A DNA stretch of 64,000 nucleotides from Candidatus Eiseniibacteriota bacterium. GTDB taxonomy: Bacteria; Eisenbacteria; RBG-16-71-46; CAIMUX01. Below the pieces are notes generated by a model that was not told the origin of the DNA, searched no databases, and worked only from the letters and a program-made list of their open reading frames with translations. Positions 1 through 64,000 of this stretch are shown piece by piece. Where the stretch lies: contig CAIMUX010000129.1 in NCBI GenBank assembly GCA_903844735.1, positions 1 through 64,000 on the forward strand, read 5' to 3'. Position 1 is the stretch's first letter. Each line of letters begins with the position of its first letter. Made by a program: the position numbers and the translations under genes.

Positions 1-812
1 CGAGCGGGCGGTTGCGCTTCGTCCCGCTCCCTCCACCCACCACCACCGACGTGGAGGAACTGACCCGGACGGTGGCGGGCCGCCTGACCGAGCGGCTGGC
101 CGCAGCGGCAGAGGAGCAGGGGGACTATCTTGATCCAGACCTGGCCGCACTCATAGAAGCCATCTTCTGGTCACGGGACGCTCCACCGGCCGTGTCCCCG
201 CAGGGGGGGACGCGGGACATCCCGCTACTTCCGGGGCTCGAGGCGTCTGGACGGGAAGAGGATGGCCTGCAGGGCAAGCCACTCTGTGCTTCCGTGGCCG
301 GCTTCTCGCTCCAAGCGGCACAGTGTGTACAAGTGCATGACCGAGAAGCTCTTGAACGTCTGCTGCGCTATGGCTTGCGGGCTCCTTTCTCGCAGGAACG
401 CCTCTCGCGGCGCCCCGACGGAAAGGTTGTCTATCATTTGCGCCGGCCCTGGCCGCATGCCGGCGGGGCCACCGCCATTGTCCTCGAGCCGCTCGACTTT
501 CTCCGGCGTCTGGCGGCGCTGGTGTCGTTTCCGTACGCTCATGGGGTGAGGTAGCATGGTGTATTTGCAAACCGCAGCAAGGTCCGCGGGCTGTTGCCGC
601 CGCCGCCACCGTCGCGACATGCACCGGACTCTCCCGGCGGGGGCCCCTTGGATACCGCAGCCTCTGTGGATGTACAAGAGCTCGGCGACAGCGCGAGCGG
701 ATCCCACGAACCGCCGTCGGGGCCCCGACGGCGGCGATGCTCCTGGGCGCACTTGCTCCTCCGGGTCTTCCATGTAGAAGGTCTCGCATGTCCCAGGTGC
801 ACCACCCAGACC
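1..812 (+). pseudogene. IS91-family transposase remnant, C-terminal half, with in-frame stop
   Basis: The reading frame is open from the left window edge and encodes the distal half of an IS91-type (Y2 rolling-circle) transposase: RFVPLPPPTTTDVEEL, then LLRYGLRAPFSQERLSRR, LEPLDFLRRLAALV and, after a TAG at 552-554, HGVFANRSKVRGLLPP and a CPRC motif near 790-805. The TAG replaces the tyrosine of the family's usual RYHGVxA motif, and the same frame stays open on both sides, so one nonsense change separates the two ORFs. Similarity ends just after CPRC, where a second, inverted transposase piece begins. The protein is dead as it stands. Family assignment rests on several collinear motifs; the right boundary is approximate. 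Confidence 0.75.
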
Positions 813-1125
813 AAGGCTGTGCCGAAGCGTTGGAGGAACGACACGGACCCCGTGTGGCCGTCCGCCAAGCTGAGGGCCCGCCCCCGCCGTCGTTGCCAGG
901 CGAACAACACCTGCAGGAACACCCGCAGCAGGGTGCTGAGAAGGTGTCGGTCGGCCGCCAGGCGGAAGCGCATGGTATAGGGGAAGGTGAGCACCCATTG
1001 CCGGTAGCCGGCTTCGGGGAGGAGGCTGTCGACCAGCCACGCGGCGGTGTCGGCCGTTTGTCGCCATCAGGTTCGCGCGATTGATCCAGGAATGTCTCGA
1101 GATGTTCTTGAACAACCCCGTACAA
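795..1125 (-). pseudogene. IS91-family transposase remnant, N-terminal part, inverted
   Basis: Read on the minus strand, the segment starts with LYGVVQEHLETFLDQ (about 1125-1080), the usual IS91-family N-terminus. It then jumps, without the expected cysteine-rich zinc region, into a different frame with ADTAAWLVDSLLPEAGYRQ, LTFPYTMRFRLAADRH and SVSFLQRFGTAL, the segment just before the catalytic HxH motif. That motif is degenerate here (VWVVHLG where NLNVHFH is expected). A deletion plus frameshift near 1080 and loss of everything after about 795 make this a fragment. It meets the plus-strand C-terminal fragment head-on near 795-812. Confidence 0.7.
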
Positions 1126-1562
1126 GACCGTCTTTTCCCCCTAAAGGGGACACGGCGGGCTCGTGACGGCGATAGATGCCCCCCGAAGGGGACGCGCCCC
1201 CCACAGGGGGCACGGCCGGCAGCGGCGCGGAGGCGGCACCGGGGGTCCGTTCGTAGGCGACCGGTGGAAGTGTCGGAGGAGCGACAGTCGCGCGGGGGGT
1301 GCGCGGATGCTTCCGGCGTCGGGTGCGCTTGCCTTTCGCAGCCACGCCCGGCGCTGTCGGGGTTACGTCCATCGGTAAGGGAGGTCGCAGGATCGGTGCC
1401 ACGGCGCGTGGCAATGTACGGCGGGCGGCGAGCGCAGGCCGCTTGCCCCCGGAACAGAGGGTGGCGGCACAGACGCTCAAGTCACAGCGCGAGGCGTGAT
1501 GTGATCAATGACAAGGTGACAGGCACGGAGCTGGCTTTGGGGGCCATGGGGGCGGGTGAGGA
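1126..1562. other. Non-coding stretch beside IS91 debris
   Basis: I see no credible gene here. Between about 1135 and 1215 there are three small GC hairpins of the form CCCC-loop-GGGG followed by AC (CCCCCTAAAGGGG, CCCCCCGAAGGGG, CCCCCCACAGGGGG), which may belong to the end of the neighbouring element. A 30-base sequence at 1256-1285 recurs, with four transitions, at 11100-11129. No T-tracted terminator was found for the minus-strand operon that ends at 1563. Confidence 0.5.
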
Positions 1563-3218
1563 CTACGCCGCCGCCCTCTCCACCGCCTTCTCCGCCGCCT
1601 CCAGCCGAAACTTCCCCAACAGCGCATGCAGAGTCGCCGTTTGCGAGGCCAGCATGTCCGAAGCATCGGATGAGGCTTTCGCCGCGTCGGTGTTCTGCTG
1701 CATCACGCCGGTGATCTTGCCGAGGGAACCGTCCACTGCCTCCATGTCCCGTTGCTGCTCGCCGATGGATGTCGCGATCGTCTCGCTGATACGGGACACC
1801 TCGCTTACCGCGCCGACGATCTCCGCCAACTGCCCCTCGATCTGCCGCGACCGTTCCTCGCCTTCTTCGGCCAGGGCCACGAAGCGGCGCACGACGGTCT
1901 CGGTTCGGTCTCCGGCGTCCTTGGACTGGACGGCCAGCCCGCGCACGTTCGCCGCGGTGCGCTCGAACCCGAGGCCCGCCTCGGCCACATGGGCAGCCTC
2001 TACCGCCGCGTTCAGGGCGAGCATGTTCGTTTCGATGGCCATCTTCTGGATCTCGCGGATGATCTCCGCCATGCCGGCCAGCCGACGCGCGTCGGTGCGC
2101 TCCTGTTTCTCCACACTCGCCTCGCCACCCCGGGCGGCTTCCTCGATCTGCCCGGCGGTCCGCTTGAAACGGCCGGCCAGGGTCCGCACTTCCTGGGCCA
2201 CCACGGCGAAGCTTCGGCCGGCCTCTCCCACCTGGGCGGCCTTGCCGCCCGCGTCCGCGGCCAGCTCGGTGGTCTTCGCCGTGATCTCGTTGATCTCCTG
2301 GATCACGGCGATGGTCGCTTCGGCCGCCGTGCGGATCTCCGCCATGGAGGCGTTCAGACTCTCCGCCGACGCTTTGCCCTGGCCGCTGGACTCTCGTGCC
2401 TTGCCGGCCAGCACGGTGGCCGTCTGCGTGCTCTGCGCGTTCTCGCGTCCGGCCGCTGTGATTTTCTGCAGACTCCCGGCGGTCTCCTGAACCGACTGGG
2501 CCTGGTTGATCGCCCCCTCGGCCATGGTCTGGCTGGTTACCGTGATGCGATCACCCACCGCGGCGACCTGCTCCGTGGCCTGCGCCACTTCCAGGAGAGC
2601 CCGGTGCAGCACCTCGGTGGAGGCATTCAGGGCTTTCTTGATCCGGGCGTGCTCGCCCCGGTATCTCCCGGTCACGCGGGCGCAGAGATCGTAGTCGGCG
2701 AGCTTGTCCAGGACGGCCCTAGGTTCCACCAGCGGATCGGTGACCGCGTCGATAATGTCGTTCACCCCGCGGAACAGGTCAGCCCAGATGCCCTGGAAAT
2801 CCCATTCATTCCCCCGGGTAGTGAGCCTGCCCTCCCCGATGGCGCGCACGACATTGCGTGTCTCCTGCTGCATCCCGTACATGGTGGCGAGGAAGGAGTT
2901 CACGCTCCGCTTGATCCCGTCAAACTCCCCGTGATAGTCGCCGGTGATGAATTCCGGGATCTCCCCGCGGGAGATCTTGTCCAAGGTGCCGGCGGCCAAG
3001 CGCAGCGGGCCCACGAGGGTGTCGAGCAGCGAATTGATCATGGAGACCACTTCCGCTGAGGAGCCTTCGAAGTTCCGGGGATCTCCCCGCTCATCCAGGC
3101 GCCCCTCGGTCACCGCGTTCAGCAGCCTTCTGATCTCGGCGACGGTCTCGTGACTGCACGCGATCTCCGTGGTACTCGGCGTCGGGCCTTTCCGAACGGA
3201 ATTGGGATCTTCTTTCAT
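1563..3218 (-). CDS. Soluble poly-HAMP methyl-accepting chemotaxis protein, last gene of the hydrogenase operon
   Basis: A 551-residue chemoreceptor-type protein with no signal peptide, no transmembrane segment and no recognisable ligand-binding domain. Residues about 25-210 look like consecutive HAMP-type units (LVGPLRLAAGTLDKISRGEI; LVEPRAVLDKLADYDL). The rest is a long coiled-coil signalling domain. It contains two tip-like segments: about 303-360 (IQEINEITAKT ... GRSFAVVAQEVRTLAGR) and about 386-440 (IREIQKMAIETNMLALNAAV ... ANVRGLAVQSKDA). Normally one hairpin tip contacts CheA and CheW. The ATG at 3218 is two bases after the stop of the maturation protease and is preceded by a GGGGG run, so it is translated from the hydrogenase transcript. 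By inference it reads out hydrogenase activity or redox state; no che genes are in the window. Confidence 0.85.
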   Translation of the reverse strand: MKEDPNSVRKGPTPSTTEIACSHETVAEIRRLLNAVTEGRLDERGDPRNFEGSSAEVVSMINSLLDTLVGPLRLAAGTLDKISRGEIPEFITGDYHGEFDGIKRSVNSFLATMYGMQQETRNVVRAIGEGRLTTRGNEWDFQGIWADLFRGVNDIIDAVTDPLVEPRAVLDKLADYDLCARVTGRYRGEHARIKKALNASTEVLHRALLEVAQATEQVAAVGDRITVTSQTMAEGAINQAQSVQETAGSLQKITAAGRENAQSTQTATVLAGKARESSGQGKASAESLNASMAEIRTAAEATIAVIQEINEITAKTTELAADAGGKAAQVGEAGRSFAVVAQEVRTLAGRFKRTAGQIEEAARGGEASVEKQERTDARRLAGMAEIIREIQKMAIETNMLALNAAVEAAHVAEAGLGFERTAANVRGLAVQSKDAGDRTETVVRRFVALAEEGEERSRQIEGQLAEIVGAVSEVSRISETIATSIGEQQRDMEAVDGSLGKITGVMQQNTDAAKASSDASDMLASQTATLHALLGKFRLEAAEKAVERAAA

Positions 3219-3220
3219 AC

Positions 3221-3787
3221 TCACGGTGCCCCCTGTGCCTTTCCGGTGCTCGGTGTCCGTTGTTCGGCCTGTGGCCGGCTGGTCCGTGCCCCGGGGATGT
3301 CTCCGCCGTTCAGTTGACGCAAGCATCGAATGACTTCGTCCGCCGCGGGCCCGATGGCCGCCGCCACCTCCGGCGTAGGCGGCCGGCCGACGAGGTCGAA
3401 GCAGCGGCCTTCGATCCCGACGAGCAGGACGCGGTGCGGCATCGCCTCGGGCGTGAGCCGCTTCCCGACTTCAATCGCCTCCCGCAGCCCGATTCCGTGC
3501 AGGGAAACCGGGGTGGCGTAGACGCACGGCAGGTCGTCCCACGCCAGCACATGGACCGTTCCCACGGGAGCGCCCAGACTCACGGCATCGACGAGCACCA
3601 AGTTCTCCTCGCCGTCCAGGTGATCCAAGACGGAGAGGCCGCCGAGGCCGAGGAGCTCCACCCTGGTACCGGGCGGCAGGACGGAGTCTTGGAGACGCTC
3701 GTAGACGTGGCACCCGGCGGCATCGTCCGCCACCAGGTCGTTGCCCACGCAGAGCACGAGGGACCGCCCCGCGTCGCCCTCGCTCAC
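3221..3787 (-). CDS. [NiFe] hydrogenase maturation endopeptidase (HycI/HyaD family)
   Basis: 188 residues from a GTG that overlaps the stop of the preceding gene (GTGA at 3787-3784). The N-terminus LVLCVGNDLVADDAAG is the family's GxGNxLxxDDGxG-type start, followed by LVLVDAVSLGAPVGTVHV, HGIGLREAIEVG and VLLVGIEGRCFD, with the Asp and His residues that bind nickel in this family. It should remove the C-terminal tail of the hydrogenase large subunit after Ni insertion. The large subunit in this operon keeps such a tail (about 25 residues after DPCLSCATH). The last 30 or so residues are Pro/Arg/Thr-rich and probably disordered. The much longer upstream frame is only the shadow of the neighbouring gene. 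Confidence 0.9.
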   Translation of the reverse strand: MSEGDAGRSLVLCVGNDLVADDAAGCHVYERLQDSVLPPGTRVELLGLGGLSVLDHLDGEENLVLVDAVSLGAPVGTVHVLAWDDLPCVYATPVSLHGIGLREAIEVGKRLTPEAMPHRVLLVGIEGRCFDLVGRPPTPEVAAAIGPAADEVIRCLRQLNGGDIPGARTSRPQAEQRTPSTGKAQGAP

Positions 3788-4338
3788 TTCGTCTCCAGCC
3801 GAATCCGGCAGCTCTCCCCGCAGGAAACGACAGAAGATCGGGTGGGTCGGGCGAGCAACTCGCAGACGACCCCGTCGAGGTAGTTGTGAAAGATCCGGCA
3901 GAGGTCCCCGCCAACCGGTTTGCCGCGAGCCTGGCAGACCTGCCGGATCGCGCAACGGTCGAACCGCACCACCATTTCCCCATCCTCTCCGCGCTCGTGG
4001 GTCATCTCGAAGCCCTTGCTCAGACGGTCGGCGATGGTGTTCAGCACGGTCTCCATGGTGGGTTCCGGGAGATAGTCCGGAAGCTTGCGGGCCATCTGTC
4101 GGCCCGCGCTCCGCCCGACGGAGACTGTAGCCCCGCCCATGATGTCACCCAAGGCGACGGCGAAAGCGTCGAGTAGAAATGAGATCTCCGTGAACGCCCG
4201 CCGATGATCCTCTAACGTCACCGGGACCGCCACGTCCGGGGCGGACATCACGGGCGTTTCCTGCAGCTTGTTGACCAGTTTCACCGGGACCGCGGCGTCC
4301 TGTTCGGACACCACGGGCGCTTCCTGCACTTTGCTCAT
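3784..4338 (-). CDS. V4R-like hydrogenase-associated protein 1
   Basis: 184 residues. After a Pro/Val-rich N-terminus with two similar segments (LQETPVMSAPDVAVPV resembles the stretch before it), the body (about 50-184) looks like a V4R-type small-ligand domain: helices with GGATVSVGRSAGRQMARKL, then RFDRCAIRQVCQARG, GGDLCRIFHNYLDGVV and a Cys-rich end CGESCRIRLE. The protein from 7187-7678 shares the DCxIRQ...G.LC...G..C pattern, so the two are paralogues at opposite ends of the hydrogenase genes. V4R domains of DmpR/PoxR-type regulators bind zinc through conserved cysteines; whether these do is unknown. The start overlaps the ferredoxin stop (ATGA). The function is not established; a sensory or electron-transfer adaptor is an inference. 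Confidence 0.7.
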   Translation of the reverse strand: MSKVQEAPVVSEQDAAVPVKLVNKLQETPVMSAPDVAVPVTLEDHRRAFTEISFLLDAFAVALGDIMGGATVSVGRSAGRQMARKLPDYLPEPTMETVLNTIADRLSKGFEMTHERGEDGEMVVRFDRCAIRQVCQARGKPVGGDLCRIFHNYLDGVVCELLARPTRSSVVSCGESCRIRLETK

Positions 4339-4583
4339 AGGAATTTCTCCATGCGCCCGCAGAACTCGAGGTCGCGGTAGAAGTTCTTCACCCGGGGATA
4401 GTCTTCCTGGTGGATCGCCCCGGAGGGACAGAGGTAGGTGCAGGACAGGCAGGCGATGCAGTCCTCGACTTTCCCCACCTTGGCCAGGCATGCCTCTTCG
4501 TCGAAGGTCAGCACCTTGGTCGGGCAGATCTCGACGCACATCCTGCATCCCCGGCACGCCTGCTCGTGGATCTCCATGCGCAT
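4335..4583 (-). CDS. 2[4Fe-4S] ferredoxin
   Basis: 82 residues with two CxxCxxCxxxC(P) cluster motifs: CRGCRMCVEICP near residue 10 and CIACLSCTYLCP near residue 43. The ATG at 4583 follows the large-subunit stop by two bases and has a GGGAGG ribosome site upstream; the stop overlaps the next start. It is the obvious electron partner of the hydrogenase encoded just upstream. Unlike classical Mvh operons there is no MvhD, HdrABC or diaphorase subunit nearby, so the final electron acceptor is not visible in the window. Confidence 0.92.
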   Translation of the reverse strand: MRMEIHEQACRGCRMCVEICPTKVLTFDEEACLAKVGKVEDCIACLSCTYLCPSGAIHQEDYPRVKNFYRDLEFCGRMEKFL

Positions 4584-4585
4584 GG

Positions 4586-6166
4586 TCAGACCTCCCTTCG
4601 CACGGACCGGACGGGTTGGCCCGCCTGTCGCACGAGCACCTCGAGCGGCATCTGTCCCAGCGCGTGGGTAGCGCAGGACAGGCACGGGTCATAACAGCGG
4701 ATGGCGAACTCGATTGCGTTCAGCAATCCGTCGTCGGCGCGGCCGATCACATGGGACATGGCCGCCTGGGTGATGGACTGGTTGATGCAGGCATAATTCT
4801 GCTGGGTGGCCACGATCAGGTTCGCCGACGTGATGATGCCCCGTTCGTCGATCCGGTAGTCGTGGATAAGAGTCCCCCGCGGGGCCTCCACGTGGGCCAC
4901 GCCGCGCCCTCCGGTGAACCGCACTTCCGCGCGGGTCTCACCGTCGATCCGGGGATCGGCCAGGATCTCTCGCGCCCGCTCGACGGCGTAGATCAGCTCG
5001 ATGATCCGGGCGTAGGCGTGGAGCACCACTTGGTGCGCGGGACGGCCGAAGTCCCGGCGGAACCCGGCCAGGAGCTGATCCGCCACGGGCGTGCCCATCG
5101 AGTCGACGCAATTGATCCGCGCCAGGGCTCCTACCCGGTACAATCGCTCTTCGCCACTGCCCGTCTCACGGTAGTGCACCGGCTTCATGTACGACCAGTC
5201 GAGAACCGACTCCACCAAGTGACGGTCGTAGTCCGCGGCCTGGAACTCGTCCCGGACCGTCCCGACCTCGTCCATCACCCGCAAGGTGCCGTCATAGAGC
5301 GAGGCCTTCCCGTCGTTGACCGTACCCATGTTCCAAGCCGGAACAACCCAGTCGCGGAGAAGTTCGGGATGCGCCTCGACCTGCTGTAGGAGCTTGTCCC
5401 GGGCCACCCCGATGAGCTCCGGGCCGAGTGCCAGGGCCTCTTCCACCCAGTCGGTGAGGATTCGCTTCTTCTCCTCGTCGAGCCGAAAGGCGATGCCGCC
5501 CGCGAGCGACGTGACCGGATGAACACCGCGCCCGCCGACCATCTCGTTGATCTTCTGGCCCAGCGTGCGCAGGCGCAGCGCCTTCTTCGCGACTTCGGGC
5601 GCCGCTTCCACGACGCCAACGACATTGCGAATCGCAGGGTCGGCGTCCAGCCCCAGAATCAGGTCCGGACCCTGCAAGACGAAGAGGGAGAGGGAATGCG
5701 AGTGGATGTAGTGGCCCATATAGAGCAATTCACGCAGGAGCTTGGCCGCGGGAGGGGGAGTTACTCCGGCCGCGGCCTCGATGGCCTTTGAGGCGGCGAG
5801 GTGGTGGGCGGAAGGACAGACGCCGCAGATGCGCGCCGTGATGAGCGGCATCCGGTCCGCCTCCATGCCGACGAGGATGCGCTCGAAACCGCGCAGCTCG
5901 TTCACCACCAGGCCGGCCGAGATGAGGCTCCCATCGTCGGCCAGGTCTAGGAAGACGCGGGCGTGTCCTTCGATGCGTGTGACAGGATCGATGGTCACCG
6001 TTCGGCGTCCCGCCAGCGGTTCCTTCGCGCTCCCTCGCGAGGCAGCGTTCGTGACTTCCACCACCATCGGACCCGCGGTCTTTGTCCTCGACTCCGCTGC
6101 CGGCGGCGCCGACTCTGAGACTTGCCCGGCGATCACAGGCGGGCCGGTCGGATTGGCGTCGGTCAT
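4586..6166 (-). CDS. [NiFe] hydrogenase large subunit, group 3-like (MvhA/HoxH type)
   Basis: 526 residues. It contains TIDPVTRIEGHARVFLDL, the proximal nickel motif RICGVCPSAHH and the distal motif DPCLSCATH near the C-terminus, followed by a roughly 25-residue tail expected to be cleaved by the maturation protease. All four nickel-ligand cysteines are present. The sequence resembles soluble MvhA-type enzymes rather than membrane uptake hydrogenases. The start at 6166 overlaps the small-subunit stop (ATGA); the 40 or so residues before TIDPVTRIEG are low-complexity (Ala, Pro, Thr) and unusual for the family. It catalyses reversible H2 oxidation. In this operon it lacks the usual Hdr or NAD-reducing partners and instead sits with ferredoxin, V4R-like proteins and a chemoreceptor. 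Confidence 0.95.
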   Translation of the reverse strand: MTDANPTGPPVIAGQVSESAPPAAESRTKTAGPMVVEVTNAASRGSAKEPLAGRRTVTIDPVTRIEGHARVFLDLADDGSLISAGLVVNELRGFERILVGMEADRMPLITARICGVCPSAHHLAASKAIEAAAGVTPPPAAKLLRELLYMGHYIHSHSLSLFVLQGPDLILGLDADPAIRNVVGVVEAAPEVAKKALRLRTLGQKINEMVGGRGVHPVTSLAGGIAFRLDEEKKRILTDWVEEALALGPELIGVARDKLLQQVEAHPELLRDWVVPAWNMGTVNDGKASLYDGTLRVMDEVGTVRDEFQAADYDRHLVESVLDWSYMKPVHYRETGSGEERLYRVGALARINCVDSMGTPVADQLLAGFRRDFGRPAHQVVLHAYARIIELIYAVERAREILADPRIDGETRAEVRFTGGRGVAHVEAPRGTLIHDYRIDERGIITSANLIVATQQNYACINQSITQAAMSHVIGRADDGLLNAIEFAIRCYDPCLSCATHALGQMPLEVLVRQAGQPVRSVRREV

Positions 6167-7101
6167 GCCTCCTCCTCTACCTCGGCGATCCATTTCCGAA
6201 TGAGAAAGGTGGGTTTCTCTCCCACCATCTTGCTGGCCATGGCATAGGCGTAGTGGCTCTTGCCCGAGCGCTCCATCGACGCCACGATCTCCTCGCGCGG
6301 AATCGCGGTCAGGCGAGACATCCGGTCGGCCACCTCAGTCCGCAGGTCGCGATTCGGCTCGGTCAGAATCTGCATGGTGGGCCCCGCGCACCCCGTACAC
6401 ATGACTCCCTGGCTCGGGCAGGGAGAAAGGCACCGATCGAGGGTGACCGAACCGAGGCAGACATAGCCCTGGCTGAGCAGACACAGGTCAGGGTCCGGGA
6501 TCCCGTCGTGGTTGCTCTTCAGCCGGGTCTCCTCGGATTTCTTCATGGACCGCGTGCACCGCGCGCAAACCGTCTCCTGCCGGGCTTTGGGTGCGCGGCC
6601 CTCGACCAGGGCCAGCAGAGCGTCGAAGATGAACGCGGCGTGCGGGGGGCAGCCCGGCAGGTACATGTCGACACCGATCACTTCATCGAGGGGGATGACC
6701 TGCTTCTCCAGGAGCGCGACCTGGCTGTGGGGAGCCTCGTTGGTCCGTGTGGTCGGGTTCCTGGTGTACACCGCCTGCAGAATTTCTTCACGCGAGTGGG
6801 CCAGGGCAGCCCCCGGAATGCCACCGTAGATGGCACAGGTCCCCCAGGCGATGACTTTGTCGCAACTGGCCCGCATCTCCTGGGCGACATGGCGGTCATG
6901 CTCGGTCCGGATAGCCCCGGAGACAATGCCGATGTCGGCGTGGGGATAGTCCTTGATGTCGGTGAGGACCGGGCAGTGCTGGATCTGGACCGCCCCGAGG
7001 ATGTCGAGGATCTTCTCGTGCACATCCACGATGGCTACGTGACAGCCTCCGCAGTCGCTCAGCCACTCGAGGTTCAAGCCGATTTTTCGGGCTGCGTTCA
7101 T
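6163..7101 (-). CDS. [NiFe] hydrogenase small subunit, MvhG-like
   Basis: 312 residues, no Tat signal, so cytoplasmic. The proximal-cluster ligands are in LSDCGGCHVAIVD, WGTCAIYGG and LPGCPPH. The C-terminal part has a Cys-rich region (CARC, DLCLLSQGYVC, RCLSPCPSQGVMCTGC) typical of MvhG/HoxY-type subunits with further Fe-S clusters. It transfers electrons from the NiFe site of the large subunit. The ATG at 7101 is followed directly by the conserved N-terminus, and the gene is separated by 85 bases from the V4R-like gene upstream, the only real gap in the operon. Confidence 0.95.
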   Translation of the reverse strand: MNAARKIGLNLEWLSDCGGCHVAIVDVHEKILDILGAVQIQHCPVLTDIKDYPHADIGIVSGAIRTEHDRHVAQEMRASCDKVIAWGTCAIYGGIPGAALAHSREEILQAVYTRNPTTRTNEAPHSQVALLEKQVIPLDEVIGVDMYLPGCPPHAAFIFDALLALVEGRAPKARQETVCARCTRSMKKSEETRLKSNHDGIPDPDLCLLSQGYVCLGSVTLDRCLSPCPSQGVMCTGCAGPTMQILTEPNRDLRTEVADRMSRLTAIPREEIVASMERSGKSHYAYAMASKMVGEKPTFLIRKWIAEVEEEA

Positions 7102-7186
7102 GGACCACTCCTTCGCGTTTGATCCCCCTCACATCCCCATCACATCCCACTCCGCCCCGCCCGGATCTGCGACCGAACGCCCCGGC

Positions 7187-7678
7187 TCAGCGGTGAATCA
7201 GAAGCCGCTTCAGGCAGGCGTTTTCACCGGCGTGAAGCACTTCCAGGCTGGACTTGCGCCCCATGATCGTCTCCACCGCACCGGCGAAGAATCCAAACAT
7301 CATGTTGCACAACGATCCCTTCTGGTGGTGCCCGTAGAGGAAAAGGGCCTGGCGGATCATGCAGTCGCGAAAGACCAACAGGATCTCCTCGCCCTCCTCG
7401 GTCGAACGGACTAAGGACTCACGATCGCTGGGCTGGAACGTCTCGAACTGCCAGAGACACTGGTTCTCGGCCAGCACCGCGCGGACCACGGCCAAGGCTT
7501 CCTCGAGGTCGTCGGTGCGCTTCGCCTGCTGCGCGAAGCGCTTTCCCAAATCCTTCCCGGCCACATAGGTGATGCTGCCGGCCGACTCCCCGACGGCATC
7601 CTCGATGCCGCTGGAGATCGCTCCGAGAAAGCTCATCGTCTCTTGCAGGGTTGCGCGTTCTTCGGTCAGCGTGTCCAT
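7187..7678 (-). CDS. V4R-like hydrogenase-associated protein 2, first gene of the operon
   Basis: 163 residues, soluble. It resembles the V4R-like protein at 3784-4338: helical N-terminal half (SFLGAISSGIEDAVGESAG, YVAGKDLGKRFAQQAKR), then FRDCMIRQALFLYG, KGSLCNMMFGFFAGAVE and AGENACLKRLL. The conserved Cys and AGENAC pattern suggests a bound metal, cluster or small ligand. It is the first gene of the operon. I do not recognise a named orthologue. A sensor, redox adaptor or assembly factor for the hydrogenase are all possible. Confidence 0.65.
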   Translation of the reverse strand: MDTLTEERATLQETMSFLGAISSGIEDAVGESAGSITYVAGKDLGKRFAQQAKRTDDLEEALAVVRAVLAENQCLWQFETFQPSDRESLVRSTEEGEEILLVFRDCMIRQALFLYGHHQKGSLCNMMFGFFAGAVETIMGRKSSLEVLHAGENACLKRLLIHR

Positions 7679-8028
7679 GTTGGGGTCTCCATGTCAGCAT
7701 CTCCGCCCGTGCATCCGCCCGTGCCTGGCTGCCGGTATCGCCGCTACTACCGCCCATCGATGCTTCGGCCGCCGATGGCCGCAGCCTGAGGTGGAATTCC
7801 TTTCGTGTTCGCCGGAAAGACCGAGTCTCAGCCGTTTGGTCACCATTCCCTCATCGCTCTTTGTCCATTGCCGGGCGGCTGAGCGCGTTCCTCACCGCCC
7901 GCGGGGAAAATGTGAGAAAATCGGCCGGGCCGGTGAAGTGTGCTTTGGGGCGTTGCCCCTCGGGATGCCGACCTTCCGTGACCCCGATCCTTCTCCACCG
8001 CCGACGGGAACCGGTGTACTCTCAGACG
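7679..8028. promoter_or_regulatory. Divergent control region between the hydrogenase and transporter operons
   Basis: 350 bases separate two divergently transcribed operons. No gene is apparent. A strong stem-loop lies at 7872-7901: CGGGCGG, one bulged C, TGAG, loop CGCGTTC, CTCA, CCGCCCG. It would be in the 5' leader of the transporter mRNA if transcription starts upstream of it. I could not match it to a cobalamin, NiCo or other riboswitch consensus, and no convincing -35/-10 pair was found on either strand. Confidence 0.4.
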
Positions 8029-9129
8029 ATGAGATTCCACCGGTTTGGTCTGGCGCTGATCACGGTCCTCGCCCTGACCGGCAAGTGCGGCCCGGCGTCT
8101 GCCGCCACGTCAACCGACAATGGTGCGCCCGCGATCCGCGTGACCGACGCCGCCGGTCGCACGGTGGAGCTGGCCCGGCCGGCGCAGCGCATCGTCGTGG
8201 TGGGAAACGGCCCCTACATAGCGCTCGACATGCTCTACATGTTTCCCGGCGTGTCACGACAGCTTGTCGGCATGGAAAAAAAGGGCTCGTTGGCCAGCGA
8301 TTTTCTGCCGCTCCTGGACCCGACGTTCGCAGACAAGCCCGCGTTGGTCAGTCCCGGCCCCGAACAGATCGCGGTGCTGCACCCCGACTTGGTGCTCACG
8401 CGGGGCCAAGGGCTCGACCGGATCGGAGTCACTCTGGATGCGATTCACGTCCCGATGGTCTATCTGGGCATGGAAACGCCTGAGCAGTTCTACCGCGACG
8501 TCGCGAACCTGGGAGTCCTGTTGGGTCGGCCGGAGAGGGCGCAGGAGATCACGGCCTACTACCAATCACGCATCGCGCGCATCCGTGCCGGTTGGCAGGG
8601 CGTGCCCGAGGCCGAGCGGCCGCGCGTGTTGGTTGTCGAGTACACGGAGCGCGGCGGGGCCGCAGCCGTGCGTGTGCCGGCGAAGCCCTGGATGCAGACG
8701 CTGGAGGTCGAGACCGCGGGCGGGCGACCGGTCTGGCTCGACTCGGCCGCCCCGACCAGCGGCTGGACCGTGACGAACATCGAGCAGATCGCGCGCTGGG
8801 ATCCCGACAGGATCATCCTCGTCGTTGCGCGTGCGCACGATCCGGAGAAAGCGGTCGCCGCGCTCAAGATCGATCCGCAATGGCGCGGGTTGCGCGCGGT
8901 ACGCCAGGATGCGCTGTGCGCGTTCCCGTTCGATCTGTATGGCTGGGACACGCCTGATCCTCGCTGGCTGTTGGGCATGACCTGGATGGCGAAGACGCTC
9001 CATCCGGACAGCTTCAAGAGCTTGGACCTAGACGCTGAGGTGCACAGCTTTTTCGGTACGCTCTACGGAATGGACGAGAGCGCCATCGACAAAAGCATTG
9101 TGAGCAAGATGTGGCTGGGCGTCCGCTGA
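8029..9129 (+). CDS. Periplasmic substrate-binding protein of a FecCD-type ABC importer
   Basis: 366 residues. Residues 1-26 form a signal peptide (LALITVLALTGKCG ... ASA). The rest is a class III (BtuF/FhuD-like) binding fold: RVTDAAGRTVELARPAQRIV, PEQIAVLHPDLVLTRG, VPMVYLGMETPEQFYRDV. The ATG at 8029 gives the signal peptide directly; the longer upstream frame is not supported. The family carries ferric siderophores, haem, cobalamin or, in a few cases, nickel or molybdate chelates. Because the transporter lies between a hydrogenase operon and the hyp genes, nickel or an iron chelate is the likeliest cargo, but this is inference from context. Confidence 0.88.
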   Translation: MRFHRFGLALITVLALTGKCGPASAATSTDNGAPAIRVTDAAGRTVELARPAQRIVVVGNGPYIALDMLYMFPGVSRQLVGMEKKGSLASDFLPLLDPTFADKPALVSPGPEQIAVLHPDLVLTRGQGLDRIGVTLDAIHVPMVYLGMETPEQFYRDVANLGVLLGRPERAQEITAYYQSRIARIRAGWQGVPEAERPRVLVVEYTERGGAAAVRVPAKPWMQTLEVETAGGRPVWLDSAAPTSGWTVTNIEQIARWDPDRIILVVARAHDPEKAVAALKIDPQWRGLRAVRQDALCAFPFDLYGWDTPDPRWLLGMTWMAKTLHPDSFKSLDLDAEVHSFFGTLYGMDESAIDKSIVSKMWLGVR

Positions 9130-9145
9130 GGCGCGGCTGCGGACG

Positions 9146-10165
9146 GTGATGAGCGCCGAGCGTCGAGGCTGCGATGAGCGCCGGGCGTCGAGGCGGCTGT
9201 GGGCGATCGCAGGCCTGCTGTTCGTGTGTGCGCTGGTATCGGCGGCGCTCGGCCGCTACCCGGGACCGTTCCTGACCCCCCCCGCGGCGCTCTTCCACGA
9301 CGAGCTGGCGCGCAATCTGATCCTCAACCTGCGCGTGCCGCGCATCCTCGCCGCGTTGTTGCTGGGCGCGACGCTCGGTGGTTCGGGCGCGGTGCTGCAG
9401 ATGGTCTTTCGTAACCCGCTGGTCGACTCGGGCTTCCTTGGCGTCTCGCCCGGCGCGGCGTTCGGCGCATCTCTTGCCATCGTGTTCTTGGGAGGAGCGC
9501 CGGCCGCGGTACAGGGCTCGGCCGCCGCGTTCGCGCTGCTCGGCATGGCGGCGAGTTATCTGATCGCACAGCGGATCCGCTTCGGCGACTGGGTGCTGCG
9601 GCTGGTGCTCGCAGGCATCATCGTCTCGGCCACCCTCTCGTCGGCGACCGGGGCGCTGAAGTACCTGGCCGATCCCTTGAAGCAACTCCCCGACATCACA
9701 TTTTGGATGCTGGGCGGACTCTGGGCGATCACTTGGCGCGACGTTCTGCACATCGCGCCGGTGGTGCTGCCCTGTTTGGTCGTGCTCCACCTGATGCGCT
9801 GGCGCCTAAACGTGCTCTCGCTGCGCGACGAAACCGCGTTTTCCCTGGGCGTAGCGCCGGGCCGCGAGCGGTTGGTCATCGTGGTCGTGGCCGTGGCCGC
9901 CACTGCGGCGGTCGTGTCGAAGGCCGGGCAGATCGGCTGGGTGGGTCTGATCGTGCCGCACATCGCGCGACGCTTGGTCGGCTCGGACGCGCGGCGCGCC
10001 CTGCCGGCGAGCATGCTGCTCGGCACGATCTTCGTGCTGGCCTGTGACGACGTCGCGCGCACGCTGCTCAATGGCGAGATCCCTCTGGGGCTGCTGACAT
10101 CGTTCGTGGGTGCGCTGTTCTTCCTGGGCGTGGTGTTGCGCCGGCAGGCGGCGGTGCGGTCGTGA
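9146..10165 (+). CDS. FecCD-family ABC transporter permease
   Basis: 339 residues with about nine to ten hydrophobic segments. Family signatures include RVPRILAALLLGATLGGSGA, MVFRNPLVDSGFLGVSPGAA, SKAGQIGWVGLIVPHIARRL and PLGLLTSFVGALFF, the last two forming the ATPase-coupling helix and the conserved C-terminus. It forms the membrane channel for the importer whose binding protein ends 16 bases upstream and whose ATPase start overlaps its stop codon. Only one permease gene is present, so the functional unit should be a homodimer. ATG at 9146 or 9149 are both possible starts. Confidence 0.93.
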   Translation: MMSAERRGCDERRASRRLWAIAGLLFVCALVSAALGRYPGPFLTPPAALFHDELARNLILNLRVPRILAALLLGATLGGSGAVLQMVFRNPLVDSGFLGVSPGAAFGASLAIVFLGGAPAAVQGSAAAFALLGMAASYLIAQRIRFGDWVLRLVLAGIIVSATLSSATGALKYLADPLKQLPDITFWMLGGLWAITWRDVLHIAPVVLPCLVVLHLMRWRLNVLSLRDETAFSLGVAPGRERLVIVVVAVAATAAVVSKAGQIGWVGLIVPHIARRLVGSDARRALPASMLLGTIFVLACDDVARTLLNGEIPLGLLTSFVGALFFLGVVLRRQAAVRS

Positions 10166-11055
10166 GTGCGAAAGGCGCCGACAACGCGGCCGACAACGTG
10201 GCCCACAACGCAGCCGACAACGCGCAGATCGGTGGCGGCGCCCTCGGGATTGCTCCGGCCGTAGGCGCTTGGGTCGTCCGCGCGCCCGCTCTGGCGCTAC
10301 GCGATGTCTCGTTCACGTACGGGCCCGGCGCACCCGCCGTACTGAGCGACGTCTCGATCGAGGTCGCGACCGGCTCTATCACCGCGGTGCTGGGATCCAA
10401 CGGATCCGGCAAGACGACGTTGCTGCGACTGCTCCTCGGGCTGCTCAAACCCACGACCGGCACTGTCGAGGTGGAGGGCCGGCCGCAGCACGACTATTCA
10501 CGCCGAGACCTGAGCCGGCGCGTGGGCCTGGTGCCGCAATCGGAACCCGTGGCGTTCGAGTTGAGCGTGCTTGAGTTCGCTCTGCTGGGCCGGGCGCCGC
10601 ACTTGGGCCTGCTCGACCAACCCGGTCCTGCCGACCGCGCCCTCGCGATCGAGGCTCTCGATCGCGTCGGACTGACCGCGCTACAGCACCGGGCCGTGCC
10701 GACCCTGAGCGGCGGCGAGGCTCAGCTCGCGACCATTGCGCGGGCGCTGGTCCAGCAGTCGGTGATCCTGCTCTCGGACGAGCCGACCTCGCACCTCGAC
10801 CCCGCGAACACGCGGCTGGTGCTGGATGTGCTGCGGATGCTGGGGCGCGAGGGCCGGACCGTTGTGTTCACCACCCACGATCCGAACCTCGCCGCAGCCA
10901 TCGCTGACCAGGTGGTGTTGCTCAAACAAGGACGCGTGTTGGCTGCCGCATCGACCGCCGAGGTGCTGACGACGGAGCGGCTGAGCGCCACCTATGGCAT
11001 GGGCATAGAGGTCATCCAATTGCGCGGACGGCCGCTCGTCGTGCCACACTCGTGA
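10162..11055 (+). CDS. ABC transporter ATPase (FecE/BtuD type)
   Basis: 297 residues from a GTG that overlaps the permease stop (GTGA). Walker A is GSNGSGKTT, the signature is LSGGE, Walker B is ILLSDEP and the switch His is in TTHD, so the enzyme looks intact. The first 45 residues precede the ABC fold and contain an Ala/Asp/Asn repeat made by four 12-base tandem units (10177-10224), which is atypical for the family. The protein powers uptake of the metal or chelate bound by the product of 8029-9129. Confidence 0.93.
   Translation: MSAKGADNAADNVAHNAADNAQIGGGALGIAPAVGAWVVRAPALALRDVSFTYGPGAPAVLSDVSIEVATGSITAVLGSNGSGKTTLLRLLLGLLKPTTGTVEVEGRPQHDYSRRDLSRRVGLVPQSEPVAFELSVLEFALLGRAPHLGLLDQPGPADRALAIEALDRVGLTALQHRAVPTLSGGEAQLATIARALVQQSVILLSDEPTSHLDPANTRLVLDVLRMLGREGRTVVFTTHDPNLAAAIADQVVLLKQGRVLAAASTAEVLTTERLSATYGMGIEVIQLRGRPLVVPHS
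10177..10224 (+). repeat. In-frame 12-bp tandem repeat, four units, in the ATPase N-terminus
   Basis: Units GCCGACAACGCG, GCCGACAACGTG, GCCCACAACGCA and GCCGACAACGCG follow one another without spacing and encode ADNA ADNV AHNA ADNA. The repeat lies upstream of the ABC domain and looks like a recent expansion. Confidence 0.9.
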
Positions 11056-11314
11056 AGGATACGGGGCGGAGACGCGCGGTGCGGGGGTGGTGAGATGCTG
11101 GTGACTGGCGGAAGTGTCGGAGAAGCGACGCCGGTGCTGCGCCAGCCCACCGCGAACATGGGGCCGACGAGCACGTTCACGCAATCGTGTGGGTGTGCGG
11201 GACCGACAGGGAATCAACGGCCCGCGCGACGCATCCCGATCACCGCATGCACCTTGCCGGCCGCCGCAGGCAATTGGGCGTCGCGCCGAGTGAGGGCGAC
11301 CGGCCGTGTCTCCG

Positions 11315-11331
11315 CCAGAGCTTCGCTCTGG
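11315..11331 (+). terminator. Candidate terminator hairpin after the transporter operon
   Basis: CCAGAGC, loop TTC, GCTCTGG: a perfect 7-bp stem followed by GGTTCTCG. The T-run is weak, so the call is tentative. It lies about 260 bases after the last transporter gene. Confidence 0.35.
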
Positions 11332-11505
11332 TTCTCGTGAGAAACGGATGAAGGCTCATGCCGGCACGGTAGATCGATGGTGTCCTTCTGTTAAGGATAC
11401 ATTCCTGGAAACCTGGGTCCAGCGTGGGGCCACACCATGGCTGTCGCCTGCGAACGGCCCCGCCTGCCGAGCCAAGGCCTCGCAGCCGGAACACGCGCGG
11501 ATTCC

Positions 11506-11534
11506 TTGTCTTCACCCGGACATGCTGCTAGATT
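11506..11534 (+). promoter_or_regulatory. Candidate sigma70 promoter of the hyp operon
   Basis: TTGTCT (4/6 to the -35 consensus) and TAGATT (4/6 to the -10) with a 17-base spacer. It would start transcription near 11541, about 48 bases before hypA. Confidence 0.4.
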
Positions 11535-11588
11535 CCATTGGGCATCCGATCGAGACTCGGCTTCCTGACAGGTCAGCGGAGAGGCAGC

Positions 11589-11933
11589 ATGCACGAACTG
11601 GCCGTGGCAGCGAATCTTCTCGACGTAGTCCTGAAGACCGCCCGGGAAAACGGTGCAACGACGGTCGTTACGGCCCGCATCCGCATCGGTGCGGGAAGTT
11701 GCCTGAATCCCGACTCGCTGGCGTTCGGTTTCGAGGCCCTTGCCGCCGGAACTCCGGCCTCGGGCTGCCGGCTCGAGATCGAACATCTGCCCGCCCCGGT
11801 GACGTGCCCGGCCTGCGGCTGGGAGGGCGAGCGGCTGGATGTGGCCGAACTGGTCTGCCCGCAATGCGAGGGGCACCCGCTGCGCATCACGGGGGGGCGC
11901 GAGCTGACGGTGGACACAATCACCGTGGAGTAA
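11589..11933 (+). CDS. hypA: Hydrogenase nickel-insertion protein HypA
   Basis: 114 residues. It begins MHELAVAANLLDVVLKTA; the His at position 2 and the following Glu are the nickel-binding residues of the family. The zinc site is CPACGWEGERL ... CPQCEGHPLRI, two CxxC pairs. It delivers Ni2+ to the hydrogenase large subunit together with HypB. The ATG at 11589 follows a GAGAGGC ribosome site; the longer upstream frame would destroy the essential free MH N-terminus. hypB starts 2 bases after its stop. Confidence 0.96.
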   Translation: MHELAVAANLLDVVLKTARENGATTVVTARIRIGAGSCLNPDSLAFGFEALAAGTPASGCRLEIEHLPAPVTCPACGWEGERLDVAELVCPQCEGHPLRITGGRELTVDTITVE

Positions 11934-11935
11934 AC

Positions 11936-12766
11936 ATGCACGATTTCAGTGTCAACAAGCGCCTCTGGGACCAGACCGACGAGCTGGGCCTGGCCAACCG
12001 TCGGCGGCTCGAAGAAGCCCGGATCTACTGCATCAACGTCATGAGCGCCCCGGGGGCCGGAAAGACGACGCTCCTGGAGCGGACGCTGGAACGCATCGCC
12101 CCCGGCCCGCGGTTCGGCGTCATCGAGGGGGATATCCAGGGACGAGCCGACGCGGACCGACTCGAGCGGTTTGGGATCCCCGTGCGGCAGATCAACACCA
12201 ACGGCGCCTGCCACCTCGACCCGCGCCAGGTGGCCGCGGCCTTGGACACCATGGATCTCGGCTCGATCGATCTGCTCGTTATCGAGAACGTGGGAAACCT
12301 TGTCTGCCCCGCCGAGTTCGACCTGGGCGAAGCCGATCGAGTGATGCTTCTCTCGGTGACCGAGGGACATGACAAGCCCGCGAAGTATCCGCTCATGTTT
12401 CGCACCGCGGACGTTCTCATCCTGAACAAGATCGATCTCCTTCCCCACACCGATTTCGATCTCGCCGAAGCATCACGGGTAGCGCGCGTCCTGCGCGAGG
12501 GGATCGAAATCCTGGAGGTGAGCTGTCGCACCGGGGAGGGGCTCGATGGGTGGATCGCCTGGCTGGAGCACCGTCTGGCGCACGCGAAGGAGCACTGGGA
12601 CGGCATGCCGCACGACCACGCACCCGGCCAGAGCCATAACCACGACCACGGCCCGGACCATAGCCACGGTCCGAGCCACCGGCACGACCCGGGTCCCAGC
12701 CACGACGCGAGCCCCGGCCGTGCCCCGAACCACCGTCCCACGGGCGGCCCGGCGTCCGGAGCCTGA
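11936..12766 (+). CDS. hypB: Hydrogenase nickel-insertion GTPase HypB with C-terminal His-rich tail
   Basis: 276 residues. The GTPase core has the P-loop SAPGAGKTT, VIEGDIQGRADADRL, NTNGACHLDP with the metal-site Cys and His, IENVGNLVCPAEFDLGE and the guanine-specificity motif LNKID. Residues about 222-276 form a tail rich in His, Pro, Asp and Ser, organised in HDH, HGPDHSHGP-type repeats, likely to store or buffer nickel. In most HypB proteins with such a region it precedes the GTPase domain; here the N-terminus is short and lacks it. Functions with HypA in Ni insertion. Confidence 0.95.
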   Translation: MHDFSVNKRLWDQTDELGLANRRRLEEARIYCINVMSAPGAGKTTLLERTLERIAPGPRFGVIEGDIQGRADADRLERFGIPVRQINTNGACHLDPRQVAAALDTMDLGSIDLLVIENVGNLVCPAEFDLGEADRVMLLSVTEGHDKPAKYPLMFRTADVLILNKIDLLPHTDFDLAEASRVARVLREGIEILEVSCRTGEGLDGWIAWLEHRLAHAKEHWDGMPHDHAPGQSHNHDHGPDHSHGPSHRHDPGPSHDASPGRAPNHRPTGGPASGA

Positions 12767-12770
12767 CGCG

Positions 12771-13019
12771 ATGTGTCTGGCCATACCGATGCGGATCATC
12801 GAGGTCGACGGAACCCGGGGCCTCGTCGAATCCTCCGGCGTGCGCTACGAGATCCGCCTCGACCTCGTGGGCGATGTCCGGATCGACGAGTTCGTGTTGG
12901 TCCACGCCGGTTACGCCATCCAGGTCATGGACGAAGAGGCGGCCGCGGAACAGCTCGCCCTCCTCGAACACCTGCTCAGTGAAGAGGCGGGAGATTCCTT
13001 GCCGGATCCGGGAGCCTGA
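12771..13019 (+). CDS. hypC: Hydrogenase assembly chaperone HypC
   Basis: 82 residues beginning MCLAIPMRIIEVDG; the Cys after the initiator Met is the essential Fe(CN)2CO-binding residue of HypC/HybG proteins. GDVRIDEFVLVHAGYAIQVM is the conserved beta-barrel core ending in the AIxxMDEEEA motif. HypC carries the iron fragment between HypD and the large-subunit precursor. The start 4 bases after the hypB stop shows tight coupling. Confidence 0.95.
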   Translation: MCLAIPMRIIEVDGTRGLVESSGVRYEIRLDLVGDVRIDEFVLVHAGYAIQVMDEEAAAEQLALLEHLLSEEAGDSLPDPGA

Positions 13020-13026
13020 GTCGGAC

Positions 13027-14166
13027 ATGCCAGTCCCCGACGAAATCTTTCGCGACCCGGTGCGCTTAGCCAAGTTCGCGGATCGGCTGCTGCGCCACGG
13101 CTCCACCCGAGCCCTAGTCTTCATGCATGTCTGTGGCACGCACGAGCACGCGATCGCCCGGGCCGGGCTGCGGTCCCTTCTCCCGGACTCGTTGCGCATC
13201 ATCGCCGGGCCGGGTTGCCCGGTCTGTGTTTGCCCGCCGGAGGAGATTGACCTCGCGGCGCGCCTCGCCCTGGAAGCGGGAGTGGTCGTCGCCACGTTCG
13301 GTGACATGCTGCGAGTCCCCGGACGCATCTCCCTTGCTGAGGCCCGCTCGCGCGGCGGCGACATCCGCGTGGTGGCGAGCGCGGCGGCCGCGGTGGAGAT
13401 CGCTCGCCACGAGCCCGGCCGCGAGGTGGTTCTCTTCGCGGTCGGGTTCGAGACCACCGCGTGTACAACCGCGGCCGCGCTGTTGGCGCATCCTCCGGAC
13501 AACTTCAGTATCCTTTCCGCGCACCGGCTCATTCCACCGGCCCTCGAGGCGCTGGCCGGGATGGAAGGTCTGGCCCTCGACGGCTTCCTGCTTCCCGGGC
13601 ATGTCCTCGCGGTAACCGGACCCGAACCCTACGACCGGTTTGTCCGTCTCACCGGCCGTCCCTGCGCTGTCGCCGGGTTCGAGCCGGTCGACATCCTGCT
13701 CGGATTGGAAAGCCTCGTGCGCATGGCGAACGCGGGCGAGGCCGGGCTCGTCAACGCCTACCCGCGCGCCGTGCGGCCGGGAGGCAATAGCCGCGCCGTG
13801 GAGGCGATGGCCCGGGCGTTCACCGTGGGAGACGCCCGATGGCGCGGACTCGGCACGATCCCAGGCACCGGCTTGGACGTCCACCCCGAGCGGCAGCGTC
13901 ACGATGCCCGCCACCGCTTCGCCCTCGCCGGAGAGACGATTGCGGTGCCGGATGACGCTCCGGGGTGTCTGTGCAGCCGCGTCATGATCGGACTCGCGGA
14001 GCCGGAGGATTGCTCGCTCTTCGGCACCGTCTGCACGCCGGAGACGCCGCACGGGCCTTGTATGGTTTCGGCGGAAGGGACCTGTCGGAGTCGCCACCTC
14101 TATCCGGCCGCCGGGTCGGTCGGAGGAACGAGGACCGTGACGGATCGGGAGGGCGGTGCGTCGTGA
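13027..14166 (+). CDS. hypD: Fe-(CN)2CO scaffold protein HypD
   Basis: 379 residues. Conserved motifs are FMHVCGTHEHAIARAGLRSL, AGPGCPVCVCP, FAVGFETTACTTAA, LLPGHVLAVTG and the C-terminal Fe-S region CLCSRVMIGLAEPEDCSLFG ... CTPETPHGPCMVSAEGTC. HypD holds a [4Fe-4S] cluster and, with HypC, is the platform on which cyanide ligands from HypE/HypF are attached to iron. The gene follows hypC by 7 bases and its stop overlaps the hypE GTG start. The roughly 20 residues after the last Cys motif are divergent. Confidence 0.96.
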   Translation: MPVPDEIFRDPVRLAKFADRLLRHGSTRALVFMHVCGTHEHAIARAGLRSLLPDSLRIIAGPGCPVCVCPPEEIDLAARLALEAGVVVATFGDMLRVPGRISLAEARSRGGDIRVVASAAAAVEIARHEPGREVVLFAVGFETTACTTAAALLAHPPDNFSILSAHRLIPPALEALAGMEGLALDGFLLPGHVLAVTGPEPYDRFVRLTGRPCAVAGFEPVDILLGLESLVRMANAGEAGLVNAYPRAVRPGGNSRAVEAMARAFTVGDARWRGLGTIPGTGLDVHPERQRHDARHRFALAGETIAVPDDAPGCLCSRVMIGLAEPEDCSLFGTVCTPETPHGPCMVSAEGTCRSRHLYPAAGSVGGTRTVTDREGGAS

Positions 14167-15275
14167 CCGATGACGATCGCCGCATCACGCTTGGCCACGG
14201 CGCCGGTGGACGCCTGACCCTCGATCTGGTCCAGGGGCTCTTCGCTCCGCTTCTGGCCAATCGATTCCTGGAGCCGCTCGGCGACGCGGCCGTGTGTCCC
14301 GATCCGAATGGCCGCATCGCGCTCACGACCGATTCCTTCGTCGTCCAGCCGCTCTTCTTTGCTGGCGGGGACATCGGGTCCCTGGCGATCAACGGGACGG
14401 TGAACGACCTGGCGGTGGCAGGAGCTCGGCCGCTGTACCTCACGCTCGGGGTGATTCTCGAAGAAGGCCTTCCGCTGGCCGACCTTGAGCGTGTGATCGC
14501 ATCGATCGCCGATGCAGCGACGCGGGCCGGCGTGCAAGTGGTGGCCGGCGACACCAAGGTCGTGGAGCGCGGTAAGGGGGATGGGATCTTCCTCAACACC
14601 GCGGGTGTCGGCGTCGTGCGGTCCGGTTATCCCCGCACCGATCGCGGACCCGCTTCCGGCGATGCCATTCTCGTGAGTGGTCCCATGGGCGATCACGGGG
14701 CGGTGATTCTCGCGGCACGCCATGGGCTTATCCCCGGCCCCGGCCTGGCCAGCGATTGTGCGCCGGTCACGTCGCTGGTCGATGCCCTCTTCGCGGCTGG
14801 GATCGCACCCTTGTTCATGCGCGACCCGACCCGCGGCGGTTTGGCCGGGGTTCTGGCCGATCTAGCCGAAATTCCGGGAAGCGGCGTGCGAGTGGAGGAG
14901 GCCGCGGTGCCGATCCGTCCCGCGGTGGAAACGGTCTGCGCCATCACCGGCGTCGACCCGTGGCACTTAGCCTGCGAGGGTCGTGTCGTGGCTGTGGTCG
15001 CCGCGGAGGATGCCGAGCGGGCCATCGCGGCTTGGCGCGCCATCCCGGGGGGTGAGGCCGCGGCGCGCATCGGCAGCATCACCGCCGGCTCCCGCGGGCG
15101 AGTCGATGCCGGATCCAGTGGGCGCAGCGACGCCGAATCCAATGGGCGCGCCGACGCCGACATCAGCGGGCGCCGCGGCGCCGAGTCCCCGGGACGCGTC
15201 GTTCTCGTGACCCGCTACGGTGGCGCGCGCCTGCTCCTGCGACCTTCCGCCGAGCTGCTGCCGCGGATCTGCTGA
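14163..15275 (+). CDS. hypE: Carbamoyl dehydratase HypE
   Basis: 370 residues, GTG start overlapping the hypD stop (GTGA). The N-terminal ATP-binding half has GHGAGGRLTLDLVQGLF, TTDSFVVQPLFFAGGDIG, INGTVNDLAVAGA and GDTKVVERGKGDG. The protein ends in PRIC, whose terminal cysteine is carbamoylated by HypF and dehydrated to thiocyanate to make the CN ligands. Near the C-terminus about 32 residues of an 8-residue repeat (consensus xSxGRxDA, 15087-15182) are inserted between the core and the conserved final strand; this is not normal for HypE, though the essential C-terminus is preserved. Confidence 0.95.
   Translation: MTDDDRRITLGHGAGGRLTLDLVQGLFAPLLANRFLEPLGDAAVCPDPNGRIALTTDSFVVQPLFFAGGDIGSLAINGTVNDLAVAGARPLYLTLGVILEEGLPLADLERVIASIADAATRAGVQVVAGDTKVVERGKGDGIFLNTAGVGVVRSGYPRTDRGPASGDAILVSGPMGDHGAVILAARHGLIPGPGLASDCAPVTSLVDALFAAGIAPLFMRDPTRGGLAGVLADLAEIPGSGVRVEEAAVPIRPAVETVCAITGVDPWHLACEGRVVAVVAAEDAERAIAAWRAIPGGEAAARIGSITAGSRGRVDAGSSGRSDAESNGRADADISGRRGAESPGRVVLVTRYGGARLLLRPSAELLPRIC
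15087..15182 (+). repeat. In-frame 24-bp tandem repeat, four units, in hypE
   Basis: Four 24-base units encode GSRGRVDA, GSSGRSDA, ESNGRADA and DISGRRGA; a fifth partial unit (ESPGRV) follows. The units are diverged but in register and disturb only a surface-type segment before the last beta strand. Confidence 0.85.
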
Positions 15276-15284
15276 GGCGCCATC

Positions 15285-17771
15285 TTGTCCGCTGACGACA
15301 ACCCGTCCGGCAACCCGCCCGCGGCTCCGATCCGCCGCCGGATTACGGTGCGCGGGCTTGTGCAAGGCGTCGGCTTCCGCCCGTTTGTACACCGCCTGGC
15401 GGAGCGGCACGGCATCACCGGGTGGGTGCAGAACGGTCCGGACGGCGTCACCATCGAGGCTGAGGGAACCCCTGATGGCGTCGCGGCCTTTCACGCGGAC
15501 ATTCCCCGCCTCGCCCCTGAGCTTGCCGTCATCACCGGCTTGGCAGAGAGTGCCCTCCCTCCCATGGGAGACGAGGGTTTTCGGGTCATCCCCTCGGCGC
15601 CCGAGGGCGAACTGACCACCCTTCCTCCGCCCGACCTGGCCACCTGCGCGGCCTGCCTCCACGAACTCGGCGACCCGGCCGACCGGCGCCATCACTATCC
15701 GTTCCTCAACTGCACAGACTGCGGCCCGCGCTACACCATCCTGGAGAGCCTTCCGTACGACCGAGTTCGCACCGGCATGCGGGGTTTCACCCTCTGCCCC
15801 GACTGCCGCGCCGAGTACGAGGAGATCCGCGATCGGCGCTACCATGCCGAGCCGATCGCTTGCCCTGCGTGCGGGCCGCGCGTCTGGCTCGTGGACCCGG
15901 CCGGGCACGCCATCAGCGCGAAGGACCCGATCGCGGAGGCGGTCCGGAGGCTGGCTGCGGGGGAGATCGTGGCCGTGAAAGGACTCGGCGGGTTCCACCT
16001 GGCCTGCTCAGCCCTGGACACCGCGGCGGTGGCGCGTCTGCGCGCGCGCAAGGGAAGGCCGGACAAGCCGCTCGCAGTCATGGCCCGCGACCTAGCCGTG
16101 ATCATTTCATTCGCCCGAGTCTCCGAGGAGGAGGAAGAGCTGCTGCTTGGGTGGCGCAGACCGATCGTGCTGTTGGACCAAAGGTCGGGTGACCGGGAAC
16201 CGACCGGTGCCGGCGTGTCTCCCGTCGAACCCACCGACGAAAGTCGAAGCGTGAGCGGTGACATGGCTGGAAGTAGGGAAAGCAAAGCGGGATGTCAGCC
16301 ACCATGCCGCATCGTTTCCTCGGTGAGCGGTTCGTCGCACAAGATCGGCGTCATGCTCCCTTACACACCGCTCCACCACCTTCTACTCGCCGGATCCTGT
16401 ACCGCGCTTGTGATGACCAGCGGGAACCGCACGGACGAGCCGATTGCCCGTGACAACGAAGAGGCTCTGGCCAGCCTCGGGGGCATCGCGGACTGCTTCC
16501 TGCTGCACGACCGGCCGATCCGCAACCGCGCCGACGACTCTGTGGTGCGAATGGCGGGGAGACGGCAGGTTCTACTGCGCCGCAGCCGCGGGTTCGTGCC
16601 ACAGCCGGTGCCGTTGCCCATGTCACGACCCGGGCCGATGCCGGCTGTCGCTCGCAAAGCCGCACCCTGTGTCATCGCCGTCGGTGGGGACCTCAAGGGA
16701 GCATGCTGTCTGATCGTGCGGGGTGAGGCGTTTCCCGGTCCGCATGTCGGTGACCTTGCACACCCGGCAGCCGCGGCCTTTCTGGTGGAATCGATGGAAA
16801 CGCTCCTGCGGCTGCTCGGCGCCCGTCCCGAGGTTGTGGTCCACGATCTCCATCCCGACTATGTCGGCACCGCCATTGCGACGGAGTTCGCCGCGCGGCG
16901 CGGCCTGCGTCGGCTCGCCGTGCAGCATCACCACGCCCACGGCCTCGCCTGCCTTGCGGAGAACGGCTGGGTCGAGCCCGCCATCGTGGTTGCTCTGGAT
17001 GGGACCGGGTACGGACCCGACGGCACGATCTGGGGAGGCGAGATCCTCGTCGTGGACGGTCCCCGCTTTGTCCGAGCCGCTTGTCTGAGCCCCCGGCCGC
17101 TACCTGGCGGAGACAGGGCTGCCCTTGAACCGTGGCGGATGGCATTGAGCGTGCTCCACGAGGATGCTCACGGCGGCGGGCCGCCGTGCGGCGGGCACTC
17201 GTTCCTGCAAGGCATAGACGCAGAGCTCATCGCTGGCGTGCACAGGCTCCTGTTGTCCCCCGATTGTCCCCGCACCAGCAGCGCTGGACGGCTCTTTGAC
17301 GCCGCGGCAGCGATCTTGGGCCTGCGTCGTGTCGCCAGTTTTGACGGGCAGGCGGCGATGGAACTGGAGGAGCTAGCCGCTCAGAGCCGGGACCCAGCGG
17401 CCTACCCGTTCACCGTCGGACGGGGGTCCTCTTCGGAATCTCCCGCATACATCGACCTCGGCCCGGCAGTGCGAGCCCTGTCGACCGACACGCGGGTGGC
17501 GAGCGCGGACCGCGCCCGCCGCTTTCACAACACCCTCGTCGCGGCCATGGCTGAGGCTTGCTCTCGGGTGCGCCACGAAACGTCCATCGAGACGGTGGCC
17601 CTGAGCGGCGGGGTCTTGCAGAACGCAATCGTGCTCGACGGGCTGGTGGTTGCACTCGAGGCGCTGGGATGTCGCGTGCTCACCCACAGACGTGTGCCGC
17701 CGAACGACGGGGGGCTGGCGCTGGGGCAGGCTTGGTACGGCTACTCGTCGTCCCTCAAGGTTCCGTCCTGA
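15285..17771 (+). CDS. hypF: Carbamoyltransferase HypF
   Basis: 828 residues, probably from TTG at 15285 (no ATG lies before the first domain; a GTG at 15348 would cut into it). Order: acylphosphatase domain (VRGLVQGVGFRPFVHRL), two zinc-finger pairs (CAACLHEL, CTDCGPRYTI, CPDCRAEY, CPACGPR), a YrdC-like adenylation domain (ARKGRPDKPLAVM, IGVMLPYTPLHHLLL, VMTSGNRTDEPIA) and a C-terminal Kae1-like domain (VQHHHAHGLACLAENGW, ALDGTGYGPDGTIWGGE, ALSGGVLQNA). It converts carbamoyl phosphate to the HypE thiocarboxamide. The stretch between RPIVLLD and IGVMLPYT is about 35-40 residues longer than usual and Ser/Gly-rich. Confidence 0.95.
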   Translation: MSADDNPSGNPPAAPIRRRITVRGLVQGVGFRPFVHRLAERHGITGWVQNGPDGVTIEAEGTPDGVAAFHADIPRLAPELAVITGLAESALPPMGDEGFRVIPSAPEGELTTLPPPDLATCAACLHELGDPADRRHHYPFLNCTDCGPRYTILESLPYDRVRTGMRGFTLCPDCRAEYEEIRDRRYHAEPIACPACGPRVWLVDPAGHAISAKDPIAEAVRRLAAGEIVAVKGLGGFHLACSALDTAAVARLRARKGRPDKPLAVMARDLAVIISFARVSEEEEELLLGWRRPIVLLDQRSGDREPTGAGVSPVEPTDESRSVSGDMAGSRESKAGCQPPCRIVSSVSGSSHKIGVMLPYTPLHHLLLAGSCTALVMTSGNRTDEPIARDNEEALASLGGIADCFLLHDRPIRNRADDSVVRMAGRRQVLLRRSRGFVPQPVPLPMSRPGPMPAVARKAAPCVIAVGGDLKGACCLIVRGEAFPGPHVGDLAHPAAAAFLVESMETLLRLLGARPEVVVHDLHPDYVGTAIATEFAARRGLRRLAVQHHHAHGLACLAENGWVEPAIVVALDGTGYGPDGTIWGGEILVVDGPRFVRAACLSPRPLPGGDRAALEPWRMALSVLHEDAHGGGPPCGGHSFLQGIDAELIAGVHRLLLSPDCPRTSSAGRLFDAAAAILGLRRVASFDGQAAMELEELAAQSRDPAAYPFTVGRGSSSESPAYIDLGPAVRALSTDTRVASADRARRFHNTLVAAMAEACSRVRHETSIETVALSGGVLQNAIVLDGLVVALEALGCRVLTHRRVPPNDGGLALGQAWYGYSSSLKVPS

Positions 17772-17968
17772 CGAGCCTTCTGAATGTCTCGTTCATTCCG
17801 CGGAGTATTCGGGTGCTCTTCCTCGGTCAGAACTCCGTCCTGTCGATTACCCGAGGAGGAAGAACGGCTCCCCCCTGACACATTCGTTTCTATGTCATAG
17901 ACTGCGAACGCAATCATCCCGAACAAGATGCACAGCAGCACGACAACGCCTCGGCTGGGTCTGCGCAT
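17741..17968 (-). CDS. Small single-span membrane protein
   Basis: 75 residues: a short Arg-rich start, one hydrophobic helix (VVVLLCILFGMIAFAVYDI) and a hydrophilic tail rich in Ser, Glu, Arg and Asp ending RQDGTLRDDE. The ATG at 17968 is preceded by a run of G that can serve as ribosome site. It converges with hypF and overlaps its 3' end by 31 bases. No family recognised; the positively charged N-terminus predicts a periplasmic tail. Moderate confidence because the gene is short. Confidence 0.5.
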   Translation of the reverse strand: MRRPSRGVVVLLCILFGMIAFAVYDIETNVSGGSRSSSSGNRQDGVLTEEEHPNTPRNERDIQKARQDGTLRDDE

Positions 17969-18201
17969 AGCCCCCCCCTTGCAGCCTGCATTCCCGCTCG
18001 CCATGGTCCCGCGCCGACACGAGCGGAACCGGATGCGAGCGGATGATACCACCCGCCCCGGTCCGATGGAAGTACAGTCCCTGCAGAGTCGGCCGGCCGC
18101 CGGTAAGGGTCCACCCGGGGATTGCGCGACCCCGGCATCATCGCTACCGTGACGGGGCCGACACTGGTCACGAGGCCGGAAAGGCACGGAGGGATCCGAT
18201 C

Positions 18202-18558
18202 ATGCCCATCGATCTGCATGGAACCGTCGCGGGGCGCGCCTGGCGCAAGCGCCTTTCCGACGGCACGCACCGCGTAGGCCGCGTTCCGCCCAACGAGGTC
18301 TTGGTGGTGGACAAGACCGTGTCGCGGGAACACGCGGAGATCAAGGTTGACGGGGACTCCGCCTGCGTCCGCGATCTCGGCAGCCGCAACGGCACCTGGA
18401 TCAACGACCGGCCTTGCGAGGGCGAAATGCCACTCGTGCCCGGCGATCAGTTGCGGCTGGGAAGCGTGAGCCTCACGGTCGCGGGGGCTGTGACGCGCGA
18501 GGGTGCCGTTCTCTCGTCGGGATTCTCCCCGAGCGTCGATCCCCCCCCCCCTGGCTGA
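18202..18558 (+). CDS. FHA domain segment of a frameshifted FHA-GAF-PP2C regulator
   Basis: 118 residues as it stands. The forkhead-associated phosphothreonine-binding signature is complete: HRVGRVPPNEVLVVDKTVSR (GR...VS.xH type), REHAEI, RDLGSRNGTWIND, then DQLRLGSVSLTV. A ribosome site GGAGGGAT precedes the ATG at 18202. The frame ends 12 bases into a C-tract: after SVD it reads PPPPG-stop, whereas the overlapping frame continues SIPPPLAEDEQ into the phosphatase. Loss of one C from the 11-C run would fuse both into one protein of about 585 residues with FHA, GAF-like and PP2C domains, an architecture known in bacterial signalling. Confidence 0.8.
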   Translation: MPIDLHGTVAGRAWRKRLSDGTHRVGRVPPNEVLVVDKTVSREHAEIKVDGDSACVRDLGSRNGTWINDRPCEGEMPLVPGDQLRLGSVSLTVAGAVTREGAVLSSGFSPSVDPPPPG

Positions 18559-19960
18559 GGACGAGCAGGCCCTTTTCGCCTCCCGCGCGCTTCGCTGGGA
18601 GGACACCCGCCCCAGCCCGGCAGATGGTGCCCGACACGGGCGCCAACTGCTCGACGCGCTGCTCGACACGGGGAACTTCCTCGTCATGCCCCGTCCCCGC
18701 GAGGAGTTGTACGACGCCCTGCTCGCTGCGGTGGCGAGGGTCATCCCGGCTCGGAGGCTGGCGTTGCTGTTGCACGATGGCCCCGGCGCGCCGGACGAGA
18801 CGGACGACCTGCCCCCCGTCCGTGCGGCCCGTCCGGCACTCCCCGCGGGCGAATCCCTTCTCCTCAGCCGGACCCTGCTGCGGACCGTGCTGCACGAGCG
18901 GCAGAGCCTGCTCGTGGTCGATGCCCGGACGGACGCCCGGTACAAGGATCAGGCCAGCATCGTAGCGCTCGACCTTCGCTCGGCCATGGTAGCGCCCCTC
19001 TTCGACAACGAACGGGTCATCGGCGTGCTGTATGCCGACACCAGCGACCCCAGGCTCCACTTTGACGAGGAGCAGCTCCGCGCCTTCGCGTTGCTCGCCA
19101 ACCTCGTGGCGGTCAAGATCACCAACTCGCGCCTCCTCGACGATCTGCGCCAGACGGAGCGGATGGCCCAGGAGCTGGCCACGGCGGCCCGGATCCAGCG
19201 TGAGTTGCTCCCGACTCACCTTCCGGACATTTCCGGCTATGAGGTGGGGGCGATGCTCGTCCCCTGCTTCGAGGCCGGGGGCGATCTTTACGAGGCGGCA
19301 ACGCTGCCGGACGGCACGTGCATCTTCGCAGTCGGCGACGTCAGCGGGAAAGGGATGGGCGCGGCGCTCGTCATGTCGCACACACTTGCGGTCCTGCGAC
19401 TTCTTCAGGAGGAGGGGCTGCCCCTCGATGAAATGGCGGCGCGGCTACATCGACATGTCTACCGCAACACCAACGCGGCCAGCTTCGTCACGTTCTTCCT
19501 GGGTCGGCTCGACCCGCAGGCGGGGCGGCTCGAGTTCGTCAACTGCGGGCACAACCCACCGCAGCTCTTTCTGCCCGCCGCGCCCCCCGTGGGGGGCTCT
19601 CAAACGGGGCGCGGCTCCGTAGGGGAGCACGGCTGGCAAGTGCGAGAGCTGGAGGTGACCGGTCTCCCTCTCGGCATGTTCCCGGTCGAGATGCTCCCGC
19701 CGGACCCGTTCGCCTCCCGCACCGTGGATCTGCCGCCGGGCTCGGTCCTCGCGATTTTCTCCGACGGCATTCCCGAGGCGATGGGACCCGATGGGTTCTA
19801 TGGGGACGAACGACTGATCGAGACGCTTCGCAGGCACATCCATCAACCATTGGAGGTGGTGGCGAGAGAGATGCTGGCGGATGTCGCGGCATTCCGCGGG
19901 GAGACACCGGCCAGCGACGATGTCACGATCCTGCTCCTGCGGCGTAGCGCCGACGACTGA
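18503..19960 (+). CDS. GAF-SpoIIE/PP2C-type phosphatase, likely the 3' part of the FHA gene
   Basis: Up to 485 residues. Residues about 60-230 form a GAF-like sensor (REELYDALLAAVARVIPARR ... SAMVAPLFDNERVIGVLYAD). Residues about 235-485 are a RsbU/SpoIIE-type PP2C phosphatase: AARIQRELLPTHLPDISGYE, CFEAGGDLYEA, AVGDVSGKGMGAALVMS, FVNCGHNPPQLFL, SDGIPEAMGPDGFYGDERL and SDDVTILLL, with the metal-binding Asp residues present. Such enzymes dephosphorylate anti-sigma-factor antagonists in partner switching; no antagonist or anti-sigma kinase is nearby. The first residues of this frame overlap the FHA gene and have no convincing start of their own, so the real protein most likely begins at 18202 through a frame change at the C-tract. 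Confidence 0.82.
   Translation: MPFSRRDSPRASIPPPLAEDEQALFASRALRWEDTRPSPADGARHGRQLLDALLDTGNFLVMPRPREELYDALLAAVARVIPARRLALLLHDGPGAPDETDDLPPVRAARPALPAGESLLLSRTLLRTVLHERQSLLVVDARTDARYKDQASIVALDLRSAMVAPLFDNERVIGVLYADTSDPRLHFDEEQLRAFALLANLVAVKITNSRLLDDLRQTERMAQELATAARIQRELLPTHLPDISGYEVGAMLVPCFEAGGDLYEAATLPDGTCIFAVGDVSGKGMGAALVMSHTLAVLRLLQEEGLPLDEMAARLHRHVYRNTNAASFVTFFLGRLDPQAGRLEFVNCGHNPPQLFLPAAPPVGGSQTGRGSVGEHGWQVRELEVTGLPLGMFPVEMLPPDPFASRTVDLPPGSVLAIFSDGIPEAMGPDGFYGDERLIETLRRHIHQPLEVVAREMLADVAAFRGETPASDDVTILLLRRSADD
18541..18551 (+). repeat. 11-C homopolymer at the frame change
   Basis: Eleven consecutive C residues join the FHA frame to the GAF-PP2C frame. Ten would restore one continuous frame. 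It may be a sequencing error, a fixed frameshift or a slippage switch. Confidence 0.85.
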
Positions 19961-20019
19961 GTTCGCCGTTCTAGCCCTGCAAGCCCAGACGGGATGCTCG
20001 AACCTCCCCGGTGTCGGAA

Positions 20020-20048
20020 TTGCGCGGCACGCGGTGAGCAGCTACACT
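20020..20048 (+). promoter_or_regulatory. Candidate promoter of the crcB leader
   Basis: TTGCGC and TACACT with a 17-base spacer. It predicts a start near 20055, precisely where the fluoride riboswitch begins, which supports the assignment despite the modest -35. Confidence 0.45.
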
Positions 20049-20055
20049 TTGGCAA

Positions 20056-20108
20056 TCAGGCGATGGAGTTCGCCTTGAACCGCCCGGAGGGGGCTGATGA
20101 CTCCTACC
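20056..20108 (+). promoter_or_regulatory. Fluoride riboswitch (crcB motif)
   Basis: The sequence GGCGATGGAGTTCGCC, TTGAACCGCC, a GC-rich arm and GGGCTGATGACTCCTACC matches the crcB-motif consensus in order: GGCGATG with its paired GCC, the unpaired A-containing segment, and the conserved CTGATG...CTCCTAC end that forms the pseudoknot. The next 40 bases can form GGTAGGGGTC/GGCCCCTGCC, with GGTAGG also able to pair with CCTACC of the aptamer, a plausible expression switch. It lies directly upstream of a fluoride exporter gene. Confidence 0.85.
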
Positions 20109-20165
20109 AAAGAACGGGTAGGGGTCGTTCTGTTTGGCCCCTGCCTCCAGGATTGTCACGTCGGC

Positions 20166-20564
20166 ATGGGGGTCTTCGTGGGACGGATACTTCTCATTGG
20201 AATCGCAGGGCTGGTCGGCACGCTGTTACGCTACGGCATCGGCGGCGCGCTTACTCGCGTCAAGGTGGGTGCTTCCTTTCCCTATGAAACATTGGTCATC
20301 AACGTGACCGGCTGTCTGGCCATCGGTGCGCTCGCGGGCCTGGCAGAGTCTCGAGGGATTCTCAGCGGGACCAGCCGAGCGGTGGTCTTCATCGGTCTGC
20401 TTGGGGGATTCACCACGTTCTCGACGTTTGGGTACGAGACGTTTCAGCTGGTTCGAGCCGGTCAGGTGGTGACCGCCGCCGCCTCCATCACCCTCCAGAT
20501 CGTCCTGGGGGTTTCCGCGGTTTGGGCGGGAGATGCAGGCGTCCGCGCGCTATGGGGGAGATGA
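20166..20564 (+). CDS. crcB: Fluoride ion exporter CrcB/Fluc
   Basis: 132 residues from ATG 20166 with four hydrophobic helices. Family motifs are GLVGTLLRYGIGG, TLVINVTGCLAIGALAG and LLGGFTTFSTFGYE, with the conserved Asn and the pore Phe residues. Fluc proteins are dual-topology dimers that let fluoride out of the cell. A longer frame starting at 20097 is not credible because that ATG is inside the riboswitch; GTG 20178 is an alternative start with a GGGGG site upstream. The stop is followed 1 base later by the DUF190 start. Confidence 0.92.
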   Translation: MGVFVGRILLIGIAGLVGTLLRYGIGGALTRVKVGASFPYETLVINVTGCLAIGALAGLAESRGILSGTSRAVVFIGLLGGFTTFSTFGYETFQLVRAGQVVTAAASITLQIVLGVSAVWAGDAGVRALWGR

Positions 20565-20565
20565 G

Positions 20566-20919
20566 ATGACACTTCCAGAAGAAGGGTGTCTCCTGAGGGT
20601 CTTCATCGGGGAGAGCGACAGACACAACGGAAAGCCGCTGTATGAATGGTTGGTTCTCCAAGCCAGAGAGCAGGGATTGGCTGGAGCGACCGTCCTCCGC
20701 GGGATTGAGGGATTCGGCGCGCACAGTCGGCTCCATACCGCTAAGATTCTGAGGCTGTCAGAGGACCTGCCGATCGTGCTGGAGATCGTCGACTCGCGGG
20801 AGAAGATCGACGCCTTCCTGCCGACTGTGGACAGGACCGTTGGAGAAGGCCTTGTGACGCTGGAGAAGGTTGCCGTTCGGTTCTACCGGGCTGGAGCCGG
20901 ATCGGGAAGCACCGGCTAG
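20566..20919 (+). CDS. DUF190 family protein, CrcB partner
   Basis: 117 residues with the DUF190 pattern LLRVFIGESDRHNGKPLYEW, GLAGATVLRGIEGFGAHSR, HTAKILRLSEDLPIVLEIVD and a C-terminal strand. The fold is PII-like. DUF190 genes often accompany crcB in bacteria and are thought to act in fluoride or ion homeostasis, though the mechanism is not settled. Its ATG lies one base past the crcB stop, so it is in the riboswitch-controlled transcript. Confidence 0.88.
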   Translation: MTLPEEGCLLRVFIGESDRHNGKPLYEWLVLQAREQGLAGATVLRGIEGFGAHSRLHTAKILRLSEDLPIVLEIVDSREKIDAFLPTVDRTVGEGLVTLEKVAVRFYRAGAGSGSTG

Positions 20920-20969
20920 TAGCTGGCATGACAGCCTGGGTCTTTTCTCTTGCGTCGAGAGGCTGCGCT

Positions 20970-21097
20970 GCAACGAGAGCGTAGTAGACGGGATAATCCG
21001 GTATCTGGACGAGCCTCGGATACGTCGGCATGTTGACGCCGATACTGACGCTGATCTCGCCCTGAGCCAAACTCAGCGGACAGAGCAACATTGACAA
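20970..21097 (-). pseudogene. Fragment of a small secreted-protein gene
   Basis: On the minus strand a signal-peptide-like stretch (LVVLSMLLCPLSLAQ) continues into GEISVSIGVNMPTYPRLVQI and PDYPVYYA, the start of a common small exported protein family whose proteins normally continue with a YYAP...NYFFYDGxYWV-type body. Here similarity stops after VYYA and the frame runs on into unrelated sequence. The upstream start is replaced by the aldo/keto reductase fragment. Both ends are therefore broken. Confidence 0.55.
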
Positions 21098-21180
21098 TAC
21101 AACAAGATGCTCATACCCATGCAGCCCAGCCCGAGAGCCGAGACCCCCAGGTTGCTCTTGCCAAGTTTGCGCTCTTGCAT
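21073..21180 (-). pseudogene. 5' stub of an aldo/keto reductase gene
   Basis: A perfect AGGAGG ribosome site (about 21186-21191) precedes ATG 21180 and the first 24 codons, MQERKLGKSNLGVSALGLGC followed by MGMS, which are the near-invariant start of aldo/keto reductases. After that the frame leaves the family and stops at 21073-21075. About 300 residues are missing, so this is a translation start with no enzyme behind it, fused to the secreted-protein fragment that overlaps it in another frame. Confidence 0.8.
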
Positions 21181-21517
21181 CTCTTCCTCCTGTAGCCGCT
21201 ATTGGGACCGAAGGAATTCGTAACGGATCCAGAGCGTATCTTCTTCACCATCCTGTTGGCCTGCACTTTGGGCACGTCTTGCGGTGGTTCACGCATCGCC
21301 CCATCTGACGCGGGGGGCGACGGATAGCCACCCTGTGCCGTCGCGACAGCGTGCTCCCGGCCGGCCTCTCGCGAAGCGGGCGGAAGCAAAGGCGCAACGC
21401 GCCAGAACCCACCTCATCGACCCACCCTCCAGTTTTCTGCTATTCTCCCCCGTCCGGCCCCACGCGGCGACCGCGCCCGGGGCCGCCGCGCTCGGCCTTC
21501 CCGAACAAAGGATGCCC
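21181..21517. other. Intergenic region before the radical SAM gene
   Basis: About 340 bases without a gene I can support. It should contain the promoter of the downstream gene; none is clear. An upstream extension of the radical SAM frame runs through it but shows no conserved residues. Confidence 0.4.
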
Positions 21518-24403
21518 ATGAGCCTATCGAAGGACATAGACCGCTCGAAAGACATAGACCGTTCGAAAGACAAAGACCGTTCGAAAGACATCGACGCGCT
21601 GCTGCCGCTCGTCTCCAAGCCGACCCGGTATCTGGGGAACGAGTTCCACGCCGTGCACAAAGTGCCCACGAGCGAGACGGTGCAGTGGTGCCTCATCCTC
21701 CCCGAGGTCTACGAGATCGGCATGAGCCACTGGGGCCTCAAGATCCTCTACGAAATCCTAAACCAGAGGCCCGATGCGCTGGCCGAGCGCTGCTATGTCC
21801 CGTGGCTGGACATGGAGGCGCAGATGCGCCGCCACGGCGTGCCGCTATTCGCCCTCGAATCGCGGCGGCCGGTGCGCGAATTCGACTTCGTCGGGTTTTC
21901 ACTGCAGTACGAACTGACCTACACCAATGTCCTCAACTGCCTTGACCTGGCCGGCATCCCACTGCGCGCCGAGGACCGCGACGAACGCCACCCCTTCGTC
22001 ATCGCGGGCGGTCCCTGCGTGAGCAATCCCGAACCGACCTCCGACTTCTTCGATCTCTACCTGATCGGTGAGGCCGAAGAGGCGATCCACATCCTCACCG
22101 ATGCCTACCGCGGGCTGCGCGGCCGGCCCCGCGCCGAGATTCTGCGCGCGCTGGCCAAGCTACCCGGCATCTACGCACCGCTCATGTACGAGGCGACGTA
22201 CGGCGCCGACGGTCGTTTCCTTGGGCTCAATCCGCGATACGACGACATTCCGGCCCGCGTACAGCGGCAGTTCGTGAAGGACCTCGAGACCGCGCCATGG
22301 CCCGACCTGCCGTTGGTGCCGCTGCAAGGGATCGCCCAGGATCGCCTCGCTGTCGAAGTACTACGCGGCTGCACGCAGGGGTGCCGTTTCTGCCAGGCCG
22401 GTTACCTCTACCGGCCGATCCGCGAGCGCAGCCCGGAGAAGATCCTCGAGATCGCCGACGGCGGAATCCGCAACTCCGGCTGGAGCGATGTCGGCCTGGT
22501 TTCGCTCTCCACCGCCGATCACACGCAGTTGGGCCGCGTGGCGGATCTCTTGAATGCCCGCTTCGGCACCGACAAGGTGGCGCTGAGCCTGCCGTCGCTG
22601 CGCGCCGATGCGTTCGGCGTGGAGATCGCCGACCGGGTGCGCGAGACGCGCAAGACCGGCTTCACCTTCGCACCCGAGGCCGGAAGTGAACGACTCCGTC
22701 TCGCCATCAACAAGAACATCAAAGACGAGGTCTTCTTCGACGCCGCCCGAATCGCCTACGAGCGCGGCTGGCGCTTGATCAAGATGTACTTCATGGTCGG
22801 GCTGCCCACCGAGACCCGCGAGGATGTGGAGGGGATCGTCCGGTTCATCGACACGGTGCGCAACATCGGCCGGCAATACGGCCCCTCGTGCAGCGTGACC
22901 GCTTCGGTGGGAGCCTTCGTGCCGAAGAGCCACACGCCGTTTCAGTGGGAAGCGTTCGAGGGGCTGCAGCCGCTGCACGAGAAGATCGACTACCTCCGCT
23001 CCCGCATCTCCGGCCGGTGGGCGCGACTGAAGTGGCACGATGTCCTGACGTCCCATCTCGAAGCGGTCTTCTCCACCGGCGATCGCCGTCTGGGCCGGGC
23101 CATTGAACAGGCGTTCCGTGACGGTGCCCGTTTTGACGGTTGGACCGAGCATTTCGACCACGGCCGCTGGATGCGGGCCTTCGCGGCCACCGGGATCGAC
23201 CCGACGATGCACACCCGGGCGCGCGGTTTCGATGAGGCGCTGCCCTGGGACCACATCGACATCGGCGTCTTGAAGAACTGGCTGGTGCGCGAGCGGAAGA
23301 AGACCGAGCTGGGGGGAGAGGCCCCCGGCTCTCAGCTCACCCCCGACTGTCGCCACGGCGACTGCACCGCCTGCGGCATCCCGACTCAGCCCCACGACAC
23401 GAAACTCACGCCCGCGGTCGACGACGTCACGTTCCGGCAACTGCTGGCTAAGGCGAGGGCGGGGGCACCCGCACGCCTCGACACCGGCCTCACGTGGCCG
23501 GTGCGGATCAGCTTCGAGAAAGTCGGCCCGGCACGTTTTCTCTCGCACCTCGAGATGGGAACCGTGCTGGCCCGTGCTTTTCGCATGGCGCGGGTACCGC
23601 TCGTCTTCAGCGTGGGGCATCACCCGCACCCGAAGCTCGCCTTCGGACCGCCACTGCCGGTGGGGATCGATGGGCTCGCGGAACTCATCGACGCGGAACT
23701 GCTCGAGCCCTGGAGCAAAGGACTGGTGGAGCGGCTGAACACGGTTCTACCGGAGGGGCTGCGCATCCTCGGTGGCGAGGCGCTGCCGGCCATCCCGAAC
23801 CTGCGTCGCCCATCGCTGGCGCAATTGGCCCGGCGGGCGCGCTACCGTCTCGACCTGGTCGATCTGCCCGAGGCGCGACGCATCCACTTCGCCGCCACGG
23901 CACTTGCTTTCGCGGCCATGGAGTCGTGCGTGGTGGAACGGACGTATTGGACGCCGGAGAGCTCGAGGGAGGTGCTGGACTGGGAGGCGCCGATGGACAC
24001 GGCGGTCGGTAGCGCCGAGGGGACACCGGCGCGCGACGACGGCGCGGACAACGCCTCGACCAGAACTCGAAACCGGGACGACGGTCACGGCCGTCGCCCG
24101 CCTGGGAAGGTGAAGGAGACCCGCCGGGTCGACCTGAAGCAGGCGCTGCTGCGGTTGGAACCGGCAGGGGACGAGGCGTCGCCGGACGTGAGCCGCGACG
24201 GGACGAAGAGGCCGCCCGCACCCGGGCCCGCCACAGGATGCTCCTGGATCATGGATGCTTGGCTCGACCACCCGCGAGGCCACGTGGCGAATCCGCGCGT
24301 GGTCTTAGAGCAGCTCTTTCACCTCTCTCCCGAGGAACAAGCTCGCGTCCAGGTTACTCGGGAGGCGATCCTTCGTGAGGATGGGACCCGGCTCGCAGGG
24401 TAG
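21518..24403 (+). CDS. B12-binding/radical SAM protein fused to DUF2344 (TIGR03960-TIGR03936 type)
   Basis: 961 residues from ATG 21518 (AAAGGAT at the right distance; ATG 21512 is too close to it). Residues about 1-28 are an odd tandem SKDIDR repeat. Then follow the family start LLPLVSKPTRYLGNEFHAVH, a B12-binding-like domain (PEVYEIGMSHWGLKILYEIL), the radical SAM core with CxxxCxxC in GCTQGCRFCQAGYLYRP, TADHTQLGRVADLL and FAPEAGSERLR. The C-terminal part (from about residue 660) is DUF2344: RISFEKVGPARFLSHLEMG, HHPHPKLAFGPPLPVGI. Such fusions are widespread; the reaction is unknown, with RNA modification often suspected. The last 150 residues contain a low-complexity Asp/Arg-rich insert. 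Confidence 0.9.
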   Translation: MSLSKDIDRSKDIDRSKDKDRSKDIDALLPLVSKPTRYLGNEFHAVHKVPTSETVQWCLILPEVYEIGMSHWGLKILYEILNQRPDALAERCYVPWLDMEAQMRRHGVPLFALESRRPVREFDFVGFSLQYELTYTNVLNCLDLAGIPLRAEDRDERHPFVIAGGPCVSNPEPTSDFFDLYLIGEAEEAIHILTDAYRGLRGRPRAEILRALAKLPGIYAPLMYEATYGADGRFLGLNPRYDDIPARVQRQFVKDLETAPWPDLPLVPLQGIAQDRLAVEVLRGCTQGCRFCQAGYLYRPIRERSPEKILEIADGGIRNSGWSDVGLVSLSTADHTQLGRVADLLNARFGTDKVALSLPSLRADAFGVEIADRVRETRKTGFTFAPEAGSERLRLAINKNIKDEVFFDAARIAYERGWRLIKMYFMVGLPTETREDVEGIVRFIDTVRNIGRQYGPSCSVTASVGAFVPKSHTPFQWEAFEGLQPLHEKIDYLRSRISGRWARLKWHDVLTSHLEAVFSTGDRRLGRAIEQAFRDGARFDGWTEHFDHGRWMRAFAATGIDPTMHTRARGFDEALPWDHIDIGVLKNWLVRERKKTELGGEAPGSQLTPDCRHGDCTACGIPTQPHDTKLTPAVDDVTFRQLLAKARAGAPARLDTGLTWPVRISFEKVGPARFLSHLEMGTVLARAFRMARVPLVFSVGHHPHPKLAFGPPLPVGIDGLAELIDAELLEPWSKGLVERLNTVLPEGLRILGGEALPAIPNLRRPSLAQLARRARYRLDLVDLPEARRIHFAATALAFAAMESCVVERTYWTPESSREVLDWEAPMDTAVGSAEGTPARDDGADNASTRTRNRDDGHGRRPPGKVKETRRVDLKQALLRLEPAGDEASPDVSRDGTKRPPAPGPATGCSWIMDAWLDHPRGHVANPRVVLEQLFHLSPEEQARVQVTREAILREDGTRLAG
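21527..21598 (+). repeat. In-frame 18-bp tandem repeat, four units, at the radical SAM N-terminus
   Basis: Units of TCGAAAGACATAGACCGT type encode SKDIDR, SKDIDR, SKDKDR and SKDIDA. The copies differ by only a few bases, so the array is recent, and it separates the start codon from the conserved domain. Confidence 0.92.
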
Positions 24404-24579
24404 GATCGCCGGGCGCGTCGGTTCTTGCCCGCTGGGACGTTCTGCGCCATCATCGCCGCGGTGAGGGAGCTGACCGGTCCGGCGGATCACGAGCGGGAGG
24501 CAGGGGCGATACTCAGCCCTGCCGATCACGACGAGGACGCGTGGGCGATACCCGGTCTTGCCGAACGCCAGGAGGATGC

Positions 24580-27531
24580 ATGTCCGACCCCCAGCCCAGC
24601 CCGACCGCCACCTGCAAGGCGGGCGACGAACTCCACGGTTTCCGGATTACCCGCGTTACCCACATTCCCGAGATCCGGGTCACGGCCTATGAGGCGGTCC
24701 ATGAAGTGACCGGAGCCCAGGTCCTGCACCTGCACAGCGACGACCGGGAGAACTGGTACGCGACCACCTTCCGCACGCCGCCGCCCGATTCCACCGGCGT
24801 GGCCCACATTCTCGAGCACTCGGTGCTGGCGGGATCGAGGAAGTACCCGGTACGGGACGCCTTCAACGAGTTGGGCAAGGGCTCGTTACGGACGTTTCTC
24901 AACGCCTTCACTGCTCCCGATTTCACCTGCTACCCGGTGGCGAGCCAGGTGCGCGCCGACTTTTACAATCTCGCCGCTGTATACACCGACCTCGTGCTAC
25001 GTCCGCTCCTGCGGGAAAACACGTTCCGGCAGGAAGGGCATCATCTGGAGGTAGGCGAGGACGGAACCCTCACGGTGAGCGGAATTGTGTACAACGAAAT
25101 GAAGGGGGCCTACTCGTCGCCGGAGCGGGTGGCCGAGAGCACGACGCTACAGGCGCTTTTCCCTGACACCCCCTACGGCGTCGAATCGGGCGGACACCCG
25201 GACCGGATCCCGGACCTGACATATGAGGGTTTCCGGGAGTTCCATCGCCGTTTCTACTCGCCGAGCAACTGCCGCGTCTTCTTCTACGGGAACATCCCGA
25301 CAGCCGACCACCTGGCCTTCCTCGCTTCGCAGCTTACGGGGTTCGCCCGCCTCGATGTCGACTCCGCGGTGCCGGAGCAGGGGCAGTGGACCGCGCCGCG
25401 GCGAGTGCAGAAGCACTATCCGGCCGGCCCCGACGAGCCGTTGGAGCACAAGACCACCGTGAACATCGCCTGGCTGACCGCGCCAATGGGCGACGCGGCA
25501 GAGCGGCTGGTCTTGGAGGTGCTGGCCGAAGCGCTGGTGGGCAACGCCGCGGGGCCGTTGCGTCAGGCGTTAGTCGACTCAGGGCTGGGCGAGGACCTGT
25601 CGCCCAGCACAGGTCTGCAGAGCTGGTTTCGGCAGTTGCCGTTCGTCGTCGGATTGCGCGGCACCGACCCACAGAAGGCGGCCGAGATCGAGTCGCTGGC
25701 CCTTTCCACGCTGGAGACGATCGCCCGGGACGGATTGCCCGGCGATCTCATCGAGGCGGCACTCCACCAGGTGGAATTCAAGGGAAGGGAGATCTCGCCG
25801 CAGCGTGCGTTGGAGCACCTCTTCCGCTGCATGGTCTGCTGGTTGCACGACCTCGATCCCGTAGAGCCGTTGCGTTTCCCCACACTAGTGGCGGCACTCC
25901 GCGAGCGGTGGGGGCGCGAACCGCATCTCTTCCGGGACGCGGCCCGCCGTTGGCTGGTGGAGAATCAGCACCGGGTCTGCGCCGTCGTCGCGCCCAGCCG
26001 CACCCTTGCGGCCGAAAGTGAGACCAGGCTGCGCGAGCGGTTGGCGGGCCTGCAGGCGACCATGAGTCAGGAGACGATCGCGGAGATCCGCCGCAATGCC
26101 GAAGCGCTGCTCGATGAACAGCGCGCCAAGGAGACACCGGAAGCGCTCGCCACCCTGCCTCAGCTCCGGTTGGACCAGATCCCCCGCGAGGCGGAGACGC
26201 TTCCAGGAACGCAGCGCGACGAATCCGGTGTACCGATCCACGAACACGATATCTTCACCAACGGGGTCGCTTACCTCGACATTCTCTTCGACGTTTCCGA
26301 CCTGTCCGAACAGATGCAGGCACTGTTGCCGCTCTTCGGCGCGGCCTGCACCGGCATGGGCGCGGCAGGGCAGGATTACGCCGCCTTCGCCACCCGCCAG
26401 TCACTCGTCACCGGCGGCGTCGACTTCGAGCTGAAGGCGCGCGATCGCCTCCGAGGCGAGGGGACAATCCAGCTCTTCGCGCTGCGCGCAGGCGCACTCG
26501 CGCGCAACATTCCGCAGATGGTGGATGTGATTCGTGATGTCCTGGTGAGTGGCGACCTCAATGACGCAGTGCGCCTGAAGGATATTCTCTCCGAAGAACG
26601 GAACGGCCACCGCGCGGTCATCGGGCCACGCGGGCATCTGTTCGCCTGGCGATCGGCCGCGGCCTCGCTCTCTCTCGCCGGCTGGCGCGACGAACAGTGG
26701 CATGGCGTCACCCAGGCGCGCTTTCTCAGCGAGCTGGCCCGGGCGTACGAATCGGACGGCGACCGGATCCGCGACGACCTGCGCCGCGTGCGTGACGCGG
26801 TATTCCGCCGCGGGCGCGCCGTGCTCAACCTGACAGGCGACGCCGAGAGCCTGGCGGCGCTGCGCGGGCCGGTGGCGGAGTTGCTGGGCGGCCTGACGTC
26901 GGGCGGCACTCCCGCGGCCGAGGCCCTGCCCGCGATGCCGCGTCACAGCCGGGGTTGGGTGCTGCCCGGCAGCGTCTGCTACGTGGCGCGCGTCTACCCG
27001 GTGCCCAAACACAACGACCCGGAGGCGCCCGCGCTCATGGCACTTGCCTCGCACTTCGGCGACGGGATTTTGTACAAGAAAATCAGGGTCGAGGGTGGCG
27101 CCTACGGCGGCATGGCGGTGTACAACCCGAACCTAGGCCAGTTCGCGCTCCTCTCCTACCGCGACCCGAACCTGGAAAAGACGCTCGATGTCTACGACAG
27201 AGCTTTTGCGGGGTTCATCGAAGAGGAAATCGACGCCGACACCCTGCGCAAGGTCATCATAGGGACCGTGGCCGACCTCGACCGGCCGATGCATCCCGCC
27301 ACGCGCGGCCGGATCGCTTTCGAGCGGAAACTGGCCGGCGTGACCGATGAGGACCGGCAGCGATTCCGTACGTCGCTGCTGGCACTCGATGTCGATTCGA
27401 TGCGCCGCGCATCACGCGCGTGGCTGCTCGGGGCGGCCGAGGTGCGTCAGGCGGTGGTGGCGCCGAAGGAGAGAATCGAGGCGGCCAATGCCACGCTGGC
27501 GGTGCCGTTTGAGATCGAGGGCGTGGAGTAG
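24580..27531 (+). CDS. M16C metalloprotease (presequence protease/PreP-like)
   Basis: 983 residues from ATG 24580 behind GGAGG. The inverted zinc motif HxxEH is HILEH in TGVAHILEHSVLAGSRKYPV, with the downstream Glu in GIVYNEMKGAYSSPERV. The length and the two-lobed layout with a central linker match M16C enzymes (PreP/falcilysin type), which degrade free peptides in an enclosed chamber. The C-terminal lobe has the substrate-binding GGAYGGMAVYNPNLGQFALL segment. No signal peptide is visible, so it is probably cytoplasmic. It lies 176 bases after the radical SAM gene and may be co-transcribed. Confidence 0.93.
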   Translation: MSDPQPSPTATCKAGDELHGFRITRVTHIPEIRVTAYEAVHEVTGAQVLHLHSDDRENWYATTFRTPPPDSTGVAHILEHSVLAGSRKYPVRDAFNELGKGSLRTFLNAFTAPDFTCYPVASQVRADFYNLAAVYTDLVLRPLLRENTFRQEGHHLEVGEDGTLTVSGIVYNEMKGAYSSPERVAESTTLQALFPDTPYGVESGGHPDRIPDLTYEGFREFHRRFYSPSNCRVFFYGNIPTADHLAFLASQLTGFARLDVDSAVPEQGQWTAPRRVQKHYPAGPDEPLEHKTTVNIAWLTAPMGDAAERLVLEVLAEALVGNAAGPLRQALVDSGLGEDLSPSTGLQSWFRQLPFVVGLRGTDPQKAAEIESLALSTLETIARDGLPGDLIEAALHQVEFKGREISPQRALEHLFRCMVCWLHDLDPVEPLRFPTLVAALRERWGREPHLFRDAARRWLVENQHRVCAVVAPSRTLAAESETRLRERLAGLQATMSQETIAEIRRNAEALLDEQRAKETPEALATLPQLRLDQIPREAETLPGTQRDESGVPIHEHDIFTNGVAYLDILFDVSDLSEQMQALLPLFGAACTGMGAAGQDYAAFATRQSLVTGGVDFELKARDRLRGEGTIQLFALRAGALARNIPQMVDVIRDVLVSGDLNDAVRLKDILSEERNGHRAVIGPRGHLFAWRSAAASLSLAGWRDEQWHGVTQARFLSELARAYESDGDRIRDDLRRVRDAVFRRGRAVLNLTGDAESLAALRGPVAELLGGLTSGGTPAAEALPAMPRHSRGWVLPGSVCYVARVYPVPKHNDPEAPALMALASHFGDGILYKKIRVEGGAYGGMAVYNPNLGQFALLSYRDPNLEKTLDVYDRAFAGFIEEEIDADTLRKVIIGTVADLDRPMHPATRGRIAFERKLAGVTDEDRQRFRTSLLALDVDSMRRASRAWLLGAAEVRQAVVAPKERIEAANATLAVPFEIEGVE

Positions 27532-27569
27532 AATCAGCAACACGAAGCAGATCGTGCCGCGGCGCGGCA

Positions 27570-30500
27570 TTATCTGGCTGCTGGGGCAGCAGCGGCGATG
27601 GCGCGCTCCCAAGCCCGCAGCACCAAAGGATCGGTCTCGTCGCGCATTCGCAGACGCAGGAACGCCAGAGTTTCCGGGTCCCCGAGCTTGCCCAGCGATT
27701 CGATCGCCGCGGCGCGTACCGCCGGGTCGGTGTCGGGAGGATCCATCGCCGCCATGAGCGCGCGTCGCACCAGACCGCGAGCCTCCACTCCGGCGCCTTT
27801 GGTGCTGTCGGCATAGGAAACCCCGATGCGGCCGAGGGTCCGCAGCCGCAGCACATCCTGGGACAGCGCCGTGTTGACCAGTGTCGCCACCGCCGCCGCC
27901 CGGAACGACCCCAGAGCCGCGCTCGCCGCCGACCGCACCGTCAAAGCCGGATCATCCAGCATCGCAGCGAATGTTCCCACGGAGGCCGTGTCCTTGAGCG
28001 CCTGCAGCGCCACGACCGACACGATCCGGCGCCGCTCCTTCGCATCGCGTAGGAACGGTCGGATCGCGGGCCGTGCGGCCGGATCGCCGATGTTCCCCAG
28101 CGCCTGGATCACGCGGTTCAGGTGCTTCTCCTGCTTCGGATCGCGGAGCATCGCTTCGAGGTCGCCGCGCGCTTCCTTGCGTTTCATCTCTCCGAGAAGC
28201 GAGATGACATTGCGCTGCACCCAGATGTTCGGGTCGGTGAGCCGTGGCCGGATCAGCGCGGTGAACGAGTCCGGCTGCGACTTGCCGACTTCGAGAAGGT
28301 TGCGATAGACCAGCCCGTCCTGCGAGTCGAGGCCCGTTTGCAGCGCATAGCGCACCGCCGGCATCCCCTTGGTCAGCAGCGCTGCCCGGGCCCGCGCCAC
28401 CTTTTCGCGAGCGCTCCCGACCTCCCAGATGCAGGAGGTTTCCCATAGTTCCTCGACCGTGCGCGCCGAATCGGCGGCAGTGAGCACCGGCGGCGGGATC
28501 ACCTCCGCGGGCATGACCACGTCGCGGGCCAGATCGATGCCGATCGCGTACAGGTCCGAGGACCAGACCGCACCGTCCTTTGCGAAGGTGCCGGTGTACG
28601 TGTCCTTCCCCTCGAGGTCGAGGAAGATCCCCGACCCGCAGAAGCCGCGATTCCAGGTCAGCGCCCCCTGACCGACGCCGGGAGTGGCGTACGTGTCGTC
28701 GCCCAGTCCGTCGATGAAAATCGCGGTCGAATTGGTGATGCTCATCCCCTGGCCGTCGCTCACCACGTAGTAGTCGTTGCCCCCGTCATCCAGGAGCATC
28801 CCCACCGACAGGTCGTGCGCCGTCCCCTGGGTCACACCCAGCTTGCAGACATAGTGGTCGTCGCCGCCGCGATCGTGCAGCGAACCGACGGATAGATGGA
28901 TCCCCGCTCCCTGCGCGTACTGCGTCGCGAGGTAGCGGTCGTTTCCCCCTCCGTCATACTGCAGCCCCAGGGAATACCAGTAGCTCGCTCCCTGGGCGTA
29001 GACCTCGGCGTCGTAGAAATCATTCCCCTCTTCGTCACACAGAATCCCGATGCCGCCCCCCGCGCGCGGCCGGAAACCGATCGAGAACCCCTGGGAGAGT
29101 GACTGGAAATCGTTCGGCAAGAGCGGCCGGTGCAAATAGCGCCCGCCCGAGCGGTAGACATCGTTGCCGGTGCGGTCGTACAGAAGCCCGATGCCGAAGG
29201 TCGAGGCAAACCCCTGTGACTGCCGCGCGCATAGGTAGGTGTCGTTGTCGTCCCAGCGGATCGGTCTCGAGCCGGTGCCGGGCACCTTCACCAGGCCCTG
29301 CTGATAGGCCAGATCTTTTTCCGGCTCAGGCCCCGGCGGCGGATCGGCCGGCGATTCCGAGACCAGCACACCGATGCCGAACGCGCCCGCACCCTCGCAA
29401 AGGTTGCGACCTTCGAAGAGATCGCGCCCTCCGCCGTCGAAAAGGAATCCGCCGCCGAAGAAGGCGGCACCGTTGCTGCCATCCTCTCCGCGGTAGATGT
29501 CGTCGCCGGAGCGATCGATCAGCGCCGCGACGCCGAGCACCGCGCCACCGAGACAGAACGAGCGTCCCTGGGTATCGTAGAGGTCGTTGCCGCCCAGATC
29601 GACGATGGCGCCGAGCGGCCGGAAGATCCCTCCCACCGCCGAGGCGGCGCGCCCGCGATACACGTCGTCTCCCCCGGGGTCGAAGACGAACGCCGCGGCA
29701 CGCAGAACCTCGGGTGAGTAGTCGTTCGGGCCGGCGCCGCCGATGATGAGCAGACCCCACGGCGTGTCGCGTATCGCGGTGACGCCGCCGGTGACCCCCT
29801 CCAGTGCTCGATTGGCGTCCGGCGGTGACTCGCCCGCGTCTGGCGCTGACGTCGCTGTGCCCCTCGATGGCCGGGCGGCACCGGAAGTCCACGGCTGCAG
29901 CGGCGTGAGCGACGTCTCGAACCGTCCCAGCGCCGCGAGAAAGAGCCGCGATGCGTCGGTAAGCGATCCGCGGTCCAGCTTCACAGCCGCGTCCAACACC
30001 GGACCTTCGGACCACTTCAGCGTGGTATCGACCGGCGCGCCGGCCTCGAAGTGAAGGAGCCCCTTGCGACCCTTGTCGCCGGGGTCCTCGCCGTCGCCCC
30101 AGAACGCCGGCGCGAGCGTGAGAATCCGCGCTCGATCCTCCGGCGTGAACTTGGCGAACGCCATGTTGAGGGCCGCTTCCGCGACGGTACAGTCGCCGAT
30201 GAAGGCCGCCACCGCGGCATCGAAATCGGCCGGAGGCGTCGCTGCCGGCAATCCACCGGCGTTCGGGGCATCGCCACGTCCGGGCGCTTCCACGATTTCA
30301 CCCAGCCTCGCCGCCAGCTCGGGCAGGTCCGCATGGACGGCGCGGACTTCATTGAGCGTCCGGTCGTGCCAGCCCGGCAGCTTCAGCGGATCGTTGAGGA
30401 TCTCCTCCACAATGGCGAGACGGAACGTGTCGTCGTCGGCATAGAGCTTGTCGAACCCCAACTCCTCCGGCTTGATCGCGAGGTACTCCAGAGCCCTGCC

Positions 30501-30878
30501 GAGCGTCGCCGCGGCGAGGGAGTCAAGCCCTTCGACGCGGAGAGACGGCTTGTGCGCGGCCACGCCGCCAGACGCCGGTCCCGGTTCCGCCATCCCGGCC
30601 AAGACGCATCCCGGGATCAGCGCAGAGAGAACCAACACCGCAGCCCCGACCTTCGACAACGCCCGGATCGGTGATGACGGTGCCCAAGCGGATGGCCGTG
30701 CCGAGGGCAGAGCCGGAGCCGATGACGACGCCCAGGTAGAAACCGGAGCCGATGACCACGCTGACGATAACGCCTGAGCCGGTGTTCGTGCTGCCGTTCG
30801 ACTGCGCCGCTGCTGCATCCAACCGTGGAAACCGGGTACGACGCGCCGAGAGGCGTGGGTGATTCGACCAAGAGCCAC
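27570..30878 (-). CDS. Large exported protein with GGxDxY solenoid repeats and HEAT repeats
   Basis: 1102 residues from GTG 30878, chosen because AGGAGG lies 8 bases upstream. A long Ala/Ser/Pro-rich N-terminus (repetitive at the DNA level) precedes a hydrophobic stretch VGAAVLVLSALIPGCVLAG near residues 77-95, possibly a late signal or lipoprotein anchor. Residues about 395-765 contain twelve units with the core DxxGxDxY (GGDDVYRG, GGNDLYDT, SGDDIYRG, TGNDVYRS, EGNDFYDA, GGNDYYVV and others) separated by QGxxxxxGxGxLxD linkers. These resemble RTX calcium sites but with longer spacing. The C-terminal 300 residues are HEAT-like helical repeats (LGEMKRKEARGDLEAML, IQALGNIGDPAARPAI, ESLGKLGDPETLAFL). 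Function unknown; probably a cell-surface or periplasmic scaffold. Confidence 0.8.
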   Translation of the reverse strand: MALGRITHASRRVVPGFHGWMQQRRSRTAARTPAQALSSAWSSAPVSTWASSSAPALPSARPSAWAPSSPIRALSKVGAAVLVLSALIPGCVLAGMAEPGPASGGVAAHKPSLRVEGLDSLAAATLGRALEYLAIKPEELGFDKLYADDDTFRLAIVEEILNDPLKLPGWHDRTLNEVRAVHADLPELAARLGEIVEAPGRGDAPNAGGLPAATPPADFDAAVAAFIGDCTVAEAALNMAFAKFTPEDRARILTLAPAFWGDGEDPGDKGRKGLLHFEAGAPVDTTLKWSEGPVLDAAVKLDRGSLTDASRLFLAALGRFETSLTPLQPWTSGAARPSRGTATSAPDAGESPPDANRALEGVTGGVTAIRDTPWGLLIIGGAGPNDYSPEVLRAAAFVFDPGGDDVYRGRAASAVGGIFRPLGAIVDLGGNDLYDTQGRSFCLGGAVLGVAALIDRSGDDIYRGEDGSNGAAFFGGGFLFDGGGRDLFEGRNLCEGAGAFGIGVLVSESPADPPPGPEPEKDLAYQQGLVKVPGTGSRPIRWDDNDTYLCARQSQGFASTFGIGLLYDRTGNDVYRSGGRYLHRPLLPNDFQSLSQGFSIGFRPRAGGGIGILCDEEGNDFYDAEVYAQGASYWYSLGLQYDGGGNDRYLATQYAQGAGIHLSVGSLHDRGGDDHYVCKLGVTQGTAHDLSVGMLLDDGGNDYYVVSDGQGMSITNSTAIFIDGLGDDTYATPGVGQGALTWNRGFCGSGIFLDLEGKDTYTGTFAKDGAVWSSDLYAIGIDLARDVVMPAEVIPPPVLTAADSARTVEELWETSCIWEVGSAREKVARARAALLTKGMPAVRYALQTGLDSQDGLVYRNLLEVGKSQPDSFTALIRPRLTDPNIWVQRNVISLLGEMKRKEARGDLEAMLRDPKQEKHLNRVIQALGNIGDPAARPAIRPFLRDAKERRRIVSVVALQALKDTASVGTFAAMLDDPALTVRSAASAALGSFRAAAVATLVNTALSQDVLRLRTLGRIGVSYADSTKGAGVEARGLVRRALMAAMDPPDTDPAVRAAAIESLGKLGDPETLAFLRLRMRDETDPLVLRAWERAIAAAAPAAR

Positions 30879-31295
30879 GACGGTGTCCTCCTCTAGGGAT
30901 CGGTTCGGGGTCGGATAAGGACAGTATGCACGAGATGATCATGGAACCGCAGCGGCACCTCGATCTCACCGGCGATGGCACGGCGCGGCTGCACGCTTCC
31001 GAGGATCGCAGCGCCGCTGATGCCAGGGAGAGATCGGCTCACGCTCCCTGCTCACGTTTATTCGGCGGGCGGAAGGACTCGACCTTCCGGTCGTGCCGGC
31101 AGAAAGGCCGGCGCATGCAAGATCCGGGTCAATCGAACGGGCGGCCGGGAAGGAACCCGGCCGCTCGCCGCATGCATCGCTACCGGAATCTACGCCCGGG
31201 TGACGCCTCCAGGCCGTCGGTCAGCCCAGCGCTGCGCCTGAGCTGCGGACGCCAAAGGCGGCCGGCTGCTCCGAGCGCTTGATACTCGATAGATG
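30879..31295. other. Intergenic region with two GC hairpins
   Basis: 417 bases between the start of the solenoid protein and the end of icd. A perfect 9-bp stem at 31141-31164 (GCGGCCGGG, AAGGAA, CCCGGCCGC) and a 6-bp palindromic stem GCCGGC-AGAAAG-GCCGGC just upstream could end icd transcription, but neither has a T-tract. No credible gene. Confidence 0.45.
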
Positions 31296-32591
31296 TCAGT
31301 GGCATAACGCCTTGATGATCGCGTCCCCGAATTCGCTGCAACTGACTTCCGTGGCACCTTCCATCTGCCGCGCGAAGTCGTAGGTCACGGTCCGGGCGTT
31401 GATAGCCCCGTCGACCCCCTTGATCACGAGATCAGCCGCCTCGACCCACCCGAGGTAGCGCAGCATCATCTCGCCGGAGAGGATCACCGAGCCCGGATTC
31501 ACCTTGTCGAGGTTCGCGTATTTCGGCGCCGTTCCGTGGGTCGCCTCGAAGACGGCGTGTCCGGAGAGATAGTTGATGTTCCCGCCCGGAGCGATGCCGA
31601 TCCCGCCGACCTGCGCGGCCAGCGCGTCGGAGAGGTAGTCGCCGTTTAGGTTCAGCGTCGCGATGACATCAAATTCCTCCGGGCGCGTGAGCACCTGCTG
31701 CAGCGTGATGTCGGCGATGGCGTCCTTGATCAGGATTCTGCCCGCGGCCAGGGCCGCCTTCTGCTCGGCGTTGGCCGCATCCTCGCCCTTCGACGCCTTG
31801 GTCGTCTCCCATTGTCCCCAGGTGTAGACCTGGCTGGTGAACTCGCGCTCGGCCAAGGCGTAACCCCAGGTGCGAAAGCCTCCCTCGGTGAACTTCATGA
31901 TGTTCCCCTTGTGGACGAAGGTCACGCTCTTGCGCCGGTTGACGATCGCGTACTCGATGGCGGAGCGCACCAGGCGCTCTGTTCCTTCGACGGAGACCGA
32001 CTTGATGCCGATCGCGGTGCTCTCGGGAAACCGAATCTTCCCGTACATCGCGGGGAAGGTCTCGCGGAGAAACGAGAGGACCTTCTTGACATCGTCGGTG
32101 CCCGACTCAAACTCGATGCCCGCGTAGATGTCCTCGGTGTTCTCCCGAAAGATCACCATGTCGACCTTCTCCGGGTGCTTCACAGGCGAGGGAACGCCCG
32201 TAAACCAGCGCACGGGGCGCAGGCAAACATAGAGGTCGAGCATCTGCCGCAGAGCGACATTCAACGAGCGAAAGCCGCCGCCGATCGGCGTGGTCAGCGG
32301 CCCCTTGATTCCCACGAGATAGTCTCGGAACGCCTGCACGGTTTCATCGGGGAGCCAGTTGTTGACCTGGGTGAACGCCTTCTCCCCGGCCAGCACCTCC
32401 ATCCAGCGGATCTTCCTCTTTCCGCCGTAGGCCTTGGCGACCGCGGCATCGAGCACGCGTACGCCGGCGCGCCAAATGTCGGGCCCGGTGCCATCGCCCT
32501 CGATGAACGGGACGATCGGATTGTCGGGAACACGGAGCTTGCCGCCATCCGTCGTGATCACAGCGCCGTCCGCCGGAACCTGCAGTGCCAT
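31296..32591 (-). CDS. icd: NADP-type isocitrate dehydrogenase
   Basis: 431 residues from ATG 32591 behind GGAGGAGG. Signatures are IPFIEGDG-type [16 protein letters not shown], the substrate loop [79 protein letters not shown] and [18 protein letters not shown]. The length and the phosphorylatable-type Ser in the GGGFRSLN loop match the E. coli Icd subfamily. It makes 2-oxoglutarate in the TCA cycle, probably with NADP+. It lies 94 bases downstream of hisS on the same strand in a different order, so the two are probably separate units. Confidence 0.96.
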
Positions 32592-32685
32592 CGTCTCCTC
32601 CTCCGGGAAATGACTCTTTCCGACCATGCCTGCGGCCGATGGTACCACATCGGCCCGAGAACGATCACCGCGCGGTCCAGGGCGT

Positions 32686-33966
32686 TCAACTGCCCGAAAG
32701 AATGCGCCTCACCGACGCAGGCAACGCTCCGCGATCGACGATCTCCTGCGTCCCGTCGCCTAAGTTCTTCACGGCCACCTTTGCCTGCGCAACTTCGTCC
32801 GGGCCGAGGACTAAAACGACGCGCATCCCCATCCGATCGGCGAACTTGAACTGCTTCGGCAGCTTGACAGCCTCCGGGTAGCACGTGACGTTCAGCCCGC
32901 TCTGGCGCAGGTCGGAAGATAACTTCAGGGATGCGGCATGCAGCTCTCGGCTGAAGACCGTGACGAGGACCGAGGATCGGTTGACGCCGAGCGCCTTTGG
33001 CATGAGCCCCAGTTCCGAGAGAACGATCGAGAGGACCACGTCGCCCATCGCAAAGCCGACACCACAGATCGCCTCTCCACCCACGTCTGCCAGCAAATTG
33101 TCGTAGCGGCCGCCGCCCAGGATCGCCCGGCGCACGCTGCCGGTTATGTCGAACGCCTCGAAAACGGTGCCGGTGTAGTAGAGCAGGCCGCGCATGATGT
33201 TCGGGTCGAACCGGACATAGTCCGCCACACCCAGCGCCTCCAGGGCGGCGAACAGACGGACCAGCTCCTCGGAGCGCCGCCAGGCTTCGGTGTCGGTGAG
33301 CAGATCTTTCAGCCCGGTGAGTTGGGACGGGGTCAGGCCGGACTCGACGGAAAGAACATCCCAAGCCGATGGTTCCATCTTCCCGCGGCGGTCGACCAGC
33401 CCGGAGACGACGCGTTTCTCTTCCGGAGAGAAACCCAGGGCGTCGAACGCAGCGTCCATCAGGCGACGGTTATTGACATAGATGCGCGCCTGCTCGGGAG
33501 CTAGACCGACAGCCTTGAGCAGACCCGCCGCGACGGCGACCAGTTCAGCGTCGGCCTCCGGGGAATCGACGCCCAACATGTCGATGTTCCACTGGAAGAA
33601 CTCGCGCGAGCGGCCCTTTTGCATCTTCTCATAACGCCAGAACGGGCCGAACGACCACCAGCGCGCGGGAAAGGCCAGTTCGCCCTGTTTCTGGGCGATC
33701 ATGCGGGCCAACGAGGGCGTCAATTCAGGGCGCAACGTGATCTCGTCCCCGCCACGGTCGGTGAATACGTAGGCTTGCTTCTTGACCAGCTCCTCACCCG
33801 ATTTGGCGGCGTAGAGGTTCAGGCTCTCCAGGATCGGCGCTTCGTACTCCTGGTAGCCGAAAGATTCCGAAATGCTTCGCACAGTGTCATAGAACCAGGT
33901 GCGCACGGCCATTTGCTCTGGATAGAAATCGCGTGTGCCCTTGACGGGCCGAATGATGTTCTTCAT
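32686..33966 (-). CDS. hisS: Histidyl-tRNA synthetase
   Basis: 426 residues from ATG 33966 ([20 protein letters not shown]). Class II motifs are [13 protein letters not shown] (with TLRPE), [20 protein letters not shown] (motif 2), the His-A site [11 protein letters not shown] and [21 protein letters not shown] (motif 3), followed by the C-terminal anticodon-binding domain. It charges tRNA-His. The upstream extension of the frame has no support. A divergent gene starts 142 bases away. Confidence 0.97.
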
Positions 33967-34108
33967 GGTCCGTTCCACCCTCCGGTTGTGGCGCATTGTA
34001 GCATGGCTCGGTTCGGCAATGCCGTCACTGGTCGGCCCGGCCGTGGGCAGGTATGATCCCCTGGGTGGATCCCTGAGACTCCGGGCCGACCCGCGACGAC
34101 GAGGACGT

Positions 34109-36157
34109 ATGGCCGACATCAAGTCACGAGCAGTGCTCCCCGCGATGGGCCCGGCATCGCTGTCCGAATCATTGCATCCCAGGGCACGGCTCGGGTGGAT
34201 CCTCCTCCTCGCCCTGAGCATTCTTCCCTACCTCAACGCCCTCCACGGTGACTTCGTCTTCGACGACGGGTCGCTGATCACCCGCCACCCGGCGGTTCAC
34301 GGGCCCTTCCGCTTGGGGACGGTCCTGACGGCGCCGCTCATCGGTGACGCCCCAAGGACGGCAATCTGGCGGCCGTTCACGACCTTGTCTCTGGCCCTGG
34401 ACTGGAGGATCGGAGGCGGGCACCCGTTCTGGTTTCATCTGGTGAACCTGCTTACCTATGCGGCGATCACGATCCTCTGGACGCTTCTTGTTCGACGGCT
34501 CTTTCGCTCCCTGACCCTGGCCATGGTGGCCGGCTTCCTCTTCGCCGCGCACCCGCTGCACACCGAAGCGGTTGCCTGGATCTCCGGCCGAGGCGACCTG
34601 CTCGCCGCACTCTTCGGCTTGCTTGCTCTCCATCTTGCCTTGGCAGATCGCAGTCGGCTGCGACCCTGGGCCTATCTCGCGGTCTTTTTCGCCCTGGCAT
34701 CCAAGGAGACCGCGGCGATCCTTCCCTTTCTTATCCTGTACACGTCGTGGGCGACGCGCAGGGCGGATCGGTCGTGGTCATGGCGGTTCGGGCTTTCCTG
34801 TTTCGCTCCGGTATTGGCATTCCTGGTGCTGCGGCGCATCGTGACCGGAGTCTGGCTCGCGGCCAACGTCGACCCGCTCGACAACCCCTTGGTCGGGACC
34901 GGGATTCTCGATCGCATTCCTACGGTCCTGGATTGCGCGGGGCGCTATCTGGCTCTGCTTGTCGTGCCGGGTCGGCTCTCTCTCGACTATGCCCCGCCCG
35001 TACTGGAACGCGTCCGGGGGATCACGCCCTACTTGGTGGCGGGTCTCCTGGGAGTCGCCGGATTGACGGTTCTCGCTTGGCGGCGGAGCCGGAAGCCGGA
35101 AGGTTGGGGAGCAGGATGGGCCCTGATCACGATCGCCCTGGCCTCGAATCTTTTTCTCGTCGCAGTGACCATTTTTGCCGAGCGACTGCTCTTTCTCCCC
35201 TCAGCGGGACTGCTCTTGATTCCGGCGGCGGCGGGCTTGCGCTGGGGCCGGCGATCCGTGGGGCTGGCCGTAGCCCTGCGCGTTCTTCTCGTTCTGGCCC
35301 TGATGGGGGGAGTGGTCCGCACCTGGATTCGCAATGCCGACTATCGGGATGAGCTGACCTTGTACAAGGCCGGTGTCCGAGCCGCACCCAAGAGCTACAA
35401 GATGAGGATCAATCTGGCGACCGAGCTGGCCAAGCGTGGGAGTCATCAAGAAGCCATGGAAGAAGCACGGCTCGCCTTGCGCCTCAACCCCGAGAGTCGG
35501 GACTCCCGCGATGTCGTGGCTTGCTCCCTGGACTCTCTGGGACGGAAGGAGGAGGCCGTTCAGTTCCTGGAACAGAGTGTCCAAACCGACCCGCAGGATG
35601 GCCGCGCGCGGCAGCGACTGCTCTTCCACCTCCGGGACCTTCACGAGCCGGACCGCATGGAGTCTGTGGCCGAAGATGGGAGACGGCGAGCTCCTTCCGA
35701 AATTGAGTGGGTTGGCTGGGCGGCCGTGGCCGCTCAATCCAAGGGGAACTGGGCCAAGGCGGCCGAGCTCTGGCGCACCGTGATGCAGCGTCTGCCACGA
35801 GCCCTTGATGCACCGCTCGGGCTGGCCCATTGCCTCATGCAGACGGGAGACAATCAGGGGGCTAGGGATGCCTTTGCGGAAGCTCTGGTCCGCTCTCCGG
35901 AGTCCGCCGCCGCCGCCAACGGTCTGGCCTGGACACTTCTGCTGACCGGTGGATCTTCCGCGGAGGCGGTGCGTCTGGCACAACAGGCGACGGCTCGCGA
36001 ACCGGCCGCCCCCTACTTCGACACTCTCGCGCGAGCCGCCCTGGCCGCCGGCTCCTGCGACCAGGCGAGGGAGGCGGCTGAGCGCGCCTGTGCCATCGAT
36101 CCCGGCGATGCTTCCTATCAGGAAACGAAGCGCGAGATTCAGGCCCGCTGCCGGTGA
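34109..36157 (+). CDS. Polytopic GT-C-like membrane protein with C-terminal TPR repeats (TMTC-like)
   Basis: 682 residues from ATG 34109 after GAGGACGT. The N-terminal part has about ten membrane helices. Just after the first one is GDFVFDDGSLITRHPAVHG, the acidic DD loop of GT-C glycosyltransferases such as TMTC/PMT-like proteins, and AAHPLHTEAVAWISGRGDLL is the second family motif. From about residue 430 come TPR units (INLATELAKRGSHQEAMEEA, ALRLNPESRD, LAHCLMQTGDNQGARDAFAE). It may transfer sugar from a lipid carrier to exported proteins. Acceptor and sugar are unknown. Confidence 0.82.
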   Translation: MADIKSRAVLPAMGPASLSESLHPRARLGWILLLALSILPYLNALHGDFVFDDGSLITRHPAVHGPFRLGTVLTAPLIGDAPRTAIWRPFTTLSLALDWRIGGGHPFWFHLVNLLTYAAITILWTLLVRRLFRSLTLAMVAGFLFAAHPLHTEAVAWISGRGDLLAALFGLLALHLALADRSRLRPWAYLAVFFALASKETAAILPFLILYTSWATRRADRSWSWRFGLSCFAPVLAFLVLRRIVTGVWLAANVDPLDNPLVGTGILDRIPTVLDCAGRYLALLVVPGRLSLDYAPPVLERVRGITPYLVAGLLGVAGLTVLAWRRSRKPEGWGAGWALITIALASNLFLVAVTIFAERLLFLPSAGLLLIPAAAGLRWGRRSVGLAVALRVLLVLALMGGVVRTWIRNADYRDELTLYKAGVRAAPKSYKMRINLATELAKRGSHQEAMEEARLALRLNPESRDSRDVVACSLDSLGRKEEAVQFLEQSVQTDPQDGRARQRLLFHLRDLHEPDRMESVAEDGRRRAPSEIEWVGWAAVAAQSKGNWAKAAELWRTVMQRLPRALDAPLGLAHCLMQTGDNQGARDAFAEALVRSPESAAAANGLAWTLLLTGGSSAEAVRLAQQATAREPAAPYFDTLARAALAAGSCDQAREAAERACAIDPGDASYQETKREIQARCR

Positions 36158-36229
36158 CACTCCGGCAGCCACGGATACCGTTGCGTGAGTTCGGCGCCCG
36201 CGGAGGCGTCCATGGGGATCCTCGCCCGT

Positions 36230-39200
36230 TCAGCGTATACAGAGGATTCGTTGCGTGCGGCGCAGCGAACCGGATTCGAGCCGACAGAAGTACAGGCCGG
36301 ACGGCACGGGCAGGCCAGCATCGTTGCGCAGGTCCCAGCGCACGGCGTGCGGCCCGGCCGGGCAGTTCCTCCGATCGACCAAACGCCGGACTTCACGCCC
36401 CTGCACGTCGAAGAGCGTGAGCCGCACGCGGGCCGCACCGGCCACGGCTTTCCCCAGCCGGAAGTGGATCAGCGTCACCACGCTACACGGGTTCGGGGCA
36501 ACGGCCTCAAGGCAAAAGCCGTTGGCCGCGATGGTGGGATCGCCAACACCGACGCTTGCCGCCGTCATCTGGCAGACATTCGAATACCCCGACCAGTTGG
36601 ACGCCTCGTCCCTGGCGCGCAGCACCAGATAGTAGGTCGAGTCCGGCGAAAGACCCGTGATCTCGCAGGAATCGGGCACGCCGGCGGGGGCCGGAATCGG
36701 CTCGCTCGTCGCGAGTCGTGCCGCGTTCCACCATGCGGTACTGTCCGCCCCGACCGGCGTCGTCGAATAGCGCAGGTCGTAGAGCGTCGCTCGTCCGAGA
36801 TTGCCGTCATCCCCGGGTGCCGTCCAGCGGATCGATCCGACTGCGCGCGCAAGGGCCGAGCCAGCGAGGTCGTGGACGCGAGCGGGCGGAATGGCGTCCG
36901 CGCCGCCGTCGTTGTTCAACCGGTAGAGATTGTAGTTGGCCACGGCCAGATCGAGGTCATGGTCGCGATCGAAGTCCGCAGCCACGCTCATGCCCGGTAT
37001 CACGGCCGAATTGTCGACAGGTGGGGAGAAGCCGCCGGTGCCATTGTTCTTCCGGATCCTGATTGAGTAATTGGGATGGGCCAACGGATATATGTACGCG
37101 AGATCGATGTCGCCGTCGCCGTCCCAGTCACCACTGGTGGGACGTATCGCATTCCCTCCGTGATCCAGCTTGACGCGCTCGCTGATCGTTCCGTCGCCTG
37201 CGTTGCGGAGAAACACCACGGAGCTGCTGGTGTCCCCGTCCGCCGTGACCACGAAGTCGACGTCGCCGTCACCGTCGAAGTCGTCTGCGACAAGGCCGTT
37301 CGGATTGAACGGAACCATGGAAGGGCGGGATCTCGTGAAACGCCCGCGGCCGTCGTTGCGGTAAACAGACAGGCTGTCGCTCCACAAGGACCATCCCCCG
37401 CGTCCCAGACCCACCAGATCGAGATCGCCATCTCCGTCCACATCCGTGGAGACATGGAGAAACTGCTGGGCCTGCGTCATACCCACCGAAAAGTACGAAA
37501 GCGTGAAGACCCCGCTTCCGTCGTTGCTGTAGATATTGACATAGCGATCCGGCCACCCGGACAAAGTGGCCATGTCGATGTCGCCGTCCCCGTCCCAGTC
37601 GCCCGCCAAGATTCCGCCGCCCGCCCCAGAGTATGCCGCATAGCAGGCCGGACCCGTAAACGTCCCGTTGCCCTGGTTCATGTACACGCCGATCGCCCCG
37701 CACGTCTCCGCCCAGGACACCGTCAGGTCGAGGTCGCCGTCGCCGTCGAGATCGGCGCTTGCGATTCCCATGAGCTGCCTTCCCCGAGCATAGGCCTGGA
37801 CCGGAAGGAACCCGCCCGTTCCGTCGTTCAGCAGGATGTAGATGGAATCGGGATCCGCCAGGTCCGTGGCGTGGCCGCCGACCAGATCGGGCCAGCCGTC
37901 TCTGTTCCAATCGCCGCTGTGAAGGTAGATCAAATCCTTGACGGTCGTGGTCCCGCCGGACACGAACGTTCCCGGAGTTGGGTTGCCGATGGCCGCCGTG
38001 AACGACCGGAAGTCGGGGGCCGCCGGGATTCCATCGGCCGAACGGGTCTGGTGCGACAGGCTCACCGTGACCTCTTCGCCGTCCTGGAAGTCCGTGGAAC
38101 TCGTGAACCACAGCCGGCGCAGGTTTGCGTCGTAGTTGTACGACCCTGCATGCGGGCCCGATTGGGATCCGCAAACCAACACCGAGCCTGCATCCAACGT
38201 GGTCGAGTTCATGGCTCGGTCGAACGAGAGTGTGACCTGAGTGTTCTGCGCCACCGCCAATTCATGGCGCGCCGGATCTCCGTCCGAAACGTGCGGCCGC
38301 AGCGCCAGCGCGCCGTCACCGAGGAGCGTCATCCCGTAGTACCAGCGGACGTCGGCCTGGTCGTACGGCGCCTGGGCAGAAAACCAATCGCAAAACGCGC
38401 CGCCGAAGCTCCGTCCCGCTCCAAGGGAGCCGTAGAACGACGCATAATCCCACATGCCGCCGACCTTCGTCGTGCCGACCGCGCCCAGTCCATTCGTCGG
38501 GACAAAGATGTACCAGCCGCCGATGTAGTCGGTCTCGACGTACCGGCAGCTCGAACAGGTGTAGAGGCTGTAGAAGATGGCAGCCGGGTCGCGGGCCTGA
38601 ATGTCCGTGCTCGTGACGGTCGCATAGTCGCTGCCGTCCATTTCCCATAGGTCGTTGACCTTGAAGTAGTGCAACGTCGGCGTCGCATGAAGCATCACGT
38701 GCATGAACTCATAGCTCGCCGAGAGCCGAATGTCGCGGTAGTCGTTGCGGCAGGTCACCGTCTTGTCCTGGACCAGCACGCGGTCGGGATAGGCCAGGGC
38801 GGCCGCGCTGTCGCACGATTGCGCCGTGTCGACCCAGTCGTCATCGACGTAGAGCAGCATCCTTTCCGTCGGGAAAAGGTTGCCCAGGCGAAAGTTGTGG
38901 TTCTTCGTGAGGTACGTGTTGATGAGTCCCGCCTCGGTGGCCCCACCCAGGGTCATGGTCGACGTCGTCAGGCGCCCGACCCAGATCTCCGGGGCCGTGT
39001 CGCCGGAGCCGTTCGTGTGGCTGTCGTACACGCCGGCCAGGAACGGTGCGGTCGACTGGAGGTCCTGCCAACTGCCGTCAAGGTCCATGTAGAAGAGGTC
39101 GCAGGGGAAGTTGGTGTACTCGTTGTCGAAGGTGTCCGGGTCGGCACCGTCGAATTCGTAGTCAATCTCGAACCACGGGACCGGGAGATCTCCGACGAGG

Positions 39201-39598
39201 AGGACGCCGACCAGACCGGAGGTCTGACTCTGGATGTAGGAGCGCAGACTTGCCGGCGTGCCGCCGGACGTCGTGTAAGTGACCGCTGTGTACCCGGCGC
39301 CGAGGACCAGGTCAGAGCCGTAGGTCACAAGCGACGCCGATACGGAAGCGTAGAGAGAAGCCTCAACGATGATGAGGATTGTCCCCGTTCCGCGGTTGCC
39401 GGAGCGTTGGACCTCGGTGATCTGGAACTCCGAGGGCAAGCCGACACCGGACATGTACTCGGAGTAGGTCGTGAGCGGCGTGTTCGCGGGATCTCGAGTC
39501 ACCCGAACGTTTCCGCGTCCGACGGCCGAGGCGGGGAGGGCAACGAGCGCGCTCGCGAGAGGGATGGCAATGAGGGAAAGCATTCTGAGGGTCCACAT
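36230..39598 (-). CDS. Secreted C25-like (gingipain-fold) protein with FG-GAP propeller, FnIII and FlgD-like C-terminus
   Basis: 1122 residues from ATG 39598 with a signal peptide (LSLIAIPLASALVALPASA). Residues about 30-450 resemble peptidase C25: VGVLLVGDLPVPWFEIDYEF, PEIWVGRL, FMHVMLHATPTLHYF (possible catalytic His), FYSLYTCSSCRYVETDYIGG (possible catalytic Cys) and GLGAVGTTKVGGM ... YGMTLLGDGALALRP. Then an Ig-like segment and seven Ca-binding FG-GAP/VCBS repeats of the DWDGDGDIDLA type (about 610-920), a fibronectin III domain, and a final FlgD-Ig-like module (TLFDVQGREVRRLVDRRNC ... SGLYFCRLESG) seen on secreted FCB-group proteins. Whether the protease is active is uncertain. Confidence 0.75.
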   Translation of the reverse strand: MWTLRMLSLIAIPLASALVALPASAVGRGNVRVTRDPANTPLTTYSEYMSGVGLPSEFQITEVQRSGNRGTGTILIIVEASLYASVSASLVTYGSDLVLGAGYTAVTYTTSGGTPASLRSYIQSQTSGLVGVLLVGDLPVPWFEIDYEFDGADPDTFDNEYTNFPCDLFYMDLDGSWQDLQSTAPFLAGVYDSHTNGSGDTAPEIWVGRLTTSTMTLGGATEAGLINTYLTKNHNFRLGNLFPTERMLLYVDDDWVDTAQSCDSAAALAYPDRVLVQDKTVTCRNDYRDIRLSASYEFMHVMLHATPTLHYFKVNDLWEMDGSDYATVTSTDIQARDPAAIFYSLYTCSSCRYVETDYIGGWYIFVPTNGLGAVGTTKVGGMWDYASFYGSLGAGRSFGGAFCDWFSAQAPYDQADVRWYYGMTLLGDGALALRPHVSDGDPARHELAVAQNTQVTLSFDRAMNSTTLDAGSVLVCGSQSGPHAGSYNYDANLRRLWFTSSTDFQDGEEVTVSLSHQTRSADGIPAAPDFRSFTAAIGNPTPGTFVSGGTTTVKDLIYLHSGDWNRDGWPDLVGGHATDLADPDSIYILLNDGTGGFLPVQAYARGRQLMGIASADLDGDGDLDLTVSWAETCGAIGVYMNQGNGTFTGPACYAAYSGAGGGILAGDWDGDGDIDMATLSGWPDRYVNIYSNDGSGVFTLSYFSVGMTQAQQFLHVSTDVDGDGDLDLVGLGRGGWSLWSDSLSVYRNDGRGRFTRSRPSMVPFNPNGLVADDFDGDGDVDFVVTADGDTSSSVVFLRNAGDGTISERVKLDHGGNAIRPTSGDWDGDGDIDLAYIYPLAHPNYSIRIRKNNGTGGFSPPVDNSAVIPGMSVAADFDRDHDLDLAVANYNLYRLNNDGGADAIPPARVHDLAGSALARAVGSIRWTAPGDDGNLGRATLYDLRYSTTPVGADSTAWWNAARLATSEPIPAPAGVPDSCEITGLSPDSTYYLVLRARDEASNWSGYSNVCQMTAASVGVGDPTIAANGFCLEAVAPNPCSVVTLIHFRLGKAVAGAARVRLTLFDVQGREVRRLVDRRNCPAGPHAVRWDLRNDAGLPVPSGLYFCRLESGSLRRTQRILCIR

Positions 39599-39899
39599 GG
39601 CAGGTTCCTCCTGGTGGCGAGGGCCGCTGGTGGAACAGCGAGGGAAGGATCCACTTGGACTCCCCCCTCCGTGGGTGTCTCGTGGTCCGGAGGGCCGCGC
39701 GGGCAAGAGAGCCCGCGATGGTGAAAACGGCTGGCAGGATCCACGGCAGAAAGGCACGGCGCGTTCTCACCGCACCTCCTTCGCGGCAGCGGTTACACGA
39801 GCGGCTTCGAACCGCCTCGATCGTGGATCACAGAGGCGGATGCGGTCAAGGGAGGATCCTGTTCGGTCGGTTGTCGCCTCGGGTTCGTGGGGCAGTGGC
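39599..39899. other. Region upstream of the C25-like gene
   Basis: About 300 bases with no gene I can support. It contains the ribosome site AGGAGG just before the minus-strand gene at 39598 and low-complexity Arg/Pro-coding sequence that gives only shadow frames. Confidence 0.35.
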
Positions 39900-40412
39900 C
39901 GGGAAGCGGCCGCTCGAACCGAGGCATGAACCGGATAGGCGGCCGGCGAATCCTGGAACTCTTTGCGCCACTGCACGATCACCGAAACCAGGGCGATTGG
40001 CGCGTCGAGCAGGCCTCCGATCCGGTCCGTCGACCACGAAGCACTCCGGGATCTTCCCGTCGCTGCTGACAAGCGCCCGAACGGTAACGACCCCCTCCAC
40101 CTCACGGGCGCGGGCTTCGTCCGGATAGACGGGTTCTGGTTGTGTAATCAGGATGGGCACCTCATCCACCGCCACGAAGTCGTCCGGTGCGTGGTTTTGC
40201 ACCACTGACGGTCCGGCAGCGTTAACCGGCGTCGTCGCGGGGACAACGGCGTCCCGCGGGGCCACCTGAGGGGCGCCGAGCTTCGTGACCTCGGCCGGCG
40301 CTTCCTTTCCCCTGTTTGGATCCTTTCGAATCTCACATGCAGAAAGGCGCCGGAGTGAACCCCGGCCGCGACCGGGGACGGCGCAGGTGCCAACCCCGGC
40401 TTGCTGAGACAT
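39900..40412 (-). pseudogene. Frameshifted TonB C-terminal domain fragment
   Basis: On the minus strand the frame from 40412 encodes PILITQPEPVYPDEARAREV, EGVVTVRALVSSDGKIPECF and VVDG, a typical TonB C-terminal beta-alpha-beta unit. The second half continues in another frame (GGLLDAPIALVSVIVQWRKE), corresponding to the family's GLDxAALxAVRxWRF helix, after a shift near 40035. No N-terminal membrane helix is present and the end is degenerate. TonB transduces proton-motive energy to outer-membrane receptors; this copy cannot. Confidence 0.6.
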
Positions 40413-40632
40413 CGGAGTGGGTCACTACGGTCTCCGTTGCGGCCGACCGCCGCCAACGCCGACCGCCGGTTTCGGGTCCGAATCGACCGGGCTGGGTGGC
40501 ACCATGCTGTCGGATGGGTCGTGGAGGCAGCCGTCCGGTCGGATCGCGGCGTCCACAACGCACAGGCGGTCGAGATCACACCGTCGAGATCATGCTCGGG
40601 ACCGAGAGGGCGTTCGCGTATACTCCACCGAC

Positions 40633-41883
40633 ATGTTCGGCCGACTATGCAAGAATCACGTTCCCAGCCTGGGCGCGCTCGATATCCTGAGGTACATCGG
40701 GCCGGGATTCATCGTCACCGCCGGTTTCATCGACCCCGGCAACTGGGCGGCCAACATCGCTGCGGGCGCCTCGTTCGGCTATGCTCTGCTCTGGATCGTG
40801 ACGCTCTCAACGATCCTGCTGGTCATCCTGCAGCACAACGCCGCACATCTGGGCATCGTCACCGGCCTGTGCCTCTCCGAGGCAGCCACCGCGCACCTGC
40901 CTCGCTGGATTGCTCGTCCCGCGCTGGGCTCCGCGGTGCTGGCGGCCGTCGCCACCGCCTTCGCCGAGATTCTCGGCGCTGCCGTCGGGCTGAACATGCT
41001 CACCGGCCTGCCGCTGCCGCTGGGCGCGCTGTTCACGGCAGTCGCCGTCGGGCTCGTGCTGTTCACGAACGGGTACCGGCGAATCGAGCGGATCATCATC
41101 GCCATGGTCTCGCTCGTCGGGCTCGGCTTCCTGTTCGAGTTCACGCTCGTCGGCCTCGACTGGCCGGCCGCGGTCCGGGGCTGGGTCACACCGTCGTTCC
41201 CGGCCGGTTCGCTGCCGCTGATCGTCGCGATCCTGGGCGCGGTCATCATGCCGCACAATCTGTTCCTGCACTCCGAGATCATCCAGAGCCGGAAGTGGAA
41301 CCTTGAGGACGAGAAGACGATCCACCGTCAACTGCGCTACGAGTTCCTCGACACGCTCGCCTCGATGGGTGTCGGATGGGCGATCAACAGTGCGATGATC
41401 TTGGTAGCTGCAGCGGCCTTCTTCGCGCACGGGGTCGGGGTTTCCGAGCTCTCGCAGGCCGAGGCGATGCTTCGGCCGCTGCTCGGCAACGCCGCGGCCG
41501 TGGTCTTCGCGGTCGCGCTGTTGCTCGCGGGCTTCTCCTCATCGGTGACGGCCGCGATGGCCGGGGGAAGCATCGCCGCCGGGATCTTCGGGGAACCGTA
41601 CGACCTGAGGGACAACCACACCCGCCTCGGCGTGCTCGTTACGCTCGGCGGGGCCGTGCTTCCGGTGCTCGCCATCTCCGCCCCGTTCAAGGGGCTGATC
41701 GCGAGCCAGGTTGCGCTCAGCATCCAACTCCCGTTTACCATCCTCGCCCTCGCGCTGCTCACCTCGTCGCGCAAGGTCATGGGCGACCACGCTAATACCC
41801 CCGGTATCAGGCTTCTGCTCGCGACCATCGGCGTCGTCGTCACGGCCCTCAATATCGCGCTCGTCATCCAGATCGCGAGGTAG
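40633..41883 (+). CDS. mntH: Nramp-family divalent metal transporter (MntH-like)
   Basis: 416 residues, about eleven membrane helices. The metal-binding motifs are intact: GFIDPGNWAANIAAG in helix 1 (DPGN) and GAVIMPHNLFLHSEII in helix 6 (MPH). It imports Mn2+ or Fe2+ with protons. ATG 40633 puts MFGRLCKNHV before the first helix; the longer upstream frame is unsupported. A TATACT box at 40618-40623 lies so close to the ATG that the transcript may be nearly leaderless. Confidence 0.93.
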   Translation: MFGRLCKNHVPSLGALDILRYIGPGFIVTAGFIDPGNWAANIAAGASFGYALLWIVTLSTILLVILQHNAAHLGIVTGLCLSEAATAHLPRWIARPALGSAVLAAVATAFAEILGAAVGLNMLTGLPLPLGALFTAVAVGLVLFTNGYRRIERIIIAMVSLVGLGFLFEFTLVGLDWPAAVRGWVTPSFPAGSLPLIVAILGAVIMPHNLFLHSEIIQSRKWNLEDEKTIHRQLRYEFLDTLASMGVGWAINSAMILVAAAAFFAHGVGVSELSQAEAMLRPLLGNAAAVVFAVALLLAGFSSSVTAAMAGGSIAAGIFGEPYDLRDNHTRLGVLVTLGGAVLPVLAISAPFKGLIASQVALSIQLPFTILALALLTSSRKVMGDHANTPGIRLLLATIGVVVTALNIALVIQIAR

Positions 41884-41900
41884 AACTCCGACCTCCCGGA

Positions 41901-41921
41901 GCGGCCCCTTTGGGTGGCCGC
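41901..41921 (+). terminator. Candidate hairpin after mntH
   Basis: GCGGCCCC, TTTG, GGTGGCCGC forms a GC-rich stem with one bulge 17 bases after the stop codon. There is no T-tract, so it may aid Rho-dependent ending or act as a 3' stabiliser. Confidence 0.35.
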
Positions 41922-42443
41922 CGCGGTCAGAGTCCGCCTGCGCGATTCTCCGGGCGGTCCGGGCTCTGGCGGAACGCCGCGCGGGTCTGCGGGCGTGGAG
42001 CGTCGAGACGTCGATAGCGGGGGATGCCGTGGGGATGGTGCTGGAGGTGGCGAGGGGAAGGACGGCAGAGAACGGCGATCGGGGCTGTTTGCCCGACTAG
42101 GCCTCCCGGACCGCGAAACGCTCTCCTTCTCGATTCTCTGTTTCGAAGTGGTGGATGCACCCGTCTGCATTGACAGGGGTGACGCGTAGGATGGTTTTCG
42201 ATACGTGTCCGCGGTGACCGGCGGCACCGCCGAACAGCCCGTTCGCCCACATGGTCTTTACGATACGGGGGACACCTGAGCGCAACGCCTCCGATCCTGC
42301 CGCCTCCGTAGGACGCAGCCCAGATCGTCGGCGTGTTCGCTCTGCCCCCAGGGGGCACGGCCCCCTGGCTCGGGGGACGCCTCGGTGGACCGTAACCAGC
42401 CAGGGGGGCAGTCGGCCTCCGAACGGGCCATGAGGCAGGTCGC
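41922..42443. other. Intergenic region without a recognisable gene
   Basis: About 520 bases. A 62-codon minus-strand frame (42097-42285) has no family resemblance. Near 42340-42380 a CCCCCAGGGGGCACGG sequence resembles hairpins next to the IS91 debris at 1190-1215. The region probably once held the 5' end of the LVIVD gene that begins at its right edge. Confidence 0.4.
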
Positions 42444-43232
42444 GTGGACACGCCGGGTAGCGCCTGGGCGGTGGCCGTTTCGGGGAATCGCGCCTATGTC
42501 GCGGACGAGTACTACGGTCTCCAGGTGATCGACATCACGAATCCCGCGAGTCCCCAGATCATAGGTAGCGTAGACACACCGGGCCTAGCTTCCAATGTGG
42601 CTATCTCGGGGCACTACGCCTATGTCGCGGACTGGGGCTTCGGTCTGCGGGTGATCAACATCACAAATCCGGCGAGTCCACAGATCGTGGGCAGCGTGGA
42701 CACGCCGAACATGGCTCATGACGTGGCGATGTCGGGGCCCTATGTCTACGTCGCGGACGGGACCGATGGTCTGCTGGTGATCGACGTGATGGATCCCGGG
42801 ACTCCCCGGATTGTGGGGAGTATGGCCACGTGCAGCGCTTGGGGTGTGGCCGTCTCGGAGACCCATGTCTACGCCACCTGCGAAGCTCACGGTCTCCAGA
42901 TCCTGCCGCTGCAGTGCGACCTCGCAGCGAGTGTCCGAGGTGAAGACCGGGTCGCGTCCGAGATGCTCCTCAAAGCCTATCCGAATCCAGGGTCGGGTCA
43001 GGTATTTCTCCACATTGAGACACGGGCCGAGGGGCCGGTTCGGGCCGTCGTTTGCGATCTTGCCGGTCGCCTGATTCGCAGGCTGTTCGACGGGACCGTC
43101 GGGCTCGGGGGGCGGGATCTTTGGTGGGATGGACGAAGTGAGGACGGTCACGTGGTCCCCGCCGGGATGTATTTGGCCCGGTTGTCCACGGCGAAGGGAG
43201 CGGTGACGGGGCGGTTCGTGGTCGTCAGGTGA
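42444..43232 (+). pseudogene. 5'-truncated LVIVD-repeat protein with FlgD-like C-terminus
   Basis: The frame starts in the middle of a repeat at a GTG (VDTPGSAWAVAVSGNRAYVA) and has no signal peptide. Three and a half LVIVD units of about 42 residues follow (YVADEYYGLQVIDITNPASP, YVADWGFGLRVINITNPASP, YVADGTDGLLVIDVMDPGTP), forming part of a beta-propeller, then a FlgD-Ig-like module (AVVCDLAGRLIRRLFDG ... VVPAGMYLARLS) ending in VVR. A complete propeller needs more blades and an export signal, so the gene has most likely lost its 5' end. It could still be transcribed. Confidence 0.7.
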
Positions 43233-43549
43233 CATGGAACGACCCTGCCAAGGGGTCACGGAGGCCGCTTCCCAGGGTGGGGGGCTGCCTTCGCCGCTGA
43301 CGTCGTGGATCGGAGGGGACCGAGAAGTCCGAGCGCTTCGAAGGCGGGTCACGCCGACGGCTGTTCACGACACTTGGCGAAACCTCCGGGCGCATACGAC
43401 TCTGATGGCATAGAAGCCGAGCGGTTGTAGAGGCCGTTTGGCGACTCGATAGATTCCCCAGGCATCGACCCGGCCGCAAAGCGGATGCCCGAAGCCTGAA
43501 GTCTCCCCCGCCCCAGGGCTCGCCTTTATCTGGTAGTGTGGGGGCAATC
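43233..43549. other. Intergenic region before the histidine kinase
   Basis: 317 bases, no gene recognised. Minus-strand frames of about 60-110 codons here look random. The kinase ribosome site (GTGGGGG) is at its right end; no clear promoter was identified. Confidence 0.35.
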
Positions 43550-44725
43550 ATGTTGCCGAAACGAGATCAACTTGGACTCGCCGGAATCTATGTGGCGATT
43601 GCCGTGATCACGGGCCTGCACTATTTCACCAGTCCGCACCAGGCCCATCTCCACGACATTTACCGGCGTCTCTACTATCTGCCGATCATCCTGGCGGCCT
43701 TCCTGCACGGGCTGCGGGGCGGACTCATTGCCGCCGTTGTCGTCTGCCTGCTCTATGCGCCGCATGCCTGGGCCGGCGCGCTGGGACTGCACGGCCATCT
43801 TTCCCATGACCCGGCCACGGCGACACAGAAGGTTCTGGAGATGATCCTCTATCTGGCGGTCGGTACGGTGACCGGATCTCTGGTGTCGCGGTTGAAGGGG
43901 ACGCAGCGACGGCTGGAGTCAGCGGCCGATGGTCTGGAACAGAGCATCGAGCAGCTCCGCCGCGCCGAGGAGAAGCTGGTGCAGGAAGCACAGCTCGCGG
44001 CCGTGGGGAGGCTCTCCGCCGGCCTCGCCCATGAGATCCGCAACCCGCTCGCCTCCATCAAAGGATCGGCGGAGCTTCTTGCCGACGATTTCGGGGTGGA
44101 ACACCCCAAGCGGCGGCTGCTCCAGGTTTTGGTCGACGAAGCTGTGCGGCTGAACGATGTGCTGACGCGCTTCCTGGCCTTTGCCCACCCGGCCCCGGTG
44201 CAGCGGGAGAGCGTGGTCGCGGCCATGGAGCTAGAGACCGTGGTGACACTGGTGTGCCAACGAGACGTGGCGGTGACCGGCGCCGGCCTCGCGCCAGGCC
44301 ACAACGCCAGCGGCGTATCGGTCCGATTCGACCCGGCCGGAAGCGAGGGCCTGCGACTCCTCGTCGATCCACGGCAGGTGCGGCAGGTTCTGCTCAATGT
44401 CGTCCTGAACGCGGTGCAGGCCTGCGGTGATCGCGGTGAGGTGATCCTGCGCGGCGAACGGCGCGGCGAACGGCGCGGCGAAGATGGCGGTGCGCGGGCG
44501 ATCCTCTCGGTGCGCGACTCCGGACCGGGCTTTTCCCCGGAGGCGTTGACGAACGCCCTCACGCCGTTCTACACGACGCGCTCCGAAGGAACCGGGCTCG
44601 GCCTCGCCATCACCCACCGGATCGTGGAGCAGCATGGCGGCTCGATCCGGCTGGCCAACAGACCGAATGGCGGCGGACTCGTGGAGATCGAGCTGCCGTG
44701 TGGAGCCGTCCCCGGCGATCCGTAG
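43550..44725 (+). CDS. Membrane histidine kinase of a metal-type two-component system
   Basis: 391 residues from ATG 43550 behind GTGGGGG. About three hydrophobic helices at residues 8-115 (GIYVAIAVITGLHYF, LPIILAAFLHGLRGG, MILYLAVGTVTGSLVSR) form the input module, with no large periplasmic domain. The dimerisation box is AGLAHEIRNPLASIKGSAEL with the phospho-His, and the ATPase has VLLNVVLNAVQAC, RDSGPGFSPE and TTRSEGTGLGLAITHRIVEQ. An RGER repeat (12 bp, three units at 44450-44485) sits before the G1 box. It pairs with the sigma54 regulator starting 37 bases downstream. Confidence 0.93.
   Translation: MLPKRDQLGLAGIYVAIAVITGLHYFTSPHQAHLHDIYRRLYYLPIILAAFLHGLRGGLIAAVVVCLLYAPHAWAGALGLHGHLSHDPATATQKVLEMILYLAVGTVTGSLVSRLKGTQRRLESAADGLEQSIEQLRRAEEKLVQEAQLAAVGRLSAGLAHEIRNPLASIKGSAELLADDFGVEHPKRRLLQVLVDEAVRLNDVLTRFLAFAHPAPVQRESVVAAMELETVVTLVCQRDVAVTGAGLAPGHNASGVSVRFDPAGSEGLRLLVDPRQVRQVLLNVVLNAVQACGDRGEVILRGERRGERRGEDGGARAILSVRDSGPGFSPEALTNALTPFYTTRSEGTGLGLAITHRIVEQHGGSIRLANRPNGGGLVEIELPCGAVPGDP
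44450..44485 (+). repeat. In-frame 12-bp tandem repeat, three units, in the kinase gene
   Basis: CGCGGCGAACGG, CGCGGCGAACGG and CGCGGCGAAGAT encode RGER RGER RGED in the ATPase lid region. The first two units are identical. Confidence 0.88.
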
Positions 44726-44762
44726 ACGAGAGCCACCCCCCGGCGACCCGCGGAGGAGAACC

Positions 44763-46181
44763 ATGGCACGCATCCTTCTTATCGACGACGATGCCAGCCT
44801 GCGCGAAGTGCTGGCCTACACACTCCGCGAGCAGGGGCACGAGGTGGAGATGGCGGCGGACGGGACCGCGGGCTTGATCCTGCTCGAGCGGGCCGTGCCC
44901 GATGCTGTCATCACTGACCTCAAAATGCCCGGCGTCGACGGGCTTGAGGTGTTGCGCCGCACGCACGACATCGACGCCACGCTACCGGTCATCGTTCTCA
45001 CCGCCTTCGGATCGATCGAGGATGCCGTGGCCGCGATGCGGGACGGTGCGCACGATTACCTGACCAAGCCGTACAACCGTGACGAACTGCGGCTCACTGT
45101 GGAAAAGGCCCTGGAGAAACGCCGCCTCGTGCTGGAGAACCGTACCCTGCGCGACCGCCTGCGCGAGGAACATCGCCGGATGCCTCTGGTTCACGTCTCA
45201 CCCGCCATGGAGCGGGTGGTGGCCGCCATCCGGCGCCTGGCCCCGACCGACGCCACCGTCCTCATCACCGGTGAGTCGGGAACCGGAAAGGAGCTGGTCG
45301 CGCAAGCGCTGCACAACCTCTCCGACCGCTGGGATGCCCCGTTCGTTGCGATCAATTGCGCCGCCATCCCCCACGACCTGATGGAAAGCGAGCTGTTCGG
45401 ACACGAGCGCGGGGCGTTCACGGGAGCGGTGCGGGAGAAGCCGGGAAAATTCCGGCAGGCCCATCGCGGAACGTTGCTCTTAGATGAGGTAGCCGATCTT
45501 GCGGCTGAGCTGCAGACAAAGCTCCTGCGCGTCATCGAGACGCGCATGGTCGACCCGGTCGGGGGCACGGGCCCGGTGCCGGTGGACGTTCGCATCGTGG
45601 CGGCGACGAATGCCGATCTCGGATCGCGCGTGGCTGAGGGACGATTCCGCGGGGATCTCTACTACCGGCTGAATGTCATCCCGATCCACCTTCTCCCACT
45701 GCGCGAACGGCCGGACGATATCCCGGCCCTGTGGGAGCAGTTTGTCGAGCGGTTTGCCCCGGGCGTGAAGCTCCGTACCTCCCCCGGGCTGGTGCGCGCG
45801 CTTATGCGCCGTTCTTGGCCGGGGAATGCGCGCGAACTCGCGAACCTCTGCCAACGATTGGTGCTTCTGCGAACCTCCGACGAGATGACGGAGGAGGACT
45901 TGTGGATGGTGGAGGAGGGCGGTCCGTCGATCTCGTTGGCGGGCGATGCCGCGATAGAATGCATTGGAGAGGCTCCGGTAGCGACCAGCAAGCCGGGTAA
46001 GCCGGGCGTTCTCTTCCCCGGCGACCTGCCCGAAGAAAGACTCTCCCTGCCCGATCTGGAACGAGAGCTCATCGTCCGCGCGCTGGACAAGCACGGCGGG
46101 AACAAGTCACGCGCGGCCACCTACCTCGGTGTCCCGCGACATGTGCTGCTCTACCGGATGGAGAAGTTCGGGATCGGCTGA
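44763..46181 (+). CDS. NtrC-family sigma54-dependent response regulator
   Basis: 472 residues from ATG 44763 behind GGAGGAGA. Receiver domain with the acidic pocket LIDDDAS, phospho-Asp in VITDLKMPGVDGLEVL and Lys in YLTKPYN. The AAA+ domain has GESGTGKELVAQALH (Walker A), the sigma54-contacting GAFTGA loop in ERGAFTGAVREKPGKF, GTLLLDEVADL (Walker B) and RSWPGNARELANL. The C-terminus is a Fis-type helix-turn-helix (GGNKSRAATYLGVPRHVLLY). It should activate a sigma54 promoter when phosphorylated; a candidate lies 190 bases after its stop codon, in front of the copper-type exporter genes. Confidence 0.95.
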   Translation: MARILLIDDDASLREVLAYTLREQGHEVEMAADGTAGLILLERAVPDAVITDLKMPGVDGLEVLRRTHDIDATLPVIVLTAFGSIEDAVAAMRDGAHDYLTKPYNRDELRLTVEKALEKRRLVLENRTLRDRLREEHRRMPLVHVSPAMERVVAAIRRLAPTDATVLITGESGTGKELVAQALHNLSDRWDAPFVAINCAAIPHDLMESELFGHERGAFTGAVREKPGKFRQAHRGTLLLDEVADLAAELQTKLLRVIETRMVDPVGGTGPVPVDVRIVAATNADLGSRVAEGRFRGDLYYRLNVIPIHLLPLRERPDDIPALWEQFVERFAPGVKLRTSPGLVRALMRRSWPGNARELANLCQRLVLLRTSDEMTEEDLWMVEEGGPSISLAGDAAIECIGEAPVATSKPGKPGVLFPGDLPEERLSLPDLERELIVRALDKHGGNKSRAATYLGVPRHVLLYRMEKFGIG

Positions 46182-46202
46182 TCGGCGGCCCCGACGACCT
46201 TT

Positions 46203-46267
46203 GTAGACTATTCCACACCGCCATGGAATGAACGTCCTGCCATGGGGGGCTTCGGGGTAGACTATTC
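46203..46267 (+). promoter_or_regulatory. Direct repeats, candidate enhancer (UAS) for the sigma54 regulator
   Basis: GTAGACTATTC occurs at 46203-46213 and again at 46257-46267, 54 bases apart (about five helical turns). The first copy also forms ATTCCA-8-TGGAAT. They lie about 100-165 bases upstream of the candidate -24 element, the usual range for NtrC-type binding sites. Confidence 0.5.
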
Positions 46268-46367
46268 TCCGGTCACGACGGGCTGACACTCCCACGTTGA
46301 GAACAACGATTCCGTATTGTGATGCAACGCAATAGAATAGAAGGCATGTCCAGCGCTCCACGATTCC

Positions 46368-46381
46368 GGCATGCCCCATGC
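46368..46381 (+). promoter_or_regulatory. Candidate sigma54 (-24/-12) promoter of the metal-efflux genes
   Basis: CCGGCATGCCCCATGCATGG contains the invariant GG (46368-46369) and GC (46380-46381) exactly ten bases apart, with GGCA and TGCA matching the consensus TGGCAC-N5-TTGCA in part. Transcription would begin near 46393, about 70 bases before the metal-binding protein gene. Confidence 0.45.
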
Positions 46382-46464
46382 ATGGCTCTAAGCGATCACT
46401 GAACCGCGACCCTGGAACGAAGCCCAATCCGCCGGAGCGCTCCCCCGGCAAGGAGACGAAAGCC

Positions 46465-47247
46465 ATGCGACGTACCTGGATCACTCTCTCACTCGCCCTC
46501 GTGCTCGGCGCGGCGGCGCCTATCGGGACCCTGCTGGCCGCGACCGGCGACCCGGCCGCCAGCCAGACCGGCACGACCGGCATGACCGCCCGGCACGGCG
46601 GGATCGTATCGATGACCAAAGGCCACGCCTTCGAGACGGTCGTGGCGCCTCACGGCATCCGCGTCTACCTCTACACCGACGAGCACGCCCCAGCGATGGT
46701 CGAGAAGGCCACCGGGCTAGCGACGCTCACCCTACCCGGTGACAAGACGGCCGCCGTGAAGCTGGCCCCCGAGATCCCCGGCGACAAGGAGCCGGCGACC
46801 TACTTCTGCCCGATGCACGCAGAGGTGGTCCGAGACAAGCCAGGCGAGTGTGAACTGTGTGGCGGGATGAAGCTGTTCAAGCAGGACCGCCTGTATGGTC
46901 CATTCGACTTCTCGAAGATGAAGCTCGATGAGGTGAAGGCCACGATTCACGTGACCGGGATGCGAGGCGCGGAGAAGGAGGCGACTTTCACGCCCGCCTT
47001 CCGCACGCCCGACCGGAAGGCAGAGGGGACGCAGTCGGGCAACGCGATGCCGGGCATGGACGAGACGAAAGCCGGGGCAATGCCGGCGATGGGCAGCGGC
47101 TGCGCGATGGCGAAGGGAGCGGGGACGGGATCGTGCTGCAGCGGGAAGGCGAAGGCGAGCGCGAGCGGCAAGCCCGCGGGGTGCGGGATGAAGCAACACG
47201 CGGAAGCGGGCTCGACGAGCGGGGATACTTCGCCGCACGGCCGTTGA
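46465..47247 (+). CDS. Exported heavy-metal-binding protein (HMBD) with Met/Cys/His-rich tail
   Basis: 260 residues from ATG 46465 behind AAGGAGA. It has a signal peptide (WITLSLALVLGAAAPIGTLL), a folded middle region (GIRVYLYTDEHAPAMVEKAT), then the heavy-metal-binding motif YFCPMHAEVVRDKPGECELC, as found in CusB/CopZ-like proteins. The last 70 residues are rich in Met, Cys, Gly and Lys (MPGMDET, GSGCAMAKG, GSCCSGK, AGCGMKQH), a likely Cu+/Ag+ chelating tail. It is the first gene of the exporter unit; its stop overlaps the TTG proposed for the next gene. A periplasmic metal buffer or chaperone role is inferred. Confidence 0.85.
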   Translation: MRRTWITLSLALVLGAAAPIGTLLAATGDPAASQTGTTGMTARHGGIVSMTKGHAFETVVAPHGIRVYLYTDEHAPAMVEKATGLATLTLPGDKTAAVKLAPEIPGDKEPATYFCPMHAEVVRDKPGECELCGGMKLFKQDRLYGPFDFSKMKLDEVKATIHVTGMRGAEKEATFTPAFRTPDRKAEGTQSGNAMPGMDETKAGAMPAMGSGCAMAKGAGTGSCCSGKAKASASGKPAGCGMKQHAEAGSTSGDTSPHGR

Positions 47248-48611
47248 ACGATTCGATCCGGACCGGGTCGGCAGCCCACAGTATCGGGCCGGGCGGGGAC
47301 ATCGATGCCCTCCCCGGCCCCCAGCCGGACTCCGCGGATGCCGGTGGTCTCTCTGCCGGCGATCTCTCCGCCAGTGCTACCACTGTGCATCGCGCCGATC
47401 ATCCCGATTCGCTGGCCGCCCTGGCCCTGCGATCTGCGCCTTCCGTAGCCGCGCTGCAGGAACGAATCGCCGCGGCCCGCGAGATGGCCCGTTCGGCGGG
47501 GCCCCTCCCGGATCCGATGATCTCCTTCGGCCTCAACGGCGAGCGCTATCCCGGCACGATGCTCGGCGCGGACCCGATGGTGATGGGCACGGTCATGCTG
47601 AACCAGGCGATCCCGTTCCCTGGGAAACGGGGCTTACAACGTGAGGCGGCCGAGGCCGAGGCCACAGCGAGACAGTCCGAGTGGACACGGATGAGGCGAC
47701 AGTTGGCGGCGGAGGTGCGTGGGATGTACGCGGACCTCTATGCCATGGACGCCATGAGGATGTCGTTGCAGGAATCGCGGACCTCGTTGGCCCTTCTTGA
47801 ATCAAGCGCGGCGTCGCGCTACGCGGCCGGCCTCTCGATGCAGGCCGATCTCATCGAAGTGCAACTCCAGCGCTCGCGCATAACCGAGCAACTCGACGAT
47901 ATCGAGGCGGAGCGGACGGCGATGACCTCCCGCCTGAACGCCATGCTGGACCGCGCCGCCGACACGCCCGTGCGGACCGGGAGCCTTGCGGGACTTGCCG
48001 ATCGTCCCGGCACCCGTGCCGCCACCGGCGCCTTGACCAGCGGGGCCGAGGCGATCGCAAACGCTCCTGACGTGGATGTGCGCCGCCGGGCCGTCGAGGT
48101 GGCGCGCCTACGCCTCGCGGTGGCTCGCCGTGAGGCATGGCCGAACGTGGCCGCCGGCGTCGAATATGGCTGGCGCAATGGCCTGCCGCCGATGGTTACC
48201 GCGACTCTGGGAATCGAGCTGCCGGTCTGGAAAACCGGCAAGCAGGACGCCGAGGCCCGGGCCGCCGCGCATGACCTGGAAATGGCCCGCCAGGATCTTC
48301 GCATGGCCGAGGCCGAGGCGCGTGGTGAGGCACAGCGCCTGCGCTCGGCGCGCGACACCGCGACGCGGCAGGTCGATCTGTACCGACTTGAGATCGCGCC
48401 ACGGAGTGCTCAGCTCCTCGAGTCGGCCCGAACATCCTATGCCGCCGGCACCGGGAGCGGCATCCGCCAGACTGTCGAGGCGTTTCGCATGGTGATCGAA
48501 ACGCGAGCCGGACTTGCGCGCCGTGAGGCTGATTTGTACAAGGCGGAGATTGCCTTGGCCGCCCTGACCGGAACCGATCCGCTGGTTCCGTCGGAAGGAG
48601 AGTCGCGATGA
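47244..48611 (+). CDS. cusC: Outer-membrane TolC-type efflux protein (CusC-like) without visible signal peptide
   Basis: About 455 residues if TTG 47244 (TTGA overlap with the previous stop) is the start. The body is a TolC/OEP duplication: LALRSAPSVAALQERIAAAR, LNQAIPFPGKRGLQREAAEA, SRYAAGLSMQADLIEVQLQR, and in the second half VARREAWPNVAAGVEYG, LPVWKTGKQDAEARAAAHDL and SYAAGTGSGIRQTVEAFRMV. It should form the trimeric outer-membrane duct. The N-terminus (LNDSIRTGSAAHSIGPGGD) has no hydrophobic signal and none is found in the frames just upstream, so the true start or a small frameshift is unresolved. The stop overlaps the cusB start (ATGA). Confidence 0.85.
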   Translation: MNDSIRTGSAAHSIGPGGDIDALPGPQPDSADAGGLSAGDLSASATTVHRADHPDSLAALALRSAPSVAALQERIAAAREMARSAGPLPDPMISFGLNGERYPGTMLGADPMVMGTVMLNQAIPFPGKRGLQREAAEAEATARQSEWTRMRRQLAAEVRGMYADLYAMDAMRMSLQESRTSLALLESSAASRYAAGLSMQADLIEVQLQRSRITEQLDDIEAERTAMTSRLNAMLDRAADTPVRTGSLAGLADRPGTRAATGALTSGAEAIANAPDVDVRRRAVEVARLRLAVARREAWPNVAAGVEYGWRNGLPPMVTATLGIELPVWKTGKQDAEARAAAHDLEMARQDLRMAEAEARGEAQRLRSARDTATRQVDLYRLEIAPRSAQLLESARTSYAAGTGSGIRQTVEAFRMVIETRAGLARREADLYKAEIALAALTGTDPLVPSEGESR

Positions 48612-50032
48612 CCCCGGGAACCTGGTCCTGCGTGCGGCCCAACGGAGCACCACGCCTCGCGGTCTCTCTGACGTTGTTGCTCGTGGCGGTCGGCATGGCC
48701 GGCTGTGACGGAAAGGGTGCGACCTCCGACGGCAAGGGCGCGATTTCTGAGGGCAGAGGCAGCCGCACCGCCGTTGCCCAGAAGGCTCCCGGCAAACAAT
48801 TGTACATTTGCCCGATGCACCCGACGTACGTCTCCGATCATCCGGGTGACTGCCCCATCTGCGGCATGCGCCTCGTTCCGGCAGAGCAAGTGAGCGCCGG
48901 GCAAGAGGGAACCGGTGTCCCCGGCATGGCGGCGATCCGGCTCACGACCGAGGGGATCAGGCTCGCCGGCGTGCAGACAGTGACTGCCGAGAACGGATCG
49001 GTCGCACGGACGATCCGCACAGTGGGCATCGTCGCTGCCGACGAGTCGCGCGTGCGTCGCGTCCAACTGAAGACCGAAGGATATGTCGAGCGGCTCTTCG
49101 TCAACACGCCGGGGCAGACCGTCCGCAAGGGCGATCCCCTGCTGGCGATCTACTCACCGGAGCTCCTGGCCGGGCAGCAGGAGTACGTGCGGGCGATCGA
49201 GGCCGAAAACAGCCTTGGTAGTGTGGTGGGGGCATCGGGAGGGCCGGCGGGCGACGGGACGTTCGCGGCGGACGGCGATCGTTTGCGCGATGCCGACCTC
49301 CTTGTTCGCGCCGCGCGTGAGCGCTTGCAGCTCCTTGATGTCCCCGACGGCGTCCTCGCACAACTGGAGCAGACGGGCAAGCCGACCCGCACGATCACGC
49401 TGCGATCGCCCGCATCCGGCGTGGTTACCGAGCGAATGGCCTACGAAGGAATGAAGGTGATGCCCGGGATGGAGCTCTTTACCATCACCGACATGTCGGA
49501 GGTGTGGATCGAGGGAAGCTTCTACGAGTCGGAAGCGCCATTCCTCGCAGTTGGACGCCCGGCGATGGTGACCCTGGCCTACGATCCCTCGGTCATGCTC
49601 CACGGCACGGTTGAGTTTGTCTACCCATACCTCGACCCGGAGAGTCGCACCCTCCGTGCACGGTTCTCCTTTCCCAACGCGGAAGGGGTTCTCAAGCTCG
49701 GCATGTACGCCAACATTCTCCTGGAGGCCGACGCAGGGGATGGCGTGGTCATTCCGGACAACGCGGTCATGGACACCGGCGAACGGAAGATCGTCTTTGT
49801 CTCCAAGGGGAACGGACTGTTTGAGCCTCGTTCCGTCGAAACCGGTTTGCACGCCGAGGGAAAGGTCCAGGTCCTCGCCGGCGTGATGGCGGGCGAGGAG
49901 TTGGTGGTTCGCGCAAACTTTCTGCTCGACTCGGAGTCGCGGATTCGTGCGGCACTGAGCGGGAGCGCCTCGCCCAAGGAAACAACCGGCGCCGGGGCTG
50001 ACCAAGGCGGTCATCAGCACGGGAGCAACTGA
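48608..50032 (+). CDS. cusB: Membrane-fusion lipoprotein of the RND exporter (CusB-like)
   Basis: 474 residues from ATG 48608. A lipoprotein signal ends LLLVAVGMAGC (lipobox). A 7-residue tandem repeat follows, then a heavy-metal-binding domain YICPMHPTYVSDHPGDCPIC and the MFP core: barrel and lipoyl segments VQLKTEGYVERLFVNTPGQT, SPELLAGQQEYVRAIEAE, RSPASGVVTERMAYEGMKVM, MSEVWIEGSFYESEAPFLAV and VIPDNAVMDTGERKIVFV. The C-terminus is His-rich (GGHQHGSN). It links the inner-membrane pump and outer-membrane duct and hands over Cu+/Ag+. Overlaps both neighbours by 1-4 bases. Confidence 0.94.
   Translation: MTPGTWSCVRPNGAPRLAVSLTLLLVAVGMAGCDGKGATSDGKGAISEGRGSRTAVAQKAPGKQLYICPMHPTYVSDHPGDCPICGMRLVPAEQVSAGQEGTGVPGMAAIRLTTEGIRLAGVQTVTAENGSVARTIRTVGIVAADESRVRRVQLKTEGYVERLFVNTPGQTVRKGDPLLAIYSPELLAGQQEYVRAIEAENSLGSVVGASGGPAGDGTFAADGDRLRDADLLVRAARERLQLLDVPDGVLAQLEQTGKPTRTITLRSPASGVVTERMAYEGMKVMPGMELFTITDMSEVWIEGSFYESEAPFLAVGRPAMVTLAYDPSVMLHGTVEFVYPYLDPESRTLRARFSFPNAEGVLKLGMYANILLEADAGDGVVIPDNAVMDTGERKIVFVSKGNGLFEPRSVETGLHAEGKVQVLAGVMAGEELVVRANFLLDSESRIRAALSGSASPKETTGAGADQGGHQHGSN
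48707..48769 (+). repeat. In-frame 21-bp repeat, three units, after the CusB lipobox
   Basis: Three diverged 21-base units encode DGKGATS, DGKGAIS and EGRGSRT directly after the lipidated cysteine, lengthening the linker between the lipid anchor and the metal-binding domain. Confidence 0.75.
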
Positions 50033-53000
50033 TGATCATCCCCCGCATCATCGAGTTCTCGGCGAAGAACCGGCTGCTTGTCATTCTCGCCGCCGTGCTG
50101 CTCTGCATCTTCGCCGCCCACACACTGAAGGTGATCCGCCTGGATGCCCTGCCCGACCTCTCGGATACGCAGGTCATCGTCTACTCACGATGGGACCGGT
50201 CCCCCGACATCCTCGAGGATCAGGTCACCTACCCGATTGTGAGCGGCCTGCTCGGCGCACCGCGCGTCAAGGCCATCCGCGGCTTCTCCGACTTCGGCTA
50301 CTCGTTCGTCTATGTGATCTTCGAGGACGGCACCGACATCTACTGGGCGCGGTCGCGGGTTCTCGAGTACATGTCCAAGATCCAGCCGTCGCTGCCCGAC
50401 GGCGTGAAGACCGAGCTGGGCCCCGACGCCACCGGGGTAGGGTGGATTTTCCAGTACGCGCTCGTCGACGATTCCGGCAAGCACTCCCCCGACGAACTCC
50501 GCGCCTACCAGGACTGGAACCTGCGCTACGCCATGCAGTCGGTTCCCGGGGTGGCCGAGGTCGCCTCCATCGGCGGGTTCCAGAAACAGTTCCAGATCAC
50601 CGTTGACCCGAACAAGCTCGCGGCCTACGGCGTGGCGCTTCACATGGTGATGGAAGCGGTGAAGAACTCGAACAACGAGGTAGGGGGGCGACTTCTCGAG
50701 TGGAGCGGTGCTGAGTATATGGTCCGTGCGCGGGGCTATGCCGGCACCGTCGAGGACTTCGAGAAAACCGTCGTCATGGCAACACCCAACGGAATCCCTG
50801 TGCTCCTGCGTGATATCGCCCGGGTGGAGATCGGCCCCGACATCCGCCGCGGTGTCTCCGACCTGGACGGCCGGGGGGACGCAGTGGGCGGCATCGTGGT
50901 CATGCGCCACGGGGAAAACGCGCTCAACGTCATCAAGGCGGTCAAGGAGCGGCTCAAGGACGTGGAGCACGGCCTGCCCGACGGTGTCCGAATCGTCACC
51001 ACTTATGATCGCGCCGACCTGATCGAGCGCGCCCTCGCCACGTTGAAGCATGAGATGTGGCTGCAGATGCTCATCGTGAGCATCGTCATTCTCGTCTTCC
51101 TCTGGCATGTTCCCTCCGCCATCGTGCCGATCGTCACCATTCCGATCTCCGTACTGCTGGCATTCATTCCGCTGCGGGCCATGGGCGTGACGGTGAACAT
51201 TATGTCGCTCGCCGGCATCGCCATCTCGATCGGCGTCTTAGTCGACGGAGCGATCGTCGAGGTCGAGAACGCCTACAACAAACTCCACATCTGGGACGCA
51301 GGGGGACGGAAGGGCGACTTCCACCAGGTGCGACTGGACGCACTGAAGGAGGTCGGGCCGTCGGTCTTCTTCTCGCTGCTCGTGATCGCCGTCGCGTTCA
51401 TCCCGGTGTTTGCACTGGTCGATCAGGAGGGACGGCTCTTCAAGCCGCTGGCCTACTCGAAGAACCTGGCCATGGCGCTGGCTGCGATCCTGGCCATCAC
51501 TCTCGATCCGGCCCTTCGGATGATGTTCACCCGGATGGACCCGTTCCTGTTCCGTCCGCGCTGGCTGGCCACACTCGCCACGCAAGCGCTCGTCGGCACC
51601 TATCACGCCGAAGAGAAACACCCGATCAGCCGCGCCATCTTCCGCGTCTACGACCCGGCTTGCCGGTTCGTGCTGCGTCATCCGCGCAAGGTTGTGGCCG
51701 TCTCCGTCCTCCTCGTAGCGGTCAGCATTCCCGCGTACTTCCATCTCGGGACCGAGTTCATGCCGCCGCTCAACGAGGGCTCGATCCTCTACATGCCGAC
51801 CACGCTCCCCGGCATATCGGTGACACAGGCGCGCGAGCTGCTGGAGACCCAGGACCGCGTGCTGCGAGGATTTCCCGAGGTCGAACGGGTCTTCGGCAAG
51901 GCAGGTCGCGCCGAGACCTCCACCGACCCGGCGCCGCTCTCCATGATGGAGACCACGGTGCTGCTCAAGCCGCGAGACCAGTGGCGAGGCAAGGAACGCT
52001 GGTACTCCTCGTGGATGCCGGGCTTCTTGAAGCCGGTGGTCCGGCCGATCTGGCCTGACCATATCTCTTGGGACGAACTTGTCAACGAGATGGACATAGC
52101 CCTACGCATCCCCGGTGTGACCAACGCGTGGACGATGCCGATCAAGGCGCGCGTCGACATGCTCACGACCGGAGTGCGTACGCCGGTGGGGATCAAGATC
52201 TTCGGGAAGGACCTGGCCGAGCTCGAGAAGATCGGCCTCGACCTAGAGCGGATCATGGGCGCCGTGCCGGGGACACGCAGCGTCTTCGCCGAGCGCGCCG
52301 CCGGTGGCTACTTCGTCGACTTCGTTCCGCGTCGAGACGAGATGGCCCGCTACGGGCTGAGCATCGCCGCCGTGCAGGAAGTCATCATGACCGCGGTGGG
52401 AGGTGAGACTGTCTCCACCGTGATCTCAGGCCGGGAACGCTACTCCGTGAACATCCGCTACCCGCGCGAGCTGCGCGACGACATCGACAAGCTGGGCCGG
52501 GTGCTGGTCGACACGCCATCCGGCACACGGATCCCTTTGGCCCAGGTCGCCGAACTCAAGGTCCTGAGCGGTCCGTCGATGTTGCGCGACGAGAACGGCT
52601 TCCTGGCCAGCTACGTCTATATCGATGTCACCGGCCGTGACATCGGCCGCTACGTCGAGGAGGCCAAGCGCACCGTGCGCGCCAAGCTCACCCTTCCCGA
52701 GGGGTACCAGCTCCAGTGGAGCGGGCAGTACGAGAACATGCTGCGGGTGAAAGAGCGGCTGAAACTGGTGGTGCCGGCCACGCTGGTGCTGATCTTCCTG
52801 CTGCTGCTGGCCAACACCCGGTCGGCTTTCAAGGCGTTTCTGGTGATGGCCTCGGTGCCGTTCTCGGCCATCGGCGCCATCTGGCTCTTTCACATCCTCG
52901 GGTACAATGTGTCGATCGCCGCCTGGGTGGGGATGATCGCGCTCCTCGGTCTGGACGCGGAAACTGCTGTCTTCATGCTGCTGTTCCTTGACCTTGCTCA

Positions 53001-53280
53001 CGACGAGGCGGAGAAGTCAGGCAAGTTGCGGACGCTCGCGGATCTGGATGCAGCGATCCTTCACGGGGCCGTGAAGCGTGTCCGGCCCAAGATGATGACT
53101 GTGACGGCGAGCTTCATGGGCCTTCTGCCGATCATGTGGTCCACCTCGGCCGGGGCGGATGTGATGAAGCGGATCGCGGCGCCGATGATCGGTGGTCTGG
53201 CGACATCGTTTCTTTTGGAGCTGTTGGTCTACCCTGCCATGTACAAGTTGTGGAATGGGCGTGGGATGGCAAGGGGGTAG
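50032..53280 (+). CDS. cusA: Heavy-metal RND efflux pump, Cu/Ag type (CusA-like)
   Basis: 1082 residues, starting one base into the cusB stop (TGATG). HME-RND features are IIEFSAKNRLLVILAAVLLC, RLDALPDLSDTQVIVYSRW, the periplasmic segment NAWTMPIKARVDMLTTGVRT and helix 4 AGIAISIGVLVDGAIVEVEN with the essential Asp of the proton relay. NAWTMPIKARxDMLxTG is characteristic of Cu+/Ag+ pumps of the CusA group rather than CzcA. The full length and both RND halves are present. It expels monovalent metal from periplasm and cytoplasm. Confidence 0.95.
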   Translation: MIIPRIIEFSAKNRLLVILAAVLLCIFAAHTLKVIRLDALPDLSDTQVIVYSRWDRSPDILEDQVTYPIVSGLLGAPRVKAIRGFSDFGYSFVYVIFEDGTDIYWARSRVLEYMSKIQPSLPDGVKTELGPDATGVGWIFQYALVDDSGKHSPDELRAYQDWNLRYAMQSVPGVAEVASIGGFQKQFQITVDPNKLAAYGVALHMVMEAVKNSNNEVGGRLLEWSGAEYMVRARGYAGTVEDFEKTVVMATPNGIPVLLRDIARVEIGPDIRRGVSDLDGRGDAVGGIVVMRHGENALNVIKAVKERLKDVEHGLPDGVRIVTTYDRADLIERALATLKHEMWLQMLIVSIVILVFLWHVPSAIVPIVTIPISVLLAFIPLRAMGVTVNIMSLAGIAISIGVLVDGAIVEVENAYNKLHIWDAGGRKGDFHQVRLDALKEVGPSVFFSLLVIAVAFIPVFALVDQEGRLFKPLAYSKNLAMALAAILAITLDPALRMMFTRMDPFLFRPRWLATLATQALVGTYHAEEKHPISRAIFRVYDPACRFVLRHPRKVVAVSVLLVAVSIPAYFHLGTEFMPPLNEGSILYMPTTLPGISVTQARELLETQDRVLRGFPEVERVFGKAGRAETSTDPAPLSMMETTVLLKPRDQWRGKERWYSSWMPGFLKPVVRPIWPDHISWDELVNEMDIALRIPGVTNAWTMPIKARVDMLTTGVRTPVGIKIFGKDLAELEKIGLDLERIMGAVPGTRSVFAERAAGGYFVDFVPRRDEMARYGLSIAAVQEVIMTAVGGETVSTVISGRERYSVNIRYPRELRDDIDKLGRVLVDTPSGTRIPLAQVAELKVLSGPSMLRDENGFLASYVYIDVTGRDIGRYVEEAKRTVRAKLTLPEGYQLQWSGQYENMLRVKERLKLVVPATLVLIFLLLLANTRSAFKAFLVMASVPFSAIGAIWLFHILGYNVSIAAWVGMIALLGLDAETAVFMLLFLDLAHDEAEKSGKLRTLADLDAAILHGAVKRVRPKMMTVTASFMGLLPIMWSTSAGADVMKRIAAPMIGGLATSFLLELLVYPAMYKLWNGRGMARG

Positions 53281-53302
53281 GTCCCCGATTGTGTCGGACC
53301 TT
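53279..53302 (+). terminator. Candidate terminator-like hairpin at the cusA stop
   Basis: AGGT-CC-CCGA, loop TTGTG, TCGG-ACCT overlaps the cusA stop codon. The stem has a bulge and no T-tract follows, so it is a weak candidate. The next 230 bases before the convergent gene show nothing else. Confidence 0.3.
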
Positions 53303-53529
53303 CCGGCGGAGTCCAACAGGCCTGACCCGCTTCATTCATGACATCCTGCTAGCCTGCTTCATTCATGAAAGCCGTCGCGAGACGGCAGAGATGCCCGTAG
53401 TTGCAAGGCGCGCGACGCTGTCCCGACGAAGACGTACTGCATGGACCGATCGATCAAGGGCGACGAGCCGCTCAGGGCTTCATGCCGTCATCGGTCACCG
53501 GTCCCGCTGCGGAAGATCGTGACGCCGAA

Positions 53530-55461
53530 TCAGCGTAGAAGCACTCCTCGCAGCGTTCTCTCCCTGCCCCCACCGGCAACCCGAAGGAAATACATCCCAG
53601 CCGGGGCCGCCCGACCATCGGTCGTCGTACCGTCCCAGGAAATGATGTGTACGCCCGGATCCATCGGCTCGTCCTTGATGGTTCTCACCAGCCGGCCGCG
53701 GATGTCGAAGGCACGCACGGCAGTGTGTTCAGCTCGATCCAGCACGAGACGTACCTGCATGACGCCCCGCGTGGGATTGCTGCCCACGAGAGCCGCGGTG
53801 ACGTGCGCGCCGGCCGGATCCGCTGCTGGAGAGTGAGTGTCGAGCCAATCCCGCGCTCCGACCGCGACGCGAAACATCGCCGTCCCGGGTCCGGCGAACG
53901 CCACTTCGTAACCTCCGCCGGGTACCAGATCGACCCAGGAGTCACGCTGGAGATCCACGAGTCTGGCCGCGTATCCTGCCGGGAGATCGATCGGAACAGT
54001 CCAGCTCAGCTTCACGACGCCGGCCTCGGGTGTCGTCGTCTGAACGGTCCATACTGCCCCGCCGGAGGCGGCGAGTGGGCGCACATCGCGCTGCAGCGCC
54101 TGTGTGCGCGCCGGCAGAGACGGGTTCAGCACCCGGAGTGCCACACCGCTCTGCGGAGCGGCAGGCGGCTGCAGCCGATCCCACCGGTCCCAGGCGTCGT
54201 CTGCGTCGGCCGCGCCGCCGATCTCGACCGTGGCGACGCTTTGCGTGTCCTGAGCACGGAGCGTAAGGAGCCAGGCCGTCGTTGCGGTCCGAGACTCGGA
54301 AATCGGTCGCGGCGCGGCGCGCGCGGGCGTCTCCCGGGCGGGCAGTACGAGATCGATGTCGGCATCGCTTAGGTTGGCGATGAAGTAGCCGGTCCAAGGA
54401 AACAACGACGTCCCCTCGGCCTGATAGGCGGTTCCGTCGTATTCGTGCAGCGGTTGCTGCTCGACGAGGCCTGCCGCGACCGCATCGAGAAAGGACCGAT
54501 CCTTGCCGCCGTCGTTGATGATGGCGTCGGCGAGTCCCACTTCGTAGGCGAAGGGGCTCCCGACCTGGTTCCACCCGGGCTTCAGAGTGATCACATGGCC
54601 CCTGCTGTCACGAGGAAACGCCGTCGCTCCGCTGAAGGTGACGCGACGCGGCTGATCCGTGACGAGCCAGAAGGCGCGCCCGGGCGCGAACGGAACGACG
54701 TTGTCCACGCCGACCTCGCGGTACATCTCTTCGGCACTATCCCAGCGACCACAGCGCCAGACGGCCGAGTCGGGCTGTCCGAGATCATCGCTCAGCACGT
54801 GTTGGACGGAGCTGTCGGCCAGCATCGCGGGAAGGCTGATCATGCGGTAGCGATGTTCCGAGGTGGCGAGCGCCCCTTCGCCGTCCCCGTCGATCACACG
54901 GACCGGCAGACGGTGCGGACGGCTGACATGATCGGTCCCGGGTGAATACGCCGTCCGATCCGCCGCTTCGACCTCAAGGTAGTACTCGATACCCCGAAGA
55001 TTCACGCTGGTCCCGGGGACGTCCGCCACCCAGGTGCGCTCTCCTTGCGCTTTCATTGCGAGTGACGAGTATGCGGTCTGGCCACCTTGCCGGTAGTGCA
55101 ACGACGCCGCGGCCACAGGGCGATTGGCGTTCACGTCGATCTCGATCGTAGCCGGCTCTCCGGCCGTGGCCACAGGCGGAGTCGCCGGTACGATCTCAAG
55201 CACAACACTCGGAGCGAGCGGGGTCAGAATACCGGCCCAGAACGACCAGGTGTTCGCAGTTGCCACGCCGAGCACCGGCTGCCCGACGGAAGAGACTGCC
55301 GAAAAGGCTCCCCCCTGTGCCGGTCCGCCCGCCGTCACGAACACTCCACCACCGGGTGAAAACACCTGGGCCCGCGCCGGCGGTGGCATGAGTAGAAGCG
55401 CCGCAAGCAAGGCCGGTGCCGCCGGCACACGGTCAAGCCTGATACGATCTCGCAGCCTCAT
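53530..55461 (-). CDS. Secreted protein with FlgD-like C-terminal module
   Basis: 643 residues from ATG 55461 behind GGGAGG. A signal peptide (APALLAALLLMPPPARAQ) is followed by a domain repeatedly seen in FCB-group surface proteins (GGVFVTAGGPAQGGAFSAVS), an Ig-like region and a central region with GWNQVGSPFAYEV and LFPWTGYFIAN, typical of a large secreted-protein family of unknown role. The end is a FlgD-Ig-like module (VRAFDIRGRLVRTIKDE ... APAGMYFLRVAGG) ending LLR, as in the proteins at 36230 and 42444. No catalytic motif is seen. It is third in an operon of exported proteins. Confidence 0.75.
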   Translation of the reverse strand: MRLRDRIRLDRVPAAPALLAALLLMPPPARAQVFSPGGGVFVTAGGPAQGGAFSAVSSVGQPVLGVATANTWSFWAGILTPLAPSVVLEIVPATPPVATAGEPATIEIDVNANRPVAAASLHYRQGGQTAYSSLAMKAQGERTWVADVPGTSVNLRGIEYYLEVEAADRTAYSPGTDHVSRPHRLPVRVIDGDGEGALATSEHRYRMISLPAMLADSSVQHVLSDDLGQPDSAVWRCGRWDSAEEMYREVGVDNVVPFAPGRAFWLVTDQPRRVTFSGATAFPRDSRGHVITLKPGWNQVGSPFAYEVGLADAIINDGGKDRSFLDAVAAGLVEQQPLHEYDGTAYQAEGTSLFPWTGYFIANLSDADIDLVLPARETPARAAPRPISESRTATTAWLLTLRAQDTQSVATVEIGGAADADDAWDRWDRLQPPAAPQSGVALRVLNPSLPARTQALQRDVRPLAASGGAVWTVQTTTPEAGVVKLSWTVPIDLPAGYAARLVDLQRDSWVDLVPGGGYEVAFAGPGTAMFRVAVGARDWLDTHSPAADPAGAHVTAALVGSNPTRGVMQVRLVLDRAEHTAVRAFDIRGRLVRTIKDEPMDPGVHIISWDGTTTDGRAAPAGMYFLRVAGGGRERTLRGVLLR

Positions 55462-55509
55462 CGATGACCTCCCAACCTCCAAATCAAAGGAGCTACGCGC
55501 CTCCGACCG

Positions 55510-58146
55510 CTACTCTGTTCCGGGCGCGGCCGGGAAGGTCCTCGGGTCGGGGCCCCGCATGATGGCGTCGTCCCGGGAATGTGAGGTTTCGGGTGTACCT
55601 GAGAGGACCTTCTGATCCATGGCCCGTTTCTCGGCTAGTACCTCCGGCCACACAGTTTCCAGCATGCGCGTGTTGAACCGCTTGTCCTGCTCCTTCGTGG
55701 CGAGTCGCTCGTCTTCGTAGTACTTGCGTTTGCAGACCACGCGGTAGCTGAAGCGCGCGTTCGAGGTGCCCCCCTGCAGCTCGACGACCTCGAATCCCAT
55801 CGCCGTCTTGTCGGCCACGTAGACGCCCCGACAGTCGTCTTCCAACTGGACGAAGACCTTCATGGTGCTGCGGGCATCGATGGTCACGGTCTGCCGGAAT
55901 GTGGCATCCAGATCGATGTGGATGCGGCCGTTTACCAGGCGTCCCTCACCGTAGTCGCTGAAGTAGACCTCTGCCGCCTCCTCGGCGAAGAGCTTGACCG
56001 TGGAGCCGTCATCTACTTTCACGGTCGCGGGCTTGTTCGTCGTCCAGGTCGTGGAGGTGGGATTCGCCACGAATTCGCCGCCGCCTTGTTCGAACTTGCC
56101 GGAGACGTAGCACGCGCGGGTTGCCATGCCGAGGTAGGTATAGTTGCCGCTGTAATTGTCCTTGCCCATGACCCCACCGTCGCTGTACCCGAGGTAGCCG
56201 GAGTAGTCACCACGGTTTCCGTGTGCTCCATACTCCCCGCCCAGATAGCCCGTTGTGCCTGCTGCGCCGTTATCGCCGAAGACGCCGAACCCAGCCCCGT
56301 TCTCGTTCAGCCCGTAAACACCGGACTCGGCGGCCGCCTCGCTCCAACCCGCCACGCCGTCCCCCGTGAAACTGTAGCCAGCCGCTCCCGCAACGGTCCC
56401 TCCGATAGAACCCGAGTTGCCGTTCGCCGTGTTGTCCCCGGCCACGCCTGCATGCCCGCCATCCAGAGCGCGTCCGAAGATCCCGTTGTCCTTGACACTC
56501 TCGGCAAAGACACCACGTCCGGCGTTGGCATGTGCGGAAACGGCGTCGTCGGCATAGGCAAGGCCCGACGTGTTGTGAATCTCGAAGGCCGCACCCGAAG
56601 TGCTCTGGGTGTTGGAGAACGGAATCACGAGAGTGGCATCGTCTTCCCATGCCACACTGCTGACTCCGTTACTCTTGAGAACCTGGCCGGCTGTACTTCC
56701 GTAGGCGCTGAACTTCTGAGTGGTGATCGACTGGTTGTCGATCTTCCCGTCGGTGACTGCAAGGTCCGCGATCTTGCCCGAGGTGACCGCGAGGCTGGCC
56801 AGCTTTCCCGAGGTAACAGCAAGGTCTGCGATCTTGCCGGACGTGACCGCGAGATCCCCGAGTCTTCCCGAGGTGACAGCAAGATCTGCGATCTTGCCGG
56901 AGGTGACCGCAAGATCCGCGAGCTTTCCCGACGTGACGCCAAGATCAGCGATCGACACCGTGACGTCTCCCGACGAGCCCCCGCCGGCAAGGCCGCCGTT
57001 CGCCAGTACGGCCGTAATGTCACCGTCACCGGACGAACCGTCGATCGTCACCGTGTTTCCGTTCGCGGTGATGGAGATATTCGATCCGGCCGCGAGCGTC
57101 ACTTGGTCAGACAGGCCGTTGATACTCTTGACGACCTGCCCGTCGGCGATCTTCAGGGCCGTCACCGCGTCATCCGCCAGTTTACCCGTCGTCACACCCT
57201 GGTCGGCCAGACTCAGGGTGACGTCGCCCGAGGTTCCTCCTCCCGAGAGCCCCCCACCAGCGGCGACGGCAGTGATGTCACCTCCGCCGCTTCCCGGAGT
57301 AGCGGAGATCGTCAGCGTGTTCCCGTCCCGCGTGATCGCCACGTTCGACCCGGGTGCCAGCGTCACGGCATCGGTCACGGAATTGACGCTCTTCACCACC
57401 GCACCAGGCGCGAGTTTCTGAGCGGTGACGCCGCCGTCAGCCACGGCAAGTGTAACGACGCCCACGGTGCCCCCGCCCGACAGCCCGGCTCCGGCGCTCA
57501 CGGCGGTGATCGCCTGGTTCTGCTTCACGAAGCGGGTGTCGTACGCGGCTCCCGAGACATAGTCGGGGGCGAGCCCGATGGCATCGGCGGTGACCGCAAC
57601 GCCCTCTCCCGCGCCGACCGAAAGCGTCGCCTGCGGTCCGCCGGGGTTCGCCACGGTCAGCCCCGCGCCGCCGAGGACTTCGGTGATGCCGTCGCCTCCA
57701 CCCGCAACCGAGTCAGCGACGGCCGAACGAATTGCATACGGCACACTGAGCAGTGGATACCGGGGAGAGAGGGGGAAGCCGTTCACCGAGACCTCAAGCC
57801 AGTAAGGCCGGTCAAACGACAGTCCGGGGAAAGGGCCGAGGGTCGCGGTATACAGGCCGTTCGCCACCGGCGTCTGGCCGGAGTCCTGCGTCCACAACTG
57901 GGATCCGCCGGATGTTGCGGCGTAGATTGTGAAGACCAGATGGGCGTTGCCCGTGAACGGCTCGTTGTCTTGCTGGAGCACCCCCTGGAAGGTGATCCGG
58001 TCGGGAAGGGCGGCCTGGGCCCCGGTGGCCACGAGAAGCACCGAAAGCACCAGGAACAGCGACGCCAGGGCCCGAGACAACCCAAGTCGCTGACCGCACC
58101 AGAGGCGCAGCATTCCAAGCCGTCGAGCAGGGTCTTTCCGCGTCAT
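55510..58146 (-). CDS. Exported fibre-like repeat protein
   Basis: 878 residues from ATG 58146 behind AGGAGG. After a signal peptide ([17 protein letters not shown]) comes a domain [20 protein letters not shown] ... [18 protein letters not shown] common in secreted proteins of candidate phyla, then long stretches of Gly/Thr/Val-rich beta repeats ([34 protein letters not shown]) as in phage tail fibres and trimeric adhesins. Seven to eight decapeptide units ([10 protein letters not shown]) at residues about 400-480 resemble a fibrous stalk. The C-terminus has charged sequence [20 protein letters not shown]. It is probably a surface fibre or adhesin. It lies between two other exported-protein genes with 20-50 base gaps. 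Confidence 0.75.
56704..56943 (-). repeat. 30-bp tandem repeat coding for decapeptide units
   Basis: About eight 30-base units encode [70 protein letters not shown] and a diverged last unit. The near identity of several copies suggests recent duplication or gene conversion. Confidence 0.88.
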
Positions 58147-58166
58147 GTTTCCTCCTGAACCGTGTT

Positions 58167-58763
58167 TCAACGTGAGTGCCCATTTGCTCCGATTGGCACA
58201 CAATCTGATCGGAGAAGCTTCGGTGGCGGTGGGAACCCGGGCAGCGACTCGCCCAGGATCGGGGGCCTGCCATCGTCGCCACCGCCCGAGGCGAGCAGGA
58301 TCGCCGTCGCGACCGTTAGTCCGGCAGCTCCCGCGAGAAACCAGGTCTTTCGGTAGAACGGCTTTGTAGCGGTGGTGTCACGGGCGGCTTCGCTTTGCTG
58401 CGCTGTGCCGGTCAAGAGCCGAAGCCTGGAGAGCGCCGATGGCCCCTCGCTCGATCGGTATCTGTAGACCGGACAGGCTTGGGCCGGCGACCACGACACA
58501 TCTTCTCGCACACTCGAGAAGGACTCGGCCCGAAGGAGCGGGGCTGCCAGGGGAAAGCTCGTCAGTCCTTCAGCAGGCGCCAGTCCGATCAGCCTCGCTC
58601 CCCGGGGGTGTCCGTTTGCTGTCGCGTCCCGGGCATCCGCGCCGCGAAAATCGACCGTGCGGGCGAGGACCGGATGCAGGCCCGGCCCAACTCCCGAGAA
58701 CACCAGAAGAGCGACGAACCGGAACACCCGGCCGGCCGCGACGGTCCGTCGAAACCAAGTCAT
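58167..58763 (-). CDS. Exported or membrane-anchored protein of unknown function
   Basis: 198 residues from ATG 58763 (AGAGGAG upstream). An N-terminal signal or anchor ([20 protein letters not shown]) and a second hydrophobic helix near residue 155 ([20 protein letters not shown]) followed by a Gly/Asp/Pro-rich tail ([18 protein letters not shown]). The middle shows no known motif. It is the first gene of the exported-protein operon, 20 bases before the fibre-like protein, so it may help export or anchor it. The TM-GGGDDG-Pro pattern is common at the end of small proteins in secretion clusters of this type, but I cannot name a family. Confidence 0.6.
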
Positions 58764-59092
58764 GGATTTTTCTCCTCTGCGCGCGAGAGAGGCCTGACGA
58801 TGCTCTGCCGGGCCTGGTGACTTCGCTCCGCCCGGCCTCTCGCCCGTGCGGGTTTCCGTGTTCAAGGATGCGGGCGGAGGTCACGAATCACAGGGCGGTG
58901 ACGATTGCGGGGGATTCTGTGGAAGAAAATCGGTGAATGCAGGGAAGAACGGGGATGGCTGGACGGCGGACTCCGGAAGGGTAGTCGCCGGACTCCACGG
59001 GGGAGGATGGCTCCGCGACATCCCCGAGTTCTGCGATGTCAGCGAGTAGTCTCGCGCCACTCCCGAGCAGCTCCGCACCGTCGCCGGGCGGC
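58764..59092. promoter_or_regulatory. Leader region of the exported-protein operon with long inverted repeat
   Basis: 329 bases between the anti-sigma gene end and the next minus-strand start. GAGAGGCC (58787-58794) and GGCCTCTC (58834-58841) form a perfect inverted repeat, with GCCGGGC and GCCCGGC nested inside, immediately upstream of the first exported-protein gene. A direct repeat CGGACTCC lies near 58966 and 58992. No gene is evident and no clear promoter could be assigned. Confidence 0.4.
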
Positions 59093-59845
59093 TCAGCGCC
59101 TGGGTAGCGCCATGGTCCGCGAGGCGGCGATCCGGTCCCCCTGGGCCAATGCTTGCACCTCGACGAACATCCCCACCGGACCTTGCGCGAGGGCCGCAAC
59201 GGCGGACGAATCCAGCACGAAAGTCGTGTCCGTTCCCGCCGGCGAGCGGCTGATCTCCGCCAAGTCGGCGGAGAACACCACGACGCGATACATCTCAGCC
59301 CCGGGGAATCGGCGCCACGTGAGGGCCACGGCGCCATCGGGCGTCGACTGCGTTCGCGCAATCACCACCTCTGCCGTGGGCCGGCCGGCGGGTCGATCGC
59401 GCAGGACCCCGTGGTCCTCAACCGGAGCGGGCCGTTCGCGGATGAGGAGGATTCCGGCGAGCGCGATGGCCGCAAGGCCGACAGCCGGGCGAAGCCCCCG
59501 CAGGCCGCGGAGCCGCCGGAGGCCATCGCGCCAAGACTCACGGGCGGATCGCGCCGCCGCTCCGCGATCCTCCGGACTAACACCTCGCCATTTCGCTCCC
59601 GGACCGGCGGCCGACGACGGCGTTCCGTGGATCTCGGCCTTGAGGCGCTCGCGCAGTCGGTCCATAGCGACAGACTCGCCTTCGGGTTCCGATTCTTCGG
59701 GGAGAGCGAGGTATTCACGATACGTGAGCAGGCGCGTGCGGCAGCGCGGACAGACGTCGAGATGCGCCTGGTCCTGTGGGGTCGGGCCGGAGATGGCCAC
59801 ACGGTCCAGACCGCCCATGTCGAGGCAGGTTTCGCTCACGGTCAC
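59093..59845 (-). CDS. Membrane anti-sigma factor with HxxxCxxC zinc motif
   Basis: 250 residues from GTG 59845 overlapping the sigma-factor stop (GTGA). The N-terminal cytoplasmic part has CLDMGG and the ZAS-type motif AHLDVCPRCRTRL (HxxxCxxC). A single hydrophobic helix near residue 115 (VGLAAIALAGILLI) anchors it. The C-terminal, extracytoplasmic part resembles a fibronectin III-like beta domain (VALTWRRFPGAEMYRVVVFS ... FVEVQAL). It should hold the ECF sigma factor inactive at the membrane until a signal is received. It is the last gene of the CHAT-sigma-anti-sigma operon. Confidence 0.85.
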   Translation of the reverse strand: MTVSETCLDMGGLDRVAISGPTPQDQAHLDVCPRCRTRLLTYREYLALPEESEPEGESVAMDRLRERLKAEIHGTPSSAAGPGAKWRGVSPEDRGAAARSARESWRDGLRRLRGLRGLRPAVGLAAIALAGILLIRERPAPVEDHGVLRDRPAGRPTAEVVIARTQSTPDGAVALTWRRFPGAEMYRVVVFSADLAEISRSPAGTDTTFVLDSSAVAALAQGPVGMFVEVQALAQGDRIAASRTMALPRR

Positions 59846-60441
59846 TTCCCTCCGTTCCCCGCGTCGCGCCGCTCCAAGGCGCGGCGGAGCTTCCGCCGCG
59901 CGCCCTGCAGAAGACCGCGGGCCCCCGATGCGTCGTCGATCCGCAGCAGGCGCGTGATTGCGTCCACCGGCATCTGCTCGAAACACCGCAGCCAGAGCGC
60001 TTCCTGCTCGCGCGGGTCGAGGTGTGTGCGAATCAACGCCAGCAGAGCTTCTTCGTCGTCCTTCTCCTCCAGCGCTTGGTCCGGTCCCGGGTGGTCGCCG
60101 GCCCGTTCGTCGGGATCCGCTTCGTCGTCCCGCAGAAGCGACGGCCGGCGCAAGGCGCACAGGCAGCAGTTCCGCGTGATGACATACATCCAGGAAACGA
60201 AGCGTCCGGTTCCTCGATAGCTGCCGAGGTGCCGGTAGGCGTTGAGCAAGGCTTCCTGGGCCAGGTCGAGCGCGCCTTCCCGGTCCCCCACCATCCGAAG
60301 ACACCAGCGATACGTAATCTTGCTGTAGCGCCCGAGAAGTTCGGCCGCGGCGGAGCCCGCCTCGGGGCCATCCGGATCTTGAGCGACCAGCGCAGCGAGC
60401 GCCTCGTCCGGCACCTCCGTGTACGATTGCGACGTCATCAT
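59842..60441 (-). CDS. ECF-type RNA polymerase sigma factor
   Basis: 199 residues from ATG 60441 (or 60438). Region 2 is YSKITYRWCLRMVGDREGAL ... AYRHLGSYRGTGRFVSWMYV, and region 4 is LDPREQEALWLRCFEQMPVD ... GARRKLRRALERR; there is no region 1 or 3, as in extracytoplasmic-function sigma factors. Region 2.4-like Arg-rich stretch ITRNCCLCALRR carries unusual cysteines. It starts 26 bases after the CHAT gene and overlaps its anti-sigma gene, so all three are co-expressed. Target promoters are unknown; the operon of exported proteins just downstream is a reasonable first candidate. Confidence 0.92.
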   Translation of the reverse strand: MMTSQSYTEVPDEALAALVAQDPDGPEAGSAAAELLGRYSKITYRWCLRMVGDREGALDLAQEALLNAYRHLGSYRGTGRFVSWMYVITRNCCLCALRRPSLLRDDEADPDERAGDHPGPDQALEEKDDEEALLALIRTHLDPREQEALWLRCFEQMPVDAITRLLRIDDASGARGLLQGARRKLRRALERRDAGNGGK

Positions 60442-60466
60442 GAAAGATGCGGAGACTCCCCTGGAA

Positions 60467-63256
60467 TCACAGACCCCGGCGTCCATTCCTGGAAACGAGG
60501 CGCGGCCCGAAAAGCAGCACCGCCCCTCCCAGGGCAAGCAAGACAGACCAAGCCGGCCGGGGCACGAACCAGCGTCTCGTGATATGGACAGGGAGATCCC
60601 CGTCCCCGACCACGACGAAGCCGGCCCAGTGGACCGGATGAGCCGTCTGCGGCCTTCGGCGGAGCGCCGCCTGGGCCTGCACCAGTGCCGTCGAGACGGT
60701 ACACCCCCGGCGTAGACCGCTGTACAATTCCTGCGTTAGAAGATAGGCGCTCCGGTCGTTCACGGGCCAGAGGGTTGCGACGACCGTCCGCGCGCCCGCG
60801 GCCAGGAATGCGGCGGCCAACCCCTGCAAGCCTTCGCCGGGAAGAACTCGATTGCCGGCCGTCCGGCATCCCGACAGCACCACCAGCCGCGCTGCCACAC
60901 GGGCCCGGGCGATATCGCCGGCGACCAGATCCGGCACGGAGTCGGATCCGGTCCCTCGGTCGAGAACAATCCGAGACCGCCAGGGGTGATCCTCGTCCCC
61001 GGTCGTGTGTGCGGCGAAGTGGAGCACGTCGAAGCCACCGAGCGCCGCCGCGGCTCCGCCGGAGTCCGGGGTTGCGGGCGCCCCCATCGTCGCGTGCGCG
61101 CAAGTGCGGAGAATGTAGCCCGTCTCGGCCCGAACGCCGGGGAGGGCCGCGCCGTTTTCCGTTCGGGAGCCGCTCAGCACGAGAATCGAGGCGGGGGGTT
61201 CCGCTCCCGGGCGGGTTCCTGGACCGGAGGCGCGCAGCCGCGCCAGGATCGACGCCGACGGGACCTGCTGCACCGTGACGGGGGTAGGCGACGCGTCGCG
61301 GGACTCCTCCGGTGCTGCCAGCAGCAGGGCGAAGGGGATGCGGTTGATCTCGCCGTCGGGGGAGATCGTCAGGGTGCGGACTCCGGGCAACTGATCCTCA
61401 ATGGGTCCGAGAAGCACAGAGCGCACAGCCTGCGTCACGCGAACGAGGTCGGCCGGCGTCGAGCCGGGCGCAGCCACGAGTTTCGCGAACCGATCCAGCC
61501 GCTCCGCCAACTCCGGGCCTGGCAGAAGCGGAAAGGCGCGGCATTCCTGCCGAGTGACGACAAAGCAGAAAGACCGATCCGTGCCGAGATAGTAGTCGAG
61601 GAGCATCTCGCCGGGACGGAGCACGCCCTGCTGTAACATGCGGCAGGTGATCGGTGCCGCGGAGCGGGCCGGCGCGTCCATCCCATCCGGCCCGAGCATC
61701 CGTTCGATCATGGTGCGCGCCTTGTACCGTTGCACCGCGTCGAAAGCCAGTACCGTTCGCTCCTCCGCAGGGGGGCCGCCGGGGAATGCGAGCAGGAGGC
61801 TGCCCAACCCGCCGAACAGATCGTGCGCGAGTACGCCGCGGGTCTCGCGCCACTGCGGATCGGCCGGAAGCGCCCGCTCCGATTCCCAGCACTCGATTGC
61901 GCGTTGGTACAGGGCCAGCGCTCGGTCCGGTCTGTGAAGCAGGCGCTCTGCATCGGCAGCCGAAATGAGCGAAGACATGAGGAGATCCTCTCGCCCCAGG
62001 CGGCTCGCGGAGGCGCCGGCCCGCGTCAGGACCTCCAAGCTTGAGCCTGCCTGCCCCGCGTGCAGCAGGCGCAGCCCGAGTTCGAGATCGAACTGAACGC
62101 GCAGGAGCGGATCCTCCAGGCGACCAGCCCACGCGCTCCGTTCTTGGAGAAGCCGCAGAGCAGCGCCGTTGCTGTCCGCTTCGGCCAGCGCCCGCGCCAA
62201 CCCGACCACCGCGCCCAGTTCATCCCGGACATCCAGCCGGTCGGCCTGCGCGAGGGTGGCGCGATGCAGGCCCGCCGCCTGGCGAGGACGGCCGTCCGCG
62301 CGCAGGGCATAGGCCAGCTCGTTGCTCAACTCCATGGCTTTGTCGCGCAGGCCCCGGTCGAGACAGACTGTGCGCAAGCTGTCGAGGCGAGCGATGGCCT
62401 CGCCCGGGAGGCCCAACTGCAGCTCGCACTGGGCGAGGTTGGTGGCGACGATGACCGCCTCGGGCAAATTGCTGTCGGCGCACTGGAGCTCGTAGGCCCG
62501 TTGGAAGCGGCGGTGCGCCTCCCCGGGATCGCCGAGATCGAGCAGGAGACAGCCCATGTTGTTCAAAGCCGGAGCCTCCGTCGCAGGCCAACCCCGATCG
62601 TGGGCCAACTCGGCCGAGCGCCGGTAGCAGGCCAGGGCGTCGCTGTAGGCGCCGAGATCCTGCAGCGTGGTGCCCAGACCATTGAGGGCGAACAACTCGG
62701 CGCGTGCATCCTTCACGCCGTGGAACAGGACGACCGCGGCGCCATAGTGGTCGCGCGCCGCGCTCGCCCGGCCGTTGGTCCAGTCGTCGTACGCGAGGCC
62801 GGTGAGGGCCCAGCCCTGGTGCAGGCTGTCTCCGGCCGTCCGGGCGAGATCGAGGAGGCTCTGGAATTCCACCGCCGCACGCTCCCGTTCTCCGGTCTGG
62901 AGGGAGGCGACCGCCCGCCAGCGGAGGCAGGTGCGTTCCAGATGACCGTGGTGGAGACGGCGCGCGCAGGCGAGGCCCTCGTCCAGGGCGTCCCGGCCCT
63001 GGAGCGCCTCGCCGATGGCGACATGAGACGAGCCCGTTCGGGCGAGAAGTTCCACGAGATAGAGCGAGTCCCCGACCGCGCGGGCCGCAGCGATCTCGCG
63101 GTCGAGACGGTCCCACAACTCCTGGCGCGCGTTCGCCTGCCAGAGTGAATCGAGGGCAGCGATCGTGACGGCGTGGGGGGGAAACGACGCACCGCGCGCC
63201 TCCGTCAGCACGAGGAGCATCGTGAGCGCCACGCCTGCGACGGGCCAACGGCTCAA
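60467..63256 (-). CDS. Exported TPR-CHAT caspase-like protease
   Basis: 929 residues, probably from TTG 63256 with AGGAG nine bases upstream. A signal peptide (VAGVALTMLLVLTEARGA) is followed by about ten tetratricopeptide units (WALTGLAYDDWTNGRASAAR, LNGLGTTLQDLGAYSDALAC, ALNNMGCLLLDLGDPGEAHR). The CHAT protease domain spans about 560-900, with the catalytic dyad His near 750 (VLHFAAHTTGD) and Cys near 796 (LVVLSGCRTAG). One C-terminal membrane helix (AWSVLLALGGAVLLFG) and a basic tail end it. The whole protein should face the periplasm, tethered at its C-terminus. It heads the operon that ends with an ECF sigma and an anti-sigma whose outer domain lies in the same compartment. Confidence 0.9.
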   Translation of the reverse strand: MSRWPVAGVALTMLLVLTEARGASFPPHAVTIAALDSLWQANARQELWDRLDREIAAARAVGDSLYLVELLARTGSSHVAIGEALQGRDALDEGLACARRLHHGHLERTCLRWRAVASLQTGERERAAVEFQSLLDLARTAGDSLHQGWALTGLAYDDWTNGRASAARDHYGAAVVLFHGVKDARAELFALNGLGTTLQDLGAYSDALACYRRSAELAHDRGWPATEAPALNNMGCLLLDLGDPGEAHRRFQRAYELQCADSNLPEAVIVATNLAQCELQLGLPGEAIARLDSLRTVCLDRGLRDKAMELSNELAYALRADGRPRQAAGLHRATLAQADRLDVRDELGAVVGLARALAEADSNGAALRLLQERSAWAGRLEDPLLRVQFDLELGLRLLHAGQAGSSLEVLTRAGASASRLGREDLLMSSLISAADAERLLHRPDRALALYQRAIECWESERALPADPQWRETRGVLAHDLFGGLGSLLLAFPGGPPAEERTVLAFDAVQRYKARTMIERMLGPDGMDAPARSAAPITCRMLQQGVLRPGEMLLDYYLGTDRSFCFVVTRQECRAFPLLPGPELAERLDRFAKLVAAPGSTPADLVRVTQAVRSVLLGPIEDQLPGVRTLTISPDGEINRIPFALLLAAPEESRDASPTPVTVQQVPSASILARLRASGPGTRPGAEPPASILVLSGSRTENGAALPGVRAETGYILRTCAHATMGAPATPDSGGAAAALGGFDVLHFAAHTTGDEDHPWRSRIVLDRGTGSDSVPDLVAGDIARARVAARLVVLSGCRTAGNRVLPGEGLQGLAAAFLAAGARTVVATLWPVNDRSAYLLTQELYSGLRRGCTVSTALVQAQAALRRRPQTAHPVHWAGFVVVGDGDLPVHITRRWFVPRPAWSVLLALGGAVLLFGPRLVSRNGRRGL

Positions 63257-63599
63257 CGGTCGCCGCTCCTGGAGCGGTCAAGCGGACCGGATCTGGTCCC
63301 GTTTCGGAGCATGGCTCATTGTAGCAGAGGCGGCGTTTTGTCGGCGAAAGCCGGCTGTAGCGGGCTCTCGATCATCCGGTCGGGCCCTCACACCTGCCGG
63401 GGCCGCTTTTCTTCGCGGTAAGCCCGCGAGAAGTCTACCAGCGGTGCGTAGACCCAGCGAACAGGGCGGCGGCAGTCCTTGATCGCCCTGAAGCCGCCGG
63501 AGTTCCGCCCGGCGTTTCGGACGGGACCCAAAGTCCCGACCGGGCGAACACCCCGGAGTCTGGCAGAAGATCGTCACTCAACAGGAACAGGGGGCAGAA
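63257..63599. other. Divergent intergenic region
   Basis: 343 bases between the CHAT operon and a rightward gene. It contains the CHAT ribosome site (AGGAG) and, at its right end, the GGGGG site of the next gene. A weak hairpin around 63412-63435 (TTCTTCGCGG ... CCGCGAGAAG) is the only structure noticed. No gene or riboswitch recognised. Confidence 0.35.
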
Positions 63600-64000
63600 A
63601 TGAAACTCGCATCGGGAATCGTGGCAGTAGCGCTTGCGTTGGTCGTCGCGTCGAACGGAATCGCGGGCCTTCCGGCAGAGTTCAACAACAAGGGCCACTT
63701 CGAGGAGCTTCGTGTCACGACGACCGAGGAAAGTCCCATCGTCCTGGGAAACGCGAATATCTCCGACGGCGTGATTCTCGGGAAATCCTCCAACGTGAAG
63801 TTCGATGCGGTGAAGAAGCTGGAGTACAAGACGGGCAACCACGCGACGGCGGGATCGATCTGGGGCGGCGTCATCGGTTGCGGCATCGGCGTCGCGGTTG
63901 CCATGGGGACGAAGAAAACAGAAACCGAAGGAAACTCGATGTTCGAAGTGCAGACCACGACGATTCAAACGTGGCCAATCTACCTTATTGGAGTAGGTGG
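63600..64000 (+). CDS. Exported protein, 3' end beyond the window
   Basis: 133 codons visible, open at the right edge, from ATG 63600 with GGGGG at -10. A signal peptide (LASGIVAVALALVVASNGIA) precedes a mature start GLPAEFNNKGHFEELRVTTT and a beta-rich stretch (VKFDAVKKLEYKTGNHATAG), then a Gly-rich hydrophobic segment WGGVIGCGIGVAVAMG that may cross or enter a membrane. No family recognised. It is divergent from the CHAT operon. Confidence 0.7.
   Translation, partial: MKLASGIVAVALALVVASNGIAGLPAEFNNKGHFEELRVTTTEESPIVLGNANISDGVILGKSSNVKFDAVKKLEYKTGNHATAGSIWGGVIGCGIGVAVAMGTKKTETEGNSMFEVQTTTIQTWPIYLIGVG

Follow-up and report, generated by a model that had tools for sequence, protein, structure and literature searches.

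A block of seven intact genes in a Candidatus Eiseniibacteriota genome is best read as an MvhAG-type [NiFe] hydrogenase which provides the input to a chemosensory pathway and reports the H2 or redox state; we hold this reading with moderate confidence. The block lies at 7678-1563 in the stretch of 64,000 nucleotides analysed here (the window), where the genes are arranged head to tail on the minus strand in the order V4R1, HydS, HydL, ferredoxin, V4R2, maturation protease and MCP. Comparison with other genomes showed this order in 32 of 32 complete loci, mostly from Geobacterales. A signalling role of the block is well supported by these sequence comparisons.

The first gene, V4R1 (7187..7678), is separated from HydS by +85 bases and the following junctions measure -4, +2, -4, -4 and +2 bases. 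The tight coupling described in a sequence-only reading of the window (seven genes, six coupled by overlaps or gaps of at most 2 bases) was thus confirmed. Pfam domains (NiFeSe_Hases, Oxidored_q6, Fer4, HycI protease, two HAMP_2 and MCPsignal) together with the motifs agreed with the gene identities proposed there, i.e., small and large [NiFe] subunits, ferredoxin, protease and chemoreceptor. The large subunit HydL (4586..6166) carries both Ni-ligand motifs of the active site, RICGVC and DPCLSCATH, and ends in a cleavable tail of 25 residues past the processing His. In NCBIfam and the PDB, HydL is nearest to VhuA/MvhA and the small subunit HydS (6163..7101) to VhuG/MvhG, the closest PDB relatives being MvhA and MvhG, respectively. 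The alignment of HydS with MvhG reaches through the C-terminal cluster region, and HydS contains the cysteines for three [4Fe-4S] clusters. The 2[4Fe-4S] ferredoxin (4335..4583) has 82 residues with two complete CxxCxxCxxxCP motifs, and the protease (3221..3787) is a hydrogenase maturation protease of the HycI/HupD type. Beside the block and divergent from it, the maturation genes hypA, hypB, hypC, hypD, hypE and hypF (11306..17771, plus strand) and a BtuFCD-like ABC transporter were found. The latter, an importer located between the block and hypA-F (8200-11055, plus strand), possibly takes up nickel or corrinoid for the hydrogenase.

Both subunits are homologous to MvhA/MvhG with complete cluster ligands, as in group 3c (Mvh), and are closest to MvhAGD/Vhu; the block holds ferredoxin and V4R proteins in place of MvhD and Hdr. 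Neither MvhD nor HdrABC was present in the conserved block, and the absence of MvhD, Hdr and diaphorase genes noted from the sequence alone holds within it. HydL is not a group 2 large subunit as in regulatory group 2b, its best relatives being MvhA, VhuA and HoxH-type proteins. The histidine kinase partner of group 2b is missing from the window locus and present in a sister clade (L083 and L114, see below). The catalytic subunit is [NiFe], and no [FeFe] catalytic domain of the group C2 kind was found.

V4R1 and V4R2 (3784..4338) are paralogues and share three invariant cysteines in the alignment (Cys106, Cys124 and Cys155 in V4R1). Their scores for the Pfam family V4R (PF02830) were below the gathering score, with best e-values of 0.02-0.05 and 14 bits versus 31 for V4R1 of the window; a V4R profile search of PDB sequences gave no match. 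The label "V4R-like" used in the sequence-only reading was nevertheless upheld by structure prediction. In Foldseek, the AF2 model of V4R1 (pTM 0.75) was best matched by the V4R domains with which MopR, PoxR and DmpR sense phenol, and according to this model V4R1 has a V4R fold, as in known sensor domains.

The terminal gene, MCP (1563..3218), encodes a receptor of the MvhV family. An MCPsignal domain above the curated cut-off and HAMP input were found, in line with the soluble poly-HAMP receptor proposed earlier. The HAMP array (2601..3155, minus strand, residues ~22-206) comprises two Pfam HAMP_2 stretches, in which four HAMP-like units are seen by eye. The sequence-only reading did not mention that the signalling tip is duplicated. 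A Tsr fragment matches the MCP twice (residues 238-357 versus 4-123 and 383-540 versus 68-225), hence the hairpin tip is present twice. In tip copy 1 (2148..2303, minus strand, residues 306-357) the N-half is degenerate and the C-half conserved, and in tip copy 2 (1905..2057, minus strand, residues 388-438) the N-half is conserved and the C-half degenerate; the position of Tsr R388 in copy 2 is an invariant His410. Thus, instead of one canonical hairpin tip with residues for CheA/CheW contact, the MCP has duplicated tips with complementary half-degeneration. The duplication is common to all members of the family, which rules out decay of the MCP gene. The four tip halves scored -1, 18, 20 and 8 with a tip profile, compared to 65/54 for ordinary receptors, a gap that is exaggerated because the same seven ordinary tips built the profile and served as the yardstick. 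Decay is strongest in the outer halves. The inner halves are kept and have the lowest entropy (0.84 and 0.70 bits), followed by the arms (1.4) and the linker (1.88, highest). This linker (2067..2147, minus strand, residues 358-384) varies in sequence and length, is rich in glycine in some members and contains a predicted new hairpin turn.

The AF2 model of the MCP, a single run of the monomer with 16 sequences, predicted two helices without a break, spanning 187-367 and 375-535, and placed the turn at 368-374. The tip centres, 332 and 414, are 82 residues apart with their midpoint at 373. The model suggests an inverted tip, in which the C-half of copy 1 and the N-half of copy 2 pack together like those of an ordinary tip but are joined at the opposite end; in the simplest reading, the hairpin would be lengthened by about 40 residues per arm. 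Possibly, the tip consists of four helices with two real turns instead, which would retain the same inner pairing. The nearest receptor with two signalling-tip sequences is DosM of F9 arrays, likewise a soluble MCP (PMC7534058, PMC9321776). DosM, however, is rod-shaped with a signalling domain at each end, whereas the tips described here are half-degenerate and predicted to form a single hairpin; the 82-residue spacing and the continuous helices argue against a DosM-like two-ended rod. No other part of the block is as unusual as the receptor tip, or as little proven.

The gene order is by no means restricted to the window, and the identical order in the 32 complete loci from other genomes excludes a chance arrangement. 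The incomplete loci end at contig ends. Among 141 Geobacterales genomes, the MCP family and the HydL clade were each found in 33, once per genome, and both together in 32. The two exceptions are an MCP fragment in G627 and a sister-clade hydrogenase in G614. The former (L082, 6768-7839, from a MAG) is a double-truncated MvhV-type receptor without hydrogenase genes and 98% identical to the complete copy in G615, so it was rejected as a case of a receptor without hydrogenase. Apart from this fragment, the MCP does not occur alone in relatives. In a set of 14 genomes, other MCPs above E 1e-60 were absent from 12, and in the remainder they matched over the HAMP part only. For the seven proteins, the correlations between pairwise distances lie at 0.90-0.97 and partly reflect the shared ancestry of linked genes.

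HydL of the window shares 61-67% identity with the Geobacterales clade, but only 38-42% with any hydrogenase found elsewhere in its phylum (47 genomes searched in all). This difference suggests horizontal transfer. A plasmid search found relatives below 60% only. At the contig edge beside the module, a fragment of a Y2-type transposase (12-554, plus strand) was observed, which fits either mobility or an assembly that broke off at an insertion sequence. Genes for a histidine kinase carrying the segment LHDI..RLYYLPI, for a sigma-54 response regulator and for an RND pump lie 40 kb away in the window (43538-46181 and 50032-53280, plus strand); in Geobacter loci, e.g., L036 (14129-16621 and 185-3322) and L051, the module is flanked by kinase, regulator and pump genes that look similar.

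Further links to signalling were found in the relatives. Immediately ahead of V4R1, 17 of the 32 complete loci have a dedicated cheW, which bears indirectly on the control of CheA; none was found there in the remaining 15 loci or in the window, where neither cheW nor any other che gene stands beside the block. A single open frame covers both protease and MCP in L039 and L084; the two frames are 43% identical to each other. The L039 frame has no good internal start ahead of the HAMP region, an internal ATG ahead of the MCP is possible in L084, and a sequencing indel in either MAG is a possible source of the single frame. The same core recurs in a sister clade of the hydrogenase (HydL 49%), where ferredoxin and V4R2 are joined as a fusion (Fd::V4R2). 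In L083, a histidine kinase and an RR-DUF4388-Roadblock protein precede V4R1-HydS-HydL-Fd::V4R2, and in L114 the same core is divergent from RR-DUF4388, Roadblock and PAS-kinase genes. The core of hydrogenase, V4R and ferredoxin is therefore joined to two different signalling outputs, which is the strongest argument that this core is the sensor; the fusion suggests where the electrons go.

In the host genome (5.4 Mb, 96% complete), several matches to CheW and to MCPs were found. It has at least two genes for CheA, of which one lies near a type II/IV secretion ATPase gene. A cluster of the host (L089, 3061-15625) encodes a T2SSE/MshEN ATPase, a CheA of 1063 AA with two CheW stretches and a receiver, and two receptors, one with a 4HB sensor and the other also matching the MCP tip. 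The second [NiFe] hydrogenase of the host (L088, 8870-14086, contig C79) has a large subunit of 39% identity, is Hox-like and has a large ferredoxin-like partner. FliG and FlhA were not found in the genome, so swimming H2-taxis is unlikely in this host. The earlier proposal of H2 signalling to CheA therefore stands in part: the conserved order, one receptor per genome, cheW in 17/32 loci, the single frames and the sister clade with histidine kinase and response regulator (HK/RR) support the signalling role, and flagellar H2-taxis was discarded for the host.

From these data we infer the electron route, the V4R relay, the MCP contact, the control of CheA and the sign of the response. The cytoplasmic, catalytically competent hydrogenase would split H2 at the NiFe site of HydL, and electrons would reach the small ferredoxin by way of the three FeS clusters in HydS. 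Reduced ferredoxin may alter the state of the cysteine-bearing V4R2, possibly together with V4R1. The soluble MCP would be bound at its HAMP array or stalk by either the V4R proteins or the hydrogenase, and would pass the state on to CheW/CheA. In the non-flagellated host, the output would be other than swimming, e.g., type IV pili, development or gene control.

A point against this reading is that the ferredoxin partner fits ordinary H2 metabolism as well. HydSL might simply trade electrons with the ferredoxin, acting as H2 sink or source, with V4R proteins assisting assembly and the MCP as a linked passenger. The complete catalytic motifs, ferredoxin and protease as well as the adjoining hyp genes agree with such a metabolic enzyme, and the Mvh hydrogenase of G. 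sulfurreducens is thought of as H2-producing (PMC7894505). A passenger, however, is hard to reconcile with an MCP kept in 32/32 loci and unique to them, with the 17 loci joined by cheW, with the HK/RR coupling of the sister clade and with the modelled sensor fold of V4R1, and we judge this explanation unlikely. Somewhat less likely still is a scaffold, i.e., a degenerate, rod-like MCP which holds the hydrogenase in clusters or in position and has ceased to control CheA. CheA control may indeed be lost, as both tip copies are far from ordinary tips; DosM, regarded as an array scaffold (PMC9321776), is a precedent, and the protease-MCP single frames would suit a scaffold, too. The strong conservation of the inner half-tips relative to the arms and the dedicated cheW argue against it. 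MCPs usually signal towards CheA. This usual direction and the HK/RR-wired sister clade, which resembles input-to-kinase systems such as HoxBC-HoxJ (PMC6978683), make it improbable that the chemosensory array governs hydrogenase activity or electron flow instead, a reverse flow that predicts the same co-occurrence data.

Sensory hydrogenases are already known as a kind of system. HydDB contains kinase-linked and cyclase-linked [NiFe] groups and a putative chemotactic [FeFe] group C2, and lists no [NiFe] hydrogenase linked to an MCP (PMC5037454). In the regulatory [NiFe] hydrogenases 2b (HoxBC-HoxJ) and 2c, a cytoplasmic [NiFe] hydrogenase likewise feeds a signalling protein, but their output is a kinase or cyclase, whereas the block belongs to an MvhA-like large-subunit clade with added ferredoxin and V4R proteins and an MCP/CheW output. 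For group C2, H2 sensing via MCPs has likewise been proposed, with an unrelated enzyme ([FeFe]) (PMC5037454). The Mvh cluster of G. sulfurreducens (GSU2416-2423, small and large subunits GSU2418/2419, PMC4667449) includes an MCP named MvhV, which is among the proteins detected in proteome studies (PMC7894505, PMC8691401). With its eight genes, this named cluster likewise combines an MCP with a hydrogenase of the same kind and, judged by annotation, is very likely the same module; the window copy differs in its distant lineage and in having no linked cheW. A sensing role for Mvh/MvhV was not found in the papers examined, where the module is an annotation only. The tie of hydrogenase and MCP, regarded as unusual in the sequence-only reading, is less new than supposed, because MvhV was already annotated (PMC7894505, PMC8691401) and C2 is included in HydDB (PMC5037454). 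Newly described are the tip duplication in every member of the receptor family, the conserved inner halves and the turn predicted by AF2 between the copies. Tentatively, the block might represent a third kind of [NiFe] H2 sensor, of group-3 type, with a dedicated MCP/CheW reached through a ferredoxin-V4R relay and an inverted receptor tip in which the CheW/CheA-contact segment is reversed.

The long-unassigned Mvh hydrogenase cluster of Geobacter is thereby given a testable function. If the sensory reading is true, a chemosensory kinase pathway would join the known outputs of [NiFe] H2 sensors, and the rearranged tip would offer a natural way to test which tip parts, and in which orientation, are needed for the control of CheA.
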